From Tropicimonas sp. IMCC34043 (lineage in GTDB: Bacteria; Pseudomonadota; Alphaproteobacteria; Rhodobacterales; Rhodobacteraceae), in assembly GCF_003390845.1 (NCBI RefSeq), contig NZ_QMEK01000001.1, forward strand, positions 806,001 through 870,000: a stretch of 64,000 bases of DNA. Reading direction: 5' to 3'. Each line of letters opens with the position of its first letter. Position 1 is the first letter of the stretch. The position numbers and the translations under genes are program-made. The notes beneath the pieces were generated by a model that saw only the letters and a list, made by a program, of their open reading frames with translations, had not been told where the DNA came from and made no database searches. Positions 1 through 64,000 of this stretch are shown piece by piece.

Positions 1-522
1 GACGCCTGCAGCTATCTTGTCGGTCTGGGCCACCGCCGCATCGGAATGATCATCGCCTCGTCCCGCATCCGTCCTGGAATCGATCGGATCGCCGGCTTCC
101 GCGAGGCCCACAGGCGGGCGGGACTGGCCGCGCCCGACGCGCTGATCCGGACCGATTGTATCACCGCAGATGCGGCCTTTGCCGAAGTGACCCGGCTGCT
201 GCGGATGCCCGAGCGTCCGACCGCGCTGATCTCGCTGGGAAGCCAGGCACTGGGCGGGACGCTCCGGGCGATCAGGGAAATGGGCCTCGAAATTCCGAAG
301 GACGTTTCGGTGATCTGCCTCGGTGATACCGAGCTGGCCAAAGTCATGACGCCGTCCATTACCTGTATCCAGTGGGACCGCTGGCAACTTGGCCGGCAGA
401 CCGTCGACATGCTTTTGCATCGCATGGCGAACCCGGGCGCCGAGGCCAGGACCATGACCCTGCCGACCGAGTTCATCTTGCGCAACTCCTGTCAGGAAGT
501 GTCTCCGCCCACGCGAGCCTGA
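1..522 (+). CDS. LacI-family transcriptional regulator, C-terminal fragment (5' end outside window)
   Basis: The reading frame is open from the first base, so the start and the helix-turn-helix lie upstream of the window. What remains is the C-terminal part of a periplasmic-binding-protein-like effector domain. It opens with the usual YLVGLGHRRIG strand-turn of LacI/GalR proteins, continues through RIAGFREAHRRAG (ligand-pocket region), and ends with the ITCIQWD and ELGR-like dimer-face motifs (here QLGRQTVDMLLHRM). The gene ends 107 bases before the convergent SDR gene stop. It probably controls a neighbouring sugar or sugar-acid operon; the ligand cannot be read from this fragment. Confidence 0.9.
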   Translation, partial: DACSYLVGLGHRRIGMIIASSRIRPGIDRIAGFREAHRRAGLAAPDALIRTDCITADAAFAEVTRLLRMPERPTALISLGSQALGGTLRAIREMGLEIPKDVSVICLGDTELAKVMTPSITCIQWDRWQLGRQTVDMLLHRMANPGAEARTMTLPTEFILRNSCQEVSPPTRA

Positions 523-628
523 GGTCGCAGATGGCCGCAGCGGGCGTGGCTGTGCAGGCGCCGGCCCGGAGCAGCCAGCCACCGGGCATTCTCGCGCTCT
601 TTCAGCACGATGGCACATAGCGCTTCGG

Positions 629-1375
629 TCAATAGGTCGAACGTCCGCCCGAGACATCGAACACCCCCCCGGTCGAAAACGAACAATCCGGCGAGCAGAG
701 CCAGCAGACCATCGCCGCGACTTCATCGACCATGCCGAGCCGCCCCATCGGGATCCGCGTCGGCGCATTCTGGCGCCCGGCCGGACCTGCGCTGCGGTCG
801 AACAGGGCGCTGTCGAGCGCCGCCGGGGTGACGCAGTTGACCAGTATGCCGGTCTGCGCGAGTTCCTTCCCGATCGATTTTGCCGCCGTCATGATTGCCG
901 ATTTGGACGCGGAATAGGCGGCGCCAAAGGCGTTTCCGTCCTTGCCGGCGGTCGATCCCAGAAAAACGATCTTGCCATAGCCGTTCAGGCGCATCACCGG
1001 AATCGCGTATTTCGCCGCGATCAGCGGAGCGGTCACGTTGATCTCCATCACCCGGCGCCAAGCGGCGATATCTTGTTCTTCGGTGCTGGTGCGGAGCCCC
1101 TCGATACCGACGCAGTTGGCAAGGATGTCCAGACGCCCGGCGTCCTGCTGCACCGTTGCAAAGGCCGCGCGGGTCCGGGCCTCATCCAGCAAATCGACGG
1201 TTATGGGGCGCAGACCCGGCAAGTCCGCCGCGGCGGCGGCCAGCGCCGCGGCATTCAGGTCGAACGCATAGACCGTGGCACCGTCCGCCAGCATCCGGGC
1301 CGCGACGGCGCGGCCGACGTCCCCCGAGCCGCCGGTGATGACGGCGACATGTCCAGCGATGTCCATCTTGTTCAT
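629..1375 (-). CDS. SDR-family NAD(P)-dependent oxidoreductase
   Basis: A 248-residue classical short-chain dehydrogenase/reductase, the usual family length. The Rossmann glycine motif TGGSGDVG is at about residues 14-21, NCVG replaces the usual NNAG near residue 87, and the catalytic Ser and YSASK lie near 140-158. The C-terminus reads VFDVSGGRSTY, as in FabG-like sugar or sugar-acid dehydrogenases. It lies 30 bases downstream of the TIM-barrel isomerase gene on the same strand, so the two are probably cotranscribed. With a LacI regulator alongside, an oxidation step in sugar, polyol or aldonic-acid catabolism is likely. The substrate is not determined. A second Met at residue 4 is an alternative start. 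Confidence 0.88.
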   Translation of the reverse strand: MNKMDIAGHVAVITGGSGDVGRAVAARMLADGATVYAFDLNAAALAAAAADLPGLRPITVDLLDEARTRAAFATVQQDAGRLDILANCVGIEGLRTSTEEQDIAAWRRVMEINVTAPLIAAKYAIPVMRLNGYGKIVFLGSTAGKDGNAFGAAYSASKSAIMTAAKSIGKELAQTGILVNCVTPAALDSALFDRSAGPAGRQNAPTRIPMGRLGMVDEVAAMVCWLCSPDCSFSTGGVFDVSGGRSTY

Positions 1376-1405
1376 TTCAGGTCTCTTTCCGAATGTCGTG
1401 GCAGA

Positions 1406-2215
1406 TCAAAGCCAGCCCTGGCTGGCGAGGAAGCTTCGCGTTGCCGCGCCAAGATGGCGGGCCCGGTCGTTGAACGGCAGCGCCGCATCGGCGGCCACCG
1501 GCGCCTCGATGCTCAGATGCCGGTCGCGAGGCAGCATCGGCATCAGCCGGTCAAGCCAGAGACTGCCCTCGCCCGGGGCGAGCCGGTCGGTCCGCGCCTC
1601 GCGGACGAGATCCGCATAGGCCGGGCGCAGGGCGCGGGCATCGCAAAGCTGCACGAAGGCAAAATCCCGAGACGTCAAGCCGGCCAGTTGCTCGGGCGCG
1701 CCGCCACTTCGGCTGAAATGGAGCGTGTCCAGCAGCAGGCCCGCATTGGGCTGATCGGCCTGCCACAGCAGGTCGCGCGCCGCGCCGAGCGTCTTGAGCG
1801 CCAGATAGGGAATGAACTCCAGCCCGACGGTGATTTTCCGGGTCGCGGCCCGCTGGCAGAAGGCCGCGAACCTGTCGCGCAGCCGCACCGGATCTTCGTC
1901 GGGGCCGGTGCAGAGCAGGTTCTTCGCCCCCAGTTCGGCCGCCAGATCCAGGGCCGGTTCGAAGCCGTCGAGATCCACGGTTGGCGTCAGGCCGAAGGCT
2001 TCGACGTCGAGGACCTTCAGTCCGGTCGCATCGAGCCGGTGCCTGAGATCGGCACGCGCCTTGCGATCGTTCACCAGATCGACCTCGCCCGGCAGACCGA
2101 GTGTCGTGTTGATGCGCAGGCCCACGCCATCGAAGCCACCGGCTGCAGCGGCCTCGACCAGCTGGTCCGGCCGGGCGTCGATCATCGACAGATGTGCAAG
2201 CGAGACGGACGGCAT
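1406..2215 (-). CDS. Sugar phosphate isomerase/epimerase-like TIM-barrel protein
   Basis: About 269 residues of the xylose-isomerase-like TIM-barrel family. Likely metal ligands are the Glu in VGLEFIPY, the Asp and His in LLDTLHFSRSGG, the Asp in LCDA and the Glu in APGEGSLWLDR. The frame extends upstream to 2299, but the start at 2215 is preferred: it has an AAGGA ribosome site 6 bases upstream and begins MPSVSLAHLSM, where the barrel's first strand should start. It is followed 30 bases later by the SDR gene. By context it isomerises or epimerises the sugar or keto-sugar that the SDR handles; the exact reaction is unknown. Confidence 0.82.
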   Translation of the reverse strand: MPSVSLAHLSMIDARPDQLVEAAAAGGFDGVGLRINTTLGLPGEVDLVNDRKARADLRHRLDATGLKVLDVEAFGLTPTVDLDGFEPALDLAAELGAKNLLCTGPDEDPVRLRDRFAAFCQRAATRKITVGLEFIPYLALKTLGAARDLLWQADQPNAGLLLDTLHFSRSGGAPEQLAGLTSRDFAFVQLCDARALRPAYADLVREARTDRLAPGEGSLWLDRLMPMLPRDRHLSIEAPVAADAALPFNDRARHLGAATRSFLASQGWL

Positions 2216-2706
2216 GGCTGATCCTTGAACCAGAGGGCGGGCGAAAGCCGGCGGGTCCTGGAGTGCGCCGACGGGTGTCGACGCGGAGATTTGCACCAAA
2301 TCCCGGCGCCATCAAGCCTTGAGTTGCGTTTGTGGTTGCTGAATATACAACTTAAGGCCAACAGCGTGACTTTGCGGGATGTCGAAGGATTCTGCGGGAC
2401 GGCGAGGCGCTGATCGATGCGGCGCGGCCCGCCGGACGGCGCTGATCCGGCATGTATGGAGTTCTCTCACGGCAGTTGGCCGAGACGCAGATCCGCGATG
2501 CGGCCGCAGGATCGATTGGCTTTGGTTGACAGCGCGACGGATGCTTGACAATATAATCAACAATAGTTGTGTATGTAGCAACTTGTGGCGACCCAATGGG
2601 ATGCCGTGCAGTGCGACGATGCCTTGACCGGCAATAAGGGTGCCCGTCGCAGGCCGGTGCCCGACAGGTCAAAAATCGCCGCAAGACGCGGCCGAAGGAT
2701 ACAGGA
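2216..2706. promoter_or_regulatory. Divergent intergenic region with AT-rich promoter-like segment
   Basis: No gene is seen in these 491 bases between the leftward isomerase gene and the rightward HCCA-isomerase gene. There is a -35-like TTGACA at 2526-2531 and an AT-rich -10 region at 2549-2557 (AATATA/TATAAT). Two related half-sites in opposite orientation, ATACAACTT near 2344 and AGTTGTGTAT at 2564-2573, flank the region, and CAAC-aata-GTTG is a short inverted repeat near 2559-2569. These resemble regulator sites, possibly of GntR type, but the regulator is not identified. Confidence 0.35.
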
Positions 2707-3315
2707 ATGCCCAAACCGATCGACTTTTTCTTCGCCATTGGATCCCCCTATGTCTATCTCGGCCTCGATCCGATTGCCGAGCTTGCCAGTCGGCATGACG
2801 TACTGCTCGAGGCGCGCCCGGCGCTGCTGATCCCCGAAAACGGCGGCATCTTTTCCAGGGACCGGCCCGAGCCGCGCCGGCAATACTGGTTGAAGGAAAT
2901 CGCACGCTGGGCGGAGCTGCGCGGCAAGACCCTGGTGATGAGCGACCGCGGCCACCTGTCGGATCCGACCCCGGCCTCGATGATGATCGTCGCCGCCGCA
3001 TTGCAGGGACTCGACTGGCTGACGTTGACCGACGCCTTGCAGTCGGCGTTCTGGTCGGAGGAGAGGGCCGATATCGGCAAGCCGGAGGTGCGCGGTGCCT
3101 TGGCCGACAAGGCCGGATTTGACGGCGCGGCGCTGCTTGCGCTCGAATCCTCGGACGAGGTTATGGCCCGCTGGGAGGAAAACCTTGCCATGTCGAAAAG
3201 GCTGGGCGTCTTCGGGATGCCGACCTTTGCCTATGACGGCGAGCTTTACTGGGGTCAGGACAATCTCGACTTTCTCGAACGCCATCTCAATAGCGCGCCG
3301 CTCGGCGTTCAATGA
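2707..3315 (+). CDS. 2-hydroxychromene-2-carboxylate isomerase-like (DsbA/GST-kappa family) protein
   Basis: A 202-residue thioredoxin-fold protein of the HCCA isomerase/GST-kappa group, of typical length. The N-terminal DFFFAIGSPYVYLG provides the Ser that binds the glutathione thiol. The C-terminal GVFGMPTFAYDGELYWGQD followed by a DFLERHL segment is the family's most conserved block, with the cis-Pro after GM. The start has moderate support (purine-rich AAGGATACAGGA upstream). The stop overlaps the next start by 4 bases (ATGA), so the two products are translationally coupled. A glutathione-dependent isomerase in the soluble fraction is likely. Naphthalene degradation, which gave the family its name, is not implied by these neighbours. 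Confidence 0.87.
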   Translation: MPKPIDFFFAIGSPYVYLGLDPIAELASRHDVLLEARPALLIPENGGIFSRDRPEPRRQYWLKEIARWAELRGKTLVMSDRGHLSDPTPASMMIVAAALQGLDWLTLTDALQSAFWSEERADIGKPEVRGALADKAGFDGAALLALESSDEVMARWEENLAMSKRLGVFGMPTFAYDGELYWGQDNLDFLERHLNSAPLGVQ

Positions 3316-3797
3316 CGCCCCGGTCGATCCCGGTGTCGCAGGAGCTTGCGGCGCTGGTGCCTCTGGTTCTGCCGATCCGCACCACGGACGGAAGCCGGGT
3401 TGCCTTTGCGCAGGCGGTCGATCACAGCGACAGGGCTGACAAGCCGGTCCTGTCGGTTGCCGCCGCGCGCGGTCGCAGCGGGGCCGCGATGGTCTCGACG
3501 CTCGAACGTCACCCCCACAGCGGTCAGACTTTCCTGCCGCTCGCTCCGGTGCGCTGGTTGATCGCTGTCGCGCCGGACGATGCGCAGGGGCAGCCCGACC
3601 TGTCCCGGCTGCGCGCCGCCGTGGCCGGGCCGGGCGATGCGGTGATCTTCCCCCGCAATGTCTGGCACGCGCCCCTGACCGTTCTGGACGGGGATGCTGC
3701 CGATTTCGTCATGCTGATGTGGCGGCTCGATCCGGCCGAGGATACCCAGACCTTTGTCTTGCCGGTCCCGGTCGGATTGGGCGACGTCGCGACATGA
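3312..3797 (+). CDS. Ureidoglycolate lyase (AllA)-family cupin protein
   Basis: A 161-residue cupin, the family length. Diagnostic stretches are LERHPHSGQTFLPL, the segment around WLIAVAP, FPRNVWHAPLTVLD and DFVMLMW; in AllA these form the ureidoglycolate pocket. Ureidoglycolate lyase releases urea and glyoxylate at the end of purine/allantoin degradation, but no other purine gene is near. The protein is coupled by a 4-base overlap to the HCCA-isomerase-like gene. An AllA homologue recruited to another 2-hydroxyacid or adduct-cleaving step is therefore possible. The family call is firm and the substrate is not. Confidence 0.82.
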   Translation: MTPRSIPVSQELAALVPLVLPIRTTDGSRVAFAQAVDHSDRADKPVLSVAAARGRSGAAMVSTLERHPHSGQTFLPLAPVRWLIAVAPDDAQGQPDLSRLRAAVAGPGDAVIFPRNVWHAPLTVLDGDAADFVMLMWRLDPAEDTQTFVLPVPVGLGDVAT

Positions 3798-3823
3798 TCG
3801 ATGATCGGTTCGCCATCCGGGTC

Positions 3824-4759
3824 TTAATAGCCCTGGGTGACGTCCACGGCGCCCGGGATCTCCTTGCCGTCAAGAAACAGGGATATGTTGCGCAGCAGGA
3901 GGTCGGACATCCGCGCATCCGTCGCCTCGGACATCCCGCACACATGGGGCGTCAGACGGACCTTGGGATGCGTGAACAGCGGGTGGCCGGCGGGCAGCGG
4001 CTCGGGGTCGGTCACGTCGAGCGTTGCGGCGCCAATCTGTCCGGCGTCCAGCGCTGCAATCAGCGCATCCTGATCGATGGTTGCACCGCGGCTGACGTTG
4101 ATCAGATGCAGATGCGGTTGCGCCAGGGCGAGCGTCTCGGCATTGATGCAATGCCGGGTCTCGGGGGTCAGCGGCAGGCTGAGCGCGACATGATCGCTCT
4201 CGCGCATGACGCTCGCCAGATTGGCGGCGCGCACCCCGTCCAGGCCGATCCGGCCCGACCGGGTCACGGCAAGGACCTTCATGCCGATCGCAAGGGCGGT
4301 TTTTGCCACTTCGGTCCCGATGCCGCCCATGCCGACGATGCCGAGCGTCTTGCCGGCAACTCCGCCCAGCATCTTGTGGTTCCAGTCCTCGACCCGGCGC
4401 ACCGGACCGTCCCAGAACCTCTTTTCATGGGCATAGATCGTCCCGATGACGAATTCGCCGATTGCCGGCGACTGAATGCCGGGACCGCGCGTGACCAGCG
4501 CCACATCGAGCGCCCAGCGTGGAAAGGTATCTACCCCGGCCGATGGTATCTGAATCCACTCGAGGCCGAAGGGCCAGCCCGGCGGAGGGTCGGCGGGGGC
4601 CTGTTTCCAGTGGCTTTGAAAGGTGAACAGCGCATTCGCTTCCGGTGGCGGCATCCAGGGATCGCCCGTCATGGCGATCACCTCGGGGTGACTGGAATGG
4701 CCCCGGAGCGCCATGTTCTGGCCCTCGGGCAGCGTGCTGGCAATGGTCAGGCGTTTCAC
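3824..4759 (-). CDS. D-isomer-specific 2-hydroxyacid dehydrogenase (NAD(P)-dependent)
   Basis: A soluble D-2-hydroxyacid dehydrogenase of the hydroxypyruvate/phosphoglycerate reductase type. The nucleotide motif GMGGIG lies in the middle of the protein. The catalytic Arg is in VSRGATID, the Glu in DPEPLP and the His in LTPHVCG. Start choice is uncertain: a GTG at 4759 has GGGAGA 7 bases upstream and gives 311 residues, the usual size. In-frame ATGs at 4816, 4831 and 4900 would add an unusual hydrophobic leader from AT-rich DNA with no ribosome site. The gene is divergent from the sulfurtransferase-dehydrogenase fusion, so it may reduce or oxidise the same 2-keto/2-hydroxyacid pair with NAD(P)H. 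Confidence 0.85.
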   Translation of the reverse strand: MKRLTIASTLPEGQNMALRGHSSHPEVIAMTGDPWMPPPEANALFTFQSHWKQAPADPPPGWPFGLEWIQIPSAGVDTFPRWALDVALVTRGPGIQSPAIGEFVIGTIYAHEKRFWDGPVRRVEDWNHKMLGGVAGKTLGIVGMGGIGTEVAKTALAIGMKVLAVTRSGRIGLDGVRAANLASVMRESDHVALSLPLTPETRHCINAETLALAQPHLHLINVSRGATIDQDALIAALDAGQIGAATLDVTDPEPLPAGHPLFTHPKVRLTPHVCGMSEATDARMSDLLLRNISLFLDGKEIPGAVDVTQGY

Positions 4760-4834
4760 GCGCGGATCTCCCGGTTCTTCCGCGATCCGAATACCACGGG
4801 TTGAGGTTGTGCGCATCAAAAAATGCACCATATA

Positions 4835-4900
4835 TTGTGACATGAGAAACAAGTGAAGGTAATATTGCCAGATTATGGCAAACAAGTGCATATGTGACAA
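4835..4900. promoter_or_regulatory. Repeat-rich control region between hydroxyacid dehydrogenase and fusion gene
   Basis: This AT-rich stretch holds a perfect inverted repeat TTGCCA-gatta-TGGCAA at 4865-4881. It also holds two direct copies of AAACAAGTG (4847-4855 and 4880-4888, 33 bases apart, about three helical turns) and two copies of TGTGACA (4836-4842 and 4893-4899). Such an arrangement between divergent genes fits binding of a dimeric regulator; the IclR protein encoded at 7303-8043 is the natural candidate. Nothing here proves binding. Confidence 0.45.
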
Positions 4901-4962
4901 CTAATACCACCAAACCACACCCTTCGCGGTCCCGGATCGCAATCGGGCAGAAAGGAGCCGCA

Positions 4963-7182
4963 ATGCGTACGTTGATCTCTACCTCTGAACTGGCTGTGCT
5001 GCTGGACCGCGATGCCGTGGTCTTGCTGGATGCCACCTTCACAATGCCCGGAGTCCAGCCTGACGCCGCACAGCTTTATGCCACCCGCCACATCCCCGGC
5101 GCGGTCTTTTTCGACATCGATGCCGTGGCCGATACAGCGTCGGACCTGCCCCACATGTTGCCATCGCCCGAACAATTCGCGGCGCAGGTCGGTGCAATGG
5201 GGATCTCCAACGACAGCCTGGTGGTGGTCTACGACACCCCCGGCATGGTGTCGGCGGGCCGGGCCTGGTGGATGTTTCGTGTGATGGGCCATGACAATGT
5301 CCGGGTTCTGGATGGCGGCCTCAAGGCCTGGCTTGCCGAAGGGCGCCCGGTGACCGCCGAGCTCCCGGTTCCGGTGGCCGCGTGCTTTATCGCGCAGTTG
5401 CACCAGGGCAAGGTTCGCAACCGCGACCAGATGCTGGCCAATGTCGGCACAGGGGTTGAGCAGGTCATCGATGCCCGCAGCGGGGATCGGTTTCAGGCCA
5501 GGGTTCCAGAACCGAGACAGGGGCTGCGCAGCGGGCATATTCCGGGAAGTCTGAGCTTGCCGTCCGATCAGCTCAGCGATGCGCAGACAGGTCGGATGCT
5601 GGGTCCCTCGGCACTGCGGCAGCTCTTTTCCGAGGCCGGGCTGTCCTGGGATCAGCCGGTCATCACCACGTGCGGCTCTGGCGTGACGGCCGGGGCACTG
5701 GCGCTTGGCCTGCATCTGGCCGGTCATCCCGCAGTCGCGCTCTACGACGGGTCCTGGACCGAGTGGGGCGCCGGGTCGGAGACCCCGGTCGAGACCGGCC
5801 CCGCACGGGTCAGACGCGGCAGGATCGCACCGGCCGTCGAGGCATTGCGCGAGGTCTTCGGTGATCGTCTCAGCACCGCGCAGGGGATACGCGATCATCA
5901 CGGCAAGGATGTCACCCACCATCCCGGCCAGTCGCCCGATGCGGTTGTCTTCGCGAAATCCACCGCAGAGGTGCAAGCGGCGGTGACGATTTGCGCGGAC
6001 CATGGCGTGCCGGTGATCGCCTATGGCACCGGCTCGTCGTTGGAGGGTCATATCACGGCACCCTACGGCGGCGTGACCATCAACCTGTCAGGAATGGACC
6101 AGATTCGCGCGGTCAGTCCGGAGGATATGGATGTGACGGTCGAGGCCGGCGTGACCCGCGAGGCCCTGAACACATATCTCCGCGATACCGGCCTGTTCTT
6201 TCCCATCGATCCGGGCGCCAATGCCAGCCTTGGCGGCATGATCGCAACCCGCGCCTCGGGCACCAATGCGGTGCGCTATGGCACGATGTCCGACAATGTG
6301 CTGGCGCTCGAGGTGGTTCTGGCCGACGGCTCGGTGATCCGGACCGGAAGCCGGGCGCGGAAATCCTCTTCAGGCTATGATCTCACACACCTTATGGTCG
6401 GTTCCGAAGGAACGCTCGGCATTGTCACCGCGGCGACCTTGCGCCTGCATGGCCGACCGGACAGCGTCTCTGCGGCGACCTGCGCATTCGAAACCCTCGA
6501 CGGGGCCGTGACAACGGCGATCGAGACCATCCAGAGCGGTGTGCCGATCGCGAGGATCGAGCTTCTGGACGCGGGAGCGGTGGATGCCGTGAACCGGCAT
6601 TCCGGCATGACGCTGCCGTTGAAGACGACGCTGTTTCTGGAATTCCATGGCACCGCCACCGGCGTTGCCGAGCAGACCGACCTGTTCCGCGCCCTGGCGC
6701 AGGCCAACGGCGCCAGCGATTTTGCATGGGCCGTCAAGGAGGAGGACCGCACGGCGCTCTGGACCGCCCGGCATCAGACGCTGTTTGCGGTCAAGGGGCT
6801 GCGCCCCGGCTCGGAGGTGTATATCTCGGATGTCTGCGTGCCGATCTCGCAGCTGGCTGATTGCATTCTGGACGTTCAGCGCGACATCCTGGCCGAGAAC
6901 CTCGTCGCTCCGATCATCGGTCATGTCGGGGACGGCAACTTTCATGTCCTGTTCCTGAATGATCCCGACAATGCCGAGGAACAGGCGCGGATCCATGCCG
7001 TGAACGACCGGATGCTGGAACGTGCCTTGGCGGCCGGCGGCACGGCGACCGGCGAACACGGCATCGGGATCGGCAAGCGGGACTACCTGCGCAAAGAGCA
7101 TGGCGCCGCCGTTGACCTAATGGCGGCGATCAAGGCTGCTGTCGATCCGGGCAACATCATGAATCCGGGCAAGATTCTTTGA
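4963..7182 (+). CDS. Fusion protein: 3-mercaptopyruvate sulfurtransferase (rhodanese) + FAD-linked D-2-hydroxyacid dehydrogenase
   Basis: A 739-residue single polypeptide. Residues 1 to about 285 are a full two-domain SseA-type sulfurtransferase. The catalytic Cys is at about 237 in CGSGVTAG, the loop typical of mercaptopyruvate rather than thiosulfate enzymes, and the lobe ends at DGSWTEWGAG. After only about 15 residues, residues 300-739 form a complete FAD-linked dehydrogenase of the D-lactate/glycolate-oxidase (Dld/GlcD) type. It has the PP-loop-like GTGSSLEGH near 355, GANASLGGM, GSEGTLGIV, the metal/active-site GHVGDGNFHV near 655, GEHGIGIGK near 697 and the terminal NIMNPGKIL. The frame is open throughout. 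An AGAAAGGAG ribosome site precedes ATG 4963; the upstream in-frame ATG at 4894 lies in the control region. Chemically, oxidation of 3-mercaptolactate to 3-mercaptopyruvate and its desulfuration to pyruvate would link both halves; this is inference. Confidence 0.9.
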   Translation: MRTLISTSELAVLLDRDAVVLLDATFTMPGVQPDAAQLYATRHIPGAVFFDIDAVADTASDLPHMLPSPEQFAAQVGAMGISNDSLVVVYDTPGMVSAGRAWWMFRVMGHDNVRVLDGGLKAWLAEGRPVTAELPVPVAACFIAQLHQGKVRNRDQMLANVGTGVEQVIDARSGDRFQARVPEPRQGLRSGHIPGSLSLPSDQLSDAQTGRMLGPSALRQLFSEAGLSWDQPVITTCGSGVTAGALALGLHLAGHPAVALYDGSWTEWGAGSETPVETGPARVRRGRIAPAVEALREVFGDRLSTAQGIRDHHGKDVTHHPGQSPDAVVFAKSTAEVQAAVTICADHGVPVIAYGTGSSLEGHITAPYGGVTINLSGMDQIRAVSPEDMDVTVEAGVTREALNTYLRDTGLFFPIDPGANASLGGMIATRASGTNAVRYGTMSDNVLALEVVLADGSVIRTGSRARKSSSGYDLTHLMVGSEGTLGIVTAATLRLHGRPDSVSAATCAFETLDGAVTTAIETIQSGVPIARIELLDAGAVDAVNRHSGMTLPLKTTLFLEFHGTATGVAEQTDLFRALAQANGASDFAWAVKEEDRTALWTARHQTLFAVKGLRPGSEVYISDVCVPISQLADCILDVQRDILAENLVAPIIGHVGDGNFHVLFLNDPDNAEEQARIHAVNDRMLERALAAGGTATGEHGIGIGKRDYLRKEHGAAVDLMAAIKAAVDPGNIMNPGKIL

Positions 7183-7302
7183 CCGAAATGGCCGCCCGGA
7201 CAGTTGGCATGTGGCCCAAGGAGGAACTTGCAGGTTAAGGTTGCACCCAATCCGGTCGAAGACTGCACATCGCGAAACCCGACGGACCAGAGAGAGCGTG
7301 AA

Positions 7303-8043
7303 ATGGCTGAAGATCTTCCGCAATCAGAGCAACCCGAGCTTGTTGCCGAAAGACAGACGCCGATGAAGTCCCTGCACCGGGGGCTTCTCGCCCTGCAGGC
7401 GCTGGACGAGGCGAGGACGTTGCGGACGGTGGATCTGGCGCAGCGGCTTGGCATCGACAAGGGGCTGGCCTCGCGAATACTGCAAACCCTGACCGCCACA
7501 GGCTTTGCCGAACGCACGCCGGATCGCCGCTATCGCGCGACGCGGCCTTCGAGCGCGATGACCGAACGCCGTACCGGAGTGGCACTTCGGACCGTTACCC
7601 GCAGCCTTTTGCAGCAGCTTTGCGAAAGCTCGGGCGAATCCGCGCATCTGGGCGTTCTGGCAGATGACCGCGTGGTCTTTGTCGAACGCGCGGTTCCGTC
7701 CGTGGCGCTGCTGGTCGACAGGCCCGTCGGGACATTGGTCAGCCTCTACAACTCGGCCATCGGCAAGGTCTTTCTGGCCCATTTCGGTGTCGGAGTCGCC
7801 GGTCTGCCAAAGGACGATCCGCTGCTGCCAGACGCCGAAGGCCTGAACGTCATCCGCGAACAAGGGTACGCGACGGACGATGAGGAACTGTTTGCCGGCG
7901 TTCGCTGTGCGGCCGCACCGGTCTTCGACGCCAACGGTCTGATGGTCGCGGCAATCAGCCTGTCGGGCCCCTCCAGCCGGATCAGCAGCGCGCGCATGCA
8001 TGAGCTTGGACGAATGCTGAAGGCGTCCATTCCCACGGTCTGA
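7303..8043 (+). CDS. IclR-family transcriptional regulator
   Basis: About 246 residues. The N-terminal winged helix-turn-helix spans roughly residues 22-85 (MKSLHRGLLAL, then LRTVDLAQRLGIDKGLASRIL). The IclR effector domain follows, with SGESAHLGVL, VGTLVSLYNSAIGKVFLA, IREQGYATDDEELFAGV and AAISLSGPSSRI. It sits 120 bases downstream of the fusion gene on the same strand and probably regulates that gene and the divergent hydroxyacid dehydrogenase. The ATG at 7303 follows a purine-rich AGAGAGAG; a longer in-frame start at 7204 is disfavoured because it adds an unconserved leader. Confidence 0.92.
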   Translation: MAEDLPQSEQPELVAERQTPMKSLHRGLLALQALDEARTLRTVDLAQRLGIDKGLASRILQTLTATGFAERTPDRRYRATRPSSAMTERRTGVALRTVTRSLLQQLCESSGESAHLGVLADDRVVFVERAVPSVALLVDRPVGTLVSLYNSAIGKVFLAHFGVGVAGLPKDDPLLPDAEGLNVIREQGYATDDEELFAGVRCAAAPVFDANGLMVAAISLSGPSSRISSARMHELGRMLKASIPTV

Positions 8044-8450
8044 GGCGCCCGAATTCGGCAATTGCCGTCTGAAGAGTCGCGGTTCCGGCCTCGAACCGGT
8101 TGGGCAGCCACGCCCTCGCAAGAGGACCGACGCGGCCCGTGCGGTTGCTTCCGGCCCGGAAGACGACGGCCCTGTGGGAATGATGGGCGTCCACCGCCCG
8201 TGCCGGAACGCGCAGGATCTTTTGCGCGAGCGGATCACAGGGGCGACGCATTGGGCGGCGCGCCGGAACTGAGGCCGGTGCAAGCTGACCGGAGCGCTTT
8301 GGCAGGTCAGGACCTGCTGGCAAGACGGACGGTCCGGCGTGATCCATTCCATCAACCCGACCGCAACGATCTGCGTAGACGACACAAAAAGGCTTCAGCC
8401 TGACGCCGGTGGTCGGGCTGAAGCAGCGACGACGAGGTCGCTGGCCAGCG
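8044..8450. other. Intergenic region without a recognised gene
   Basis: These 407 bases lie between convergent genes. Apart from the minus-strand terminator at 8385-8424, I see no ribosome-site-supported coding frame, no tRNA-like structure and no long repeat. Coding frames here run against base composition and lack homologous motifs. Confidence 0.5.
8385..8424 (-). terminator. Rho-independent terminator of the small secreted-peptide gene
   Basis: A 9-bp stem is formed by GGCTGAAGC (8416-8424) and GCTTCAGCC (8392-8400). Read on the minus strand it is followed directly by TTTTTGTG, the U-tract expected of an intrinsic terminator. It lies about 27 bases past the stop of the gene at 8451-8615. 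Confidence 0.75.
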
Positions 8451-8615
8451 TCAGCTTGTGGTCTGCGGTACGCAGGAGCCGGCTGTGCTGTCGAAGGTCT
8501 GGCCCTGGGGGCACTGGCTCGCGCTCTGGTTCGTGTTGTGCCAGCTGCAGTCGGCCATGGCGACGGCGGGCAGGGCAACGAGGGCAAGTGTGGCGAGAAT
8601 GGCTTTCAGTTGCAT
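8451..8615 (-). CDS. Small secreted Cys-containing protein of unknown function
   Basis: A 54-residue protein whose first 21 residues are a clear Sec signal peptide (MQLKAILA, hydrophobic core, cleavage after AVAMA). The mature part is about 33 residues with three Cys (DCSW, SQCPQG, GSCVP), rich in Ser, Thr and Gln. The ATG at 8615 has GGAG 7 bases upstream; a start 6 codons earlier lacks one. A strong terminator follows. Similar tiny exported proteins occur in Rhodobacteraceae, often under misleading names. No function can be given; the odd Cys number would allow one disulfide plus a free thiol or a dimer. Confidence 0.65.
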   Translation of the reverse strand: MQLKAILATLALVALPAVAMADCSWHNTNQSASQCPQGQTFDSTAGSCVPQTTS

Positions 8616-8693
8616 CGGGTGTCTCCAGTCCAAGGATCCGCCGATGATATCACGAGACTGGCACTACCCAAAGTGCTTACCGCAAGGTCATCT

Positions 8694-9683
8694 TCAGCCG
8701 ACAGGCGTCGGGTCGACGGCGGCAGAGACGGCGTTGACGACGATGCCGAGGGCGCGCGCCGACGCCGGCCAGCCGCCAGAGGGCAGATCCGCCGAACCCG
8801 GCACCAGCCAGACCGTGACGCGGCCGGCGGCCGCCTCGTCCAGCAGCCGCACCGAGCCATCCGTGCCCGGCGCCAGGCTGACCCGTTCGGCATCACGGCG
8901 GGCGAGCTCAAGGATCTCGGGGCCGGTGCCGTCCGTGACCAGCAGAATATCCGCCTCCTGCAGATGGCGCATGGCGCGCAGGCTCAGCAGGTCGGCCGCG
9001 CCGGTGCCTGTGCCGATCACCGTGATCGACCCGCTCCGCGATTGCCCCGGCGCGCCGCCTGCGGCGATGGCGGCGTCGATGCGCGCGCGCGCGGCCGCAA
9101 GATCGCCCGCGGCCTGCAGCCGCCGTGGCGCATCGCCAAAGACCCAGCGCCAGAACGGGCGCCGCGCTGCCTCGGGCACGTGTTGCGCGACCTCGGGGCG
9201 AAGGCGACCGGCCAGGGCGGCAAAGGCGCCAAGGCTGGGTTCAAGCAGCGTCTCGATCCGGGCGCGCACCATCCGGCCGAGCACCGGCGCATTGCCTTCG
9301 GTGCCGATTGCCACCACCAGCGGGTCGCGGTCGACGATCGAGGGCGTGAAGGCGTCGCAAAGGGCGGGCTGATCGACGACGTTGACAAGCGCCCGTGCCT
9401 CGACCGCCAGGGCCTGCATTGCGGCGTCGGCCCCGGGGCACCCGGTGGCGATGAAGACCAGCACCGCCCCCTCGAAGGTTTCCGGCCCCACCCGACCGGC
9501 GTCGTGATCTGCGCGCCCCGCGGCAACAACGCCCGCGAGTTCCGGTTCGAGCCTTGGGGCAAGGATCAGCAGCCGCGCCTCGGTCCGCGCGATGAGGCGT
9601 GCCTTCTGGGCCGCCTGCTCGGCGCCACCGACAACGACCACATGCCGCCCGGTCATCTTCAGAAACATCGGAAATGTCTTCAC
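8694..9683 (-). CDS. cysG: Siroheme synthase-like: precorrin-2 dehydrogenase/ferrochelatase with truncated methyltransferase domain
   Basis: A 329-residue protein with a GTG start (GAGG upstream). Residues 1 to about 215 match the CysG N-terminal half (Met8/SirC-like). They comprise the NAD-binding VVVVGGAEQAAQKARL, the catalytic-Asp block NVVDQPALCDAFTPSIVDRDPLV, AIGTEGNAPVLGRMVRARIE and a FWRWVFG helical segment. These carry out precorrin-2 oxidation and Fe chelation to siroheme. Residues 222-329 begin like the SAM uroporphyrinogen methyltransferase (GTGTGAADLLSLRAMRHL), but the canonical GAGPGDPD loop is changed and the domain stops after about 105 residues instead of about 240. The methyltransferase step must therefore come from another gene. 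It is last in an operon with a family-3 glycosyltransferase and a DUF2478 gene. Confidence 0.85.
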   Translation of the reverse strand: MKTFPMFLKMTGRHVVVVGGAEQAAQKARLIARTEARLLILAPRLEPELAGVVAAGRADHDAGRVGPETFEGAVLVFIATGCPGADAAMQALAVEARALVNVVDQPALCDAFTPSIVDRDPLVVAIGTEGNAPVLGRMVRARIETLLEPSLGAFAALAGRLRPEVAQHVPEAARRPFWRWVFGDAPRRLQAAGDLAAARARIDAAIAAGGAPGQSRSGSITVIGTGTGAADLLSLRAMRHLQEADILLVTDGTGPEILELARRDAERVSLAPGTDGSVRLLDEAAAGRVTVWLVPGSADLPSGGWPASARALGIVVNAVSAAVDPTPVG

Positions 9684-9695
9684 GAAGGACGATCC

Positions 9696-10697
9696 TCAGG
9701 CCGCGACGCGACGGTCGCGGGTTTCCCACAATTGGCGGGCAAGCGCATCCGCCGCGGCCACATCGGGCGCCGCGCCAAGCGCCATCAGGGCAAGACCTGC
9801 GGTGCCGCAGACGATTGCCTCGGCAAAGATGTCGCGTGCAGCCCCCGACCACAGCGCGGTCAGGGACGCCGCCGCGAGCGGCAGTTCCGGCCCTTCGGCA
9901 AGCCGCACAGAGGTCTCGGCCAGAAGTTCCGGCGCGACAATCTCGAAGGCTGCATTGCCACGCAGCCCGCTCACCGGGACATCCTTGGCGGGGTTGCGTT
10001 CGAACTCGCCACCGCCGCCCTTGATGATCGCAAGGTTCGGCTGGCCGAGGATCGCCGCCGCCGCCTGTTGAAGCTGCAGGTAGGGCGGGTGAAACACCCC
10101 CTGCACCAGCGTCGGGGCCGCGCCGGGGTTCACCATCCGCGCCACCGTGTTCATCGCCGAGCGCAGCCCGAGGATGTCGCGCAATTGTAGCACCTCAAGC
10201 ACCTTCGGCGCGTAGGATTCAAGCGGCAGATAGACGATCCCGCGTCGCGCCAGCAGCTCGCCCGCCGATCCCATGTCAGCGGCGATCGCGATGCCCAGAT
10301 GGGGCAGGGCGGCCGCGACCGAGGCGGCCTCGCCCTGATGCCGGGCCGAGTTCCAGCCGTGCAGCAGCACCGGATGCCCGGCTTCGGCGACCAGCCGTGC
10401 CGACAGCAGGAACCACGGCAACCCGCGCGAGCGTCCGGCCGCAAGACTTGGCCAGTCGAGTGCCGGCTGCGGCCCGGACCAGACCGGCAGCGCGTCGCGC
10501 ACCGCGCGGGTAAAACCCGCGATCTCGCCCGGGCTTTCGCCGCGATAGCGCATCAGCATCAGCAGCGCGCCGACCGCCGCCGGCTCGGCCGTGCCGTCGA
10601 GGATCTGACGCATGGCGTCCTGCGCCTCGTCCGCTTCCAGCGACCGGGCACGGCTCGGACCGCGGCCCATGGCGCGGATATAGGGGGTCAGGCTCAT
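9696..10697 (-). CDS. Glycosyl transferase family 3 / anthranilate phosphoribosyltransferase-like protein
   Basis: A 333-residue protein resembling TrpD/YbiB-type phosphoribosyltransferases. The N-terminal helical domain has the family phrase GALLMLMRYRGESPGEIAGFTRAVR; the catalytic barrel includes LLHGWNS, LRSAMNTVARMVNPG and IIKGGGGEFERNP. The KGGGGE stretch replaces the HGxDGLDE loop of true TrpD, so anthranilate use is unlikely. It ends 12 bases before the siroheme-synthase-like gene. In Rhodobacterales such proteins are found near siroheme and nitrate/nitrite assimilation genes, which points to an accessory role there. That link is from family memory, not from anything in this window. 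Confidence 0.75.
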   Translation of the reverse strand: MSLTPYIRAMGRGPSRARSLEADEAQDAMRQILDGTAEPAAVGALLMLMRYRGESPGEIAGFTRAVRDALPVWSGPQPALDWPSLAAGRSRGLPWFLLSARLVAEAGHPVLLHGWNSARHQGEAASVAAALPHLGIAIAADMGSAGELLARRGIVYLPLESYAPKVLEVLQLRDILGLRSAMNTVARMVNPGAAPTLVQGVFHPPYLQLQQAAAAILGQPNLAIIKGGGGEFERNPAKDVPVSGLRGNAAFEIVAPELLAETSVRLAEGPELPLAAASLTALWSGAARDIFAEAIVCGTAGLALMALGAAPDVAAADALARQLWETRDRRVAA

Positions 10698-10863
10698 TGC
10701 GCCGCGACCTTCAGGGGGGGCAGCGCCTGAAGCCTGGGCTTGCAGGATCCGCGGTGGCTGACTGTGTTCAGCGCGGTGCCGATTTCGTCCACGATGGTCA
10801 ATCCTTTGGTGCTGGTCGCAGTCAGGACAGTGTTAACCCCAACATCGCAGCGGGCGCAAACGG

Positions 10864-11370
10864 TCAGCCCCCGATGCGGGCCTCGGTCCGGCACCACTCG
10901 GCCAGCGCCGCGGGATCGCAGGGCAGGCGGGTGGCAAGATCGCCGGCAAAGGCGAGGAAGTCGGCCAGTTGCGCCCCGGCAAGGCCCACCACCACCGGCA
11001 CCTCGCGCTCTGCCGCGGCGGCGATGAGTTGGCGAAAGCCGTGGCCCTCGGCCTCGTGGTGACCGAATTTGTTGACGATCACCACGTCTGCGCCGTCGGC
11101 AAGGCGGGTATCGGCAGCCTGCACCACGTGTTCCAGCCGGTCCGGGTCAAGCCGGCAGCCGGTCGATCCCGGGCCGAGCGCCTGCGAGATGCAGACCTGC
11201 GGCCCATCCGGCAGCAGCAGCAGATCCATCTGGCAGGTCGCATCGGGGTCGCATTCAAGCTGCACGGCACCGACCGCGTGCAGCCCGGAAGCCTTCAGCG
11301 CTTCGGCCAGCGCCCGCAGGGTGGCGTTCCGTTCTCCGGGACGGTCGGTGAGGATATAGGCAAGCTGCAT
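10864..11370 (-). CDS. DUF2478 domain-containing protein
   Basis: A 168-residue soluble protein beginning MQLAYILTDRPGERN. It has a Cys-containing stretch (LECDPDATCQMDLLLLPDG), then DVVIVNKFGHHEAEGHGFRQLIAAA and VPVVVGLAG, the arrangement I associate with DUF2478 (THEP1-like nucleotide-binding) proteins. The NKFG..EA.G.G motif is the most diagnostic. It is first in the three-gene minus-strand operon with the family-3 transferase and the siroheme gene; the gap to the next gene is 166 bases. The start at 11370 has GGGAAGA upstream. Function unknown. Confidence 0.68.
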   Translation of the reverse strand: MQLAYILTDRPGERNATLRALAEALKASGLHAVGAVQLECDPDATCQMDLLLLPDGPQVCISQALGPGSTGCRLDPDRLEHVVQAADTRLADGADVVIVNKFGHHEAEGHGFRQLIAAAAEREVPVVVGLAGAQLADFLAFAGDLATRLPCDPAALAEWCRTEARIGG

Positions 11371-11527
11371 CGGTCTTCCCGTGGAAATCGGGTCAGGCGG
11401 GGCCCGCGGTTCGCATAGCACGGCCATGCCGTCGCGAAAAGGCCGCGACCTGCGCCGCAGCGGTGGCTTGTCGCGGCGGCGCGGTCTTGGTCTTGTGGCC
11501 AGGACGAGGCAACGAGGCGGGGAATCG

Positions 11528-12241
11528 ATGGCGCGGATCGTGTTGGTGCATGGGGCCTGGGGCAATGCGCGCAGCTGGGGGCGGGTGCGCACGCGGCTGC
11601 GCGCGCTGGGGCATGCGGTCGAGGTCATGGACCTGCCCGGGCATGGCGCCGACCCGACCCCGGTCGAGACTGTCGGGCTGGCCAGCTATGGGCGTGCGGT
11701 GGCGGAACGGGTGTCGGCCGGGGAGCCCGCGCTGCTGGTTGGCCATTCCATGGGCGGCATGGCGATTTCGGCCGCGGCAGAGCTGGCGCCCGAGGCGATC
11801 GCCCGGCTGGTCTATGTCTGCGCCTTCCTGCCGCGATCCGGGGAAAGCCTGCTCGACCTGATGCGGCGCCAGCCGCTGACCATTGCCGCGGCGGTGCGGA
11901 CCGGCCCGGTGCCGGGGACAACCCGGCTCGACCCCGAACTTGCGGCCGGGGTTCTGTTCCACGATGCCAGCCCCGAGCAGAAGAAGGCCGCCATGGCGGA
12001 ACTTGGGGTGCAACCCAATGCGCCGCAGACCGACAAGGCGGTGTTGAGTGCCGAACGCTTCGGGCGGGTGCCGCGGGCCTATATCCTCTGCGCGCAGGAC
12101 CGAACCATCACACCCGCGCTGCAACGTGCCATGATTGCCGACAGCCCCTGCGATCCGGTGCTGGAACTGGACGTGGGGCATCTGCCGCAGCTGACGGCGC
12201 CAGAGGAACTGGCGGCGCTGATCGACGGGCTGGCGGGCTGA
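11528..12241 (+). CDS. Alpha/beta-fold hydrolase (MES/HNL-like esterase family)
   Basis: A 237-residue alpha/beta hydrolase. It has an oxyanion-hole region VLVHGAWGNARSW at the N-terminus, the nucleophile Ser in VGHSMGGM, an Asp in CAQDRTIT and the catalytic His in LDVGHLPQL. The overall pattern (short cap, VYVCAFLPRSGESL) is that of small esterases related to plant methyl-esterases and hydroxynitrile lyases. The start at 11528 has GGGGAA upstream; longer in-frame starts run into the divergent DUF2478 gene. The substrate cannot be inferred. No signal peptide is seen, so it acts in the cytoplasm. Confidence 0.85.
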   Translation: MARIVLVHGAWGNARSWGRVRTRLRALGHAVEVMDLPGHGADPTPVETVGLASYGRAVAERVSAGEPALLVGHSMGGMAISAAAELAPEAIARLVYVCAFLPRSGESLLDLMRRQPLTIAAAVRTGPVPGTTRLDPELAAGVLFHDASPEQKKAAMAELGVQPNAPQTDKAVLSAERFGRVPRAYILCAQDRTITPALQRAMIADSPCDPVLELDVGHLPQLTAPEELAALIDGLAG

Positions 12242-12303
12242 GCGGCGGGCGCTCGGCCGTCCGGGGCCGACCCCAGCGTGCGGATGCGGGTCAAGGCAGC
12301 GCG

Positions 12304-12690
12304 TCAGAGCCGGCCCACCACCGATTCAATCACCTTTTGCAGATCGAGGATAGCGAAGGGCTTGGCGAGAAACTGGTTCATGCCCAGCACCCTGCCGGCC
12401 GCGATGACATGCGGTTCGGCGCGGCCCGAGATCAGGATGAAGGCTGTGGCGCCGAGCCCCGGGTCCTGACGCAGGGCCTGCAGCAGTTGCAGCCCGTCCA
12501 TCCCCGGCATGCAGAAGTCCGAGATTACCAGATGCGCGGGCCGGCGCCACAATGCCCGAAGCGCCGCGTTGCCGTCCGGGGCGTGGCGCACGTGCAGCAC
12601 GCCCATGACGTCGAGCGCCTGGACCAGCATGCCGCGGCTGGTCGACATGTCATCGACAACCATGATCTCGAGAACTTCGCGCAGGGCCAT
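12304..12690 (-). CDS. Single-domain response regulator (CheY-like)
   Basis: A 128-residue receiver domain with no output domain. It shows the acidic pair in MVVDDMSTSRGM, the phospho-acceptor Asp near residue 57 in VISDFCMPGMDG, the Ser in ILISGRAEP and the conserved Lys in FLAKPF. Stand-alone receivers act as phosphate relays or protein-protein switches, as CheY does at the flagellar motor. No kinase, chemotaxis or flagellar gene is in the window, so its partner is unknown. The ATG at 12690 is where the receiver begins; the frame extends further upstream without family resemblance. Confidence 0.88.
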   Translation of the reverse strand: MALREVLEIMVVDDMSTSRGMLVQALDVMGVLHVRHAPDGNAALRALWRRPAHLVISDFCMPGMDGLQLLQALRQDPGLGATAFILISGRAEPHVIAAGRVLGMNQFLAKPFAILDLQKVIESVVGRL

Positions 12691-12997
12691 CGGACTAGCG
12701 CGTTTCGTCGATCTGGTGGCGCTGGGGCTGGCGCGGCCGCGGTTTCCCTGTTTCGCATGTCGAACCCGCCGTGCCGCGCTTTCGCCGGCAGGGCGGCGAC
12801 AGACCGGACCTCCCGGTTCTGTTGGGGGGATCCTGCGGCCAACACAGGTTCCTTGCCCACCGCATGGCTCGGGTGGTGGTGTCCGCGGGCGCGGATCGAC
12901 TGCCTGCAGATCGCGGCACGGGCCTTCCCCTGAGTAAGGTTTCCTCACTCTGGCCTAGCGCGCGTGCCCTTAAGATCGGGTTTCGACCCGGTCGAAT
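12691..12997. other. Intergenic region; weak hairpin downstream of glk
   Basis: These 307 bases separate the response-regulator start from the glk stop. The only structure noted is a small hairpin CGGGT-ttcg-ACCCG at 12977-12990, 8 bases past the glk stop, which could help end the leftward transcript but lacks a U-tract. No coding frame with a ribosome site is seen. Confidence 0.4.
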
Positions 12998-13966
12998 TCA
13001 GCCAAGCGTCAACAGGGTCTGGATATGCAGGGCCATCCCGGTCAGGGCCGCGTCGTCGTCCGAGACGACCGTCACCGGGAATTGCTGCAGGAAGGTGCCA
13101 AACCGCCCCTTGTCGCGCAGCGCCTCGACGAAGCCTCCGCCGACCAGATAGGGCGCCATTGCGCGGGCGACGCCGCCGATCAGGAAGATCCCGCCGAACG
13201 GCAGCATGGTCAGCGCCAGATCCCCGACCACAGCCCCCAGCAGCCGGGAGAACAGGGCCGCGGTCTCGACCGCCCGCGCATCTCCGCGCGCGACCTCGGC
13301 CATGATCTCCTTGCCTTTCAGCACCGCCTTGCCGGGTTCTCCGGCCTCGGCGCAGAGGAACTGGTGCAACGCCACAAGGCCGCGTCCCGACAGCGCATCC
13401 TCGACCGAGGGGAACCCGTGGGCGCGTTCGAGGAAGGCGCCAAGCCGCATGTCGCGTTCGCTGCGCAGCGGCAGGCCGGTATGGCCGGTTTCGGCCGGCG
13501 GCACGAACCGCCCCGCGGGAGTCTGGAACACCGGTGCTGCGTTGAATCCGGTGCCGATGCCGACGACAAGCTGGGTCGCGTCAAGCTGCGGCGGCGTGCC
13601 GGGGATCACGGGATCGAGTGCCGAGGACGGGATGTGCCCCAGCGCATGGCCCTGCGCCTGCAGGTCGTTCAGCAAGGTCACCATGCCCGCCCCGGTCGCG
13701 GCGGCCAGCACGTGGCTGTCGATCGTCCAGTCGAGGTTGGTCATTGCGCCGACCCCGTCGCGCACGGGTCCCGCCATCGCCAGACAGGCCGCGGCCGGGG
13801 TCGCGGTGCCGGTTTCCTCGAGATAGCGATGCAGCACCGGCTCGAGCGCCGCGAACTGATCGTTGGGATAATGGCGCACCGAACCGTGGACCACCTTGCC
13901 GCCGCGCGACAGGGCCACGCGGGTGTTGGTGCCGCCGATATCGGCAAGAAGAGACAGATCGGACAT
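12998..13966 (-). CDS. glk: Glucokinase
   Basis: A 322-residue ROK-unrelated, Glk-type glucokinase (ATP:D-glucose 6-phosphotransferase). It has the phosphate loop LLADIGGTNTRVAL at the N-terminus, the active-site segment NLDWTID, LNDLQAQGHAL with the catalytic Asp, GIGTGFNAA, ETGHTGLPL and FLIGGVA near the C-terminus. ATG 13966 has GGAGGAG upstream. It is third in a minus-strand operon after aglR and the GH1 glucosidase (26-base gap). It would phosphorylate glucose freed by the glucosidases of this locus and feed it to the Entner-Doudoroff route usual in this group. Confidence 0.93.
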   Translation of the reverse strand: MSDLSLLADIGGTNTRVALSRGGKVVHGSVRHYPNDQFAALEPVLHRYLEETGTATPAAACLAMAGPVRDGVGAMTNLDWTIDSHVLAAATGAGMVTLLNDLQAQGHALGHIPSSALDPVIPGTPPQLDATQLVVGIGTGFNAAPVFQTPAGRFVPPAETGHTGLPLRSERDMRLGAFLERAHGFPSVEDALSGRGLVALHQFLCAEAGEPGKAVLKGKEIMAEVARGDARAVETAALFSRLLGAVVGDLALTMLPFGGIFLIGGVARAMAPYLVGGGFVEALRDKGRFGTFLQQFPVTVVSDDDAALTGMALHIQTLLTLG

Positions 13967-13992
13967 GGGTGGGCTCCTCCGCTCGCCCCCGG

Positions 13993-15309
13993 TCAACGCG
14001 ACAGGGCGGTTTTCAGGGCATGGTAGGAGGCCTTTGGCGTCCGCACCAGCGTGTCGAAATCGACATGGACCAAGCCAAAGCGCTTTTCATAGCCGAGCGC
14101 CCATTCGAAGTTGTCCATCAGCGACCAGACGAAATAGCCCTCCAGCGGTACGCCCTCGTCCATCGCACGTTTTGCGGCGGCAAAGTGGGCGGCAAGATAG
14201 TCGATGCGTGCGCTGTCATCGACCGCGCCGTTCACCACGGTATCGTCATTCGCCATGCCGTTTTCGGTGACATAGAGCGGCAGTCCGCCGGCGTAGTCGT
14301 TCGCGAGATGCAGGAAGTGGTGCAGCCCCTCGGGATAGATCTCCCATCCCATCTGGGTCTTCGGCAGCGGACCGGGAACCGATTTATTGGCAGGCCAGGG
14401 GCCGGGTGCGGGCGCCAGGATCTCGCGGGTGTAGTAGTTCACGCCAAGCCAGTCGACCGGCGTGCCGATCACGTCGAAATCGTCCTGCCAGCGGTCGGGC
14501 AGGTGGCGTTCGAGCGCGGACAGGATGCGGTCGGGGTATTTCTTGCGAAAGAACGCCGACAGGAACAACTGGTTGTAATGGGCATCGAAGGTCGCTGCCG
14601 CCTCGGCCGCCTCGGGGCTGTCGTCGGCGGGTTCTGCATAGGAAAAGTTGCAGACCGCGCCGATATCGCCGTGGCCCGCGGCGCGCAACGCCTCGGTCGC
14701 CATGCCATGGGCCAGCAGCACGTGATGGACAGATCGCGCGGTGGCGCGGATGTCGCGCAGACCGGGGGCGTGTTCGCCAAAGAAATGGCTCAGGAAACTG
14801 ACGCACCACAACTCGTTGATGGTGGCGGTCTTCCAGATCCGGTCGCCGAGCCGGTCCATCAGCAGCACCGAATAATCGGCAAACCAGGATGCGACATCGC
14901 GGTTGCGCCAGCCGCCGAGGTCGGCCAGCGGCGAGGGCAGTTCCCAGTGATAGAGCGTCAGCATCGGCTTGATCCCGCGCTCGAGCATCCCGTCGACCAG
15001 CCGGTCGTAGAAATCGAGCCCCTCGGGGTTGAGGGTGCCACGGCCCTCGGGCAGAACCCGCGCCCAGGACGCCGAGAAACGATAGGCGCCATAGCCGCCG
15101 TCGCGGATCAGGTCGAGGTCTTCGGCCCAGCGGTTGTAGTGGTCGCAGGCAATCGAACCGTTCTCGGCCCGTACGACGTTTCCCGGGGTTTCGGCGAAAT
15201 CGTCCCAATGGGTGCGTCCCGAACCACCGAAGGCCTGCCCCTCGATCTGATAGGCGGCGGTGGAGACTCCGAAAACGAAGTCTTCGGGGAAATCATTACG
15301 TTGCAGCAT
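13993..15309 (-). CDS. Family 1 glycoside hydrolase (beta-glucosidase type)
   Basis: A 438-residue GH1 enzyme, the typical length. It starts with FPEDFVFGVSTAAYQIEG, the family N-terminal signature. The nucleophile Glu is in YVTENGM and the acid/base Glu in TINELW; the motif is nearly always NEP, so the Pro to Leu change is unusual. QxW/YHWELP, NYYTRE and SLMDNFEWALGY line the sugar pocket. No signal peptide, so it is cytoplasmic. It lies 11 bases after aglR and before glk, so it likely cleaves imported glucosides to glucose. GH1 enzymes normally cut beta-glucosides; its presence in an alpha-glucoside locus matches the layout seen in other Rhizobiales and Rhodobacterales agl regions. Confidence 0.92.
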   Translation of the reverse strand: MLQRNDFPEDFVFGVSTAAYQIEGQAFGGSGRTHWDDFAETPGNVVRAENGSIACDHYNRWAEDLDLIRDGGYGAYRFSASWARVLPEGRGTLNPEGLDFYDRLVDGMLERGIKPMLTLYHWELPSPLADLGGWRNRDVASWFADYSVLLMDRLGDRIWKTATINELWCVSFLSHFFGEHAPGLRDIRATARSVHHVLLAHGMATEALRAAGHGDIGAVCNFSYAEPADDSPEAAEAAATFDAHYNQLFLSAFFRKKYPDRILSALERHLPDRWQDDFDVIGTPVDWLGVNYYTREILAPAPGPWPANKSVPGPLPKTQMGWEIYPEGLHHFLHLANDYAGGLPLYVTENGMANDDTVVNGAVDDSARIDYLAAHFAAAKRAMDEGVPLEGYFVWSLMDNFEWALGYEKRFGLVHVDFDTLVRTPKASYHALKTALSR

Positions 15310-15320
15310 GAAGTGGGACC

Positions 15321-16352
15321 TCAGGTTGTGGGGGCCGGTCCACTGGAATGGCCGATGACGAAGGTGGAAGTGAGAAGGGTCTGCAATGGAGCGCAGTCGG
15401 GGTCGTCGATGATCCGCATCAGCATGTCGGCCGAAAGGTGGCCGGCATCGCGCACCGAGGAATGGGTCGAGGTGAAGATCGGCGCGCCGGGGTCGCCGTT
15501 GGGAAAATAGGACAGGCCGTCATCGTGGGTCACGACCGAGACGTCACGGCCCATCTTCAATCCCCGCGCCTCGATCGCGCGCCGCGCGCCAAGCGCGACA
15601 AGCAGCGACGAACACAGGAAGGCGGTGGGCGGGGCAGGCTGGTCGAGCATTCGTGCCGCTGCGGCATGGCCGTAGGTCTCGGTCATGAACTGGCAGGCGA
15701 TCAGCGCCGGATCCTCGGCAATACCGCTTTCGGACAACGCTTGCGAATAGCCGAGGTGGCGGCGGCGGGCAAAGTCCATCTCCTCGACCCCGTTCAACAA
15801 TGCGATCCGGCGGTGGCCGAATTCCAGCAGATGGCGGGTGGCGGCACGGAACGCGGTCGTGTTGTCGGTGTCGAGCCAGGAATAGCTGTCGTCATGATCC
15901 GATGTCCGGCCGTGGACGACAAAGGGCAGGCCGGTCTGCTGCAGAACCGCGATCCGCCGGTCGGATGTCAGCGGCGCCTGCATGAGCAGCCCGTCGACCC
16001 GGCCACGCGTCGTCGGCGCGCGATAGGCCCGTTCCTCGTCGGCATTGGCGACGAGCGACAGCACAAGGTCATAGCCGCGCGCGGCAAAGGTCTCGGCAGC
16101 GCCCGCGATGAAATCGGCGAAGACCGGGTTCACCATTTCCTGTTTGGCAGACATCGGGATCACCAGACCGATCGCCATGGCGCGGCCAGTGGCCAGCGAC
16201 CGGGCGCGGCTGTCGGGGCGGTAGCCATACTGCTGGGCGGCGTCGCGGACACGCACGCGAGTCGCTTCGCTGACCTCGGGATAGCCGTTCAGCGCGCGGC
16301 TGACGGTGGTCTGACTGAGGCCGAGCATGGCGGCCAGATCCTTGAGGTTCAT
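15321..16352 (-). CDS. aglR: LacI-family transcriptional repressor of the alpha-glucoside locus (AglR-like)
   Basis: A 343-residue LacI protein. The N-terminal DNA-binding helix-turn-helix reads NLKDLAAMLGLSQTTVSRALNG, followed by the hinge RARSLATGRA. The effector domain includes IGLVIPMS, GRVDGLLMQAP, WLDTDNTTAF, LEFGHRRIALLNG and DVSVVTHDDG. It is the first gene of the leftward aglR-GH1-glk operon and is divergent from aglE. Two LacI-type palindromes sit between the two starts. By position and family it represses both operons until alpha-glucosides (or a derivative) bind. The name follows the conserved aglR-aglEFGAK gene order. Confidence 0.88.
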   Translation of the reverse strand: MNLKDLAAMLGLSQTTVSRALNGYPEVSEATRVRVRDAAQQYGYRPDSRARSLATGRAMAIGLVIPMSAKQEMVNPVFADFIAGAAETFAARGYDLVLSLVANADEERAYRAPTTRGRVDGLLMQAPLTSDRRIAVLQQTGLPFVVHGRTSDHDDSYSWLDTDNTTAFRAATRHLLEFGHRRIALLNGVEEMDFARRRHLGYSQALSESGIAEDPALIACQFMTETYGHAAAARMLDQPAPPTAFLCSSLLVALGARRAIEARGLKMGRDVSVVTHDDGLSYFPNGDPGAPIFTSTHSSVRDAGHLSADMLMRIIDDPDCAPLQTLLTSTFVIGHSSGPAPTT

Positions 16353-16405
16353 GATGGGTGATTCCGGTCGTTGTTCCGAACCGTACGCTCGGGAAGGGGA
16401 TCAGT

Positions 16406-16417
16406 CAAAGGGCTTTG
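16406..16417. promoter_or_regulatory. LacI-type (AglR) operator, imperfect palindrome
   Basis: CAAAGGGCTTTG is a one-mismatch version of the perfect palindrome found 121 bases downstream. It lies 54 bases upstream of the aglR start, where binding would allow autoregulation. The central C-G step typical of LacI sites is replaced by G-G. Confidence 0.6.
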
Positions 16418-16526
16418 GAAACAAGAATCGAGCAGACCCGCGCAATTTCGCGCTGGTTTTGTGCAGAGCTCGCACCTAAGCTGGATGCATTGACAGCTAT
16501 CGCACCGGGAGTATGGTGGCGTTGCT

Positions 16527-16538
16527 CAAAGCGCTTTG
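16527..16538. promoter_or_regulatory. LacI-type (AglR) operator, perfect palindrome
   Basis: CAAAGCGCTTTG is a perfect 12-base palindrome with the central CG that LacI-family hinge helices insert into. It lies 76 bases upstream of the aglE start, in the expected promoter region. With the copy at 16406-16417 it could support looping across the divergent promoters. Confidence 0.72.
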
Positions 16539-16613
16539 GACGTGAGTCCCGCGTGAGCTCTATACAGGCTCGGGGGCGGGCGTTCCCGGCGGGAACAATC
16601 GGGAGGATATTTC

Positions 16614-17963
16614 ATGAAACAACGCTTGATGGTCGGTGTGGCGAGCCTTGCCCTGCTGGCCGGAGCTGCCTCTGCGCAGGACCTTATCTTTGCCCCTGGC
16701 GAGGGCGAGTTCACCTGGGACAGCTATACGCCCTGGCAGGATGTCGATCTGTCCGGGCAGCAGATTACCGTCTTCGGCCCATGGCTCGGCCCCGACCAGG
16801 AACTTGTCGAAAGCGTGCTGGATTATTTCCGCGCCGCCACCGGCGCTGACGTGCGCTACACCGGCTCGGACAGTTTCGAACAGCAGATCGTGGTCGATCT
16901 CGAAGGCGGCTCGCCGCCCAATATCGCGATCTTCCCGCAGCCCGGGCTTGCCGCCGACATGGCGCGCCGCGGATTTCTGACGCCGCTTGGCGACGACACC
17001 GCGGCCTGGCTGACCGAGAACTACGCCGCCGGCCAGTCCTGGGCCGATCTCGCGACCTTCGCGGGGCCGGACGGCACCAAGGCAGTCTATGTCTTTCCCT
17101 TCAAGATCGATGTGAAGTCGCTTGTGTGGTACGTGCCCGAGAACTTCGAGGACGCGGGCTATGAAGTGCCGCAGACCATGGAGGAACTGAAGGCGCTGAC
17201 CGAACAGATCGCGGCCGACGGCGAAACGCCGTGGTGCATCGGGCTCGGCTCGGGCGGTGCCACGGGCTGGCCTGCCACCGACTGGGTCGAGGATATGGTG
17301 CTGCGCACCCAACCGCCCGAGGTCTATGACGGCTGGGTCAGCAACGAGGTCAAGTTCAACGACCCGCGGATCGTTGCGGCAATCGACGATTTCGGCTGGT
17401 TCGCCCGCAACGACGCCTTTGTCGCCGGTGGCGCCAATTCGGTCGCGGCGACCGACTTCCGCGACAGCCCCAAAGGGCTCTTCTCGTCGCCGCCGCAGTG
17501 CTACATGCACCACATGGCGTCGTTCATCCCGACCTTCTTCCCGGAAGGCACCGTCGTTGGTCAGGACGTGGATTTCTTCTACTTCCCGGCCTCTGCCGAG
17601 CTTGGTCTGGGCAAGCCGGTGCTGGGCGCAGGCACGATGTTTGCCATCACCAACGATTCGCCGGGTGCCGAACAGCTGATCAAGTTCCTCGAGTCGCCGA
17701 TCGCGCATGAGATCTGGATGGCGCAGCGCGGCTTCCTGACCCCGTTCAAGGGCGCCAATCAAGAGGTCTTTGGTGATCCGACGCTGAAAAAGATGAACCA
17801 GATCCTGCTGAATGCAGATACGTTCCGGTTTGACGGGTCGGATCTAATGCCGGGTGCCGTGGGCGCCGGGTCGTTCTGGACCGGGATGGTCGATTATGTG
17901 GGCGGCAAGAGCTCGCAAGATGTGGCGGACGAGATCCAGCGCTCCTGGGACGCGCTGAAGTAA
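16614..17963 (+). CDS. aglE: Alpha-glucoside ABC transporter, periplasmic substrate-binding protein
   Basis: A 449-residue family-1 solute-binding protein. Residues 1-21 are a Sec signal peptide (cleavage after AASA). The mature chain shows the sugar-binding-protein features ITVFGPWLGPDQ, GSPPNIAIFPQPGLAADMA, VFPFKIDVKSLVWYVPENF and the LGAGTMFAITND block. GGGAGG precedes the start. First gene of the rightward aglEFGAK operon and divergent from aglR. It captures trehalose, maltose or sucrose-like alpha-glucosides in the periplasm and delivers them to AglF/AglG; the exact range is not visible. Confidence 0.94.
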   Translation: MKQRLMVGVASLALLAGAASAQDLIFAPGEGEFTWDSYTPWQDVDLSGQQITVFGPWLGPDQELVESVLDYFRAATGADVRYTGSDSFEQQIVVDLEGGSPPNIAIFPQPGLAADMARRGFLTPLGDDTAAWLTENYAAGQSWADLATFAGPDGTKAVYVFPFKIDVKSLVWYVPENFEDAGYEVPQTMEELKALTEQIAADGETPWCIGLGSGGATGWPATDWVEDMVLRTQPPEVYDGWVSNEVKFNDPRIVAAIDDFGWFARNDAFVAGGANSVAATDFRDSPKGLFSSPPQCYMHHMASFIPTFFPEGTVVGQDVDFFYFPASAELGLGKPVLGAGTMFAITNDSPGAEQLIKFLESPIAHEIWMAQRGFLTPFKGANQEVFGDPTLKKMNQILLNADTFRFDGSDLMPGAVGAGSFWTGMVDYVGGKSSQDVADEIQRSWDALK

Positions 17964-18046
17964 GGTCCGGCTCGATACTGCGTCTGGCCGCCCGAGGAAG
18001 GCGGCCAGGCATCTTCATAGTGCATCCGGTCGAAAGGGGAGTCGCC

Positions 18047-19258
18047 ATGCATCCGGCCTTGCAGGGTCTTGTTACAATCGCGATCGGCGTCGGCGGTTGT
18101 ATGGGATACTTCTATCTTTCGAATTTCTTGCTCGACCGCTTCCTGCTGCCAGCGCGCGCGCTGACCGCGGCGGAGGCGGCGACGCGGCGGCGGCTGGGCA
18201 CGATCTTCCTGCTGGGTGTGCCGGGCCTGCTGCTGGCGGCGCTTTATCTGGCGTTTTTCCTGCCGCGCGGCATTTTCAACGTCACCGGGCTGTTCTGGAT
18301 GGCCGTCACCGCGCTGCTGATCTACGGGCTGTGGCGGCTGCGCGACTATGTCTTTGCGAACGGCGAACTGACCGCAGGGCGCAATATCAGCCATGCCAAC
18401 ATGATCCGGCCCTGGCTGTTCCTGCTGCCTGCAATCATCGCCCTCGGGCTTTATCTGACCTATCCGGTGTTCGAGACCCTCAGGCTGTCGCTGACCGAAC
18501 GGGTCCCCGGCGGCGGCTCGCGCTGGGTCGGGCTCGCCAACTACATCCAGATGGCCGACGAGCCGAAGTTCTGGGAAGCGATGCGCAACAACATGGTCTG
18601 GCTTGTCGTGGTGCCGGCGATGTCGACGCTGTTCGGCCTGCTGGTGGCGCAACTGACCGACCGGATCGCCTGGGGCAGCATTGCCAAGATGCTGATCTTC
18701 ATGCCGATGGCGATCTCGTTTGTCGGCGCCTCGGTGATCTGGAAGCTGGTCTATGACGCGCGTCCGGTCGATCTCGACCAGATCGGGATCATGAACGCGA
18801 TCTGGGTCGCGGTCGGCGGCGATCCGCAGCAATGGCTGACACTGCCGTTCTGGAACAACTTCTTCCTGATGGCGGTGCTGATCTGGATCCAGACCGGCTT
18901 TGCCATGGTGATCCTGTCGGCGGCGCTGCGCGGTATCCCCGAGGAAACGATCGAGGCCGCCATCGTCGACGGGGCAGGGCCGTTCCAGGTGTTCTTCAAG
19001 ATCATGGTGCCGCAGATCATGCCCACGATTGTCGTGGTCTGGACCACGATCACACTGGTGGTGCTGAAGGTCTTCGATATCGTCTTCGCCATGACCAACG
19101 GCCAGTGGGGCACCCAGGTCCTGGCAAACTACATGTATGACAAGTTGTTCCGTGCCAACGACTGGGGTGTGGGATCGGCGAGCGCCATGGTGATCATGCT
19201 GCTGGTTACGCCGATCCTTGTCTGGAACGTGCGCAATGCGCGCAAGGAAATGCGCTGA
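18047..19258 (+). CDS. aglF: Alpha-glucoside ABC transporter permease
   Basis: A 403-residue inner-membrane permease. Two or three membrane helices at the N-terminus (residues 5-115, an extension typical of AglF) precede the core binding-protein-dependent permease domain. The EAA loop, IEAAIVDGAGPFQVFFKIMVPQ, contacts the AglK ATPase. The start at 18047 is favoured by the strong AAAGGGGAG ribosome site; an ATG 9 codons earlier has none. It pairs with AglG to form the channel. Confidence 0.93.
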   Translation: MHPALQGLVTIAIGVGGCMGYFYLSNFLLDRFLLPARALTAAEAATRRRLGTIFLLGVPGLLLAALYLAFFLPRGIFNVTGLFWMAVTALLIYGLWRLRDYVFANGELTAGRNISHANMIRPWLFLLPAIIALGLYLTYPVFETLRLSLTERVPGGGSRWVGLANYIQMADEPKFWEAMRNNMVWLVVVPAMSTLFGLLVAQLTDRIAWGSIAKMLIFMPMAISFVGASVIWKLVYDARPVDLDQIGIMNAIWVAVGGDPQQWLTLPFWNNFFLMAVLIWIQTGFAMVILSAALRGIPEETIEAAIVDGAGPFQVFFKIMVPQIMPTIVVVWTTITLVVLKVFDIVFAMTNGQWGTQVLANYMYDKLFRANDWGVGSASAMVIMLLVTPILVWNVRNARKEMR

Positions 19259-19273
19259 GGCCGGGGGAAAACG

Positions 19274-20422
19274 ATGGACAATATCGCTGGTACGAAATCC
19301 AGTCTGACATGGGCGGTCCACCTTTCGGTGGTCGTCCTTGTCGTGCTCTGGCTGTTCCCGACCGTGGGGCTGTTCGTGTCGTCGTTCAGGACAAGCGACC
19401 AGATCGCCTCGTCGGGCTGGTGGGCCAGCATGTTCCCGACCGAACAGAACCTGGTGCTGCGGGCGGCCGCGCCCTCGGCGCAGGTGCAGGAGGGGACCGA
19501 CTTCGTGATCTCGGGCAACCTGTTCGAGGGCAGTACGGCGGGTCGGATCTCGCGCTGGGGCACCTCGTCGCGGGCGATTGACGTCTACAAGGCGGGCGAG
19601 ACCGCGGATCTGGGCGATGACAAGATGCTGACCGTCGAGGCCGACGGCAGCTATCGCATGGTCAGCCCGACGGAAATGACGGGCGGCCGCGGCGAGCGGG
19701 TTTTTGTGACCGCAAAGACACCGCCGGAGTTCACGTTTGACAATTACCGCAACATGCTGTTCGACCCCTCGAACCGCGAGGGCATGTCGCGGGCCTTCAT
19801 CTCGACCCTGACCGTCACCATCCCTGCGACCGTCATCCCCATCGTGATCGCGGCCTTTGCGGCCTATGCGCTGGCGTGGATGGAGTTTCCGGGCCGCGCG
19901 CTGCTGATTGCCGCCGTTGTCGGGCTGCTGGTCGTGCCACTGCAGCTTGCCCTGATCCCGCTGCTGAAATTCCACAACGCCATCGGAATCGGCAAGGGGT
20001 TCCTCGGGGTCTGGCTGGCGCACACGGGCTTTGGCCTGCCGCTGGCGATCTATCTGTTGCGCAACTACATGGTCGGGTTGCCGCGCGACATCATCGAAAA
20101 CGCAAAGGTCGATGGTGCGACCGACTTCCAGATCTTCATCAAGATCATCCTGCCGCTGTCGTTCCCGGCGCTGGCCAGCTTCGCGATCTTCCAGTTCCTT
20201 TGGACCTGGAACGACCTGCTGGTCGCCATGGTGTTCCTGGTCGACTCGACCGGCGAGACCACGGTCATGACCAAGGCCATTGTCGAATTGCTGGGCACCC
20301 GCGGCGGCAACTGGGAGATCCTCGCAACTGCGGCCTTCATCTCGATGGCGGTGCCAATTGCCGTCTTCTTCGCAATGCAACGCTATCTCGTCCGCGGCCT
20401 GCTGGCCGGGTCGGTGAAATAA
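19274..20422 (+). CDS. aglG: Alpha-glucoside ABC transporter permease
   Basis: A 382-residue permease: one N-terminal helix (about residues 14-36), a large periplasmic segment to about residue 165 rich in charged and Gly residues (typical of AglG/MalG-like proteins), then five helices. The EAA-type cytoplasmic loop is ENAKVDGATDFQIFIKIILP. It starts 15 bases after aglF and ends 9 bases before aglA. It forms the second half of the transport channel. Confidence 0.93.
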   Translation: MDNIAGTKSSLTWAVHLSVVVLVVLWLFPTVGLFVSSFRTSDQIASSGWWASMFPTEQNLVLRAAAPSAQVQEGTDFVISGNLFEGSTAGRISRWGTSSRAIDVYKAGETADLGDDKMLTVEADGSYRMVSPTEMTGGRGERVFVTAKTPPEFTFDNYRNMLFDPSNREGMSRAFISTLTVTIPATVIPIVIAAFAAYALAWMEFPGRALLIAAVVGLLVVPLQLALIPLLKFHNAIGIGKGFLGVWLAHTGFGLPLAIYLLRNYMVGLPRDIIENAKVDGATDFQIFIKIILPLSFPALASFAIFQFLWTWNDLLVAMVFLVDSTGETTVMTKAIVELLGTRGGNWEILATAAFISMAVPIAVFFAMQRYLVRGLLAGSVK

Positions 20423-20431
20423 GAGACCGTC

Positions 20432-22102
20432 ATGAGCTTTGTCGAACTCCACCCCGATACGGGGCCCGCACCCACGACCCTGCCAGTCGATTCCGACTGG
20501 TGGCGGGGCGCGGTGATCTATCAGATCTATCCGCGGTCGTTTCAGGACACCAACGGTGACGGTGTCGGGGACCTTGCCGGCATCATCCACCGGCTGCCGC
20601 ACATCGCCTCGCTCGGGGTCGATGCAATCTGGATCTCGCCGTTCTTCCGCTCGCCGATGCTGGATTTCGGCTATGACGTGTCGGATTATTGCGACGTCGA
20701 TGCGATGTTCGGCACGCTCGGGGATTTCGATGCGCTGATCTCGCACGCCCACGAACTGGGGCTGCGGGTGCTGATCGATCTGGTGCTGTCGCATACCTCG
20801 GCACAGCATCCCTGGTTTCAGGAAAGCCGGCAGAGCCGCGACAACGCGCGGGCCAACTGGTATGTCTGGGCCGAGGCCAAGCCCGACGGTTCGCCGCCCA
20901 ACAACTGGCTGTCGATCTTCGGCGGTTCGGCCTGGGAATGGGACGGCGAGCGGATGCAGTATTATCTGCACAACTTCCTCAAGGAACAGCCCGACCTGAA
21001 CTTCCACGAACCCGCGGTGCAGGATGCGCTGCTCGATGTGGCGCGCTTCTGGCTTGACCGCGGGGTCGACGGCTTCCGGCTCGACACGGTCAATTTCTAT
21101 GTCCACGACAAGCAGTTGCGCGACAACCCGCCGCTCGATCCCGGCCTGCGCAACGAGAATACGGCGCCGGCCGTAAACCCCTACAACTTCCAGGACCACC
21201 TCTACGACAAGACCCAGCCCGAGAACCTGCTGTTCCTGCACCGGCTGCGCGAGTTGATGGATCGCTATGGCGCCATCACCTCGGTGGGCGAGGTCGGGGA
21301 AAGCCAGCGCGGTATGGAGGTTCAGGCGGCCTATACCGCTGGCGACGACTATCTGCACATGTGCTACGACTTCGCGTTTCTGTCGAACGCGCGCCCGACC
21401 GGAACCCATGTGGCCGAGACGCTCGAGGCGTTCGACCGCATCGCGCCCGACAGTTGGGCCTGCTGGGCGTTCTCGAACCACGACGTGGTGCGATGGGTCA
21501 CGCGCTGGAACGTGCCGCCGGAAAAGGTGCGGGTGCTGGCCGGGCTGCTGCTGTCGATGCGCGGCTCGATCTGCCTTTATCAGGGGGAAGAGCTGGGCCT
21601 GGGCGAGGTCTATGTGGCCTACGAGGATCTGCAGGATCCCTATGGCAAGCGGTTCTGGCCCAAGTTCCGCGGACGCGACGGTTGCCGGACGCCGATGCCA
21701 TGGAACCGCGACAACCAGAACAGCGGTTTCACCGAAGGCAAGCCCTGGTTGCCGGTCTCGGTCGAGCATCAGAACCATGCGGTGAACCTGCAGGAAGCGG
21801 ACGAGGACAGTATTCTGGTCTTTTACCGCCGGATGATCGAACTTCGGAAACACCATCCGGAATTGACCAAGGGCAGCTTCCGGACCGTCGAGGCGGAGGA
21901 GGATTTCCTGTCCTTCGTGCGCGAACATGACGGCAAGCGGATGTTCTGTGCCTTCAACATGTCGGACCAGTCCCGCGATGTGGCACTGCCCGAGGGAAAC
22001 TGGATCAAGGACGAAGCCGCGCCATTCGTTTCGACACCGACCGAACACGGCATCACGCTCCCGCCTTATCAGGCGGTGTTTGCGGTCGAGCGCAGCGCAT
22101 AG
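20432..22102 (+). CDS. aglA: Alpha-glucosidase, glycoside hydrolase family 13
   Basis: A 556-residue GH13 oligo-glucosidase. Early motif WWRGAVIYQIYPRSFQDTNG and conserved DLVLSHTSAQHPWF; nucleophile Asp in GFRLDTVNFY; acid/base Glu in ITSVGEVGE; transition-state Asp in FSNHDVVR. The C-terminal small beta domain follows about residue 470. No signal peptide, so hydrolysis occurs in the cytoplasm after import. Encoded inside the transporter operon, it splits maltose, sucrose or trehalose-like substrates to glucose, which Glk phosphorylates. Confidence 0.94.
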   Translation: MSFVELHPDTGPAPTTLPVDSDWWRGAVIYQIYPRSFQDTNGDGVGDLAGIIHRLPHIASLGVDAIWISPFFRSPMLDFGYDVSDYCDVDAMFGTLGDFDALISHAHELGLRVLIDLVLSHTSAQHPWFQESRQSRDNARANWYVWAEAKPDGSPPNNWLSIFGGSAWEWDGERMQYYLHNFLKEQPDLNFHEPAVQDALLDVARFWLDRGVDGFRLDTVNFYVHDKQLRDNPPLDPGLRNENTAPAVNPYNFQDHLYDKTQPENLLFLHRLRELMDRYGAITSVGEVGESQRGMEVQAAYTAGDDYLHMCYDFAFLSNARPTGTHVAETLEAFDRIAPDSWACWAFSNHDVVRWVTRWNVPPEKVRVLAGLLLSMRGSICLYQGEELGLGEVYVAYEDLQDPYGKRFWPKFRGRDGCRTPMPWNRDNQNSGFTEGKPWLPVSVEHQNHAVNLQEADEDSILVFYRRMIELRKHHPELTKGSFRTVEAEEDFLSFVREHDGKRMFCAFNMSDQSRDVALPEGNWIKDEAAPFVSTPTEHGITLPPYQAVFAVERSA

Positions 22103-22120
22103 GGCAAGGGGGAGCAGGAT

Positions 22121-23212
22121 ATGGCCGGACTGAAACTTACCGATATTGCCAAGAGCTATGGCGAAGTCGAAGTGCTGAAGAACATCAACCTCGACGTGTC
22201 GGCGGGCGAACTGATCGTCTTTGTCGGCCCCTCGGGCTGCGGAAAATCAACCCTGCTCAGGATGATCGCGGGGCTTGAAAAGATCACTGGCGGCACGCTC
22301 GAGATCGACGGATTGGTGGTAAACGACGTGCCACCGGCGCAACGCGGGATCGCCATGGTGTTCCAGAGCTATGCGCTCTACCCGCATATGACGGTGCGCG
22401 ACAACATGGCCTTCGCGCTGAAACTTGCGAAGAAGTCGAAATCCGAGATTGAGGCCGCGGTGAAGAAGGCCGCCGACATCCTGCAGCTTGCCCCCTATCT
22501 CGACCGGCTCCCGAAGGCGCTGTCAGGCGGGCAGCGCCAGCGGGTGGCGATTGGCCGCTGCATCGTGCGCGACCCCAAGGTGTTCCTGTTCGACGAGCCG
22601 CTGTCGAACCTCGATGCGGCGCTCAGGGTCGCGACGCGGCTCGAGATCGCGCAGCTGAAGGAATCGATGCCTGACCGCACGATGATCTATGTCACCCACG
22701 ATCAGGTCGAGGCGATGACACTGGCGAGCCGCATCGTGGTGCTGGCCAACAAGGGGATCAGTCAGGTCGGCACGCCGCTCGAACTTTATGAAAAGCCGCA
22801 GAACGAATTCGTCGCGACCTTCATCGGCTCGCCGGCGATGAACCTGTTCACCGGCGAGATTGCGGGCACCGGACAGCAGACCTCGATCAAGCTCGATGGC
22901 GGCGGGTTCCTTGCATCGGCCTATCCCACCAACCACGACGACATGGGGATGAAGGTGAAGGTCGGGATCCGGCCCGAGGATTTCATGCCGACCGAGGATC
23001 CGGGCACCGGATTCTCGGGCACCGTCGACGTGCAGGAGAATCTGGGCGAGGTGACGCTGCTGTTCTTCGTGCCGGTGACACCGGGCGCCGAGCCCGTGAT
23101 CGCCAAGCTGCCGGGTATCCATCTGGGCATGAAGGGCAAGAAGGTGAATCTGACGGCAAAGCCCGAAAAGGTCCACGTCTTCTCGAACGGTCTGTCGCTG
23201 CTCTATCGCTGA
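22121..23212 (+). CDS. aglK: Alpha-glucoside ABC transporter ATP-binding protein
   Basis: A 363-residue MalK/UgpC-type ATPase. Walker A GPSGCGKST, Q-loop in VFQSYALYPHM, signature LSGGQRQRVAIGR, Walker B VFLFDEPLSNLDA and the switch His in IYVTHDQVEAM. The C-terminal third (from about residue 240) is the TOBE/OB regulatory domain, with VKVGIRPEDFMP. It energises AglFG. Last gene of the operon; hairpin at 23268-23294 follows. Confidence 0.95.
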   Translation: MAGLKLTDIAKSYGEVEVLKNINLDVSAGELIVFVGPSGCGKSTLLRMIAGLEKITGGTLEIDGLVVNDVPPAQRGIAMVFQSYALYPHMTVRDNMAFALKLAKKSKSEIEAAVKKAADILQLAPYLDRLPKALSGGQRQRVAIGRCIVRDPKVFLFDEPLSNLDAALRVATRLEIAQLKESMPDRTMIYVTHDQVEAMTLASRIVVLANKGISQVGTPLELYEKPQNEFVATFIGSPAMNLFTGEIAGTGQQTSIKLDGGGFLASAYPTNHDDMGMKVKVGIRPEDFMPTEDPGTGFSGTVDVQENLGEVTLLFFVPVTPGAEPVIAKLPGIHLGMKGKKVNLTAKPEKVHVFSNGLSLLYR

Positions 23213-23267
23213 CACCGTCCTGCCGATTTCGGGCCAGCGGGCCGTGCCGTACTTCGTCTGCGCAAAC

Positions 23268-23294
23268 CCGGATCCGGCGCTTTGCCGGATCCGG
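23268..23294. terminator. Probable bidirectional hairpin between convergent aglK and SHOCT genes
   Basis: CCGGATCCGGC (23268-23278) and GCCGGATCCGG (23284-23294) form a perfect 11-bp stem with a five-base GCTTT loop. There is no U-tract after it on the plus strand; on the minus strand GGGTTTGCG follows. It sits 55 bases after the aglK stop and 12 bases after the leftward gene's stop, where a shared terminator is expected. Confidence 0.5.
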
Positions 23295-23306
23295 CGCGGG
23301 GCGCGG

Positions 23307-24152
23307 CTAGATCCGCGCCAGAAGTTCGGCCTTTTTGGTCGCGAATTCCTCGTCTGTCAGAATGCCCGCGTCGTGCAGCGCAGCGAGCTTCTCGATCATC
23401 GCGATAGGGTCGCCGGCGCCGCGATCCGGTGCCTTCGGGGCGGTCTCGGGCACAGACGTGGCGGGGCGGGGGGCCGGGGTCCCGGCCGGCCGCACCGGGT
23501 CGCTTTCGACCGAGGATGTCGGGTCGCTGTAGACTGAGGGGTTATGGGCCACGGGCTCTGGCGTCTGACCTTGGAACTGACCCTGCGTGGCCGCAGACCC
23601 GACCCGAGGCAGCGAGGACAGCGCGAACTGGCCCGCCTGGCTGGAGAAGGTCAGCCCGTGGAACCCGTCCTGGCTGCCGGACTGCTGCTGGCTGAAGCCG
23701 CCGATATCGTGACCGGTGGTGTCGAGCACCACAAGCGGGCTGCCATTGCCGGCATCATAGACAAGGCGGCGGGTCTGGGGAAAATAGGCATAGCGCATCT
23801 GGTTCTGCCCACCGACCGAAGACGGCGAGCCGAGGTCTGCCGGCCACCAGCCGCTGCCTCCCATCGTCTGCGGAGAGCTGAACATCGCCCCCGCCGCCAT
23901 TGCCGAGGTCAGATCGTAGCAAAGCGATTCGACCCGCGCTTTCAGACCGTTGTTGAACATGTCCCCGACCATCGTCATGCCGCCCGCCATCCACTGGCCG
24001 GAGCCGCCGAGTTCGGGGATGTTGAACTGCGCCATGCTGCCGCCACCGCGCTGGATCGACCGCGCCATCTGTTCGACCGCGGCCTGTGACAGCCCGTGCG
24101 CCCGGGAAAGCTCATCGATTGTCCGTCGGCCGTGATCGGTGATGTCCGTCAT
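23307..24152 (-). CDS. SHOCT domain-containing protein of unknown function
   Basis: A 281-residue soluble protein. The N-terminal 40 residues (ITDHGRRTIDELSRAHGLS) resemble a short helical DNA- or protein-binding segment. The middle is Gly/Ser/Gln-rich with a GQNQMRYAYFPQTRRLVYDAG strand, then a Pro/Ala/Ser-rich disordered linker. The last 32 residues are a SHOCT domain (IEKLAALHDAGILTDEEF), a small module found at protein ends and thought to mediate oligomerisation. No signal peptide. Converges with aglK and is divergent from guaB. Its role is unknown; the SHOCT call is firm. Confidence 0.8.
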   Translation of the reverse strand: MTDITDHGRRTIDELSRAHGLSQAAVEQMARSIQRGGGSMAQFNIPELGGSGQWMAGGMTMVGDMFNNGLKARVESLCYDLTSAMAAGAMFSSPQTMGGSGWWPADLGSPSSVGGQNQMRYAYFPQTRRLVYDAGNGSPLVVLDTTGHDIGGFSQQQSGSQDGFHGLTFSSQAGQFALSSLPRVGSAATQGQFQGQTPEPVAHNPSVYSDPTSSVESDPVRPAGTPAPRPATSVPETAPKAPDRGAGDPIAMIEKLAALHDAGILTDEEFATKKAELLARI

Positions 24153-24292
24153 GTTCGCGGTTCCTGTTTGGGTGTATTCGGCTCAGCTATGGCATAGACC
24201 AAGGCCGAGTACGAAGAACGTTTTCGGGTCCCGCCGGTGATAGGGCGCGGCGCGACACAAAATATTGATGCGATCCGGTGCCGTGCCCATAA

Positions 24293-25816
<1,524 letters not shown>

Positions 25817-25848
25817 TCCAATTCCAGTTCGATATGGTGCGTTCCGGC

Positions 25849-25873
25849 CCTTGCGCGATTTCGCGCAAGGTTT
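25849..25873 (+). terminator. Intrinsic terminator after guaB
   Basis: CCTTGCGCGA (25849-25858) pairs perfectly with TCGCGCAAGG (25861-25870) and is followed by TTTCGG. The hairpin starts 32 bases past the guaB stop. The U-tract is short, as usual in high-GC genomes. Confidence 0.65.
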
Positions 25874-26369
25874 CGGATCAGGGCGGGAACCGCCGGCAAT
25901 TCGGATGCATGGCGCAACGACAGCTCACCTGGAAGCGAGAGCTGGGACTCTGACTGCGGGTCGTGCGACCCGCAGCCTTTCCGCAAGCCTGTTGCAAAAT
26001 CGCGGTCGACGCCCGCTTGCCAGCGTCCCTGTCCGGCGTTGCCGCGCGAGCCTTCGGGATTCCCTCCAAAGCGCTGTCGCCGCAGTGAGCAGGGGGCCGT
26101 AGAAGGCTTTGGGGTTGCCGGCGGTGCAAGGACGGCCCCGGTCCCGCAGGAGAAACGGTGGGCTCGGAAGGGCGGCAGGAAAGCCACACGTTTCCGGACC
26201 GACGTCAGTGACGACCGCCTATCTTCAGCAACCGGTCTGCCCCTTCGCGTCGATGCAAAAAGGCGTCGCGGCGCGACGCTGCCGGTCAGCTGACTCGGAT
26301 GTCTGTTGGGTGATGCCAATGACCTGTGGGGTCAATGACTGGCAAAACGCACATAAGCTGTAGGTCTTG
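25874..26369. other. Intergenic region with a second perfect hairpin; no gene recognised
   Basis: These 496 bases lie between the guaB terminator and tRNA-His. A perfect 10-bp hairpin CTGCGGGTCG-tg-CGACCCGCAG (25954-25975), followed by CCTTTCC, looks like the end of a short transcript, so a small RNA upstream of it is possible. Coding frames here lack ribosome sites and resemblance to proteins. The rest shows nothing distinctive. Confidence 0.35.
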
Positions 26370-26446
26370 TGGTACCGCCTCCCTGGCTTGAACAGGGGAC
26401 CTCTGGATCCACAATCCAGCGCTCTAACCAACTGAGCTAAGGCGGC
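26370..26446 (-). tRNA. tRNA-His (anticodon GTG)
   Basis: A 77-base cloverleaf with CCA encoded. The acceptor stem GCCGCCT/AGGCGGT ends in a G1-U72 wobble pair with discriminator A73. The D arm is GCTC...GAGC, the anticodon stem CTGGA/TCCAG carries loop TTGTGGA (GTG = His), and the T arm is CCCTG/CAGGG with TTCAAGC. The encoded base before G1 is T, so the G-1 normally essential for HisRS is absent, and A73 replaces C73. This matches the noncanonical tRNA-His described for a subgroup of alphaproteobacteria. Confidence 0.96.
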
Positions 26447-26499
26447 ACAGGGCGGTCGTATATTCTGGGAGCGAGCGCGGTGCAAGACCCCCGGCGAGG

Positions 26500-27423
26500 T
26501 CAGAGGTCGATTTCCCAGGACAGTTCCACAAGCGATTGGCCAAAGTGCTGGACCGGGCGGCGATCGGTCAGCCGAAAGCCGGTCGCGGCATAGAGCGCAC
26601 AGGCGGCTCGGTGACTTTCATGGGTCCAGAGCTTCATGCGGGCATAGCCGCAGGCACGGGCGTGGTCGAGACATTCGGCAAGCAGGCGGCGGCCAAGCCC
26701 GGTGCCACGCGCCTCGGGTTCGACAAGGAACAGGCGAAGCTGGGCTGTCCGGTCGTCGAGGTGGAAACAGAAAATGCAGCCAAGGCGGCGGTCGTCGAGG
26801 CCCCTTGCGATCCAGCAGCGGGCACGCCCGGAGTCGAGATTTCTGAGGAAGTCAGCGACAATCTCGGCCACGAGCGCCTCGAAGTCGGTGTCGAAGCCCT
26901 CGTCCCGCGCATAGAGCTCGCCGTGGCGCTGGATGATCCAGCCCGCATCGCCCGGGCGCGGGGCCTCAAGGCGGATTTCGGGGGCCTGCGGTGGGGTCGG
27001 CGAGGCGTCGAGAAGGGCGTCTATCTGTTCCATGGCTGTCACCATCCGGGTTCGTTGAGTGGCATCGAGGTGGCCGATCTGATTGGCGATTGCCGCGCGC
27101 GAGGTCGCTTCAAGCGGCGCAAGCCGGGCGCGTCCGGCGTCGGTAAGGCCCAGAATGCGCCGCCGGGCGTCGCCCGGGTCGGGAACACGGGCAACCCAGC
27201 CTCTGGCCTCCAGACCCGCGATCAGGCGGCTGACGTGCCCCTCGTCGAGCGCCAGCGCACGGCTGATTTCGCGGGCCGTCCATCCGCTTTCGCCAGAGTG
27301 CAGGTCGTGCAGGATCCGCGCCTCTGTCAGGGTCAGTTCAGAGCCCAGAAAGCTGCTGTCGAGGACGCCGATGCGGCGGGTATAGCGACGATTGAATGAT
27401 CGGATCTGGTCGATCTGGTCCAT
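26500..27423 (-). CDS. Fused MarR-type regulator and GNAT acetyltransferase
   Basis: A 307-residue two-domain protein. Residues 1 to about 140 are a MarR winged-helix domain (LTLTEARILHDLH, WTAREISRALALDEGHVSRLIAGLE, wing PGDARRRILGLT). Residues about 150-307 are a GNAT acetyltransferase with the acetyl-CoA loop VEPEARGTGLGRRLLAECL and the CALYAATGFRL turn. Such MarR-GNAT fusions are known, but their acceptors are mostly not. The ATG at 27423 is chosen because the MarR domain begins there and GGAGAC precedes it. A perfect palindrome at 27468-27490, 44 bases upstream, suggests autoregulation. Confidence 0.9.
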   Translation of the reverse strand: MDQIDQIRSFNRRYTRRIGVLDSSFLGSELTLTEARILHDLHSGESGWTAREISRALALDEGHVSRLIAGLEARGWVARVPDPGDARRRILGLTDAGRARLAPLEATSRAAIANQIGHLDATQRTRMVTAMEQIDALLDASPTPPQAPEIRLEAPRPGDAGWIIQRHGELYARDEGFDTDFEALVAEIVADFLRNLDSGRARCWIARGLDDRRLGCIFCFHLDDRTAQLRLFLVEPEARGTGLGRRLLAECLDHARACGYARMKLWTHESHRAACALYAATGFRLTDRRPVQHFGQSLVELSWEIDL

Positions 27424-27467
27424 GTCTCCGGTTCCTGTCCGGTGGTTGCAACGGCGACCAAATCTCA

Positions 27468-27490
27468 TTTACTTGCGTCGGGCAAGTAAA
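27468..27490. promoter_or_regulatory. MarR-type operator palindrome upstream of the MarR-GNAT gene
   Basis: TTTACTTGC (27468-27476) and GCAAGTAAA (27482-27490) are perfect 9-base inverted arms with a 5-base spacer, the size a MarR dimer covers. It lies between the leftward MarR-GNAT gene and the rightward small gene at 27566, so it could control both. Confidence 0.65.
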
Positions 27491-27565
27491 TTCCACGGCG
27501 CGGCGACTTGTCCGCAACTGGCCGGCGGGCTACGCGGTATCTTTCAATCATGGAGTGACGCCGCG

Positions 27566-27757
27566 ATGGGCATCGATTCGGAAAGCGATATCTCTGCCAA
27601 TCTGCAGATCGGGCCAACGACGCTTGGAATGGTGCGAATCTATGTCCAGGCCGACGGCGTCGACCTGCCGCTGGATTTCGAGCCGGAAGAGGCCGAGGAA
27701 ATCGCCGAGGAACTGCGGATGGCGGCGGCCAGTGCACGCGGCATGACGAAGAAATAG
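27566..27757 (+). CDS. Small acidic protein, DUF6324-like
   Basis: A 63-residue cytoplasmic protein starting MGIDSESDISANLQIGPT and ending in an acidic helix (PEEAEEIAEELRMAAA). This pattern recurs in Rhodobacteraceae as a conserved short family, which I identify from memory as DUF6324. GGAGTGA lies upstream of ATG 27566; the frame extends upstream but lacks family resemblance there. Divergent from the MarR-GNAT gene. Function unknown. Confidence 0.65.
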   Translation: MGIDSESDISANLQIGPTTLGMVRIYVQADGVDLPLDFEPEEAEEIAEELRMAAASARGMTKK

Positions 27758-27781
27758 CACCATGCGGGCGGCAGTTGCGCC

Positions 27782-28252
27782 TCAGTCCGCGAGAAGCCCG
27801 GCCACGCCCGGGTCGCGCAGGGCCTGCAGCCGCCGTGCCGCGTGGCGCGCGAATTTCTGGGTCATGACCTTGCGCCGGGCGCCGGCCAGCCGCGTCTCGG
27901 GTCCCATGCGCAGGATCTCGGCATCATAGGCGTCGGCCAGGATCAGCCCGGTCTCGTCGGGCAGAAGATCGACCGGGAAATCGGAATCGACGGCCCAGAA
28001 GAACCGGTCGCACCATTCCAGATAGCCCTGCCACTTGTGGTCGGCGGCATAATCGGCCCGGCTCGATTTGCATTCGACCACCCAGAGCTCGCCCTTCGGA
28101 CCCAGCGCCATGACATCGACGCGCAGGCCGGGGCAGGGAACCAGTTCCTCGACCGTCACAAACCCCAGACCGGCCAGATGGCGGCAGGTGCCACGGGCCA
28201 GAAGCTGCCCGGGCATCAGGGTTGCGAGTGGAATGGCAGAGGGCGAGATCAT
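27782..28252 (-). CDS. MmcB-family DNA repair protein (PD-(D/E)xK nuclease-like)
   Basis: About 156 residues with a restriction-endonuclease-like core. The metal-binding Asp is in LRVDVMAL, the E-x-K in WVVECKSSRADY, and WQGYLEWCDRFFWAVDSDFP follows, the block typical of MmcB (DUF1052). MmcB in Caulobacter is tied to the ImuB/DnaE2 mutagenesis and repair regulon. No other repair gene is adjacent here. Start 28252 has an AGG close by; an ATG at 28216 is an alternative. It converges with the small gene at 27566. Confidence 0.78.
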   Translation of the reverse strand: MISPSAIPLATLMPGQLLARGTCRHLAGLGFVTVEELVPCPGLRVDVMALGPKGELWVVECKSSRADYAADHKWQGYLEWCDRFFWAVDSDFPVDLLPDETGLILADAYDAEILRMGPETRLAGARRKVMTQKFARHAARRLQALRDPGVAGLLAD

Positions 28253-28366
28253 GGCCTCAATGTGAACAATGGGGGAACATCTTTCAAGCCCGTTGCGCGG
28301 CGGTGCGGCTGGTGCGCCAAGGCGCCACATTGCCGTGAAATCGCAGCGGGAGGCCGTCACGGCCCT

Positions 28367-28394
28367 TGCCGGGCAGGGCCACAGGGCCTAGCTA
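28367..28394 (+). promoter_or_regulatory. Sigma-70-type promoter of the putative 6S RNA
   Basis: TTGCCG (28367-28372) and TAGCTA (28389-28394) are separated by 16 bases. Transcription would begin about 6 bases later, exactly at the 5' strand of the closing stem of the structured RNA at 28400-28565. The match in position supports both calls. Confidence 0.5.
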
Positions 28395-28399
28395 TGTCG

Positions 28400-28565
28400 G
28401 GTGGCGGATCTGTCCTTCTCGCGACGGGCCAAATTCCAGTGGCCTTAAGCAATTCCGAGGGAGCTGGCTCTGTCCGGACCCTGGTTCGGTTACCTGGCGC
28501 CCACCTGTACACACAGGTCCTCGGGAATTAGTTGCCCCAACGGTTGCGTACGGTCCCCGCCACAC
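28400..28565 (+). ncRNA. ssrS: Structured noncoding RNA, probable 6S RNA
   Basis: No coding frame is supported here, but the sequence folds as one long rod. The closing stem GTGGCGG (28401-28407) pairs with CCGCCAC (28557-28563), and CGCGAC (28420-28425) with GTTGCG (28543-28548). A large mostly unpaired centre follows, then an apical stem AATTCCGAGG (28451-28460) with CCTCGGGAATT (28519-28529). There is a side hairpin ACCTGT-acac-ACAGGT (28503-28518). The rod with a central bubble and the length near 165 nt fit 6S RNA, which holds the housekeeping RNA polymerase in stationary phase. A promoter ends just upstream. The call rests on architecture, not a covariance search; another structured sRNA remains possible. 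Confidence 0.5.
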
Positions 28566-28673
28566 TTCTGGAGTACCTCGTCCTGTCGCAAGACACTTTC
28601 CGCCCGGCGTTTCAGTCGGGCGGAGGGCGTTGGCGATGTCGTCCCGGACAGCCATTCCAAAGCCTGCCGCACG

Positions 28674-28698
28674 AAAAAGGCGCCCCGCGGGGCGCCTT
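28674..28698 (-). terminator. Intrinsic terminator of the small membrane-protein gene
   Basis: The near-perfect palindrome AAGGCGCCCC-gc-GGGGCGCCTT spans 28677-28698. Read on the minus strand it is followed by a T-run (28674-28678), giving a strong hairpin plus U-tract 25 bases past the stop at 28723. Confidence 0.8.
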
Positions 28699-28722
28699 CT
28701 GCCAAGTCCTGCATGTGTGCCG

Positions 28723-29043
28723 TCAGCGACGGCTGTCGTTCGCCGGCACTGCGACCCGGCCGTCCGACGGAACCCGCGGTGTGTCAAAGCCGATTCGCTT
28801 GCCGCGGCCGGCGTCGCGGGGATTTTCCGACATCCGCATGATCGAAATGCCGAACTGCACGCCGGCAAAGACGACGCCATTGAAGAAAACCAGCATCACC
28901 ACCGCAATCCAGCCACCCTGGGTGTGGCTGACGAGATGCCACAGGTTGGCGACGTTCAGCGACAGCAGCAGCGTCACGAATCCGGCCGAGAGTGCAAATC
29001 CGAAAGCGACCTGTCGGATGTAGAGGCGAACGAGTTGCGGCAT
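28723..29043 (-). CDS. Small inner-membrane protein of unknown function
   Basis: A 106-residue protein with two hydrophobic helices at about residues 11-31 and 45-68, separated by LWHLVSHTQGGW. It ends with a charged cytoplasmic tail of about 35 residues (ENPRDAGRGKRIG). AAAGGA precedes the ATG at 29043. It is convergent with the putative 6S RNA. I do not recognise a named family, though similar two-helix proteins are widespread in Rhodobacterales. Confidence 0.75.
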   Translation of the reverse strand: MPQLVRLYIRQVAFGFALSAGFVTLLLSLNVANLWHLVSHTQGGWIAVVMLVFFNGVVFAGVQFGISIMRMSENPRDAGRGKRIGFDTPRVPSDGRVAVPANDSRR

Positions 29044-29148
29044 GTGCGGTCCTTTGCTTGGCAGTCGCGCGGTAGATTCCAGCATAGCGCGGACGGGTCA
29101 TTAAGAAAAACAAAATCTGAATGTGTTCGCAGGGCCGCGTGTCGAGGA

Positions 29149-29604
29149 TCAGGCGGGCGTGCCGAATGCAAGCTGTTGCAGGTCGGTCCGCAGGCCTGCA
29201 CCGTTGTCCTCGCCAAGCAGGGTGTCGATCCGGTCGTGGGTCTGCCGCCACACCGGAACCGCGCGCACCAGCAGCGCCTCTCCGGCGGCTGTCAGAACGA
29301 GGCGGCGGCTGCGCCGGTCGTCCGGGTCGGGCTGCACATTCAGCAGACCGCGCCGCTCCAGCGGCTTCAGCGCGGCGGTCAGTGTGGTGCGGTCCATGGC
29401 AAGCAGCCGCGCCACATCCGAGATCCGCGGCGGTTCGGGCCGGTTCAGCGACACCAGCAGCGAATATTGCCCGTTGGTCAGACCGAGCGGGCGCAGCGCA
29501 TCGTCAAACATCCGGCCGACGGCGCGCGCTGCCCGTTGCAGATGCAGGCACAGGCACCGGTCGCGGACCTCGTGGGTGGTGCTCAACGGCAGGTCATCTC
29601 GCAT
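29149..29604 (-). CDS. MarR-family transcriptional regulator
   Basis: A 151-residue MarR protein. The N-terminus VRDRCLCLHLQRAARAVGRMFD is distinctive of a Cys-containing MarR subgroup. The recognition helix is in MDRTTLTAALKPLERRGL and the wing in DPDDRRSRRLVLTAAG. Divergent from the VOC gene cluster at 29689, with a palindrome (29613-29635) between them, so it probably represses that cluster and itself. The two Cys near residues 16-18 could sense oxidants or electrophiles. An alternative ATG at 29625 lies inside the palindrome. Confidence 0.88.
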   Translation of the reverse strand: MRDDLPLSTTHEVRDRCLCLHLQRAARAVGRMFDDALRPLGLTNGQYSLLVSLNRPEPPRISDVARLLAMDRTTLTAALKPLERRGLLNVQPDPDDRRSRRLVLTAAGEALLVRAVPVWRQTHDRIDTLLGEDNGAGLRTDLQQLAFGTPA

Positions 29605-29612
29605 GAGCGTCA

Positions 29613-29635
29613 AATTAGTTGACATCAACCTAATT
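29613..29635. promoter_or_regulatory. MarR-type operator between MarR gene and VOC cluster
   Basis: Arms AATTAGTTGA (29613-29622) and TCAACCTAATT (29625-29635) are inverted repeats apart from one inserted base. It overlaps the region just upstream of the MarR start and lies 54 bases upstream of the first VOC gene. This is the expected place for a repressor acting on both directions. Confidence 0.7.
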
Positions 29636-29688
29636 GGCAAGAAAGCTGAACCCAACGTGATCCGAGAGGGGAATCGGCGGAGGGGGCG

Positions 29689-30105
29689 ATGAACACCTTT
29701 ATCAATCTGGCCGTTGCCGATCTGGCGCGCAGCCGCGCGTTCTTCGAGGCGCTCGGCTTCGGTTTCGACGAACGCTTCTGCGACGACACCGCGCTTGGCA
29801 TGGTGATCTCCGAAACGAGCTTTGCCATGTTGCTGACCGCTGACAAGTTCGCGGGTTTCACGCCGCGCACGCTCGCGGATGCGACAAAGGTCAGCGAGGT
29901 GCTGGTTGCCCTGCAGCTTGAAAGCCGGGAAGCGGTCGATGCGATGATGGCGACCGCGATGGCGCATGGCGCGACCACGGTGCGCCCGCCCGAGGATCAC
30001 GGCTTCATGTATGGCCACGCCTTTGCCGACCCCGATGGCCATATCTGGGAGCCGTTCTGGATGAACGTCGATGCCCTGACCGATCTGCAGGAGGATCCAA
30101 GATGA
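29689..30105 (+). CDS. VOC-family (glyoxalase superfamily) protein
   Basis: A 138-residue VOC protein. It begins FINLAVADLARSRAFFEALGF, the first beta-alpha-beta module, and ends with HAFADPDGHIWEPFWM, which carries the conserved Glu metal ligand. It resembles the subgroup often annotated as extradiol dioxygenase-like or lactoylglutathione lyase-like. GGAGGGGG precedes the start. First gene of a four-gene run under the divergent MarR regulator; coupled to the next gene by ATGA overlap. Likely a detoxification or resistance enzyme; substrate unknown. Confidence 0.85.
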   Translation: MNTFINLAVADLARSRAFFEALGFGFDERFCDDTALGMVISETSFAMLLTADKFAGFTPRTLADATKVSEVLVALQLESREAVDAMMATAMAHGATTVRPPEDHGFMYGHAFADPDGHIWEPFWMNVDALTDLQEDPR

Positions 30106-30503
30106 CCGAACAATGCCCCGTCGTGCATTTCGAAATGCCCTATGAGGATGCCGGGCGGATTGCCGGATTCTACGAAACCGCCTTTGGCTGGAAGCTGCAC
30201 CAGCTTGGCCCCGAGATGGGCGACTATGTGACCGCCGAAACGGCCGAGAGCCGCGACGGTCGGTCGGTGACGCCCGGCGTCATCAACGGCGGGTTTTTTG
30301 CGAAAACGCCGGACTTGCCGGCGCAGCACCCATCGGTTGTGATCGGTGTCAGCGACATTGCCGCCGCCATGACCCGGCTGACAGAGGCCGGCGGCACGGT
30401 GCTGGGCGAGCCGATGGAGATCCCGGGCGTCGGGCTCTACGTTGCCTTCACCGATACCGAAGGCAATCGCGCGAGCCTGCTGCAACCTGTCGGCCAGGGC
30501 TGA
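30102..30503 (+). CDS. VOC-family protein
   Basis: A 133-residue VOC domain protein. It starts HFEMPYEDAGRIAGFYETAFGW and ends YVAFTDTEGNRASLLQP, with GGFF and VVIGVSDIAAAMTRL in the middle. This is the subgroup typical of small glyoxalase/bleomycin-resistance-like proteins. It overlaps the previous gene by 4 bases and ends 3 bases before the next, so the three VOC genes are surely one transcript. No catalytic activity can be assigned. Confidence 0.86.
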   Translation: MTEQCPVVHFEMPYEDAGRIAGFYETAFGWKLHQLGPEMGDYVTAETAESRDGRSVTPGVINGGFFAKTPDLPAQHPSVVIGVSDIAAAMTRLTEAGGTVLGEPMEIPGVGLYVAFTDTEGNRASLLQPVGQG

Positions 30504-30506
30504 GCC

Positions 30507-30986
30507 ATGCCGGCCCCGGCAAAGGTCTGCACCTGCCTGTGGTGCAATGGCGATGGCGAGGCGGCGGCGCAGTTCTATGTCGCGCTGCTGCCCGACAGCC
30601 GGATCGAGGCCACCAGCCAGGTCTTGCCCGGTGCACCGCCGCTGGTGATCGAATTCACGCTGGCGGGCAGCCCCTTCATGATCCTGAACATGGTCCCATC
30701 CGAAGGCGCATCGCCCGTGCGCCATGGAATTGCGGCCTCGATCTCGGTGCGCACCGAGGACCAGGCCGAGACCGATCGGCTCTGGGCGGCGCTGCTCGAT
30801 GGCGGCGGGGAGGAGCGCCGCTGTGGCTGGCTGACCGACCGCTTCGGCATCCTGTGGCAGATCGTGCCAGACGTGCTGCCGAAGATGCTGAACGACACGG
30901 ATCGCGCCGCGGCGGGCCGGGCCCGGGAGGCCATGATGAAAATGCGCAAGATCGACATCGCGGCGCTGGAGGCAGCGTTCGGATAA
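30507..30986 (+). CDS. VOC-family protein, PhnB/3-demethylubiquinone methyltransferase-like
   Basis: A 159-residue protein of the PhnB-like branch. It starts VCTCLWCNGDGEAAAQFYVALLPDSRI, has the FMILNMVPSEGASPVRHG core, and ends with CGWLTDRFGILWQIVPDVL followed by DRAAAGRAREAMMKMRKIDI. The CGWLxDRFGxxWQI phrase is diagnostic. Despite the common name, these proteins have no demonstrated ubiquinone methyltransferase function. Third gene of the MarR-linked VOC run. Confidence 0.86.
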   Translation: MPAPAKVCTCLWCNGDGEAAAQFYVALLPDSRIEATSQVLPGAPPLVIEFTLAGSPFMILNMVPSEGASPVRHGIAASISVRTEDQAETDRLWAALLDGGGEERRCGWLTDRFGILWQIVPDVLPKMLNDTDRAAAGRAREAMMKMRKIDIAALEAAFG

Positions 30987-31004
30987 ACCAGAAGGGAGGA
31001 CACG

Positions 31005-31367
31005 ATGACCTATATTGCCGGTTTCGTTGCGGCGGTCGAAGACGCCAGGAAGGACGAGTATCTCGAAATTGCGCGCCGCTCCTGGGCGTTGTTCCGCGAT
31101 CATGGCGCGGTGGAATTCCGGGAATGCTGGGGCGATGCGGTGCCCGATGGCGAGCTCACCTCGTTTCCGATGGCGGTGAAGGCCAGAGAGGGGGAGACGG
31201 TGGTGTTTTCCTGGATCGGGTTTGCGGACAAGGCGGCACATGACGCCTGCATGGCCTCGATGCAGACCGACCCGCGCTGGAAGGAGTTCTCGGACCCCGA
31301 CAAGATGCCCTTCGATATGAAGCGCATGATCTATGGCGGGTTCGAGGTGGCATACGAGGGCGACTGA
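31005..31367 (+). CDS. DUF1428-family protein (YbaA-like)
   Basis: A 120-residue protein with the family's characteristic MTYIAGFVAAVEDARKDEY start, a GAVEFRECWGDAVPDGELTSFP block and the ending DKMPFDMKRMIYGGFE. The fold is a ferredoxin-like dimer related to the YCII/ABM group. GGGAGGACACG gives a strong ribosome site. It is the last of the cluster following three VOC genes, an arrangement that recurs in proteobacteria and suggests shared regulation in stress or detoxification. Function unknown. Confidence 0.88.
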   Translation: MTYIAGFVAAVEDARKDEYLEIARRSWALFRDHGAVEFRECWGDAVPDGELTSFPMAVKAREGETVVFSWIGFADKAAHDACMASMQTDPRWKEFSDPDKMPFDMKRMIYGGFEVAYEGD

Positions 31368-31571
31368 GCGCGCAGTACCCGGTGTGGGGCTGCTTGTTGG
31401 GGGTGCGTCAGGTGCGGCCCGACCGGCGGTGGCGCCGCGGCTCGACGCCCGGTCCAACGCTGTCGCCGGGCGCCCGGATGGGCGAGGGGCGGGGCGGGCG
31501 TGTCCCCCCGGGATTGCTCGGAGCGGGCCGGATGAACCCTCCCGCCCCTGCAGTTTCATTCAGCGGACGGA

Positions 31572-32039
31572 TCAGAAGCGTTCGGGCTGAGCCTCGCGCG
31601 CCATGTGGTCGAGTACGGCATTGACGAACTTCGGCTCGCGTCCTTCGGGGAAAAAGGCCTTCGCGATGTCGACAAATTCGTTGATCACCACCTTGGGCGG
31701 GGTTTGGGTCATCACCAGTTCGGCGCCTGCGGCACGAAACAGCGCCCTGAGCGTCGGGTCGATCCGGGCGATCGGCCACTTGGCGACCAGCGCCCGGTCG
31801 GTCATCTGGTCAATCTTGGACTGCTCGTTCACCGCGGTGTAGACGAGCTTGCGGAAGGTATCGGTATCGCCCTCGGCCATCTCGTCGCCATCATAGACGG
31901 CGCCGAAACGGATATCCTCGAACTCGTAGGTGATCGCCTCGATGGTCTGGCCCGAGGCCTCCATCTGAAACAGCGCCTGCACGGCATAGAGCCGGGCGGC
32001 GGATTTCATCTGCCGCTTGTCGTTTTTCCCGGCGCTCAT
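31572..32039 (-). CDS. nusB: Transcription antitermination factor NusB
   Basis: A 155-residue all-helical NusB. It has RLYAVQALFQMEASGQ near the N-terminus (the RNA-binding Arg-rich start), VAKWPIARIDPTLRALFRAAGAEL and the C-terminal VINEFVDIAKAFFPEGREPKFVNAVLD. It binds boxA RNA with NusE (S10) in rRNA antitermination. It starts inside the ribH stop (ATGA), matching the conserved ribB-ribH-nusB order of alphaproteobacteria. Confidence 0.96.
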   Translation of the reverse strand: MSAGKNDKRQMKSAARLYAVQALFQMEASGQTIEAITYEFEDIRFGAVYDGDEMAEGDTDTFRKLVYTAVNEQSKIDQMTDRALVAKWPIARIDPTLRALFRAAGAELVMTQTPPKVVINEFVDIAKAFFPEGREPKFVNAVLDHMAREAQPERF

Positions 32040-32587
32040 GCTGTGGCCGGCCTTTCGGGCTCGCCTGCGATCTGAACTTCGCCGCGCAGTGGTTTGAACC
32101 CGATATCTTTTTTCTCGGATCCGAAACGGCGGGAAAGGGCGATCAGATGCAGCGCGGCTGCGGCTGCGCCGCCGCCCTTGTTCTGGCCGGCGGCCTCGGC
32201 GCGGGCTGTTGCCTGCGCGCGGTTCTCGACCGTCAGGATGCCGTTGCCAATGCAGGCGCCCTCGAGCCCCATCAGCATCAGCGCCCGCGAGCTGTCGTTG
32301 CAGACCGTGTCGTAATGCGTGGTCTCGCCGCGGATCACGCAGCCAAGCGCCACGAAGCCGTCGAAGTTCGACTGCCGCCAGGCGATGCTGATGGCGGTCG
32401 GAACCTCGAGCGCGCCCGGCACCTCAACCAGTTCGTGGCTTGCGCCGGCCTTGTCGAGCTCGGCCTGGGCACCGGCCACGAGCTGATCGGCGATATCCTT
32501 GTAGTAGGGCGCGACCACGATCAGGACCTTCACGGGGCGGTCGAATTCCGGCAGCGGCAGCACGTGGTGGGTTTCGGCCTGTGCCAT
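32036..32587 (-). CDS. ribH: 6,7-dimethyl-8-ribityllumazine synthase
   Basis: A 183-residue lumazine synthase that condenses 3,4-dihydroxybutanone 4-phosphate with the ribityl-aminouracil. Key segments are VAPYYKDIADQLVAGA, VPGALEVPTAI, GCVIRGETTHYDTVC and GILTVENRAQATAR. It is longer than the usual 150-160 residues because of a C-terminal tail of about 25 residues after the SRRFGSEKKDIG segment. The start overlaps the ribB stop (TGATG). Second gene of the riboflavin operon. Confidence 0.95.
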   Translation of the reverse strand: MAQAETHHVLPLPEFDRPVKVLIVVAPYYKDIADQLVAGAQAELDKAGASHELVEVPGALEVPTAISIAWRQSNFDGFVALGCVIRGETTHYDTVCNDSSRALMLMGLEGACIGNGILTVENRAQATARAEAAGQNKGGGAAAAALHLIALSRRFGSEKKDIGFKPLRGEVQIAGEPERPATA

Positions 32588-33699
32588 CAACGGGTCTCCG
32601 TGGTGATCGGGCGGGTGCCTTCGATGGTCAGCCCGTATCCGTCCAGTCCGACATAGCGGGTTGCCGGCGAATCGGTCAGCAGCACCAGCCGGGTCAGACC
32701 GAGCGAGGCGAGGATCTGGGCACCGGCGCCGACATGGCGGATCTTCTGCGGCGCCTTGCCCTCGTCGAGTTGCAGCCGCTGGCCCGGGTTCTGGAACAGG
32801 CAGACAACGCCGCGGCCCTCTTCGGCGATGATCTCCATCGCCCGGCCAAGGGTGTCGGGGCGCGCAACGCCGATCCCGAGCAGGTCGCCCAGCACATCGA
32901 GCGCATGGGTGCGCACCAGCACCGGTTCCGGCGTGGTGATGTCGCCCTTGACCAGCGCCATGTGTTCGGTGCCCTCGGCCTCGTCGGTAAAGATCCGCAG
33001 CGTCCATTCGCCGCCGAAGATCGAGGTGATCTGCCGGTTGGCGGTTTCGCGCACCAGATTGTCGTGGCGGCGGCGATAGGCGATCAGATCGCTGATCGTG
33101 CCGATCTTGATGCCGTGGCGCTGGCCGAAGGCGATCAGGTCGGGCAGGCGGGCCATGGTCCCGTCCTCGTTCATCACCTCGCAGATCACGCCCGAGGGGT
33201 TCAGCCCGGCAAGGCGCGCAACGTCGACCGCGGCTTCGGTATGGCCGGCACGCACCAGCACGCCGCCATCGCGGGCGCGCAGCGGAAAGACGTGGCCCGG
33301 CGTGGCGATGTCGGCCGCGGTCGAGCGGCTGTCGATGGCGACCGCGACGCTGCGCGCCCGGTCATGCGCCGAGATCCCCGTCGTCACCCCTTCGCGCGCC
33401 TCGATCGAGACGGTGAAGGCGGTTTCGTGGCGCGAGGAATTGTAGGATGCCATCAGCGGCAGCCCCAGCGCGTCGATCCGCTCGCCGGTCAGCGACAGAC
33501 AGATCAGCCCGCGGCCATGGGTGGCCATGAAGTTGATCGCATCTGGCGTGGCCATCTGCGCGGGGATGACGAGGTCGCCCTCGTTCTCGCGATCCTCGCG
33601 GTCGACCAGGATGAACATCCGGCCGTTGCGTGCATCTTCAATGATTTCGTCGATGGACGAGATCGCGTCGCTGTAGGTAGTGGGCGTGGTGTCGGTCAA
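32587..33699 (-). CDS. ribB: 3,4-dihydroxy-2-butanone 4-phosphate synthase (with degenerate GTP cyclohydrolase II domain)
   Basis: 370 residues. Residues 1-205 are a full RibB domain ([63 protein letters not shown]) that converts ribulose 5-phosphate to the butanone phosphate. The C-terminal half follows the RibA fold but reads [18 protein letters not shown], where true GTP cyclohydrolase II has the Cys cluster that holds zinc. That activity is therefore probably lost, as in many alphaproteobacteria. The start is TTG at 33699, with GGGAGA 7 bases upstream and no suitable ATG before residue 28. Confidence 0.94.
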
Positions 33700-33831
33700 C
33701 TTCGGCTCTCCCGATTTTCCGCAGGGAGATAGACCATGGCGGCGGGCTTGGCCAGTGGCCCGGCGCCACGTCGTGGCGAGCGCCGCAACCGCGCCGCTCC
33801 GGGCGGGTGCCGGGGCAGGGTCGTGTGGCCC

Positions 33832-34800
33832 TCAGGCGGCCGCGCCGCCATCCCTGCCGGCAGCGGTTGCGAACAAGGCTGCGGCGGCATCATAGAGCGC
33901 CAGCCGGGTCTCGGGCCGTTCCATCATGATCTCGTGCGCGGCGCCGGCGACCTCGACCAGCCGGCCATCGGGCCAGCGCGCCACGAGGGCGCGAATCGAC
34001 TGGCTGTCGACGATGCGTTCGCCCGAACCGATCCAGGCCTCGCAGCGGATCGCGGGCGGCGGCAGGGTCTGCAATTCGCGGATCTCGCGCAGGGCGGCAT
34101 TCAGCCAGCTCATCGACGGGCCGCCGAGAGACAGCTCGGGCTGGGCCGCAATCTGTTGGCGCATCCAGTCGAACATCTCGGGATCTGTGGTCAGGGTGTT
34201 GTCCGCAAAGGGCGTGACCGAGATATAGTTCGCCGGCCGCGTGCCCGGCGCATAGGTGTGGCCATAGCCCGTCGCGTGGCTGAGTGCCGAGAGGATACGC
34301 GCGACGGGGCGTATCGCGGGATGCAGCCGGATCCCCCACATCGGCGCGGTGAACAGCGCGGCCGCAACCGGCAGCCCCTGATGAATGGCGCGCAACCCGA
34401 TTGCGCCCCCCATGGAATGGCCGATCAGAAAATAGGGGCGCGGCAGGTTCCAGGCCTCGACTGCCGCCATCAGGGCATCGACGTCGCGCTGATATTCCGC
34501 GAACGTGCCGACATGGCCGGTTGCCGGATCGTCGAGCATCCGGTCCGACAGGCCCTGACCGCGCCAGTCGATGCTGACGCAGGCAAAACCCCGCCGGGCC
34601 AGATCGGTCGCGGCGGGGCCGTATTTCTCGACGAATTCGGTGCGCCCGGGAAACAGCAATACAGTGCCGAGGCAACGCGCCCCGGTCGCTGGCCCCAGTA
34701 CCGCCAGCCTGAGCCGGACGCCATCCGCCGATTCGGTCCAGACCGCCATTGCGCCCTCGGGCGCTGTTGTGATCTCGCCGTGAAAAGGGGCAGGTTGCAT
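33832..34800 (-). CDS. Alpha/beta hydrolase, monoglyceride lipase/lysophospholipase-like
   Basis: A 322-residue alpha/beta hydrolase. It has VLLFPGRTEFVEKYGPAATDLARRGFACVSIDWRGQGLSDR at the start of the core, the nucleophile Ser in LIGHSMGGAIGLR, a catalytic Asp near ERIVDS and the His in VAGAAHEIMME. The WRGQGLSDR phrase is typical of the PldB-type lysophospholipase group. No signal peptide. It lies 11 bases before the SCP2-like gene (minus strand), so the two may share a transcript. Lipid or small-ester cleavage is likely; substrate unproven. Confidence 0.87.
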   Translation of the reverse strand: MQPAPFHGEITTAPEGAMAVWTESADGVRLRLAVLGPATGARCLGTVLLFPGRTEFVEKYGPAATDLARRGFACVSIDWRGQGLSDRMLDDPATGHVGTFAEYQRDVDALMAAVEAWNLPRPYFLIGHSMGGAIGLRAIHQGLPVAAALFTAPMWGIRLHPAIRPVARILSALSHATGYGHTYAPGTRPANYISVTPFADNTLTTDPEMFDWMRQQIAAQPELSLGGPSMSWLNAALREIRELQTLPPPAIRCEAWIGSGERIVDSQSIRALVARWPDGRLVEVAGAAHEIMMERPETRLALYDAAAALFATAAGRDGGAAA

Positions 34801-34811
34801 CCGGATTGGGC

Positions 34812-35099
34812 TCAGGACAGCACGGATCCCAGTTGCATCGCCATGCCCATATCGCCCTCGACGGTCAGCTTGCCCATCATGAAGGCCGCCGTCGGGTTCA
34901 GGTCGCCATCGAGGATCGAGCGGAACGTGTCGGCATCGGCGGTCAGAACGACGTCGGCCTCGTCGTCGCCGGCCCGAACGCCCGCGCCGTCGATCATGAT
35001 CGTGCCTTCGCCGGGGATCACGAACTTCGCCGTCCCATCGATTTTGCCATCGATCCGTTCGCCGAGGGCCGTAACGGCCTTGTCGATCATGTCGCTCAT
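34812..35099 (-). CDS. SCP2 sterol-binding domain protein
   Basis: A 95-residue protein that is one SCP2 domain. It has AKFVIPGEGTIMIDGAGVRAGDDEADVVLTADADTFRSI, then LNPTAAFMMGKLTVEGDMGMAMQL. The MMGKLxVEGDMGxA motif lines the hydrophobic tunnel. GGAGAA lies upstream of ATG 35099. It probably carries acyl chains or other lipids. The adjacent lipase-like gene 11 bases downstream supports a link to lipid turnover, which is inferred. Confidence 0.86.
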   Translation of the reverse strand: MSDMIDKAVTALGERIDGKIDGTAKFVIPGEGTIMIDGAGVRAGDDEADVVLTADADTFRSILDGDLNPTAAFMMGKLTVEGDMGMAMQLGSVLS

Positions 35100-35171
35100 C
35101 GCTGGTTCTCCGCTTGTTGTGATTGCGGGAAAGATTGGCTTTCCCCGGATATGCGCTAGTCTTGCGACGTT

Positions 35172-35831
35172 ATGATTGCACGCGCCACTCGCCACAACAA
35201 AGTCTTTGCCGCACTTGTTGCCGCATCCGCAGGCATTGCCGTGGGGTCATTTCCCTGCGTGGCCCAGCAAGGTCCTGACGGCGCCGCGCCGTCGGATCTG
35301 CAGACCCCGCTCGAGATGCAGCGGCCGGTCGAGCCGGAACCTGACATCGCGGCGCCGGCCGAGATCGATCATCTTCTGGCGGAACTGGCACGACCCGATC
35401 AGCCGGGATGGGAGCAGATCGAACAGAGCATCCTGCGGGAATGGTCGCATTCCGGCTCGGCCTCGATGGATCTGCTGCTGCTGCGGGGCAGAAAAGCCAT
35501 GGCCGAAGGCGATCTCGACGCCGCAATCGAACATTTCACGGCGCTGACCGATCACGCCCCGGACTTTGCCGAGGGCTGGAACGCCCGCGCGACCGCCTAT
35601 TTCTATGCCGGCTACTACGGTCTTTCGATCTCCGACATCCAGCACGCGCTGATGCTGAACCCCAGGCATTTCGGCGCGCTCTCGGGGCTTGGCTTCATGC
35701 TCGATACGCTTGGCTACGAGAGCGAGGCGCTCGAGGCGCTGCGGGCGGTCGAAGCTATACATCCGCACCGGCCGGAAGTAATAGACGCGATAGAGCGGCT
35801 TGAGAAAACCGTCGAGGGCGAGCGGCTCTGA
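35172..35831 (+). CDS. Exported tetratricopeptide-repeat protein
   Basis: A 219-residue protein with an N-terminal signal segment (residues 1-31, hydrophobic core ending CVAQQ), a Pro-rich stretch, then about four TPR-like helical pairs from residue 100. A clear repeat is AMAEGDLDAAIEHFTALTDHAPDFAEGWNARATAYFYAGY. TPRs form scaffolds for protein contacts, and this one would act in the periplasm. Divergent from the SCP2 gene and 30 bases before the helicase gene. The partner is unknown. No strong ribosome site is seen at the start. Confidence 0.8.
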   Translation: MIARATRHNKVFAALVAASAGIAVGSFPCVAQQGPDGAAPSDLQTPLEMQRPVEPEPDIAAPAEIDHLLAELARPDQPGWEQIEQSILREWSHSGSASMDLLLLRGRKAMAEGDLDAAIEHFTALTDHAPDFAEGWNARATAYFYAGYYGLSISDIQHALMLNPRHFGALSGLGFMLDTLGYESEALEALRAVEAIHPHRPEVIDAIERLEKTVEGERL

Positions 35832-35861
35832 CGTCGCCGCCCCGGCCTGAAGGGACCCCGG

Positions 35862-38800
35862 ATGTTGCGCAACACCACCGTGACCGCGGTGCTGGGTCCC
35901 ACCAACACGGGCAAGACCCACTATGCCATCGACCGGATGCTGGCGCACCGCACCGGCGTGATCGGCCTGCCGCTGCGTCTGCTGGCGCGCGAGGTCTATG
36001 ACCGGATCGTCGCCCTGCGCGGCCCCTCGGTGGTGGCGCTGGTCACCGGCGAGGAACGCATCGTGCCCGAGCGCACCCAGTACTGGGTCTGCACGGTCGA
36101 ATCGATGCCGACCGATATCGGCGCCGATTTCCTTGCCGTGGACGAGATCCAGCTCTGTGCCGACCCCGAGCGTGGCCATATCTTTACCGACCGGCTGTTG
36201 CATGCTCGCGGCCTGCACGAGACGCTGTTCCTTGGCGCCGACACCATGCGGGGCGCCATCGCGACGCTGGTGCCGAACGTCCAGTTCCTGTGGCGCGAGC
36301 GATTCTCGGAACTGACCTATTCGGGATCGCGCAAGATCAGCCGGATGCCGCCGCGCGCGGCCATTGTCGGGTTCTCGGTCGAGAACGTCTATGCCATCGC
36401 CGAACTGCTGCGCCGGCTCAAGGGCGGGGCGGCCGTGGTGATGGGGGCGCTCAGCCCGCGCACCCGAAACGCCCAGGTCGAGCTTTATCAGAACGGCGAT
36501 GTCGATTATCTGGTGGCGACAGACGCGATCGGCATGGGCCTGAACCTCGATGTCACCCATGTCGCCTTTTCGGCGCTGCGGAAGTTCGACGGCCACCGCA
36601 TGCGCGAACTTTCGCCGAACGAACTCGCGCAGATCGCCGGGCGCGCCGGGCGCTACAAGACCGATGGCACCTTCGGGGTCACGGGCGAGGCAAGCCCGCT
36701 TGACGACGAGGTGGTCGAGGCAATCGAGAACCACCGCTTCACCCCGGTGCGCAAGCTGCAGTGGCGCAATTCCGATCTGAGCTTCGGCTCGATCGACCGG
36801 CTGATGGCCTCGCTCGAGGCGCCCGCAACCGATGAATTGCTGACCCGAACCCGCGATAACGACGATATTATGGCGCTGCGCACCCTGTCGCGCCTGCCCG
36901 AAGTGACGATCCGGCTGCGCGGGCCGCAGGATGTGCGCAAGCTGTGGGATGTCTGCCGGATCCCCGATTTCCGCGGCATCAGCCACTCGGAACATGCTTC
37001 GCTTCTCGAACGGATTTTCGGCTTCCTGCACGAATGGGGGCGGGTGCCCGACGATTGGCTGGCCGATCAGGTGCGCAGGATCGACCGGACGGAAGGCGAC
37101 ATTGACACACTTTCCAAGAGATTGGCCTATATTCGCACATGGACATATGTCGCGCAGCGCCATGGCTGGGTCGATGACGAAAGCCATTGGCGCGGCGAGA
37201 CTCGCGCGATAGAAGACCGCCTGTCAGATGCCCTTCACGGCGCGCTGACACAAAGATTTGTTGACCGGCGCACTTCGGTTCTGTTGCGGCGGTTGAAGCA
37301 GAAGGAGGGCCTTGTGGCCGAGGTGAACGACAAGGGCGAAGTGACGATCGAAGAGCAGTTCGTCGGCCGTCTGCAGGGGTTCCGGTTCCACCAGGACCCG
37401 AACGCCACCCCCGAGGAAGCCAAGACCCTGCGCCAGGCTGCGTTGCAGGCGCTGGCTCCGGAATTCAACCTGCGTGCGGATCGCTTCTACAACGCGCCGG
37501 ACACCGAGATCGACTTTACCGAGCAGGGCGGCCTGATGTGGGGCCAGAATGCTGTCGGCAAGCTCGTGAAGGGCAGCGATGCGCTGAAGCCGCAGGTCCA
37601 GCCCTTCGTCGATGAAGAGGCCGGCCCCGATGTCGCCGCCAAGGTGGCGCGCCGGTTGCAGCACTTCATCGACCGCAAGGTCGCAACCCTCTTTGAACCG
37701 CTGCTGGCGATGGAGCGTGACGAGGGCCTGTCCGGGCTGTCGCGCGGCTTTGCCTTCCAGCTTGCCGAGTCGTTCGGTGTCCTGACCCGCGACCGGGTGG
37801 CCACCGACGTCAAGGCGCTCGATCAGGAATCCCGCGGCGCGCTGCGCAAGCATGGTGTCCGCTTCGGGCAATACACGATCTTCCTGCCGCTGCTGCTGAA
37901 GCCGGCGCCAACCCGGCTGCGGCTGGTGTTGTGGTCGCTCTGGAACGGGCTCGATACCTTCCCCGAGGCGCCGCCGCCGGGGCTGGTGACGGTGCCCGTG
38001 CCCGAAGGCACGCCCGACGCGCACGCGACCATGGCGGGCTATCGGATCTCGGGCCTGCGCGCGATCCGCATCGACATGCTCGAACGTCTGGCCGACCAGC
38101 TTCGCGCCGAGGACAGCCGTGCCGGGTTCGAAGCCAAGCCCGACATGCTCTCGATCACCGGAATGACGCTCGAACAATTCTCCGAGCTGATGCAGGGGCT
38201 CGGCTATCGTGCCGAGCGCGGTGAACGGCCAAAGGTCAAGAACCCGCCCGAGGGTGCCGCACCAGAGGCGGCCGCCGACGCGACCGGGGAGGGGGCAGAT
38301 GCCCCCGCCGTCGAGACCGAGGGTGCCACGCCCGACGCAGACAGCGATTCCGAGGCGTCGAAGGCCCCTGTCGAAGCACTGGAGACGCCCGAAGCCCCTG
38401 ACGTTGCAACGGCAGAGGTCGCAGAGCCGGTCGAGACCGATCCGGTCGCCGAGGCCCCGGCCGAGGCCTCGTCCGACGTTGCCGCAGAGCCCGCAGATGA
38501 AGCTGTCGCCGAAGCCGTGACCGACCCCGAAGCTGTTGCAGACCAGGAACCCGCCCCGGCTCCCGAACTTGAAGTGTTCTACACCTTCACCTGGGCGCCG
38601 CGGCGCCAGGGTGGTGGCCGGCCGCGTCGCGATCACGGGCACGGCGGGCGCGGTGCCGCGGCCGACGGCGCGAAGCCCGAGGGGCAGGGCGAACGGCACG
38701 AGGGCAAGCCGCGCGGCAAGGGTGGCAAACGTCCGCCGCGGGGCCAGGACGGCGGCAAGCACGGTCAGGGCGGACCCAAGGGCAAGCCCAAGGGCGACCG

Positions 38801-38909
38801 CGGCCAGGAGCCCCGGAGCTATGAGGCCCGCCCGCCCCGCAAGGAAAAGCCGATCGATCCCGACAACCCCTTCGCCGCCGCGCTGATGGGGTTGAGAGAC
38901 AAGAAGTGA
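35862..38909 (+). CDS. SUV3-like ATP-dependent RNA helicase with low-complexity C-terminal region
   Basis: A 1015-residue superfamily-2 helicase. Walker A GPTNTGKT is at residues 11-18, motif II DEIQLCADPERGHIF, motif III-V ATDAIGMGLNLDV and motif VI QIAGRAGRYK, matching mitochondrial SUV3/degradosome helicases. Residues to about 790 contain the helicase core and the conserved C-terminal helical region. Then comes an Ala/Glu/Pro-rich acidic stretch (about 800-900), followed by a basic Gly/Arg/Lys-rich tail (about 910-990) likely to bind RNA, and a conserved end NPFAAALMG. It likely unwinds RNA for decay or ribosome-related roles. It is followed by S4, fdxA and carD genes on the same strand. 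Confidence 0.9.
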   Translation: MLRNTTVTAVLGPTNTGKTHYAIDRMLAHRTGVIGLPLRLLAREVYDRIVALRGPSVVALVTGEERIVPERTQYWVCTVESMPTDIGADFLAVDEIQLCADPERGHIFTDRLLHARGLHETLFLGADTMRGAIATLVPNVQFLWRERFSELTYSGSRKISRMPPRAAIVGFSVENVYAIAELLRRLKGGAAVVMGALSPRTRNAQVELYQNGDVDYLVATDAIGMGLNLDVTHVAFSALRKFDGHRMRELSPNELAQIAGRAGRYKTDGTFGVTGEASPLDDEVVEAIENHRFTPVRKLQWRNSDLSFGSIDRLMASLEAPATDELLTRTRDNDDIMALRTLSRLPEVTIRLRGPQDVRKLWDVCRIPDFRGISHSEHASLLERIFGFLHEWGRVPDDWLADQVRRIDRTEGDIDTLSKRLAYIRTWTYVAQRHGWVDDESHWRGETRAIEDRLSDALHGALTQRFVDRRTSVLLRRLKQKEGLVAEVNDKGEVTIEEQFVGRLQGFRFHQDPNATPEEAKTLRQAALQALAPEFNLRADRFYNAPDTEIDFTEQGGLMWGQNAVGKLVKGSDALKPQVQPFVDEEAGPDVAAKVARRLQHFIDRKVATLFEPLLAMERDEGLSGLSRGFAFQLAESFGVLTRDRVATDVKALDQESRGALRKHGVRFGQYTIFLPLLLKPAPTRLRLVLWSLWNGLDTFPEAPPPGLVTVPVPEGTPDAHATMAGYRISGLRAIRIDMLERLADQLRAEDSRAGFEAKPDMLSITGMTLEQFSELMQGLGYRAERGERPKVKNPPEGAAPEAAADATGEGADAPAVETEGATPDADSDSEASKAPVEALETPEAPDVATAEVAEPVETDPVAEAPAEASSDVAAEPADEAVAEAVTDPEAVADQEPAPAPELEVFYTFTWAPRRQGGGRPRRDHGHGGRGAAADGAKPEGQGERHEGKPRGKGGKRPPRGQDGGKHGQGGPKGKPKGDRGQEPRSYEARPPRKEKPIDPDNPFAAALMGLRDKK

Positions 38910-38940
38910 CAGCGACCGGGCGGACGAGGATGGCAACGCC

Positions 38941-39339
38941 ATGACCTTGCCCGCCCCAAGCCTGCGGATCGACAAGTGGCTCTGGCAGGCGCGGTTCTTC
39001 AAGACCCGCAGCCTGGCGGCAAAGCAGGTCTCGGACGGCAAGGTCCGGGTCAATGCGGTTCGCATCACCAAACCCGCCCGCACGGTCGGCCCGGGGGATG
39101 TGCTTACCTTTGTGATGGGCGACGATATCCGCGTCGTGCGGGTGCTGGCGCTTGGCGCTCGTCGCGGTCCGGCCGCCGAGGCACGCCTGCTTTACGAGGA
39201 TCTGGCCCCGCCACCGACCCGTGCAGAGGCCGCAGAGGCGGCGTCGATGTCCGGCGCGCCGGTTGCCATTCCCGGTCCCAGGCCGACGAAAAAAGAACGC
39301 CGCAGATTTACCATTTCCCGGGGCGACCTGCTTGAATAG
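38941..39339 (+). CDS. S4-domain RNA-binding protein (Hsp15-like)
   Basis: A 132-residue protein beginning with an S4 domain ([35 protein letters not shown]), the arrangement of Hsp15 (HslR). In E. coli Hsp15 rescues stalled 50S subunits with peptidyl-tRNA. The C-terminal 45 residues are variable and end in a basic [13 protein letters not shown] tail. It starts 31 bases after the helicase gene and is probably cotranscribed, suggesting shared RNA or ribosome maintenance. Confidence 0.92.
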
Positions 39340-39386
39340 CCCGGACCGTTGGACTAGGTCACACCAAACGTTGTTCGGAGCCTGCC

Positions 39387-39722
39387 ATGACCTATGTCGT
39401 CACGGAAAATTGCATCGCCTGCAAATATACGGATTGTGTCGAGGTCTGCCCCGTCGATTGCTTCTATGAGGGCGAGAACTTTCTGGTGATCCATCCGGAC
39501 GAGTGCATCGACTGTGGCGTCTGCGAACCGGAATGCCCCGCTGACGCGATTCGGCCCGACACCGAGCCCGAGATGGAGAAGTGGGTCGAGTTGAACCGCA
39601 AGTACGCCGAGCTTTGGCCCGTGATCGTGACAAAGAAGGACCCGCTGCCGACCGCCGACGACATGGATGGCAAGCCCGGCAAGATGGATCTGCTGTCCGA
39701 AACCCCGGGCGAGGGCGGCTGA
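39387..39722 (+). CDS. fdxA: 7Fe-type ferredoxin
   Basis: A 111-residue ferredoxin of the FdxA [3Fe-4S][4Fe-4S] group. Cys residues in [16 protein letters not shown] and [12 protein letters not shown] supply the two clusters. The C-terminal extension ([16 protein letters not shown] then [14 protein letters not shown]) is typical of Azotobacter FdI-like and Rhodobacterales FdxA. It carries electrons in the cytoplasm, partner unknown. It follows the S4 gene by 47 bases and precedes carD on the same strand. Confidence 0.95.
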
Positions 39723-39832
39723 CAGAGCCACTGGCCTGCAGGGCGGCCGCAATTCCCTGCGCGGGGCCGATGCGCCCTGGGCCCCGGTTCTCCGGGGATA
39801 TCGCGGCTGCGTGATGTGCCGCAGCGCGGCGC

Positions 39833-39861
39833 TTTCATTCCGTCGAAAAATGTGGTATACA
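39833..39861 (+). promoter_or_regulatory. Promoter candidate of carD
   Basis: TTTCAT (39833-39838) and TATACA (39856-39861) are separated by 17 bases, in a gap of 291 bases before carD. The -10 lacks the T at its last position (-7), a feature of promoters in Rhodobacter that rely on CarD. A short ATGTG/CACAT inverted repeat overlaps the -10. The transcript would have a leader of about 145 bases. Confidence 0.45.
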
Positions 39862-40013
39862 CATCTCACGATGAAAGATCACGACTGACACCCGCAGCAG
39901 GGGTATCCGCCTCTGTGGCGGTTTCGTTTGCCCCGAGACCTGAACCTCACCGGTAACATCTGTTTTCCGGCGGGGTTTTTGCCGGTTTGGTGGCTGCCTT
40001 GCAAGAGGACGAC

Positions 40014-40523
40014 ATGACAAAGACCAAGAAACCCGAGTTTCGCCCCAATGACTTCGTGGTCTATCCTGCCCACGGCGTCGGCAGGATCATTTCCATTGAG
40101 GAGCAAGAGATTGCTGGCCTCTCGCTCGAACTGTTCGTCATCTCCTTCGAGAAGGACAAGATGACGCTTCGCGTGCCGACCCACAAGGCCACCGAAATCG
40201 GGATGCGCAGCCTCAGCTCGCCCGACGTCGTATCCCGGGCGATGAAGACGCTCAAGGGCAAGGCCAAGGTAAAGCGCGCGATGTGGTCGCGCCGGGCCCA
40301 GGAATACGAACAGAAGATCAACTCGGGCGACCTGATCTCGATCGCCGAGGTTGTCCGCGACCTGCATCGCACCGATGACCAGCGCGAGCAATCCTATTCC
40401 GAGCGGCAACTCTATGAGGCCGCTCTCGAACGGCTGACCCGCGAGATCGCCGCCGTTTCGGGCCTTGGCGAGGGCGATGCCCAGAAGGAAGTCGACGAGG
40501 TTCTGGTCAACCGCGCCGCCTGA
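40014..40523 (+). CDS. carD: CarD-family transcriptional regulator
   Basis: A 169-residue CarD protein that binds RNA polymerase beta and stabilises the open complex. The Tudor-like N-terminal domain has FRPNDFVVYPAHGVGRI and EIAGLSLELFVISFEKDKMTLRVPTHKA; the C-terminal helices follow from about residue 65, with a VKRAMWSRRAQEYEQKINSGDLISIAEVVRDL block that includes the conserved Trp. AGAGGA precedes the ATG at 40014; a start 9 codons earlier has no ribosome site. In this group it activates many housekeeping promoters. Confidence 0.95.
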   Translation: MTKTKKPEFRPNDFVVYPAHGVGRIISIEEQEIAGLSLELFVISFEKDKMTLRVPTHKATEIGMRSLSSPDVVSRAMKTLKGKAKVKRAMWSRRAQEYEQKINSGDLISIAEVVRDLHRTDDQREQSYSERQLYEAALERLTREIAAVSGLGEGDAQKEVDEVLVNRAA

Positions 40524-40586
40524 TCCTTTCCAAAGCACTGCAGATCGAGGCCGTGGCATCCGCCGCGGCCTTCGTCGTTTCGGGGC

Positions 40587-41351
40587 TCAACCCGGCAACG
40601 CGGTCGCAAGCGTCAGGCAGGCGATCTCGGCCATCTGTTGCGTGGCGCCCAGGATGTCGCCGGTCTGTCCGCCGATTTTGGCGCGCGCGATGGCCGCAGA
40701 GCCCGCAGCCGCCGCAACGGCCACCAGCGCCAGTGCCAGCGCCGCAGGCCCCGCCACCGCCACCGAGAGCCCGAGCGCCAGCATCGCCGCCAGCACTGCC
40801 GTTGCGGTGCGCGGGCGGCCGATCCCGCGCGACAATCCGCCGTCGCGCGCATTCGGCAGCGCGGCCATGACCCCGACCATGACCGCCCGGCTCAGCAGGG
40901 CGGCCGCCACCATCGCCGGCAGCAGCATCGCCGGGTCAAGCGCGGCCAGCGCCGCCCACCGCAACCCGACCGACAGGATCAGCGCCAGCGTGCCATAGGC
41001 ACCCATCCGGCTGTCCTTCATGATCTCGAGCCGCCGCTCGCGGCTCCAGCCGCCCCAGAGTCCGTCGGCGGCGTCGGCCAACCCGTCCTCGTGCATCGCG
41101 CCCGTCAGCACGATCTGCGCAGTCAGCGCCAGTCCGGCGGCAACCCCGGCGGGCAGCCCCAATGCGGCGGCGCCCCAACCGATCCCGCCCGCAATCATGG
41201 CCGCGGCCAGGCCCGCCAGCGGATAGGCCCAGGCCGCCCCCGCGCCGCGGGCCTGCGCGAAACCGGCATCGACCGGCACCGGCAACCGGGTCAGAAGCCC
41301 CAATGCCAATGGGATATCGCGCCGCGCGACGAGGGCTGTGGGTGTCTGCAT
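40587..41351 (-). CDS. cobS: Adenosylcobinamide-GDP ribazoletransferase (cobalamin synthase)
   Basis: A 254-residue polytopic inner-membrane protein joining the cobinamide-GDP and the ribazole loop in B12 synthesis. It begins PLALGLLTRLPVPV. The catalytic-loop motif is GAMHEDGLADAADGLWGG with the nearby MKDSRMGAYGTLAL. Seven or so hydrophobic segments follow. Divergent from cobT by 83 bases, together making the lower-ligand assembly steps. Confidence 0.94.
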   Translation of the reverse strand: MQTPTALVARRDIPLALGLLTRLPVPVDAGFAQARGAGAAWAYPLAGLAAAMIAGGIGWGAAALGLPAGVAAGLALTAQIVLTGAMHEDGLADAADGLWGGWSRERRLEIMKDSRMGAYGTLALILSVGLRWAALAALDPAMLLPAMVAAALLSRAVMVGVMAALPNARDGGLSRGIGRPRTATAVLAAMLALGLSVAVAGPAALALALVAVAAAAGSAAIARAKIGGQTGDILGATQQMAEIACLTLATALPG

Positions 41352-41434
41352 GGGCCGGCTCCTTCATCGGGGATAACCCCTTGTCTTCACGGGCATAGAA
41401 GCCCAGACACGCCGAAACAAGAGTGAGGCTGATC

Positions 41435-42457
41435 ATGTCAGAACGTCCCCCCCTTTCCGATCTTGCCGCTGTGCGGGCCGCGTTGAGCGATCTTCCGGCG
41501 CCCGATGCGGCCGCGATGGCGGCAGCGTCCGAGCGTAACGCGATGCTGACCAAGCCCGCGGGCTCTCTCGGGCGGCTGGAGGATCTGGCGCAGTGGTATG
41601 CGGGCTGGCGCGGAAGTGCCACGCCGGTGATCGCCCGGCCCCAGGTCATCGTCTTTGCCGGCAACCATGGCGTCGCTGCGCGCGGTGTCTCGGCCTTTCC
41701 GGCCGACGTGACGGCGCAGATGGTGGCCAATTTCCGGGCCGGTGGTGCCGCGATCAACCAGTTGGCGGGGCTTGCCGGGGCACGAATCGATGTGGTCGCG
41801 CTCGACCTCGACCGCCCGACGGCGGATTTCACCGAAACCGCCGCGATGACCGAGGCGGATCTGGCCGCGGCCCTCAACGCCGGCAGCGCCGCGGTCGATC
41901 CCGAGGCCGACCTGCTGGTCGTGGGCGAAATGGGGATCGGCAATACAACCGCGGCGGCGGCAATCGCGGCGGCGCTCTATGGTGGCGATGTCGCAACCTG
42001 GGTCGGCCGCGGCACCGGTGTCGACGATGACGGCATCGCGCGCAAATGCGCGGTCGTCGCGGCCGGGCTTGCCACCCACAGCGCCGCGCTTGGCGATCCG
42101 CTCGAGGTGCTGCGCCGGCTTGGCGGACGCGAGATTGCGGCGATGTCGGGTGCAATCCTGGCCGCGCGCCATCTGCGCATTCCGGTGATCCTCGACGGCT
42201 TCATCTGCACCGCCGCGGCCGCGGTTCTCGAATCCGCCTGCCCGGGCGCGCTCGATCACGCGATTGCCGGGCATGTCTCGGCCGAGACCGCGCATCCGGT
42301 GCTGCTGGAACGGCTGGGCAAACAGCCGTTGCTGTCGCTCGGGCTGCGGCTGGGCGAGGGGACGGGCGCGGCCCTTGCCATCGGTATCCTGAAGGGGGCT
42401 GTCGCCTGCCAGACCGGCATGGCGACGTTTGCAGAGGCGGGCGTTTCGGCGGGCTAA
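41435..42457 (+). CDS. cobT: Nicotinate-nucleotide-dimethylbenzimidazole phosphoribosyltransferase
   Basis: A 340-residue CobT that makes alpha-ribazole phosphate from DMB and nicotinate mononucleotide. It has [21 protein letters not shown] at the N-terminus, [30 protein letters not shown], the [13 protein letters not shown] block and the catalytic Glu region near GVPDDDG-like [16 protein letters not shown] precedes ATG 41435. Divergent from cobS. Confidence 0.95.
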
Positions 42458-42470
42458 GCCGCAGGGCCGC

Positions 42471-44390
42471 TCACGCCACCGTCTTCGGGACGGTTTCGGC
42501 GCGGGTGGCCTGCTCCTCTTCCTCCATCACAGAGACAAACGCGGTTTCGAGTTCCTTGTTCAGTTCTCGGGCCCGCGCCATGTAGGCGGCGTTCTGCCGC
42601 AGTGGCAGGTTCGGTTTCCAGAGCGGCGCAAGCTCGCGCATCGTCATCCGGTCGTGCTTATAGAAAGCATGTTCGATCTCGCTTGCCTCGAATTCTGAAA
42701 AATCCATGTTTTCCAGAACATACCGGGCGGCACGAAGGGATGAGTCGAACATCTCGCGGACGATGTCGTCGGCCCCTGCCTGGAACAGTTCATAGACATG
42801 CACCCGGTCATGGGCGCGGGCGACGATATGCAGGTCGGGCCGCTGAGAGCGGGCATATTTGACCAGCCGGGTGGTGGCATGGGGGTCGTCGAGCGCCGCG
42901 ACCAGCACGCGCGCCTCCTTCAGCCCGGCTGCATGCAGAAGCACCGGCCGCGTCGGATCACCATAGAATGCCTTGAACCCGAACTGGCGCATCAATTCGA
43001 CCGCCGCCAGATCGTGGTCGAGCACGGTCGGCTTCACCCCGCCCATTTGCAGCATCCTGTTGACGATCTGCCCGAACCGGCCGATCCCGGCGATGATGAC
43101 CGGGCCCGTGTGGTCGATCTGATCCGGGCTGTGGGTGTCGGTGGCGTCCTTGTGTTCGCCGATCCGGTGGGCAAGCCAGTCGTACAGAATGAACAGCAGC
43201 GGGGTCAGCAGCATCGACAGCGCGATCACCAGCAGCATGATCTGGCTGAGCCGGGGCGGCAGCACGTTCTCGACCCGCGCGAAGGACGTCATCACGAAAC
43301 CGAATTCGCCGGCCTGCGCAAGCCCGAGGGTGAACAGCCATTTGTCGCGCCGCTTGAGCCTGAAGGTGCGGGCCAGAAGATAGAGAACGCCGCCCTTGAT
43401 CAGCACCAGTGCCAGCGTCACCCCGACCACGATGCCGGCATTGTCCGCCATCACCTGAAAATCGATCCCGGCCCCGACGGTCATGAAGAACAGGCCGAGC
43501 AGCAGGCCCTTGAAGGGTTCGATATTGGCCTCGAGCTCGTGGCGGAACTCCGACGAGGCCAGCACGACGCCGGCAAGGAAGGCGCCAAGCGCGGGCGACA
43601 GCCCGATCATCGTCATCAGAAGCGCGATCGAGATCACGATCAGCAGGGCCGCGGCGGTGTGGATCTCGCGCAGCTTGGCCATATGAATGTACCGGAAGAT
43701 CGGCCGCGACAGATAGGTTCCGGCGAGGATCACCGCGACGATGGTCGACAGGATGACCAGAGTCGCCTGCCAGCCCGGCAGGCCGTGGATCAGCGTGGCA
43801 GGGGCATGCGCCTCGGCCGCCCCGGCGATTGGCGAGCTGCGCACAATCGCCCCCGAGGCGTCCAGATAGGGCGCCGCGGGCAGCGCCAGCAGCGGCATCA
43901 GCGCCAGCATCGGGATCACGGCGATGTCCTGGGTCAGCAGAACCGAGAACGTCGCCTTGCCGCCCGTGGTCCGCATCAGCCCCTTTTCCGACAGCGTCTG
44001 CAGCACGATTGCTGTCGAGGACAGCGACAGGATCATCCCCAGGACCAGCGCGACGTTGAAGGTCTGGCCGAAGGCAAAGGCCAAACCCGTCACCGCGGCC
44101 GTCGTCAGTGCGATCTGCATGCCGCCGAGCCCCAGCAGCTTGTCGCGCATCGCCCACAGCACCCGCGGCTCCAGTTCGAGCCCGATCAGGAACAGCATCA
44201 TCACCACGCCGAATTCGCCGTAGTGCTGCAAGGTTTCGGTCTCGGCCCCGATCAGGCCCAGCAGCGGACCGATCGCAATCCCGGCCAGAAGATAGCCCAG
44301 AACCGAGCCGAGCCTGAGCCGCGCGGCAATCGGAACGCCCACCACGGCTGCCACCAACAGCAACGTCGCCTGGTCGAAGAATCCTTCCAT
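42471..44390 (-). CDS. KefB/KefC-type cation:proton antiporter (CPA2)
   Basis: A 639-residue inner-membrane antiporter. The N-terminal two thirds (to about residue 400) hold 12-13 helices with the CPA2 signature LFLIGLELEPRVLW and LTQDIAVIPMLALMPLL. The C-terminal third is a cytoplasmic TrkA-N (RCK) nucleotide-binding domain starting IIAGIGRFGQIVNRML with the GDPTRPVLL motif. Like Kef proteins, it probably exports K+ (or another cation) in exchange for protons and may be gated by nucleotide or glutathione adducts. AGAGGA precedes the ATG at 44390. Confidence 0.92.
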   Translation of the reverse strand: MEGFFDQATLLLVAAVVGVPIAARLRLGSVLGYLLAGIAIGPLLGLIGAETETLQHYGEFGVVMMLFLIGLELEPRVLWAMRDKLLGLGGMQIALTTAAVTGLAFAFGQTFNVALVLGMILSLSSTAIVLQTLSEKGLMRTTGGKATFSVLLTQDIAVIPMLALMPLLALPAAPYLDASGAIVRSSPIAGAAEAHAPATLIHGLPGWQATLVILSTIVAVILAGTYLSRPIFRYIHMAKLREIHTAAALLIVISIALLMTMIGLSPALGAFLAGVVLASSEFRHELEANIEPFKGLLLGLFFMTVGAGIDFQVMADNAGIVVGVTLALVLIKGGVLYLLARTFRLKRRDKWLFTLGLAQAGEFGFVMTSFARVENVLPPRLSQIMLLVIALSMLLTPLLFILYDWLAHRIGEHKDATDTHSPDQIDHTGPVIIAGIGRFGQIVNRMLQMGGVKPTVLDHDLAAVELMRQFGFKAFYGDPTRPVLLHAAGLKEARVLVAALDDPHATTRLVKYARSQRPDLHIVARAHDRVHVYELFQAGADDIVREMFDSSLRAARYVLENMDFSEFEASEIEHAFYKHDRMTMRELAPLWKPNLPLRQNAAYMARARELNKELETAFVSVMEEEEQATRAETVPKTVA

Positions 44391-44589
44391 TGCCCGTCCT
44401 CTGCCCGTCGCGGCGGGGCCTGCGTCCGCTTTGTCGTCCGACTTTCCGTCGCCGGGCGGGGCCGGCGCGCTCAAGGCGATCCAGATTCTCCTACCCGCTT
44501 GCCGGGGCCGATGTCCACGCACAGGACGGGCAATCATCGACAGGCCAGGGGCCGTGACGGTCGCGGCGGCGCCATTGGGGTCTGGCGGC

Positions 44590-47553
44590 CTAGCCCTTGG
44601 GCATGTTCAGCGTGACGTTCCGCCCGCTCTTGGAATAGATCAACTCGCTGTCGCCGATTGCGGCGACCCGGCCGCCGTCGATCCTGTCGCCGATCTTGAC
44701 CTTGATGTATTTGCCCGAGGGCAGGCGGACCAGCGCCCGCCGGTCGTTCGATCCGCCGTAGACGCCAATCAGCGCCACCTTGTTCAACGCAATCGCGTTG
44801 TTCAGCGTCGCCCGCCGCGCCACCGAGGCCGAGGTCGGGACGGCAGGCGAAACCCGCTGGGCGCGCGAGACCGCCGGCCCCTTCGATTCGCCCTCGTCAT
44901 CGGACAGTTCCTCGGCGGTTGCTGTCGATGCCGCGGCTGCTGCGGCGACCTTTTTCTGTCGCGCCAGTTCGGCTGCCGCCTTCGCCTCGGCGTCGGCCTG
45001 CGCCCTGGCGGCGGCCTCTGCGGCTTTTGCCTCGCGGCGTTCGTCGCGCTCGTTCAGCCGCTCGGCCCGGTCGGCCAGTTGCGCCATGTTCGACGGACGA
45101 TCCTGCGGCACCGGCGAGACAGGGATCGCGCGCCGTGTGGCACCGGCGAGGTCGGCGGCAAGGGCCTCCTTCTGGGCGGCCACGGCTGCCGCAAGCGACG
45201 CCGCGGCCAGTTTCTGCGGGTTCGGCACCGGAGCTGCCGCCTGGCGCACGGCATCGTCGGTCGCGAGCCTGTCAATGGCCGCAGCCGAGGCCGCATCGGC
45301 CGCTCTCTGGGCCTGTTCGGTGGCGTCGCTCTGCGTCTTGCTCAGGGCGGCGGCGGTTTCCTGGATCGACGGCGGCCGGACCTTGGGCCGCAGCTGCGCC
45401 AGCTCGACCTTGGTCAGTCCGCCCAGCACCGCCTTCTCGTTGGTTTCGACCAGATCTCCGGGCCGACCCTTGGGCCGGATACCGGCAAGCGGATCGTCCG
45501 CCTTGCCGACAAGGGGCGTCTCCTCGGGTTGCAGCGATTGCGGCCGGGCGGGGGGCACCACCACCGGCGCGCCGCTGTAGATCCGGATCCCGTCGGGCGT
45601 CACGCTGCCCGCCTCGGTCGGAACGACACGTCCGTCGGGGCCGAGCGCGGGTTTCTGCGCCGGATGCGGCGGAGCGGCGGGGATCCGCGGCCGGCTGTCG
45701 ACCGCCGGCAGGTCGTCGGGCAGCAGGAAGGCGTCGTGTTCGGGCACGTCGGGGTCGATCGAGGCGATATACACATCGTCGATCTGGTCGTCGCCGGGGA
45801 CATAGCCCTGATCGGGCGCACGCTGCCAGATGCCGCTGGTGGCATAGGCGGCCTGGGCCTCGATCGGATTGAGCAATGCCGCCGACGCGTCTTCGGCTGC
45901 CAGCGGCAGGTCGGCCAGCGCCTCGGGGTCGATCCCCTCGTCGGTCGTCGAGGACGCCCCGTATTCGGCCAGATCGGTCACGGTCTGGTCAGCATCCGGG
46001 TCAAAGGCGGGGTCGGCGGACAGCTCCGCGGCCGAGGTTCCGCCCGGCTCGGTCAGTGCGCTGTCCGTGGTCAGATCGCTTTTGCCGTCAAAGACAAGGC
46101 CGCGCAGCGCCCAGACACCAAGGGCAAGGACGATCATGGCGACGGCGGCTGGAATGATCCGGCGCGAAAGGCTTGGACGGCGCGGGGCGCCGCGGGCGCC
46201 GAAGATGGTCAGCGCCTCGGCCTCGCTGCGACGCTCGGCCCGCAGCGTGGCGGCACTTGGGGCGGCGGGGCCGGTGGCCTTGCTTGCAACCTTGGTGTTG
46301 ACCGCGGGTCTTGCGGGGGCCGCGGCGACGGTTTGGGACGCGGCGAAAGTCTGGGCTGCAGCCGCTGCGGAACCGGCGGTCGTGCGCGCGAGGCTGGCAG
46401 ACGGGGTGGGGGGAGAGGAAACCGGAACCGATGCGGCGGCGGGATCCGTCTCGGCGACGGGCATCGTGCTGCCGGGCCGCTGGGCGACCATGGCCGCACC
46501 CTTGACCTTTTCATTGGCCGTCCGGCTCTGAGGGCCGAGCGTCGGCACACCGGGCCGGACCACGGGGCCGGTGGCCGTCACCGGCGGTGCGGCCGACAGC
46601 GGCCGGTCCTGCGACGCCTCGGCGGTGGAAGGCAGCGGCGATCCCCGCCGGATCGAGGCAAAGGTCGGGGTCGGCACAGGGGGCGTGGACCGGGACGGAG
46701 CCTCGGCAGGCGCGCCGTCAAGAAACGGCGCGTCGCCCGCCGGAAGACCCGGCGCCACAGCCGCCGCCGGCACCGGGTCAGGCTCTGGCAAGGGGGGCAG
46801 AGGGGCCGGGGATTCGGCCGCCGCGCCTGCATCGGTTTCAGCGTTGGCGACGTTGCCGGGTCCTGGCGCAATGTGGCCGGGCAGATCGCCGCGGGCGTCA
46901 GAATCCGCGGCAACGGGCGCCTGCATCCCGGAGCCAGAGAGGACCACGTCGGCTTCGGCCGGCCCCGCATCAGTGTCCGGCGCTGCCACCTCCGGTTCGG
47001 GGCCTTCCACGATTGGCTCGGGCTCGGTGCCTTCGTGTTCGACGGCCTCGTCGTCGTCCAGCAGTTCTTCGGCCATCAGGGTCGCGCCGAACCAGGGTTC
47101 GCCCGGATAATCGCCCGGATCGGGGCGGGCGACGAAGGCCACCGGGTTGAACCCATGCTCGCTGGCGAAATCCTCGGCCTCGTCCAGCGTTTCGCGCGCG
47201 ACCGCCGCGACATGAAGCTGGCCATCCAGCCGAACCCAGTCATAGACCAGATCGACCAGCGCATAGGGGGTCGCCCCGTCGAGCGCATCGGCCACCAGCT
47301 GGCCATCGGCGATATCGCCGTCGCCGCCGGCCGGAAGCGTGCTGTAGAGGATCTGGGAATTGGGGACCACGAGTTCGGTGACCAGCGGCGCATCGCCGGC
47401 ATGGGCCAGCCCGAGCGCGCGCAGATCTTCCAATGCAGCCGCAAGATCCTGTGTGTCGAGCCCAATTCGCCCCAATACCTGCCAGCCGCCCGGCGTGCGT
47501 TGCAGCAGGGCGATTTCCTCGTGGCTGAGGGTGAGGGCAAATTTCGGGGTCAT
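44590..47553 (-). CDS. Large single-pass membrane protein with pilus/T2SS-like (PilP/GspC) C-terminus
   Basis: A 987-residue protein of uncertain role. Residues 1-170 form a folded cytoplasmic domain (FALTLSHEEIALLQRTPGGWQVLGRI) with the flavour of GspL/PilM actin-like domains. A long Pro/Ala/Asp/Glu-rich disordered stretch follows to residue 460, then one membrane helix (IIPAAVAMIVLALGVWAL). Another disordered, Ala/Gln/Arg-rich region leads to the last 75 residues (ALIGVYGGSNDRRALVRLPSGKYIKVKIGDRIDGGRV...), which look like a GspC/PilP beta-domain. It may be wrongly called translation initiation factor IF-2 because of its Ala/Lys/Glu-rich region. No secretion operon is near. Confidence 0.7.
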   Translation of the reverse strand: MTPKFALTLSHEEIALLQRTPGGWQVLGRIGLDTQDLAAALEDLRALGLAHAGDAPLVTELVVPNSQILYSTLPAGGDGDIADGQLVADALDGATPYALVDLVYDWVRLDGQLHVAAVARETLDEAEDFASEHGFNPVAFVARPDPGDYPGEPWFGATLMAEELLDDDEAVEHEGTEPEPIVEGPEPEVAAPDTDAGPAEADVVLSGSGMQAPVAADSDARGDLPGHIAPGPGNVANAETDAGAAAESPAPLPPLPEPDPVPAAAVAPGLPAGDAPFLDGAPAEAPSRSTPPVPTPTFASIRRGSPLPSTAEASQDRPLSAAPPVTATGPVVRPGVPTLGPQSRTANEKVKGAAMVAQRPGSTMPVAETDPAAASVPVSSPPTPSASLARTTAGSAAAAAQTFAASQTVAAAPARPAVNTKVASKATGPAAPSAATLRAERRSEAEALTIFGARGAPRRPSLSRRIIPAAVAMIVLALGVWALRGLVFDGKSDLTTDSALTEPGGTSAAELSADPAFDPDADQTVTDLAEYGASSTTDEGIDPEALADLPLAAEDASAALLNPIEAQAAYATSGIWQRAPDQGYVPGDDQIDDVYIASIDPDVPEHDAFLLPDDLPAVDSRPRIPAAPPHPAQKPALGPDGRVVPTEAGSVTPDGIRIYSGAPVVVPPARPQSLQPEETPLVGKADDPLAGIRPKGRPGDLVETNEKAVLGGLTKVELAQLRPKVRPPSIQETAAALSKTQSDATEQAQRAADAASAAAIDRLATDDAVRQAAAPVPNPQKLAAASLAAAVAAQKEALAADLAGATRRAIPVSPVPQDRPSNMAQLADRAERLNERDERREAKAAEAAARAQADAEAKAAAELARQKKVAAAAAASTATAEELSDDEGESKGPAVSRAQRVSPAVPTSASVARRATLNNAIALNKVALIGVYGGSNDRRALVRLPSGKYIKVKIGDRIDGGRVAAIGDSELIYSKSGRNVTLNMPKG

Positions 47554-47696
47554 CGCGGAGTTCCGGTCCCGTTGGGTTGGCCTCGCAGGCCGCCCGTTGA
47601 TATCTTCGTTTCGTATAGCAGCATTTTTCTAAAAGAAACAGAATCGGGCCGGAATGACGAGGCCCCGATCACAGAGACTCCGAAGAGGAAAGCAGG

Positions 47697-48425
47697 ATGC
47701 GAAGAATACCCACGCTGGCCCTGATACTGGCGCTGATCGCCCCGGTCACCGGGGCATCGGCACAGGATGGCGTCGCGCAACAGGACCCGGGCCGGCTGAC
47801 GGTAACCGCCGAGGGCAGGGTCGAGGTCGCGCCCGACATGGCGGTGGTGACGCTTGGCGTTGTGGCCGAGGATCCCGACGCCGAGGTCGCGATTGCCCGG
47901 ATGACAGAGGGCATGGAAGGCGTCATGTCGGTGGTCGAAGCCGCCGGGATCGCGCCGCGCGATGTCCAGACCAGCAGCCTGACGCTGTCGCCGCGCTGGA
48001 GCGAGCGGCGCGATGACGATGCCACGCCGCCAAAGATCGAAAGCTTCGTCGCCTCGATGCAGGTCACGCTGCGGCAGCGCGACCTCGACGGGCTCGGGGC
48101 GCTGCTGGACCAGGTCGTGAAGGGCGGTGCCAACAGCTTCCGCGGTCTCAGCTTTGATCTGCAAGAACCGCAGGAGGCGGAAGATGCGGCGCGTCTGGCC
48201 GCGGTGGCCGAGGCGCGGCGGCGCGCCGAGCTTTATGCCGGGGCGGCGGGGGTGCGGCTTGGCCCGATCCTGACCATCGACGAGATCGGCGGCTCAAGCC
48301 CGATGATGTTCAAGTCCGACATGGCGGAGTTCCGCGGTGCCGCGGCAAGCATTCCCGTCGCCTCGGGCGAGTTGTCGATAAGTTCGACCGTCGCCATCAC
48401 CTGGAGCCTTCTGCCCGCCGAGTGA
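47697..48425 (+). CDS. SIMPL-domain periplasmic/outer-membrane protein
   Basis: A 242-residue protein with a Sec signal peptide (residues 1-23, cleavage after ASAQ) and a SIMPL (DUF541) domain. Landmarks are LTVTAEGRVEVAPDMAVVTLGVVAE, the LTLSPRWSER segment and EARRRAELYAGAAGVRLGPILTIDE. Relatives (Omp28-like, BP26) assemble into ring-shaped oligomers in the envelope and some counter oxidative stress. Function here is unproven. Divergent from the large membrane protein gene. Confidence 0.9.
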   Translation: MRRIPTLALILALIAPVTGASAQDGVAQQDPGRLTVTAEGRVEVAPDMAVVTLGVVAEDPDAEVAIARMTEGMEGVMSVVEAAGIAPRDVQTSSLTLSPRWSERRDDDATPPKIESFVASMQVTLRQRDLDGLGALLDQVVKGGANSFRGLSFDLQEPQEAEDAARLAAVAEARRRAELYAGAAGVRLGPILTIDEIGGSSPMMFKSDMAEFRGAAASIPVASGELSISSTVAITWSLLPAE

Positions 48426-48508
48426 TGACCCTTTGCGGCGCACAAGGCGCGCCGTTCCGGTGCAGATCCGGGGGCCGGGCGATTGTTGCCGGCCCCCGGA
48501 CCCCGCGA

Positions 48509-49801
48509 TCAGGCAGTGGCCTTGGCAAGCCCCTGGTCGAGATCGGCGATGATGTCATCGGCATCCTCGATCCCGATCGAGACGCGCACCATGTTCGGCG
48601 CGGCCCCCGCGGCCACCAGTTGTTCGGGCGACAGCTGGCGGTGGGTGGTCGAGGCCGAGTGGATGATCAGCGACCGCGTGTCGCCAAGGTTGGCCACATG
48701 GCTGAACAGTTCGAGCGAATCGACCAGCTTGACGCAGGCCTCGTAGCCGCCCTTGACCGCAAAGGTGAACAGCGCCCCGGCACCCCTCGGGCAGATCCGG
48801 GCGGCGCGGTCGTGATAGGGCGAGGAGGGCAGACCGGCATAAGTGACCGAGTCGATCCGGGGATCGTTCTCGAGCCATTCCGCAACCTTGACGGCGTTCG
48901 CGACATGTTTCTGCATGCGCAGGCTCAAGGTCTCGATCCCCATCAGCGTATAGTGCGCGCCCTGCGGGTTCATGGTCATGCCGAGATCGCGCAGCCCGAC
49001 CGCGATCGAATGGAAGGTGAAGGCCATCGGCCCCAGCGCCTCGTGGAACTTCAGCCCGTGATAGGCGGGTTCGGGCGCACTGAGCGAGGGGAACTTGTCG
49101 CTGGCCGACCAGTCGAACTTGCCCGAATCGACCACCGCGCCGCCGGTGACGGTGCCGTTGCCGGTCAGGTATTTGGTGGTCGAATGGACGACCAGCGTCG
49201 CACCCATCGCGATCGGGTTGCAGAGGTAGGGCGAGGCCGAGGTGTTGTCGACGATCAACGGCACGCCGGCCGCATCGGCAATCGCGGCAAGCGCGGGGAT
49301 GTCGCTGACATAGCCGCCGGGGTTGGCGATGGTCTCGCAAAAGACCGCCCGCGTGTTGTCGTCGATGGCCGCCGCGACGGCGTCGAGATCGTCGGTGTCG
49401 ACGAACCGTGCCGACCAGCCAAAGCGTTTGATGGTCTGGCTGAACTGGGTGATCGTGCCGCCATAAAGCCGGGTCGAGGCGACGATGTTCAGACCGGGCC
49501 CCATCAGCGGGAACAGCGCCATGATCTGGGCCGCATGCCCGGACGAGCAGCACACAGCGCCCGCGCCACCCTCGAGCGTCGCGATCCGTTCGGCAAGGAC
49601 CGACACCGTCGGGTTGGTCAGGCGGGAATAGATATAGCCCACCTCCTGCAGGTTGAAGAGTGCCGCGGCGTGGTCGGCGTCCCGAAAGACATAGGCGGTG
49701 GTCTGATAGATCGGTGTCTGGCGGGCACCGGTTGCAGGATCGGGGCTGGCCCCCGCATGGATCTGCAGCGTGTCGAATCCGGGTGTGCGGGCGTCGGTCA
49801 T
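48509..49801 (-). CDS. metY: O-acetylhomoserine aminocarboxypropyltransferase (O-acetylhomoserine sulfhydrylase)
   Basis: A 430-residue PLP-dependent Cys/Met-metabolism enzyme. It has DTLQIHAGASPDPATGARQTPIYQTTAYVF, the YIYSRLTNPTVSVLAERIATLEGG block, the PLP Lys in VVHSTTKYLTGNGTVTGG and the ending HRQLSPEQLVAAGAAPNMVRVSIGIED. It uses sulfide (or methanethiol) and O-acetylhomoserine to make homocysteine (or methionine). GGAGGAACG precedes the ATG. Downstream of hisG by 86 bases on the same strand, probably separate. Confidence 0.95.
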   Translation of the reverse strand: MTDARTPGFDTLQIHAGASPDPATGARQTPIYQTTAYVFRDADHAAALFNLQEVGYIYSRLTNPTVSVLAERIATLEGGAGAVCCSSGHAAQIMALFPLMGPGLNIVASTRLYGGTITQFSQTIKRFGWSARFVDTDDLDAVAAAIDDNTRAVFCETIANPGGYVSDIPALAAIADAAGVPLIVDNTSASPYLCNPIAMGATLVVHSTTKYLTGNGTVTGGAVVDSGKFDWSASDKFPSLSAPEPAYHGLKFHEALGPMAFTFHSIAVGLRDLGMTMNPQGAHYTLMGIETLSLRMQKHVANAVKVAEWLENDPRIDSVTYAGLPSSPYHDRAARICPRGAGALFTFAVKGGYEACVKLVDSLELFSHVANLGDTRSLIIHSASTTHRQLSPEQLVAAGAAPNMVRVSIGIEDADDIIADLDQGLAKATA

Positions 49802-49887
49802 GGGGCGTTCCTCCTGTTTCGGCCGGAACCCTAGGGGATGGCAGGGACCGGGACAATGTGTGGAAAAGTTCGAATACGGGCTGCGGC

Positions 49888-50628
49888 TCAGACCCGGGCG
49901 GCGAGACGATTCATGATCTCGGCCAGCGCTGCCCGTTCGGCCGCGCCCCAGGGCGCGCGCAGGGATCGGAACAGCGTTGCCTGGCTGCGGTGGATCATCC
50001 CGTCCGACAGAACCTTCAGGTGGTTTGCGCGCAGCGTCTCGCCAGTCGAGGTGATGTCGGCCACTGCCTCGGCGGTCAGGTTCTTGACCGTGCCCTCGGT
50101 TGCACCCTGACTGTCGACCAGTTGATAATCGGCCACCCCGGCGCCGCGCAGGAATTCCCGCACCAGCCGGTGGTACTTGGTCGCGACCCGCAGCCGGTGG
50201 CCATGGACCTTGCGGAACGCCGCCGCCGCCGCGTCGAGGTCTTCGAGCGTGTCGACGTCGATCCAGCATTTCGGCACTGCGATCACCAGATCGGCCTGCC
50301 CGAATCCCATGGCGGCGACTTCCTTGACCGTGTCGTCCCAGCCCGCGATCCTTTCGCGCACCAGATCGGTGCCGGTGACGCCCAGATGGATCCGCCCCGC
50401 CTCCAGCTCGCGCGGGATCTCGCCTGCGGACAGCAGGACCAGATCGACGCCCTCGATGCCGCCGACGGCGCCTGAATATTCCCGCTCCGACCCGGTGCGG
50501 CGAATGTCGAGCCCGCGTGCCCCGAACCAGTCGAAAGTCTTTTCCATCAGCCGGCCCTTCGAGGGCACGCCAAGTTTCAGCCCGCCGTCGGTTTTGCGCA
50601 GTGCCGCGCTCGTCGTCGTCACGTCCAT
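49888..50628 (-). CDS. hisG: ATP phosphoribosyltransferase, catalytic subunit (short form)
   Basis: A 246-residue short-form HisG that makes phosphoribosyl-ATP, the first step of histidine synthesis. It lacks the C-terminal ACT regulatory domain. It has GVPSKGRLMEKTFDWF, the GVTGTDLVRER block and DSQGATEGTVKNLTAEAVADITSTGETLRAN. The short form needs HisZ, which is the gene just upstream; hisG overlaps the hisZ end by 10 bases, an operon arrangement that ties the two subunits' synthesis. Confidence 0.95.
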   Translation of the reverse strand: MDVTTTSAALRKTDGGLKLGVPSKGRLMEKTFDWFGARGLDIRRTGSEREYSGAVGGIEGVDLVLLSAGEIPRELEAGRIHLGVTGTDLVRERIAGWDDTVKEVAAMGFGQADLVIAVPKCWIDVDTLEDLDAAAAAFRKVHGHRLRVATKYHRLVREFLRGAGVADYQLVDSQGATEGTVKNLTAEAVADITSTGETLRANHLKVLSDGMIHRSQATLFRSLRAPWGAAERAALAEIMNRLAARV

Positions 50629-51746
50629 GTCGCGCCTCCCGCGATCTCTGCGCCAAGCTCCAGCGCCAGCCCGGGCCGGATCATGCCGCCCACCGCCGGG
50701 ATCTCGCGGCCACGGCCGAGGATCCGGGTCAGCGCGTCATAGCGCCCGCCCGAGGCGACGGGGGGCAGGTGTGGCCGCCCCGGCGCATAGAAGCCAAACA
50801 CGAAGCCGTCGTAATATTCCATCGAGGTGCGGCCATAGCTTGCCTCGAACTCCACCCGATCCAGATCGACGCCATGGGCGCGCATCGCGTCGAGCCGCCG
50901 TTCCAGCCGGTCGAGCGCGGGGTCGAGCGCCGCCAGATCGACCGCGATGTCGCGCAGCCGCGCCAGCGCATTCGCCGGCGTCTCGCGGATCGACAGCAGA
51001 TCGTCGATCAGCGCCACCTGACGGGCGGCCAGCGGCGGCGTGCGCGCCTCTTCCTGCAGGGTCTCGATCCGGTGCGCGATCTCGGCCGGCGTGCGCAGCC
51101 CGATCACAGGTCCTGTGGCCGCGATCGCCTGCGCCGGCACCTCTTTGCGCATCCGTTCGAGCAGTGCGGTCCGGCTTGCCGCCACCGGCCGGCGCCCGGC
51201 ATAGCGGTCGAGCAGGGCGCGGAACCGTTTCGGGCGCCAGATGTGGCGCATCAGCGCCGCGCGCCGCGCCGCGGTGGTATCGAGCCCCCTGACAACCGCC
51301 GTCAGAAGCCCCATGTCCCCCATCGCCGCGCGCAGACCGAGCGGCGACATCAGCTCGGCGAAACGGGCAAAGACCTCGGCCTCGGCCGCGGCCGGGTCGG
51401 GGGCGTCAAAGACCTCGAATCCGGCCTGGAAATATTCGTTGGACCGGCCCGGTTCGGCCACTTCCTGGCGGCGGAAGACCTCGCCCGCATAGGTATAGCG
51501 CGCCGGTCCGTTGCCGCGCGCCACATGCATCTGCACCACCGGAACCGTGAAATCGGGGCGCAGCATCTGTTCGCCGCGCAGCGGATCGGCGGTGACATAG
51601 GCGCGCGCGCGAATATCCTCGCCATAAAGGTCAAGCAGCGTGTCGGCAGGTTGCAGCACGTCGGGGTCGACGGCTGTGGCGCCGGCCGCCACAAAGGCCG
51701 CCTTCAGCCTTGCGGCCTCGGCGCGGACCTGATCCTTGCTTGGCAT
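50619..51746 (-). CDS. hisZ: ATP phosphoribosyltransferase regulatory subunit
   Basis: A 375-residue HisZ, a HisRS catalytic-core paralogue without aminoacylation activity. It retains class II motifs as in LRPDFTVPVVQMHVAR and FRRQEVAEPGRSNEYFQAGFE, and ends with YYDGFVFGFYAPGR and SGGRYDALTRILGRGREIPAVGGMI. It binds histidine and regulates the short HisG. It overlaps hisG by 10 bases and starts 1 base from the hisS stop; the three genes form one operon. Confidence 0.94.
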   Translation of the reverse strand: MPSKDQVRAEAARLKAAFVAAGATAVDPDVLQPADTLLDLYGEDIRARAYVTADPLRGEQMLRPDFTVPVVQMHVARGNGPARYTYAGEVFRRQEVAEPGRSNEYFQAGFEVFDAPDPAAAEAEVFARFAELMSPLGLRAAMGDMGLLTAVVRGLDTTAARRAALMRHIWRPKRFRALLDRYAGRRPVAASRTALLERMRKEVPAQAIAATGPVIGLRTPAEIAHRIETLQEEARTPPLAARQVALIDDLLSIRETPANALARLRDIAVDLAALDPALDRLERRLDAMRAHGVDLDRVEFEASYGRTSMEYYDGFVFGFYAPGRPHLPPVASGGRYDALTRILGRGREIPAVGGMIRPGLALELGAEIAGGATWT

Positions 51747-51747
51747 C

Positions 51748-53322
51748 TCAGCGCTCCCGTGCCAGCATCGCGGCCACTTCGGCCACAAGATCGGCGCGCG
51801 CAATCTCGCGCTGCGCCGGCTGGCTTTTCCATTCCTCAAGGCTCGCCTCGGAGGCGATCTTCGCCCCCAGCACCAGATCCTTGATCTGCACCACGCCGCG
51901 CGCCGCCTCGTCCTCGCCCTGGATTACCGCGATGGGCGAGGCCCGTTTGTCGGCGTATTTGAGCTGGTTGCCAAAGTTCTTCGGATTGCCGAGATAGACC
52001 TCGGCCCGGATCCCGGCGTGGCGCAACTCGCCCACCATCGCCTGATAATCGGCCATCCGGGCGCGATCCATCACCGTCACGATCACCGGCCCGGCCGAGG
52101 CGCCGTCAAGCCGCCCCTTGGCGCGCAGCGCCGCCAGCAGCCGGTCGACCCCGATCGAGATCCCCGTCGCCGGCACGGCCTGCCCGGTGAAGCGCTTGAC
52201 CAGATCGTCGTAGCGCCCGCCACCGGCGACAGACCCGAAGGACCGCGGGCGGCCTTTCTCGTCCAGCACCTCGAAGGTCAGTTCGGCCTCGAACACGGGC
52301 CCGGTGTAGTAGCCAAGGCCACGCACCACGGAGGGGTCGATGACCGCGCGGTCGGGACCGATGCCCTGGGCGCGCAGCAATCCCGCGATCTCTTCGAGTT
52401 CGTCGACGCCAGCCTGGCCGGTCGCCGAGGCGCCGACCAGATGACGCAACCGGGTCAGCAGCACATTCTGCGGCACGCCGATCTGCTCGGCCGCTTCCAG
52501 TGCGAATTCCGATGACTCGGCCATCAGCGCGGTCAGTTCGTCCGGGGAGATTCCGCCAGCCTCGCCAGCCTCGACAAACGATATCACGATCTCGGCCTGC
52601 TCGTCGGACAGCCCGGCGCCATCGGTGAAATCGCCGCTTTCGTCCTTGCGCCCCTCGCCCAGCAGGGCGCGGACGCCCGCAGTGCCCAGCCGGTCAAGCT
52701 TGTCGATGGCGCGCAGCACGATGCCGCGTTCGTGCGCGAATTTCTCGGGATCGGCGGGGTCGAGCACGCCGGCGGCTTCCATCACCCCGTTCAGCACCTT
52801 GCGGTTGTTGATCCGCACGATGTAGTCGCCGCGCGGGATCCCGACCGCCTCGAGCGTGTCGCAGAGCATGGCGCAAACCTCGGCATCGGCGGCGACGGAC
52901 GGCGCCCCCACGGTATCGGCATCGCATTGATAGAACTGGCGGAACCGCCCTGGTCCCGGCTTCTCGTTGCGCCAGACCGGCCCCATGGCATAGCGCCGAT
53001 AGGGGCTTGGCAGGTCGTTGCGATATTGTGCGGCGACCCGGGCGAGCGGGGCCGTCAGGTCATAGCGCAGCGCCAGCCAGTCGCCGTCCTCCTCCCAGGC
53101 AAAGACGCCCTCGTTCGGGCGGTCGACATCGGGCAGGAACTTGCCAAGCGCCTCGACCGTCTCGACTGCCGAGGTTTCCAGCGGCTCGAAGCCGTAAAGA
53201 TGATAGACTTCGGCAATCTTGCCCAGCATCCGGTTGCGCTCGGCCACTTCCGCGCCAAGATAGTCGCGGAAGCCCTTCGGCGTCTCGGCCTTGGGGCGGC
53301 GGGGCTTTGTATCCTTGGCCAT
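51748..53322 (-). CDS. hisS: Histidyl-tRNA synthetase
   Basis: A 524-residue class II synthetase, about 100 longer than E. coli HisRS. Motif 2 reads [20 protein letters not shown], the HisA motifs [17 protein letters not shown] and [11 protein letters not shown] bind histidine, and motif 3 is [13 protein letters not shown]. The motif-2 loop EKPGPGR differs from the canonical ERPQxGR that contacts G-1/C73, in keeping with the noncanonical tRNA-His in this window. GAGGATC lies upstream of ATG 53322. The frame extends upstream but starts there. First gene of hisS-hisZ-hisG. Confidence 0.96.
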
Positions 53323-53431
53323 GGGGGGCGATCCTCGGGTCGGCGTGTCGGGGCTGCGTCTAGCCCAAGGGGGGCTGACCCGCAAGCCGGGCCGGACCCC
53401 CGATGGGTGTGGGCAAGACAAGGGAATGATG

Positions 53432-53644
53432 ATGGACTCTACAACAGAGCTTCGGCGGATCGAGGAAGAACTGGCGCATCTGCACCGGCTGGGCGACGAG
53501 TTGTCGGACATCGTCGCCCGCCAGTCGGCCGAGATCGATCTGCTGACCCGCCGGGTTGCGATGTTGATGGACCGTGCCGCAAGGTCCGAACAGGAACAGA
53601 CGGGCGGCGCCGTCTTTGCCGACGAACGCCCGCCTCATTATTGA
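53432..53644 (+). CDS. slyX: SlyX-family protein
   Basis: A 70-residue protein that is almost wholly coiled coil ([42 protein letters not shown]) with the SlyX C-terminal PPHY end. Three ATGs in tandem lie near 53426-53432; the third has the best spacing from AAGGGA. Divergent from hisS. Its role is unknown in any organism. Confidence 0.88.
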
Positions 53645-53761
53645 CCGTGCGGGTGCGGGTGCGGGTGTGGGGCCTCGGGGGCCGCTTGGCGATTTGCCGC
53701 TGATGCCGGGCAGGGCGGATGCGCCCCCGGTTGGCGGGCAGGGGCATGCGCGGGGGGCGGA

Positions 53762-54487
53762 TCAGCGCAGCAGGTCGCGAAACGCCCGCCGCAGTTCGGC
53801 CACGCCGTTCGTCTCGTACCAGCGGCCATGGGCCAGGATCACCCGCTCGGGCCCCCAGCCGATCATCTGTTCCACGGCGGCGCGAAGGCGTTTACGCCCC
53901 TTGCGGAAGGTCCAGGCCATGTCCCGCGGCATCTTTCCGTCCGGATCGCGATTGCCGGCCAGCCGCAGCAGCGGCCAGACCCACCACGCCACTTTCGCGC
54001 GCTCGAAATTCTCGATCAGGTCGGTCAGGATCAGGGTTCGGCTTGCGGCATGAAAGAACACCGCCTCGCGATGGACCTCGCTGCCCTCGACCAGCATCCA
54101 GGCGATCTCGGGCTCCCATGGCGTCGCCGTGCCGGGTTCCAGCAGGTGATCGATCCGCGGCGTTGTGCCGTGGCTCGCCGCGCGCTCGGCCACGCCGGGG
54201 GCGGCCCAGACCGTCGCCTCGGGGAATGCCGTGGCCCAGTCGCCCAGGGCCGCATAGTGGATCCAGTTCGGCGCCACCAGATGCGCGACCGGCCCGAGTG
54301 CGGTCACGGCCTCCCGTACCGCCGCATTCAGCCGGATCGGCGAATGGACCCAGAGGCTGCCATCGCGCAGCCGGATCACGGTCATCCGGGTCGGGAACGG
54401 CAGGTGCAGGAAGGAAATCTCGGGGCCGTCCACCACCCAGATGTCCGGCGCCACCGGTTTCGGCAGATCGAGCGGATCATAAGGCAT
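53762..54487 (-). CDS. DUF4336 (metallo-beta-lactamase-fold-like) protein
   Basis: A 241-residue protein of the DUF4336 group, related to the metallo-hydrolase fold. It begins PLDLPKPVAPDIWVVDGPEISFL, then TRMTVIRLRDGSLWVHSPIRL, LVAPNWIHYAALGDWATAFPEA and VILTDLIENFER. It ends GWGPERVILAHGRW. Several metal-binding His of true beta-lactamases are missing, so hydrolase activity is doubtful. GGGGAACGG precedes the ATG at 54487. The function is unknown. Confidence 0.78.
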   Translation of the reverse strand: MPYDPLDLPKPVAPDIWVVDGPEISFLHLPFPTRMTVIRLRDGSLWVHSPIRLNAAVREAVTALGPVAHLVAPNWIHYAALGDWATAFPEATVWAAPGVAERAASHGTTPRIDHLLEPGTATPWEPEIAWMLVEGSEVHREAVFFHAASRTLILTDLIENFERAKVAWWVWPLLRLAGNRDPDGKMPRDMAWTFRKGRKRLRAAVEQMIGWGPERVILAHGRWYETNGVAELRRAFRDLLR

Positions 54488-54610
54488 GGCACCGTTCCCC
54501 GTTTTCACCGGCCGCGCCTGATGCGGCGCAACCGTATTCCATCGTCTCTGAATCTTGTGTCAGATATATGAAATTTCTGACACTTGAGGCGGAAACCTAA
54601 TGCAGAACCT

Positions 54611-56194
54611 TCACGCCGTGACCAGATTACCCGCCAGCGCCGCGTCGATCAGCGCCACGGTCTCGTCGACACCAAACAGCGCGATGAACCCGCCGAACCG
54701 CGGCCCTTGGCTTGCCCCCATCAGCACTTCGTAGATCGCCTTGAACCAGTCCCTGAGCGGATCGAAACCATGCTCCTTGCCGACGGCAAAGACGAGGCCC
54801 TGCAGCGCCTCGGCATCGAGCCCGCCATCCCAGCTGCGAAGCCGCTCGGCCAGATCGGCAAGGGCTGCGCGTTCCATGTCGGTCGGTGCCCGGAACACCT
54901 TCTCGGGCTTCACGAAGTCGTTGTAATAGCGCACCGCAAATCCCGCCGCCTGATCGAGACCGGGATGGGTTTCGGGCGCGGCATCGGGCGCGTAGCGGCG
55001 GATGAAGCCCCAGAGCGTTTCCTTGTCGTCGGCGCCGGCGACAGAGGCGAGGTTCAGCAGCATGGCAAAGCTGACCACCATGTCCGAGGCCGGCACCTCG
55101 CCGCCATGGATATGCCAGACCGGATTGGCGAGCCGCGCCTTGGCGTCCTGCCCCGCATAGGCCTGCAATTGCTGATGATATTCGTCGACCGCCTTCGGGA
55201 TCACGTCGAAATACATCCGCTTGGCGGTCTTCGGCTTTTGGAACATGAAATAGGCAAGGCTTTCGGTCGAGGCATAGGTCAGCCATTCGTCGATCGACAG
55301 CCCGTTGCCCTTCGACTTCGAGATCTTTTCGCCGTTCTCGTCGAGGAACAGTTCATAGGTGAAATGCTCGGGTGCAGGCGTGCCGAGGATCTTGCAGATC
55401 GCGTCATAGATCGGCGTGTTGGTCGAATGGTCCTTGCCGTACATCTCGAAATCGACACCGAGTGCGGCCCAGCGGGCGCCGAAATCGGGCTTCCACTGCA
55501 GCTTCACGTTGCCGCCCGTCACCGGCAGGGTCCATTCGCGCCCCGTCTCGTCGTCGAAGGTGATGGTGCCGTCCTTGGCATCGACATGCTTCAACGGCAC
55601 ATAGAGAACCCGGCCGGTCTCGGGGTGGATCGGCAGGAAGATCGAATAGGTCTGCTGACGCTCCTCGCGCAGCGATTTCAGCATCACCTGCATCAGCGCG
55701 TCATAGCGTTCGGCGCAGCGCAGCAGGATCTCGTCGAACTGGCCCGAGCGATAGAAGTCGGTGGCCGAGATGAATTCGTATTCGAACCCGAAGGTGTCGA
55801 GGAACCGCCGCAGCATGGCGTTGTTGTGGTGTCCGAAGCTGTCGAACTCGCCGAACGGGTCGGGGACCGAGGTCAGCGGCCGCTGCAGGTGTTCGCGCAG
55901 CATCTCCTGGTTCGGCACGTTGTCGGGGACCTTGCGCATCCCGTCGAGGTCGTCCGAGAAACAGAACAGCCGGGTCGGGATGTCGCTGATCTGGGTGAAG
56001 GCGTGGCGGATCATCGTGGTGCGCGCGACCTCGCCGAAGGTGCCGATATGGGGCAGGCCAGAGGGGCCATAGCCGGTCTCGAACAGGACATATCCCTTCT
56101 CGGGGGGCGTTGTTTCGTACCGTTTCAGCACCCGGCGTGCCTCTTCGAAGGGCCAGGCCTTGGAGGTCATCGCGGCGTCGCGGAATTCGGGCAT
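54611..56194 (-). CDS. lysK: Lysyl-tRNA synthetase, class I
   Basis: A 527-residue class I LysRS (archaeal/alphaproteobacterial type) in place of the class II enzyme. The HIGH signature is [11 protein letters not shown] and the KMSKS-like motif is [16 protein letters not shown] and GKDHSTN line the active site; the C-terminal helices bind the anticodon. It attaches lysine to tRNA-Lys. No class II lysS is in the window. Divergent from the TerB-like gene. Confidence 0.96.
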
Positions 56195-56338
56195 CTGAAA
56201 CGGTCTTTCCTGGTCTGACGCGGCCCCATGCCGCGCAAAAGCGGACGGACCCGTTGGTCCGACCGCCGCACTCCCTATTGCGGGGTGGGCTTCGCGTCAA
56301 TAAATCTGCAGCGACCAAGACCCAAGAAGGAACCGAAA

Positions 56339-56761
56339 ATGGCCCACGACCCGAACCCGATTTCGCCCCAGGACGCGCTGGTCGCGGTCATGATTGCCAC
56401 CTCGGTCTCGGACGAGAACATCCGGACCTCGGAGCTTGTCACCATCGAGCGGATCGTGAATCACCTGCCCATCTTTGGCGAGTACGATGCCGACCACATC
56501 CGCTCCATGGGCGAACTGGTGTTCGATCTTTTCGAGGAGGAGGACGGGGTCGACGCGCTTCTCGGGCTTTGCAGCAAGGCGCTGCCCGAAGAGTTGTACG
56601 AGACCGCCTATGCACTGTGTTGCGACGTGGCGGCATCCGACGGGCGGCTTTCGGACCAGGAACTTCAGTTGCTTGCCGAGATTCGTTATGCCTTCAATAT
56701 CCCGCGGCTGCATGCGGCGTCGATCGAGTGGGGCGCGCGGGTTCGGCATCGGACGATCTGA
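56339..56761 (+). CDS. TerB-family (tellurite resistance-like) protein
   Basis: A 140-residue all-helical protein with the TerB-like pattern: ALVAVMIATSVSDENIRTSELVTIERIV, then YALCCDVAASDGRLSDQELQLLAEIRYAFNI. The two acidic D-x-x-x-x-E/D motifs (VSDENI..SE and ASDGRLSDQE) are characteristic metal-binding loops. GAAGGAACC precedes the ATG at 56339. TerB domains occur in stress and phage-resistance systems, but lone TerB proteins are common and this one has no ter neighbour. Function unknown. Confidence 0.87.
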   Translation: MAHDPNPISPQDALVAVMIATSVSDENIRTSELVTIERIVNHLPIFGEYDADHIRSMGELVFDLFEEEDGVDALLGLCSKALPEELYETAYALCCDVAASDGRLSDQELQLLAEIRYAFNIPRLHAASIEWGARVRHRTI

Positions 56762-56883
56762 GGAATCGGGCGACAGATCTGTGTCTGGGCCGATTGTGTC
56801 TGGGCCGATGGGTCGCTTGACGACAGGGTGACCCGACACGTGTTGCCCGCGCAGGACGGCGCGGGATTCGGTTCGCGGTGCCG

Positions 56884-58425
56884 CTACAACGCTTGTGGCG
56901 CGTGGACCTTGCACCAGCGGTCGATCAGGCGAAGCTGCAGATTGCGCGAACGGCCGAGCCAGGGCTGCAGGCCCTCGGGGCCCTCGCGCTGGTCGATGGT
57001 GAGGGCGTCACGCCGGGGCACGTCGGCGGTGAAGATGGTGAAGGCAAGCTTCCTGCCCTCGGGCAGGGTGGCATAGCCCGCCAGCGCACTGACAAAATTC
57101 AGTGTCCCGGTCTTGCCCTGAATCGTCACCGGATAACCCGGGTCCGGCCTTCCGTGGTCGTCCTTCATCCGGATCGGCTTCAGAATCGGCTCAAGATCGA
57201 CCTCGGGGCCGATCTGGACCAGCGCCTGCACCATGTCGTTGGCGGTGATCCGGCTGGTCCCGCCAAGCCCGGAATGATCGACCAGCGTGGGCGGCGGCAG
57301 CGTGATGCGCTCGCCAAGCCAGTCGCCCATCTGTGCCGCCGACACCGGCAGCGGCTCGGGCCTTCCGGCACGGGCGGCGGTCGTCGTCAGCCCCACCGCC
57401 TCGGCGGTCATGTTGGTGGAATATTTCAGCATGTCGCGCAGGATCTCGCGCAGATCCTCGCTTTCAACCTCGGCCAGAACGGTGCCTTGGGGGGCGGAGG
57501 CGGCCTCTTCGGCGGTGGGCAGGACGATTCCGTGAAGCTTGGCGAAATCCTGCAGCACCTCGGCGGTATAGGCGGAAGGCCGGCGCACCGGCAGCCAGCG
57601 GCTGCCACTCTCGCCAAGCGCCCAGGAGGCCACGGACCAGACCTCGGCATCGCCGTTGTCGGCATAGGTATAGATCGGCATCTTGCGGGGATCGACGCTC
57701 ATCCGTGCGGTCGTGACCGCGGGGCGATAGCTGTCCGATCGGGCATCCATCGTCGTGTCCCAGCCCTTGCCGGCGCGATGCCATTCGAAATGCACCCGGT
57801 TGAAATTGAGGTTCAGCCCCGAAATGCCAGGGTTATAGCCGACCTGCACCGGCTGGTCGGGGTCGATGGCGTTGATCTGCGGCAGCGCCTGGCTCCAGGT
57901 CAGGAACAGACCCTCGACCGCGGTCACGCCAGCGGCCTTCAGCCCCACGGCAAGCTCTGCCAGACGGTTGGTGTCGAGCGTCGGGTCGCCCGAGCCCACC
58001 AGCGCCAGATCGCCCTTGAGCACGCCGTCCTCGATCGGTCCTGTGGCAATGAGCCGGGTCTTGAAGCGATAGCTCGGGCCAAGCGTTTTCAGCGCATAGA
58101 GCGAGGTGATCGTCTTCATCGTGCTCGCCGGCGGCAGGCCGAGGTCCGGGTTCATGACCTCCAGCACCTCGCCGGTCGCGGCATCGGCCACGACAAAGCC
58201 GACCTGCGACGCCTCGCCAAGCCGCGCCTTTTCAACCAGCGATTCCGCGGAAGGGGCGGATGGGCCGGCGGGCTTTGCGGGTGCGACTGCCACGCCGCGT
58301 TCGCTCGGCCGCGGCGGCGGGCGATGCGAAACCTCGGGAGCTTCGGCAATGGCCAGACTTGCACCGCTGGTCAGCAGACCAGCAAGAACCGCCCGGCGCG
58401 AGAGGGTGAAAGGAAATCGAGACAT
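56884..58425 (-). CDS. dacB: D-alanyl-D-alanine carboxypeptidase/endopeptidase (PBP4 family), Tat-exported
   Basis: A 513-residue S13 peptidase. The N-terminus ([10 protein letters not shown], then ASLAIAEA) is a twin-arginine signal, so it is folded before export. The catalytic triad is the Ser and Lys in PASTMKTI, Ser-x-Asn in STNMTAE and KTG in [12 protein letters not shown]4-type enzymes trim or cut peptidoglycan cross-links in the periplasm. The start at 58425 is chosen because the Tat motif follows directly; no ribosome site is visible, and an ATG at 58461 is an alternative. Divergent from hisC. Confidence 0.9.
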
Positions 58426-58631
58426 GCGGGGGTGGTACCGAATGCGCCGCTGGTCCCGCAAGCGGTCTTGCGGCTCTGGATCGAATTGTCACGAATTCTT
58501 GGGCCGGAACCTGCAGGGCGAACTCGGCGATACAGACTTTTGGGCAGGGTGCGGGCGCGGCCTTGCCGCCGCCCCGTCGCACTGGCGCAGCCGCGGGCCT
58601 GCCGCTATATCGGGCCCGCAAGGAGAGTCCA

Positions 58632-59717
58632 ATGACCGCCATCAAACCCCAGCCCGGCATTCTCGAGATCGCGCTCTATCAGGGCGGCCAGAGCCGCATC
58701 GAGGGGGTCGAGGACGTGCTGAAGCTGTCGTCGAACGAAAACCCCTTTGGCGCCAGCCCGAAGACCAAACAGGCCATCGCCGACGCTATCGCCGAGGTGC
58801 ACCGCTATCCCAACACCGACCATGGTCCCTTGCGCCAGGCGATCGGCGAGGTGCACGGGCTCGACCCCGACCGGATCATTTGTGGTGTGGGCAGCGATGA
58901 GGTGATCCAGTTCCTGTGCCAGGCCTATGCCGGGCCGGGGGACGAGGTTCTGCACACCGAACACGGGTTTGCGATGTACCGGATCTCGGCGCTGGCGGCC
59001 GGCGCGACGCCGGTCGAGGTGAGAGAGCGCGAGCGGGTCACCGATGTCGATGCGCTGCTTGACGCCGTGACGCCGCAGACAAGGCTCGTTTTCATCGCCA
59101 ATCCGAACAACCCCACCGGCACGATGATCGGCGGCAACGAGGTGGCGCGGCTGGCGGCAGGCCTGCCCGAGGGCGCGATCCTCGTGCTAGACGGTGCCTA
59201 TGCCGAGTTCGTCGAGGGCTTCGACGGCGGCGCGGCCCTGGTCGATGCGCGCGACAATGTCTTCATGACCCGGACCTTCTCCAAGCTCTACGGGCTTGGC
59301 GGTTTGCGGATCGGCTGGGGCTATGGTCCGCGCGCGATCATCGACGTGCTGAACCGGATCCGTCAGCCCTTCAACCTGTCCGAGCTGCAGATGGCCGCCG
59401 CCATTGCCGCGGTACAGGACCGGGACTGGGCCGAACGCTGCCGGATCGAGAATGCACGGATGCGGGTGTGGCTGGCCGAGGAACTGGCCGCCCTCGGCGT
59501 GGCCTCGGACACGAGCCTTGCCAATTTCGTGCTGGCGCGCTTTGCCGACGCGGCCGAGGCCGAGGCGGCGGATGCGCATCTGAAATCTCTGGGCGTGATC
59601 GTGCGCCGTGTGGCGGGCTACAAGCTGCCGAACTGCCTGCGCATCACGGTGGGCGACGAGGCCGGCTGCCGGCGGGTGGTCGAGGGCGTGAAGTCGTTCC
59701 GGGCACGGCCGCGATGA
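58632..59717 (+). CDS. hisC: Histidinol-phosphate aminotransferase
   Basis: A 361-residue class I/II PLP aminotransferase. It has [18 protein letters not shown], the [11 protein letters not shown] block, the PLP Lys in [15 protein letters not shown] and [14 protein letters not shown]. It transfers an amino group to imidazole-acetol phosphate; HisC enzymes can also act on phenylpyruvate and prephenate. AAGGAGAGTCC precedes ATG 58632. Coupled by ATGA overlap to tyrC, so histidine and tyrosine synthesis enzymes share an operon, an arrangement consistent with dual use. Confidence 0.95.
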
Positions 59718-60670
59718 CCGCGATCTATGATCGTGTGGCCTATATCGGGCTGGGGCTGATCGCCTCGTCGATGATCCATGCCGGTCGGCGCGCCGGGCTG
59801 CAACGGATGATCGTCGGCACCGCGCGCTCGGCCGAGACCCGCGCCATCGCCCGCGAGGACGGGCTCTGCGATCTGGTGACCGAGACCGCGGCCGAAGCGG
59901 TCGCTGATGCCGATCTGGTGGTTCTTTGCGTGCCGGTCGGCGCGATGGCGGCCGTGGCCGAGGAAATCGGGCCGCACCTGAAACCGGGCTGCACGCTCAG
60001 CGACGTCGGCTCGGTCAAGCGGGCGGTGATCGAGGCTGTCCGGCCGCACCTGCCCGACGGCGTGCATTTCATCCCCGCCCACCCGCTGGCCGGGACCGAA
60101 CATTCCGGGCCGCGGTCGGGCTTTGCCGAGCTTTTCGACAACCGCTACACGCTCGTCGTGCCCGATGGCGCGGTCGATGCCGATGCGCTCGACCGGCTGA
60201 CCCGGTTCTGGGAGGGCATGGGCGCCCATGTCGAGGTGATGGAGCCCGAGCACCACGATCTGGTGCTGATGGTGACAAGCCACGCGCCGCACCTGATCGC
60301 CTATACGATGGTGGGCGTCGCCGACGATCTGCGCCGCGTGACCGACAGCGAAGTGATCAAGTATTCCGCGGCCGGGTTTCGCGACTTCACCCGCATCGCC
60401 GCGTCGGACCCGACCATGTGGCGCGATGTGTTCCTGAACAACCGCGAAGCCACGATGGAGATCCTCGGCCGGTTCATCGAGGAACTGATGCGGCTGCAGC
60501 GGGCGATCCGCAAGGGCGATGGCGATCTGCTGTTCGACTATTTCACCCGGACACGGGCGATCCGGCGTAGTATCATCGAGGCGGGGCAGGACACTGCCGC
60601 CCCCGATTTCGGCCGCGGCGGCAGGCCCGGCCAAAGGACAGGCGAGAGCGGAGAGGGCGAGACCACGTGA
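59714..60670 (+). CDS. tyrC: Prephenate/arogenate dehydrogenase family protein
   Basis: A 318-residue TyrA-superfamily dehydrogenase with the Rossmann [11 protein letters not shown], the [39 protein letters not shown] and [12 protein letters not shown] blocks; the His in [10 protein letters not shown] binds substrate. It oxidatively decarboxylates prephenate or arogenate toward tyrosine. It overlaps hisC by 4 bases and its stop overlaps the next start (GTGA). Specificity cannot be read. The symbol follows common use for this hisC-linked form. Confidence 0.92.
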
Positions 60671-61548
60671 GAGCCATCTGGATGCCGGCGGCAACGGTCG
60701 CCCTGGCTGCGGGAGCCGCTCTGGCCGACCCGCCCGATGTCTCGCCCCGCCCGGTACCCAGAAACGCCATGACCGCGGCTCAGGCGCAACCCGACCTGCA
60801 TCAGGTCGTTGTGCCGGTTGGTGTGCTGGTCGCGGTGATGGCCGATGGCGAACGCGGCGTGCCACAGCCCGAACCGCGCCCTTCCGTTCCGCCCGAGGCG
60901 GTCGCTGTGGCCGTGCCCGTGGCGGTGCCGCAGATCGCATTCCCCGAGGCCCCGCGCCCCGAGGCCCGGCCGACCGGATTTCTGAAGAATATGCTCCCCG
61001 GTGGGGCAAACACTGCTCCGGCCAAAGGCGCGGTCTGCGGCGTTCGGACGATCCGCGGCACCGAGCTTGCCGACATCGGCAACCCGGCACGCGGCTGCGG
61101 TATCGACGATCCGGTGAAGGTGACCGAAGTGGCCGGCGTGTCGCTGTCGACCTCGGTGACGATCGACTGCCCGACCGCCAGGGCGCTGAACAGCTGGGTC
61201 GAAAAGGGGCTGAAGCCGGCGATCGGACGGCGCGGCGGCGGGGTCGTCGAACTGACCATCTTTGCAAGCTATGCCTGCCGGAGCCGCAACAACATCCCGG
61301 GCGGCAAGCTGTCGGAACATGGCCGCGGCCACGCGGTCGATGTCGGCGGCCTTACCCTGAAGGACGGGACCAAGGTGACGGTCCTCGACCACTGGCGCAG
61401 CCGCAAGTACGGCGCACCTCTGCGCAAGGCCCACGCCGCGGCCTGCGGCCCCTTTGGCACCGTGCTCGGCCCGAAGGCGGACAAGTACCACCGCAACCAT
61501 TTCCACCTCGACACCGCGCAGTATCGCAGCGGTCCCTTCTGCCAATAG
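60667..61548 (+). CDS. Exported extensin-like protein (putative metallopeptidase fold)
   Basis: A 293-residue protein with a short signal peptide (to about residue 20, cleavage after ALAD), a Pro/Ala/Val-rich linker to about residue 100 and an Extensin-like_C domain. Conserved Cys (AVCGVRTI, GCGIDD, DCPTARALNSW, YACRSR, ACGPFG, GPFCQ) likely form disulfides. HGRGHAVDVGG and HRNHFHLD hold the His/Asp ligands seen in related peptidoglycan-active metallopeptidases. It starts with GTG at 60667 overlapping tyrC's stop. A cell-wall role in the periplasm is likely. Confidence 0.86.
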   Translation: MRAIWMPAATVALAAGAALADPPDVSPRPVPRNAMTAAQAQPDLHQVVVPVGVLVAVMADGERGVPQPEPRPSVPPEAVAVAVPVAVPQIAFPEAPRPEARPTGFLKNMLPGGANTAPAKGAVCGVRTIRGTELADIGNPARGCGIDDPVKVTEVAGVSLSTSVTIDCPTARALNSWVEKGLKPAIGRRGGGVVELTIFASYACRSRNNIPGGKLSEHGRGHAVDVGGLTLKDGTKVTVLDHWRSRKYGAPLRKAHAAACGPFGTVLGPKADKYHRNHFHLDTAQYRSGPFCQ

Positions 61549-61643
61549 ACCACCGCACAGCGGCAAAACCGTCGAACGACCGCCCCGCCGACAGCCGCAG
61601 AGCCGCCCCTACACCTTCTTCTGTTCGAAAATATCCCGGGGGT

Positions 61644-61680
61644 GTCCCGCAAGGCGGGACGGGGGCAGAGCCCCCTTCTT
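61644..61680 (+). terminator. Double hairpin terminator between convergent genes; resembles a dispersed repeat
   Basis: Two stems lie back to back: GTCCCGC-aag-GCGGGAC (61644-61660) and GGGGG-cagag-CCCCC (61661-61675) followed by TTCTT. It separates the rightward extensin gene from the leftward DUF2125 gene and can serve both. A preceding GAAAATATCCCGGGGGTG (from 61627) is the sort of conserved lead that repeats in Rhodobacteraceae genomes, a point from memory. Confidence 0.65.
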
Positions 61681-61695
61681 GCCGTCGCCGCCAGC

Positions 61696-62703
61696 TCACC
61701 GCAGCCGCAGCACCGGCGCCGGCCCGACCGGCAGGATGCCGATCCTCGTGCGGCCGTTGCGGAAGGTCACCGGGATATCGAGCGTCTTCTTGCTGCCGGC
61801 AAATCCGCTGGCGATCTGCAGCGCCGATTCGAGGCCACTGACCACGGCGCCCGGGACGCTGCCGCTTTCGCGCAGCAATTCCAGCATGTCGCGCCAGTTC
61901 GTGGCCTTCACCAGGATCTCGCCGCTGACCTGACCTGCCGCGTCGAGCGTCAGATCGCCCGCCACCCGCAGATCGAGCTGGCCCCACCGGGCGCCGAGAT
62001 CGCGGATGTCGATCTCGCGGGGCTGCGGCGTCAGGCCTTCCAGCGCCGTGCGGTCGAGCGGGCGGTCGAGCCGCAGCGCCAGATCGGCGTTCAGCCGCTC
62101 GATCGTGCCCGGCGCCATGCCCATACCCGCCAGCCGTGCCAGAGGCCCCGAGCCCGGCGTCAGCCCGCTCACCTCGACCCCGAGGTCGTACCAGCCGTCG
62201 CGCCCCGCGGTCGGCCGCACGGCGAGCCGCGTCTCCGCGACCGTCCCGGCCCATCCGGCGTCCGAGACAAGCGACAGGTCCTTGAAGATCGCCACCGCCT
62301 CGTCGATCGCGCGGGCTTGCCCCGGCAGGAAGTTGACGCTGCCGCGCAGATCCTCGCCGGTCATCTCGATCCGCTCATAGGGGGTCTGCAGCGTCATGGT
62401 ATCGGCCGAGACCAGAACATAGTGGTTGTTTTCATAGTTCAGCCCGAGGATCTGCAGGAACGGTGTGCTCCAGACCCAGCCGGCTTCGGTATTCGCGAGC
62501 GTCAGATCGCTGATCGTGGTGTCGATCCGGGTGGGAAAGCCCTGGATCGAGATATCGGACCACTCGGCCTGCCAACCGGCGGCGCGGCGTTCGTTCAGCC
62601 AGGCATGGACGTTGCGCGAGGTGGTCCAGACACCCCAACCCCACCACAGCCCCCAGGCCACAGCCACCAGCAGGACGAGCCACAGCAATCGCATCGGTTT
62701 CAT
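61696..62703 (-). CDS. DUF2125-family membrane-anchored periplasmic protein
   Basis: A 335-residue protein with one N-terminal membrane helix (LLWLVLLVAVAWGLWWGWGV, about residues 6-25) and a periplasmic remainder. It has the DUF2125 opening block DISIQGFPTRIDTTISDL, a long beta-rich middle (LGLNYENNHYVLVSADTM) and DLRVAGDLTLDAAGQVSGE near the end. The family is known in Rhizobiales and Rhodobacterales and has an AsmA-like or lipid-transfer flavour, but no proven role. AAAGGGG lies upstream of the ATG at 62703. Divergent from chaC. Confidence 0.83.
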   Translation of the reverse strand: MKPMRLLWLVLLVAVAWGLWWGWGVWTTSRNVHAWLNERRAAGWQAEWSDISIQGFPTRIDTTISDLTLANTEAGWVWSTPFLQILGLNYENNHYVLVSADTMTLQTPYERIEMTGEDLRGSVNFLPGQARAIDEAVAIFKDLSLVSDAGWAGTVAETRLAVRPTAGRDGWYDLGVEVSGLTPGSGPLARLAGMGMAPGTIERLNADLALRLDRPLDRTALEGLTPQPREIDIRDLGARWGQLDLRVAGDLTLDAAGQVSGEILVKATNWRDMLELLRESGSVPGAVVSGLESALQIASGFAGSKKTLDIPVTFRNGRTRIGILPVGPAPVLRLR

Positions 62704-62767
62704 GTCGGCCCCTTTCGCCCTGCACGGTTTCGGGGGTAATAGGGCCCCAGTGCGCGAGGGCCAACAT

Positions 62768-63331
62768 ATGCAGGACATCGATATTTCCAAGCCCTTGTGG
62801 GTGTTCGGCTATGGCAGCCTGATCTGGCATCCGGGCTTCGAGGTGGCTGAGCGGGCGGTGGCGCGGCTGATCGGATTTCGCCGCGCCTTTTGTATGACGT
62901 CGATCCACTATCGCGGCACGGTCGATGCTCCGGGTCTGGTGCTGGCGCTCGATGCTGCCGAAGGCGCCCATTGCGACGGTGTTGCCTTTCGCGTCGCGCC
63001 CGAAGGTGCCGCCCTGGCGCTGCAGGGCCTGCGCGAACGCGAGCTGATCTCGGCGGCCTATCTGGAGGAACGGGTCGAGGTCGCGTTGTGCGACGGCCGG
63101 CGGGTGATGGCGCTGACCTATGTGATGGACCGTGCCCATGCCCAGTATTGCGGCGACACGACGCTTGAACAGCAGGCGCAGATCATCGCCCGTGCCCGCG
63201 GCGGGCGCGGGCCGAATGCCGAATACCTGTTCAACACCGCCGCCCATCTGGCCGAGCTTGGCCTTGCCGATCCCGACCTCGACTGGTTGGCGGCGAGGGT
63301 GCGTGCCCTGAGCGCATCGGATTCCAGCTAA
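62768..63331 (+). CDS. Gamma-glutamylcyclotransferase, ChaC-like
   Basis: A 187-residue ChaC-family enzyme. It opens PLWVFGYGSLIWHPGFE, the substrate-binding loop; the catalytic Glu is in LEERVEVALCDG-like context (LRERELISAAYLEE). It ends NAEYLFNTAAHLAELGL. ChaC enzymes cleave glutathione to 5-oxoproline and Cys-Gly in the cytoplasm. GAGGGCC lies upstream of the ATG at 62768; the frame runs further upstream into the DUF2125 gene on the other strand. Divergent from that gene. Confidence 0.9.
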   Translation: MQDIDISKPLWVFGYGSLIWHPGFEVAERAVARLIGFRRAFCMTSIHYRGTVDAPGLVLALDAAEGAHCDGVAFRVAPEGAALALQGLRERELISAAYLEERVEVALCDGRRVMALTYVMDRAHAQYCGDTTLEQQAQIIARARGGRGPNAEYLFNTAAHLAELGLADPDLDWLAARVRALSASDSS

Positions 63332-63407
63332 GTCTTGTTTGGACATTGCTTTCTCGCGCTTGGTGCCTATCGTTGCGGCATATTCTGACCACCAGTGCCG
63401 GGACCCA

Positions 63408-64000
63408 ATGAGCGCAGTCGAGGCCGAACCGCAATTCTCGCAGCCGATCCGGCAAACGGTGCAGATGCTGATCGTTGTCGCCCTCGCGGGCGTCGGCGGC
63501 TGGATGATCTATCCCAGCGTCAAGCCGGTGTTCTTCGCCAACCCCTATCTCAACGGCGCGATCGGGCTGGTGTTTGTCTTCGGGGTCCTGAACTGCTTCC
63601 TGCAGGTGGCACAGCTCAGCTCCTCGGTGCGCTGGATCGAAGCCTTCGCCCGCGATCACCGCGCTGCCGAAACCGCGCGGCCGCCACGGATGCTGGCGCC
63701 GCTTGCTGGTCTGCTGCGTTCGCGCGGGGTCAACCGCCAGATTAGTTCCACCTCGGCAAGCTCGATCCTCGATTCGGTCGGCACCCGGATCGAAGAGGCG
63801 CGGGATATCACCCGCTATATCGGCAACCTGTTGATCTTCCTCGGTCTTCTCGGCACCTTCTATGGCCTCGCGACGACCGTGCCGGCGGTGGTCGACACGA
63901 TCCGCTCGCTCGCCCCGCAAGAGGGCGAAAGCGGCGTCGATATCTTCGCCAAGCTGATGAACGGGCTCGAGGCGCAACTTGGCGGCATGGGCACGGCCTT
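63408..64000 (+). CDS. MotA/TolQ/ExbB-type proton channel family protein (3' end outside window)
   Basis: The first 197 residues of a membrane protein cut by the window edge. Two hydrophobic helices lie near residues 17-37 and 49-68, followed by a cytoplasmic segment (SILDSVGTRIEEARDITRYIG) and a third helix with the conserved NLLIFLGLLGTFYGLATTVPAVVDTI, the helix-3 motif of TolQ/ExbB/MotA proton channels. It then continues into GLEAQLGGMGTAF, the helix-4 approach. The N-terminal third resembles the longer MotA-ExbB-like forms of alphaproteobacteria. An OmpA/MotB-type partner would be expected just beyond the window. Confidence 0.85.
   Translation, partial: MSAVEAEPQFSQPIRQTVQMLIVVALAGVGGWMIYPSVKPVFFANPYLNGAIGLVFVFGVLNCFLQVAQLSSSVRWIEAFARDHRAAETARPPRMLAPLAGLLRSRGVNRQISSTSASSILDSVGTRIEEARDITRYIGNLLIFLGLLGTFYGLATTVPAVVDTIRSLAPQEGESGVDIFAKLMNGLEAQLGGMGTA

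Follow-up and report, generated by a model that had tools for sequence, protein, structure and literature searches.

A 3-mercaptopyruvate sulfurtransferase fused to an FAD-linked D-2-hydroxyacid dehydrogenase in Tropicimonas sp. IMCC34043, with a possible role in mercaptolactate breakdown

Gene content of the locus

We analyzed a 64,000-nucleotide stretch of contig NZ_QMEK01000001.1 from Tropicimonas sp. IMCC34043 (positions 806,001 to 870,000 of the forward strand), referred to here as the window. Table 1 lists the features at and around a gene that encodes two complete enzymes fused in one polypeptide. Its reading frame opens with an ATG at 4963, which is preceded by an AGGAG ending 5 nt before it, and runs for 739 codons without an internal stop to the stop codon at 7180-7182. 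Pfam recognized Rhodanese in two stretches (E 9.7e-29), FAD_binding_4 at residues 325-462 (E 2.2e-40), and FAD-oxidase_C at residues 499-738 (E 7.3e-60). Together with the NCBIfam matches to both halves, these results bear out the preliminary description of a one-frame fusion. The linker is short, as had been stated, though with about 10 residues it falls below the 15 or so then estimated. A predicted structure of the fusion (one model) had a mean pLDDT of 67.5 and a pTM of 0.54, values probably spoiled by an alignment that mixed rows of both halves.

Table 1. Features of the window at and around the fusion gene
Feature	Position	Strand	Basis
LacI-like regulator, C-terminal part; begins beyond the left window edge (L247, 9776-11023)	1..522	+	By-eye reading
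Short-chain dehydrogenase; module membership uncertain	629..1375	-	Domain scan
Xylose-isomerase-like TIM barrel protein; module membership uncertain	1406..2299	-	Domain scan
DsbA/HCCA-isomerase-like protein	2707..3315	+	51-55% to its counterpart immediately before sseA in six Rhizobiaceae clusters
Ureidoglycolate-lyase-family protein; 4 bp overlap with the DsbA/HCCA-like gene	3312..3797	+	Domain scan
Divergent NAD(P)-type D-2-hydroxyacid dehydrogenase (2-Hacid_dh_C)	3824..4900	-	Domain scan; 44% to one in the Neorhizobium cluster
Intergenic, divergent dehydrogenase to fusion; presumed promoter	4901..4962	.	Position
Fusion gene, 739 aa: MPST (SseA), then FAD-linked D-2-hydroxyacid dehydrogenase	4963..7182	+	ORF, Pfam, NCBIfam, solved-structure matches
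SseA/MPST half, residues 1-280; C237 in CGSGVT, R176, R185, H64, D51 kept	4963..5802	+	Pfam, NCBIfam, alignment
Linker, about residues 281-289	5803..5829	+	Position of the ATGA stop/start overlap in separate genes
FAD-linked D-2-hydroxyacid dehydrogenase half, residues 290-739	5830..7179	+	Pfam, solved-structure match, LDHD alignment
IclR-family regulator	7303..8043	+	Closest NCBIfam model BhcR, under cut-off

Third-position G+C is continuous across the join, at 0.74-0.84, and the stretch between 5764 and 5844 contains no ATG, GTG, or TTG start in any frame. The first start codon past the join is an in-frame TTG at 5845 (residue 295), with a GAGG 2 nt before it, which in a by-eye comparison lies 8-11 residues inside the start point of the separate relatives. 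This TTG may give rise to a minor separate dehydrogenase product; the fusion frame is open through it. A sequencing or assembly frameshift at the join, or a small assembly error there, was considered and is unlikely, given the lack of a start codon in any frame and the continuous codon usage. According to the preliminary description, finding the domains separated by a stop codon and a fresh start in close relatives would point to such an error. Relatives with separate genes do have this arrangement; since the window has no start codon at the join, we read the difference as evolutionary fusion rather than error.

The preliminary description placed the gene in a compact module with the divergent dehydrogenase and the adjacent IclR regulator. 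Both are present, but the module is larger and includes the DsbA/HCCA-like gene, a BisC-type reductase gene, and an ABC ATPase gene. The BisC-family gene ends about 0.6 kb left of the window and matches a rhizobial BisC at 59%, compared with 53% for the next best match in 99 relatives; beside it lie an ABC ATPase of polar amino acid type and the LacI-like regulator. Hence, genes for DsbA/HCCA-like, SseA, Dld, and BisC proteins occur in one neighborhood (window 2707-7182 and L247 7591-9897). For the DsbA/HCCA-like protein, the best match in each of ten genomes without the pair was at 27-36%, and the next-ranking protein of the Tropicimonas genome reached 40%. The listed start of the divergent dehydrogenase gene (4900) is mechanical, and the true start probably lies further inside. 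Between this gene and the fusion gene we found no convincing operator, only short inverted repeats. No LLM flavin monooxygenase was present among the 23 proteins of this genome that were scanned (7 + 8 + 8).

The N-terminal half is a predicted 3-mercaptopyruvate sulfurtransferase

Sulfurtransferases of the MPST type carry the loop CG(S/T)GVT with the catalytic Cys, whereas thiosulfate rhodaneses have CRKGVT. The fusion has C237-G-S-G-V-T, in agreement with the mercaptopyruvate-type loop noted earlier, and residues 4-278 narrowly passed the NCBIfam MPST equivalog NF008557 (251.7 bits, cut-off 250). The closest solved structures were those of MPST (3olh/4jgt, 216 bits). C237, S239, R176, R185, H64, and D51 align with residues of human MPST, hand-counted in the human numbering, which we take to form the active site, and they are conserved in nearly all of 179 SseA rows. 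Thus, this half shares with SseA and human MPST the two rhodanese stretches, the CGSGVT loop, the Arg pair, and the active-site His and Asp, and it is a predicted 3-mercaptopyruvate sulfurtransferase with intact catalytic residues. It differs from these proteins in being joined to a flavoenzyme, and from other SseA proteins in belonging to a small clade with residues that are rare elsewhere, e.g., G99, A179, and A245. The same genome also encodes a separate ordinary SseA, 49% identical to the fusion half, and a separate D-LDH.

The C-terminal half resembles LDHD and has a hydrophobic pocket

The closest solved structure for the C-terminal half was a mammalian LDHD chain (8jdc, 509 bits), with residues 290-739 aligning along the length of LDHD. 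The metal and substrate-acid site of mouse LDHD consists of R347, H398, H405, E442, and H443 in the available text of PMC10589216, and equivalents of all five are kept in the fusion. According to that text, many D-2-hydroxyacids whose side chains are hydrophobic serve as LDHD substrates, whereas glycolate, D-malate, and D-2-hydroxyglutarate do not; mercaptolactate is absent from the substrates it gives, the sole "mercapto" compound there being 2-mercaptoethanol. At five positions of the side-chain pocket, the fusion has L, L, V, I, and L, a hydrophobic set unlike that of LDHD (V, W, A, S, and I in the mouse enzyme, which has no N-terminal partner of this kind). The same positions read L, F, G, S, and V in the paired rhizobial enzymes discussed below; L, W, G, S, and V in genome G539; and L, L, V, V, and V in the Martelella partner, for which the alignment is unsure at 26% identity to the window half. 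Because the pocket residues differ between the fusion and the paired enzymes, their substrates may differ as well.

Glycolate oxidase and D-2-hydroxyglutarate dehydrogenase were each rejected as identities of the C-terminal half, the NCBIfam models being far under their cut-offs (323.5 versus 567.9 bits for the GlcD equivalog TIGR00387) and the pocket being hydrophobic. The catalytic residues fit a D-2-hydroxyacid dehydrogenase with a hydrophobic pocket rather than one acting on glycolate or 2-hydroxyglutarate; of the earlier assignment to D-lactate/glycolate dehydrogenases, the LDHD-type active site was upheld and the fit to glycolate enzymes was not. A module for glyoxylate or glycolate metabolism in which SseA is incidental might be read from the glycolate-oxidase-related half, from the match of the IclR regulator to BhcR (131.5 bits, cut-off 350), and from a neighbor that matches ureidoglycolate lyase models, under the NCBIfam cut-offs. 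In view of the low GlcD score, the lack in the pocket of the Phe/Tyr pair reported for GlcD in the available excerpts of the literature, and a ureidoglycolate-lyase-like gene that found no match in the related loci searched, we regard such a module as highly improbable.

An FAD-linked dehydrogenase accompanies every SseA of one clade

The small SseA clade comprises the window half; L142, L143, L145, L146, and L147 from Rhizobiaceae plasmids; L148 from Martelella; G539 (L152, L209); and G1219 (L216, L246). It forms one side of a branch with a FastTree support of 0.979 (8 rows) and an SH-aLRT of 88 (9 rows, not starred), and within it the window half groups with the G539 SseA (support 89). In all nine members, an FAD-linked dehydrogenase is fused to SseA or encoded directly after it. 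The genes are separate in the eight non-fused members, with an LDHD-like downstream partner in seven and an FAD plus Fe-S partner in one. Each of the seven separate sseA/LDHD-like pairs (six from Rhizobiaceae and that of G539) overlaps by ATGA, which puts the second gene in another frame; to become a fusion, such a pair must therefore lose the stop through an insertion or deletion that shifts the frame as well. The Martelella sseA and dehydrogenase genes are 19 bases apart, and the product of the latter, which carries an FAD and Fe-S binding annotation and matches the Dld half at 26-27%, is presumably a 2-hydroxyacid dehydrogenase. The SseA of R. rhododendri (L147) is shortened and may be degenerate.

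With the fusion as the query, no second fusion was found among the matches listed in 145 relatives and 384 other genomes of the class, two overlapping samples in which matches were ranked so that a fused one would come top. The fusion itself, whose conservation in related genomes had been considered earlier, therefore stands alone in these lists, and what the other eight clade members have is adjacent separate genes. Searches with the SseA half or a profile in 394, 398, 297, and 121 genomes (overlapping samples, with the own genome in those of 394, 398, and 121) brought up two further genomes with a clade SseA. One, G539, belongs to the same family as the window, and its SseA is 60% identical. 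The other, G1219 (family f174), scored 535.7 bits, against 338.3 for the next; f174 is probably Rhizobiaceae, since other SseA rows of this family are 88% identical to a Mesorhizobium SseA.

A tblastn search of a plasmid collection returned 9 records in which a single place spans 80% or more of the fusion. Of six that were examined, five from Rhizobiaceae have sseA followed by dld, and one from Roseinatronobacter has the reverse order, with a 4 bp overlap and an SseA outside the clade. Apart from these, sseA and dld were side by side in 0 of 80 loci in a set of GTDB loci, and no LDHD-like gene lay near other SseA genes in 85 loci (L153-L208 and L217-L245), mostly viewed to about 1.5 kb on each side and taken as best-scoring matches, not as a random set.

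In FastTree and a quick IQ-TREE, the dehydrogenase half of the fusion fell outside the clade of paired dehydrogenases, with a starred branch of 99 between them in the quick tree. Placement inside that clade is thus unsupported by either tree, yet in an AU test of 34 chosen rows one clade with the paired dehydrogenases was not rejected (p 0.237). The dehydrogenase half may have another history than the SseA half. Either the fusion arose directly from an sseA-dld pair and its dehydrogenase half evolved fast, which is simpler, or this SseA met another dehydrogenase, which, if true, would strengthen the case for linked action. The single fused example among the matches listed in the sampled genomes and the perhaps different origin of the dehydrogenase half could also be read as a recent accidental joining of functionally unrelated neighbors, or as a small assembly error, and in either case the halves would have no chemistry in common. 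This is improbable in our view, given the absence of a start codon at the join, the unbroken codon usage across it, and a sseA-dehydrogenase neighbor relation that recurs over two families and several plasmids.

Related clusters on rhizobial plasmids

Five loci (L143, L145, L146, L147, and L246) share the order TetR, DsbA/HCCA-like, SseA, Dld, BisC-type reductase, and ABC importer. From its DsbA/HCCA-like gene on, L142 matches this arrangement, and upstream it has genes for a tripartite transporter and a 2-hydroxyacid dehydrogenase. After the importer, all of these clusters encode an LLM flavin monooxygenase, except L246, whose stretch ends at that point. Genes for the DsbA/HCCA-like protein and the BisC-type S/N-oxide reductase occur in seven of the nine clade clusters, including that of the window; in G539 and Martelella, they are not beside the pair. 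Other neighbors are shared more narrowly: a divergent D-2-hydroxyacid dehydrogenase by the window and L142 (44%), and a ketopantoate-reductase-like gene, near or beside the pair, by L143 and G539.

Compared with the Rhizobiaceae plasmid clusters, the window therefore has in common the DsbA/HCCA-like protein, SseA, Dld, the BisC-type reductase, and ABC importer genes. The plasmid clusters have separate sseA and dld genes with the ATGA overlap, an importer of peptide/nickel type, and LLM monooxygenases, while the window has the fusion, ABC genes of polar amino acid type, and LacI-like and IclR regulators. The BisC similarity is a weak marker of the cluster and not a specific one: a Pseudoroseomonas plasmid BisC also matches at 59%, and by annotation the other cluster genes are absent within 9 kb of it. 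Similarly, the DsbA/HCCA-like protein has another close match (53%) in G1219, encoded on contig 9 away from any SseA, and no match to SseA, Dld, or BisC was found in 19.5 kb around that gene.

A search with the BisC protein also revealed clusters without SseA. Those of R. leguminosarum RCAM1365 and R. etli NXC12 contain the DsbA/HCCA-like gene, a dehydrogenase gene (81-87% to the paired ones), and BisC. A cluster in strain 31B lacks SseA and a whole dehydrogenase, with a 21-residue dehydrogenase match left. Since the former two sister clusters keep the dehydrogenase without SseA, the dehydrogenase evidently has a use where no SseA is encoded nearby; a housekeeping SseA could take over the role of a local one in these strains. 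The R. etli cluster also contains two LLM monooxygenases, one of them nearest to alkanesulfonate/dimethylsulfone types (all under cut-offs), together with an O-acetylhomoserine sulfhydrylase that passes its subfamily cut-off, a gene content that fits sulfur scavenging.

Proposed function of the fusion

The fusion unites two familiar enzyme families in an unusual way; comparison across genomes gives good support for a linked function, and the substrate is predicted from the two chemistries. Our reading of it starts from three observations: the fusion itself, the intact catalytic residues, and the clade-wide pairing. The keto acid substrate of MPST is 3-mercaptopyruvate, and the 2-hydroxyacid that yields it on oxidation is 3-mercaptolactate. 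Because MPST requires 3-mercaptopyruvate and enzymes of LDHD type turn D-2-hydroxyacids into 2-ketoacids, the shared intermediate would be 3-mercaptopyruvate formed from D-3-mercaptolactate. This route is the simplest linked chemistry; the substrate, the direction, the electron and sulfur acceptors, the origin of mercaptolactate, and the evolutionary step are inferred.

The C-terminal half would use FAD and a divalent metal to oxidize a D-2-hydroxyacid whose side chain is small and either hydrophobic or a thiol; D-3-mercaptolactate is the likeliest substrate, and the electrons would pass to a respiratory or other acceptor. In the N-terminal half, the sulfur of 3-mercaptopyruvate would be transferred to Cys237 as a persulfide, and pyruvate would be released. 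The persulfide may then be passed to a thiol acceptor, such as glutathione or thioredoxin, with the neighboring DsbA/HCCA-like protein as a candidate. The fusion may have originated from an ordered sseA-dld pair that lost its stop/start overlap, and the resulting enzyme would act last in a cluster for organosulfur scavenging that also encodes an ABC importer and a BisC-type S/N-oxide reductase. On the comparative evidence, breakdown of 3-mercaptolactate or a closely related compound is the probable role of the pair. For the full proposal, a bifunctional catabolic enzyme that converts D-3-mercaptolactate to 3-mercaptopyruvate and then to pyruvate plus persulfide at the end of such a cluster, we put the chances at about even.

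The linked chemistry proposed in the preliminary description is thus supported by the dehydrogenase pairing in 9/9 clade members, but the SseA-less sister clusters weaken the case for an obligatory coupling of the two activities, as do the perhaps separate history of the dehydrogenase half and its differing pocket residues. The sister clusters are also what one would expect if both halves served the same pathway without acting in sequence. The dehydrogenase would then act on another D-2-hydroxyacid from the cluster, such as D-lactate or an S-substituted lactate, and the MPST half would supply or remove sulfane sulfur made elsewhere, with the joining fixing only the ratio and regulation of the two. 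The pocket residues of the fusion, unlike those of the paired enzymes, and the breadth of LDHD substrates in the available text of PMC10589216 are also consistent with nonsequential action. Against it, we never found a clade SseA that lacked a directly downstream dehydrogenase, even where the partner was of another type. We regard nonsequential action as possible, if rather doubtful.

Returning to sequential breakdown of mercaptolactate, a wider version is likewise tentative and on balance unlikely. The fusion might be the terminal enzyme of an undescribed bacterial organosulfur route, in which imported sulfoxides would be reduced by the BisC-type enzyme and cleaved to a thiol hydroxyacid, and D-3-mercaptolactate would be oxidized and desulfurated, with 3-mercaptopyruvate handed over inside one polypeptide. 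In the titles and abstract openings of the open-access papers listed, we found neither a bacterial mercaptolactate pathway nor a fusion of a sulfurtransferase with a D-lactate dehydrogenase. In the available text of PMC9856076, 3-mercaptolactate is a waste product excreted by patients lacking MPST. If a bacterial enzyme does return it to 3-mercaptopyruvate, the compound gains a use through sulfur harvest, which would help to explain the recurring gene set on rhizobial plasmids; a single purified fusion protein makes the mercaptolactate question directly testable.

Related plasmid loci and flanking genes

Among the other pairings found on plasmids (Table), the SseA protein of Martelella AD-3 belongs to the same SseA clade as the corresponding half of the fusion. 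Its pair sits inside a sugar-type cluster, and a DoxD-annotated gene lies farther downstream. The dehydrogenase/MPST-like couple of Roseinatronobacter S2, in which the MPST-like protein carries a CGSGMT loop, apparently represents a separate pairing; a tripartite tricarboxylate transporter adjoins it. In the three Rhizobium plasmid clusters, the DsbA/HCCA-like gene and BisC are present and SseA is absent, and in the strain 31B cluster (L268) the dehydrogenase match is limited to 21 residues.

Coordinates of the plasmid loci and of genes flanking the fusion
Feature	Location	Remark
Martelella AD-3 plasmid pairing	L148 9917-13619	SseA, then FAD plus Fe-S protein
Roseinatronobacter S2 plasmid pairing	L144 8974-11189	dehydrogenase, then MPST-like gene; 4 bp overlap
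R. leguminosarum/R. etli plasmid clusters	L265 6653-11319; L267 6877-11283; L268 6209-9319	
Strain 31B dehydrogenase match	L268 6865-6927	
BisC-family molybdenum S/N-oxide reductase	L247 7591-9897	left of the window, ~2.9-0.6 kb from its first base
Ureidoglycolate-lyase-family protein	window 3312-3797	overlaps DsbA/HCCA-like gene
CysG-type siroheme synthase, glycosyltransferase-3 family protein, DUF2478 protein	window 8694-11628	minus strand
Glucokinase, family 1 glycosyl hydrolase, LacI regulator	window 12998-16352	consecutive

In the Tropicimonas genome itself, the BisC-family gene left of the window (L247) is adjoined by ABC ATPase and xylose-isomerase-like genes, and three more BisC-family matches occur elsewhere. 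The ureidoglycolate-lyase-family protein scored above the Pfam cut-off and under the NCBIfam cut-offs for ureidoglycolate lyase. To the right of the IclR regulator gene, the siroheme synthase, glycosyltransferase-3 family and DUF2478 genes are consecutive, and the glucokinase-to-LacI stretch looks like a locus for beta-glucoside use.
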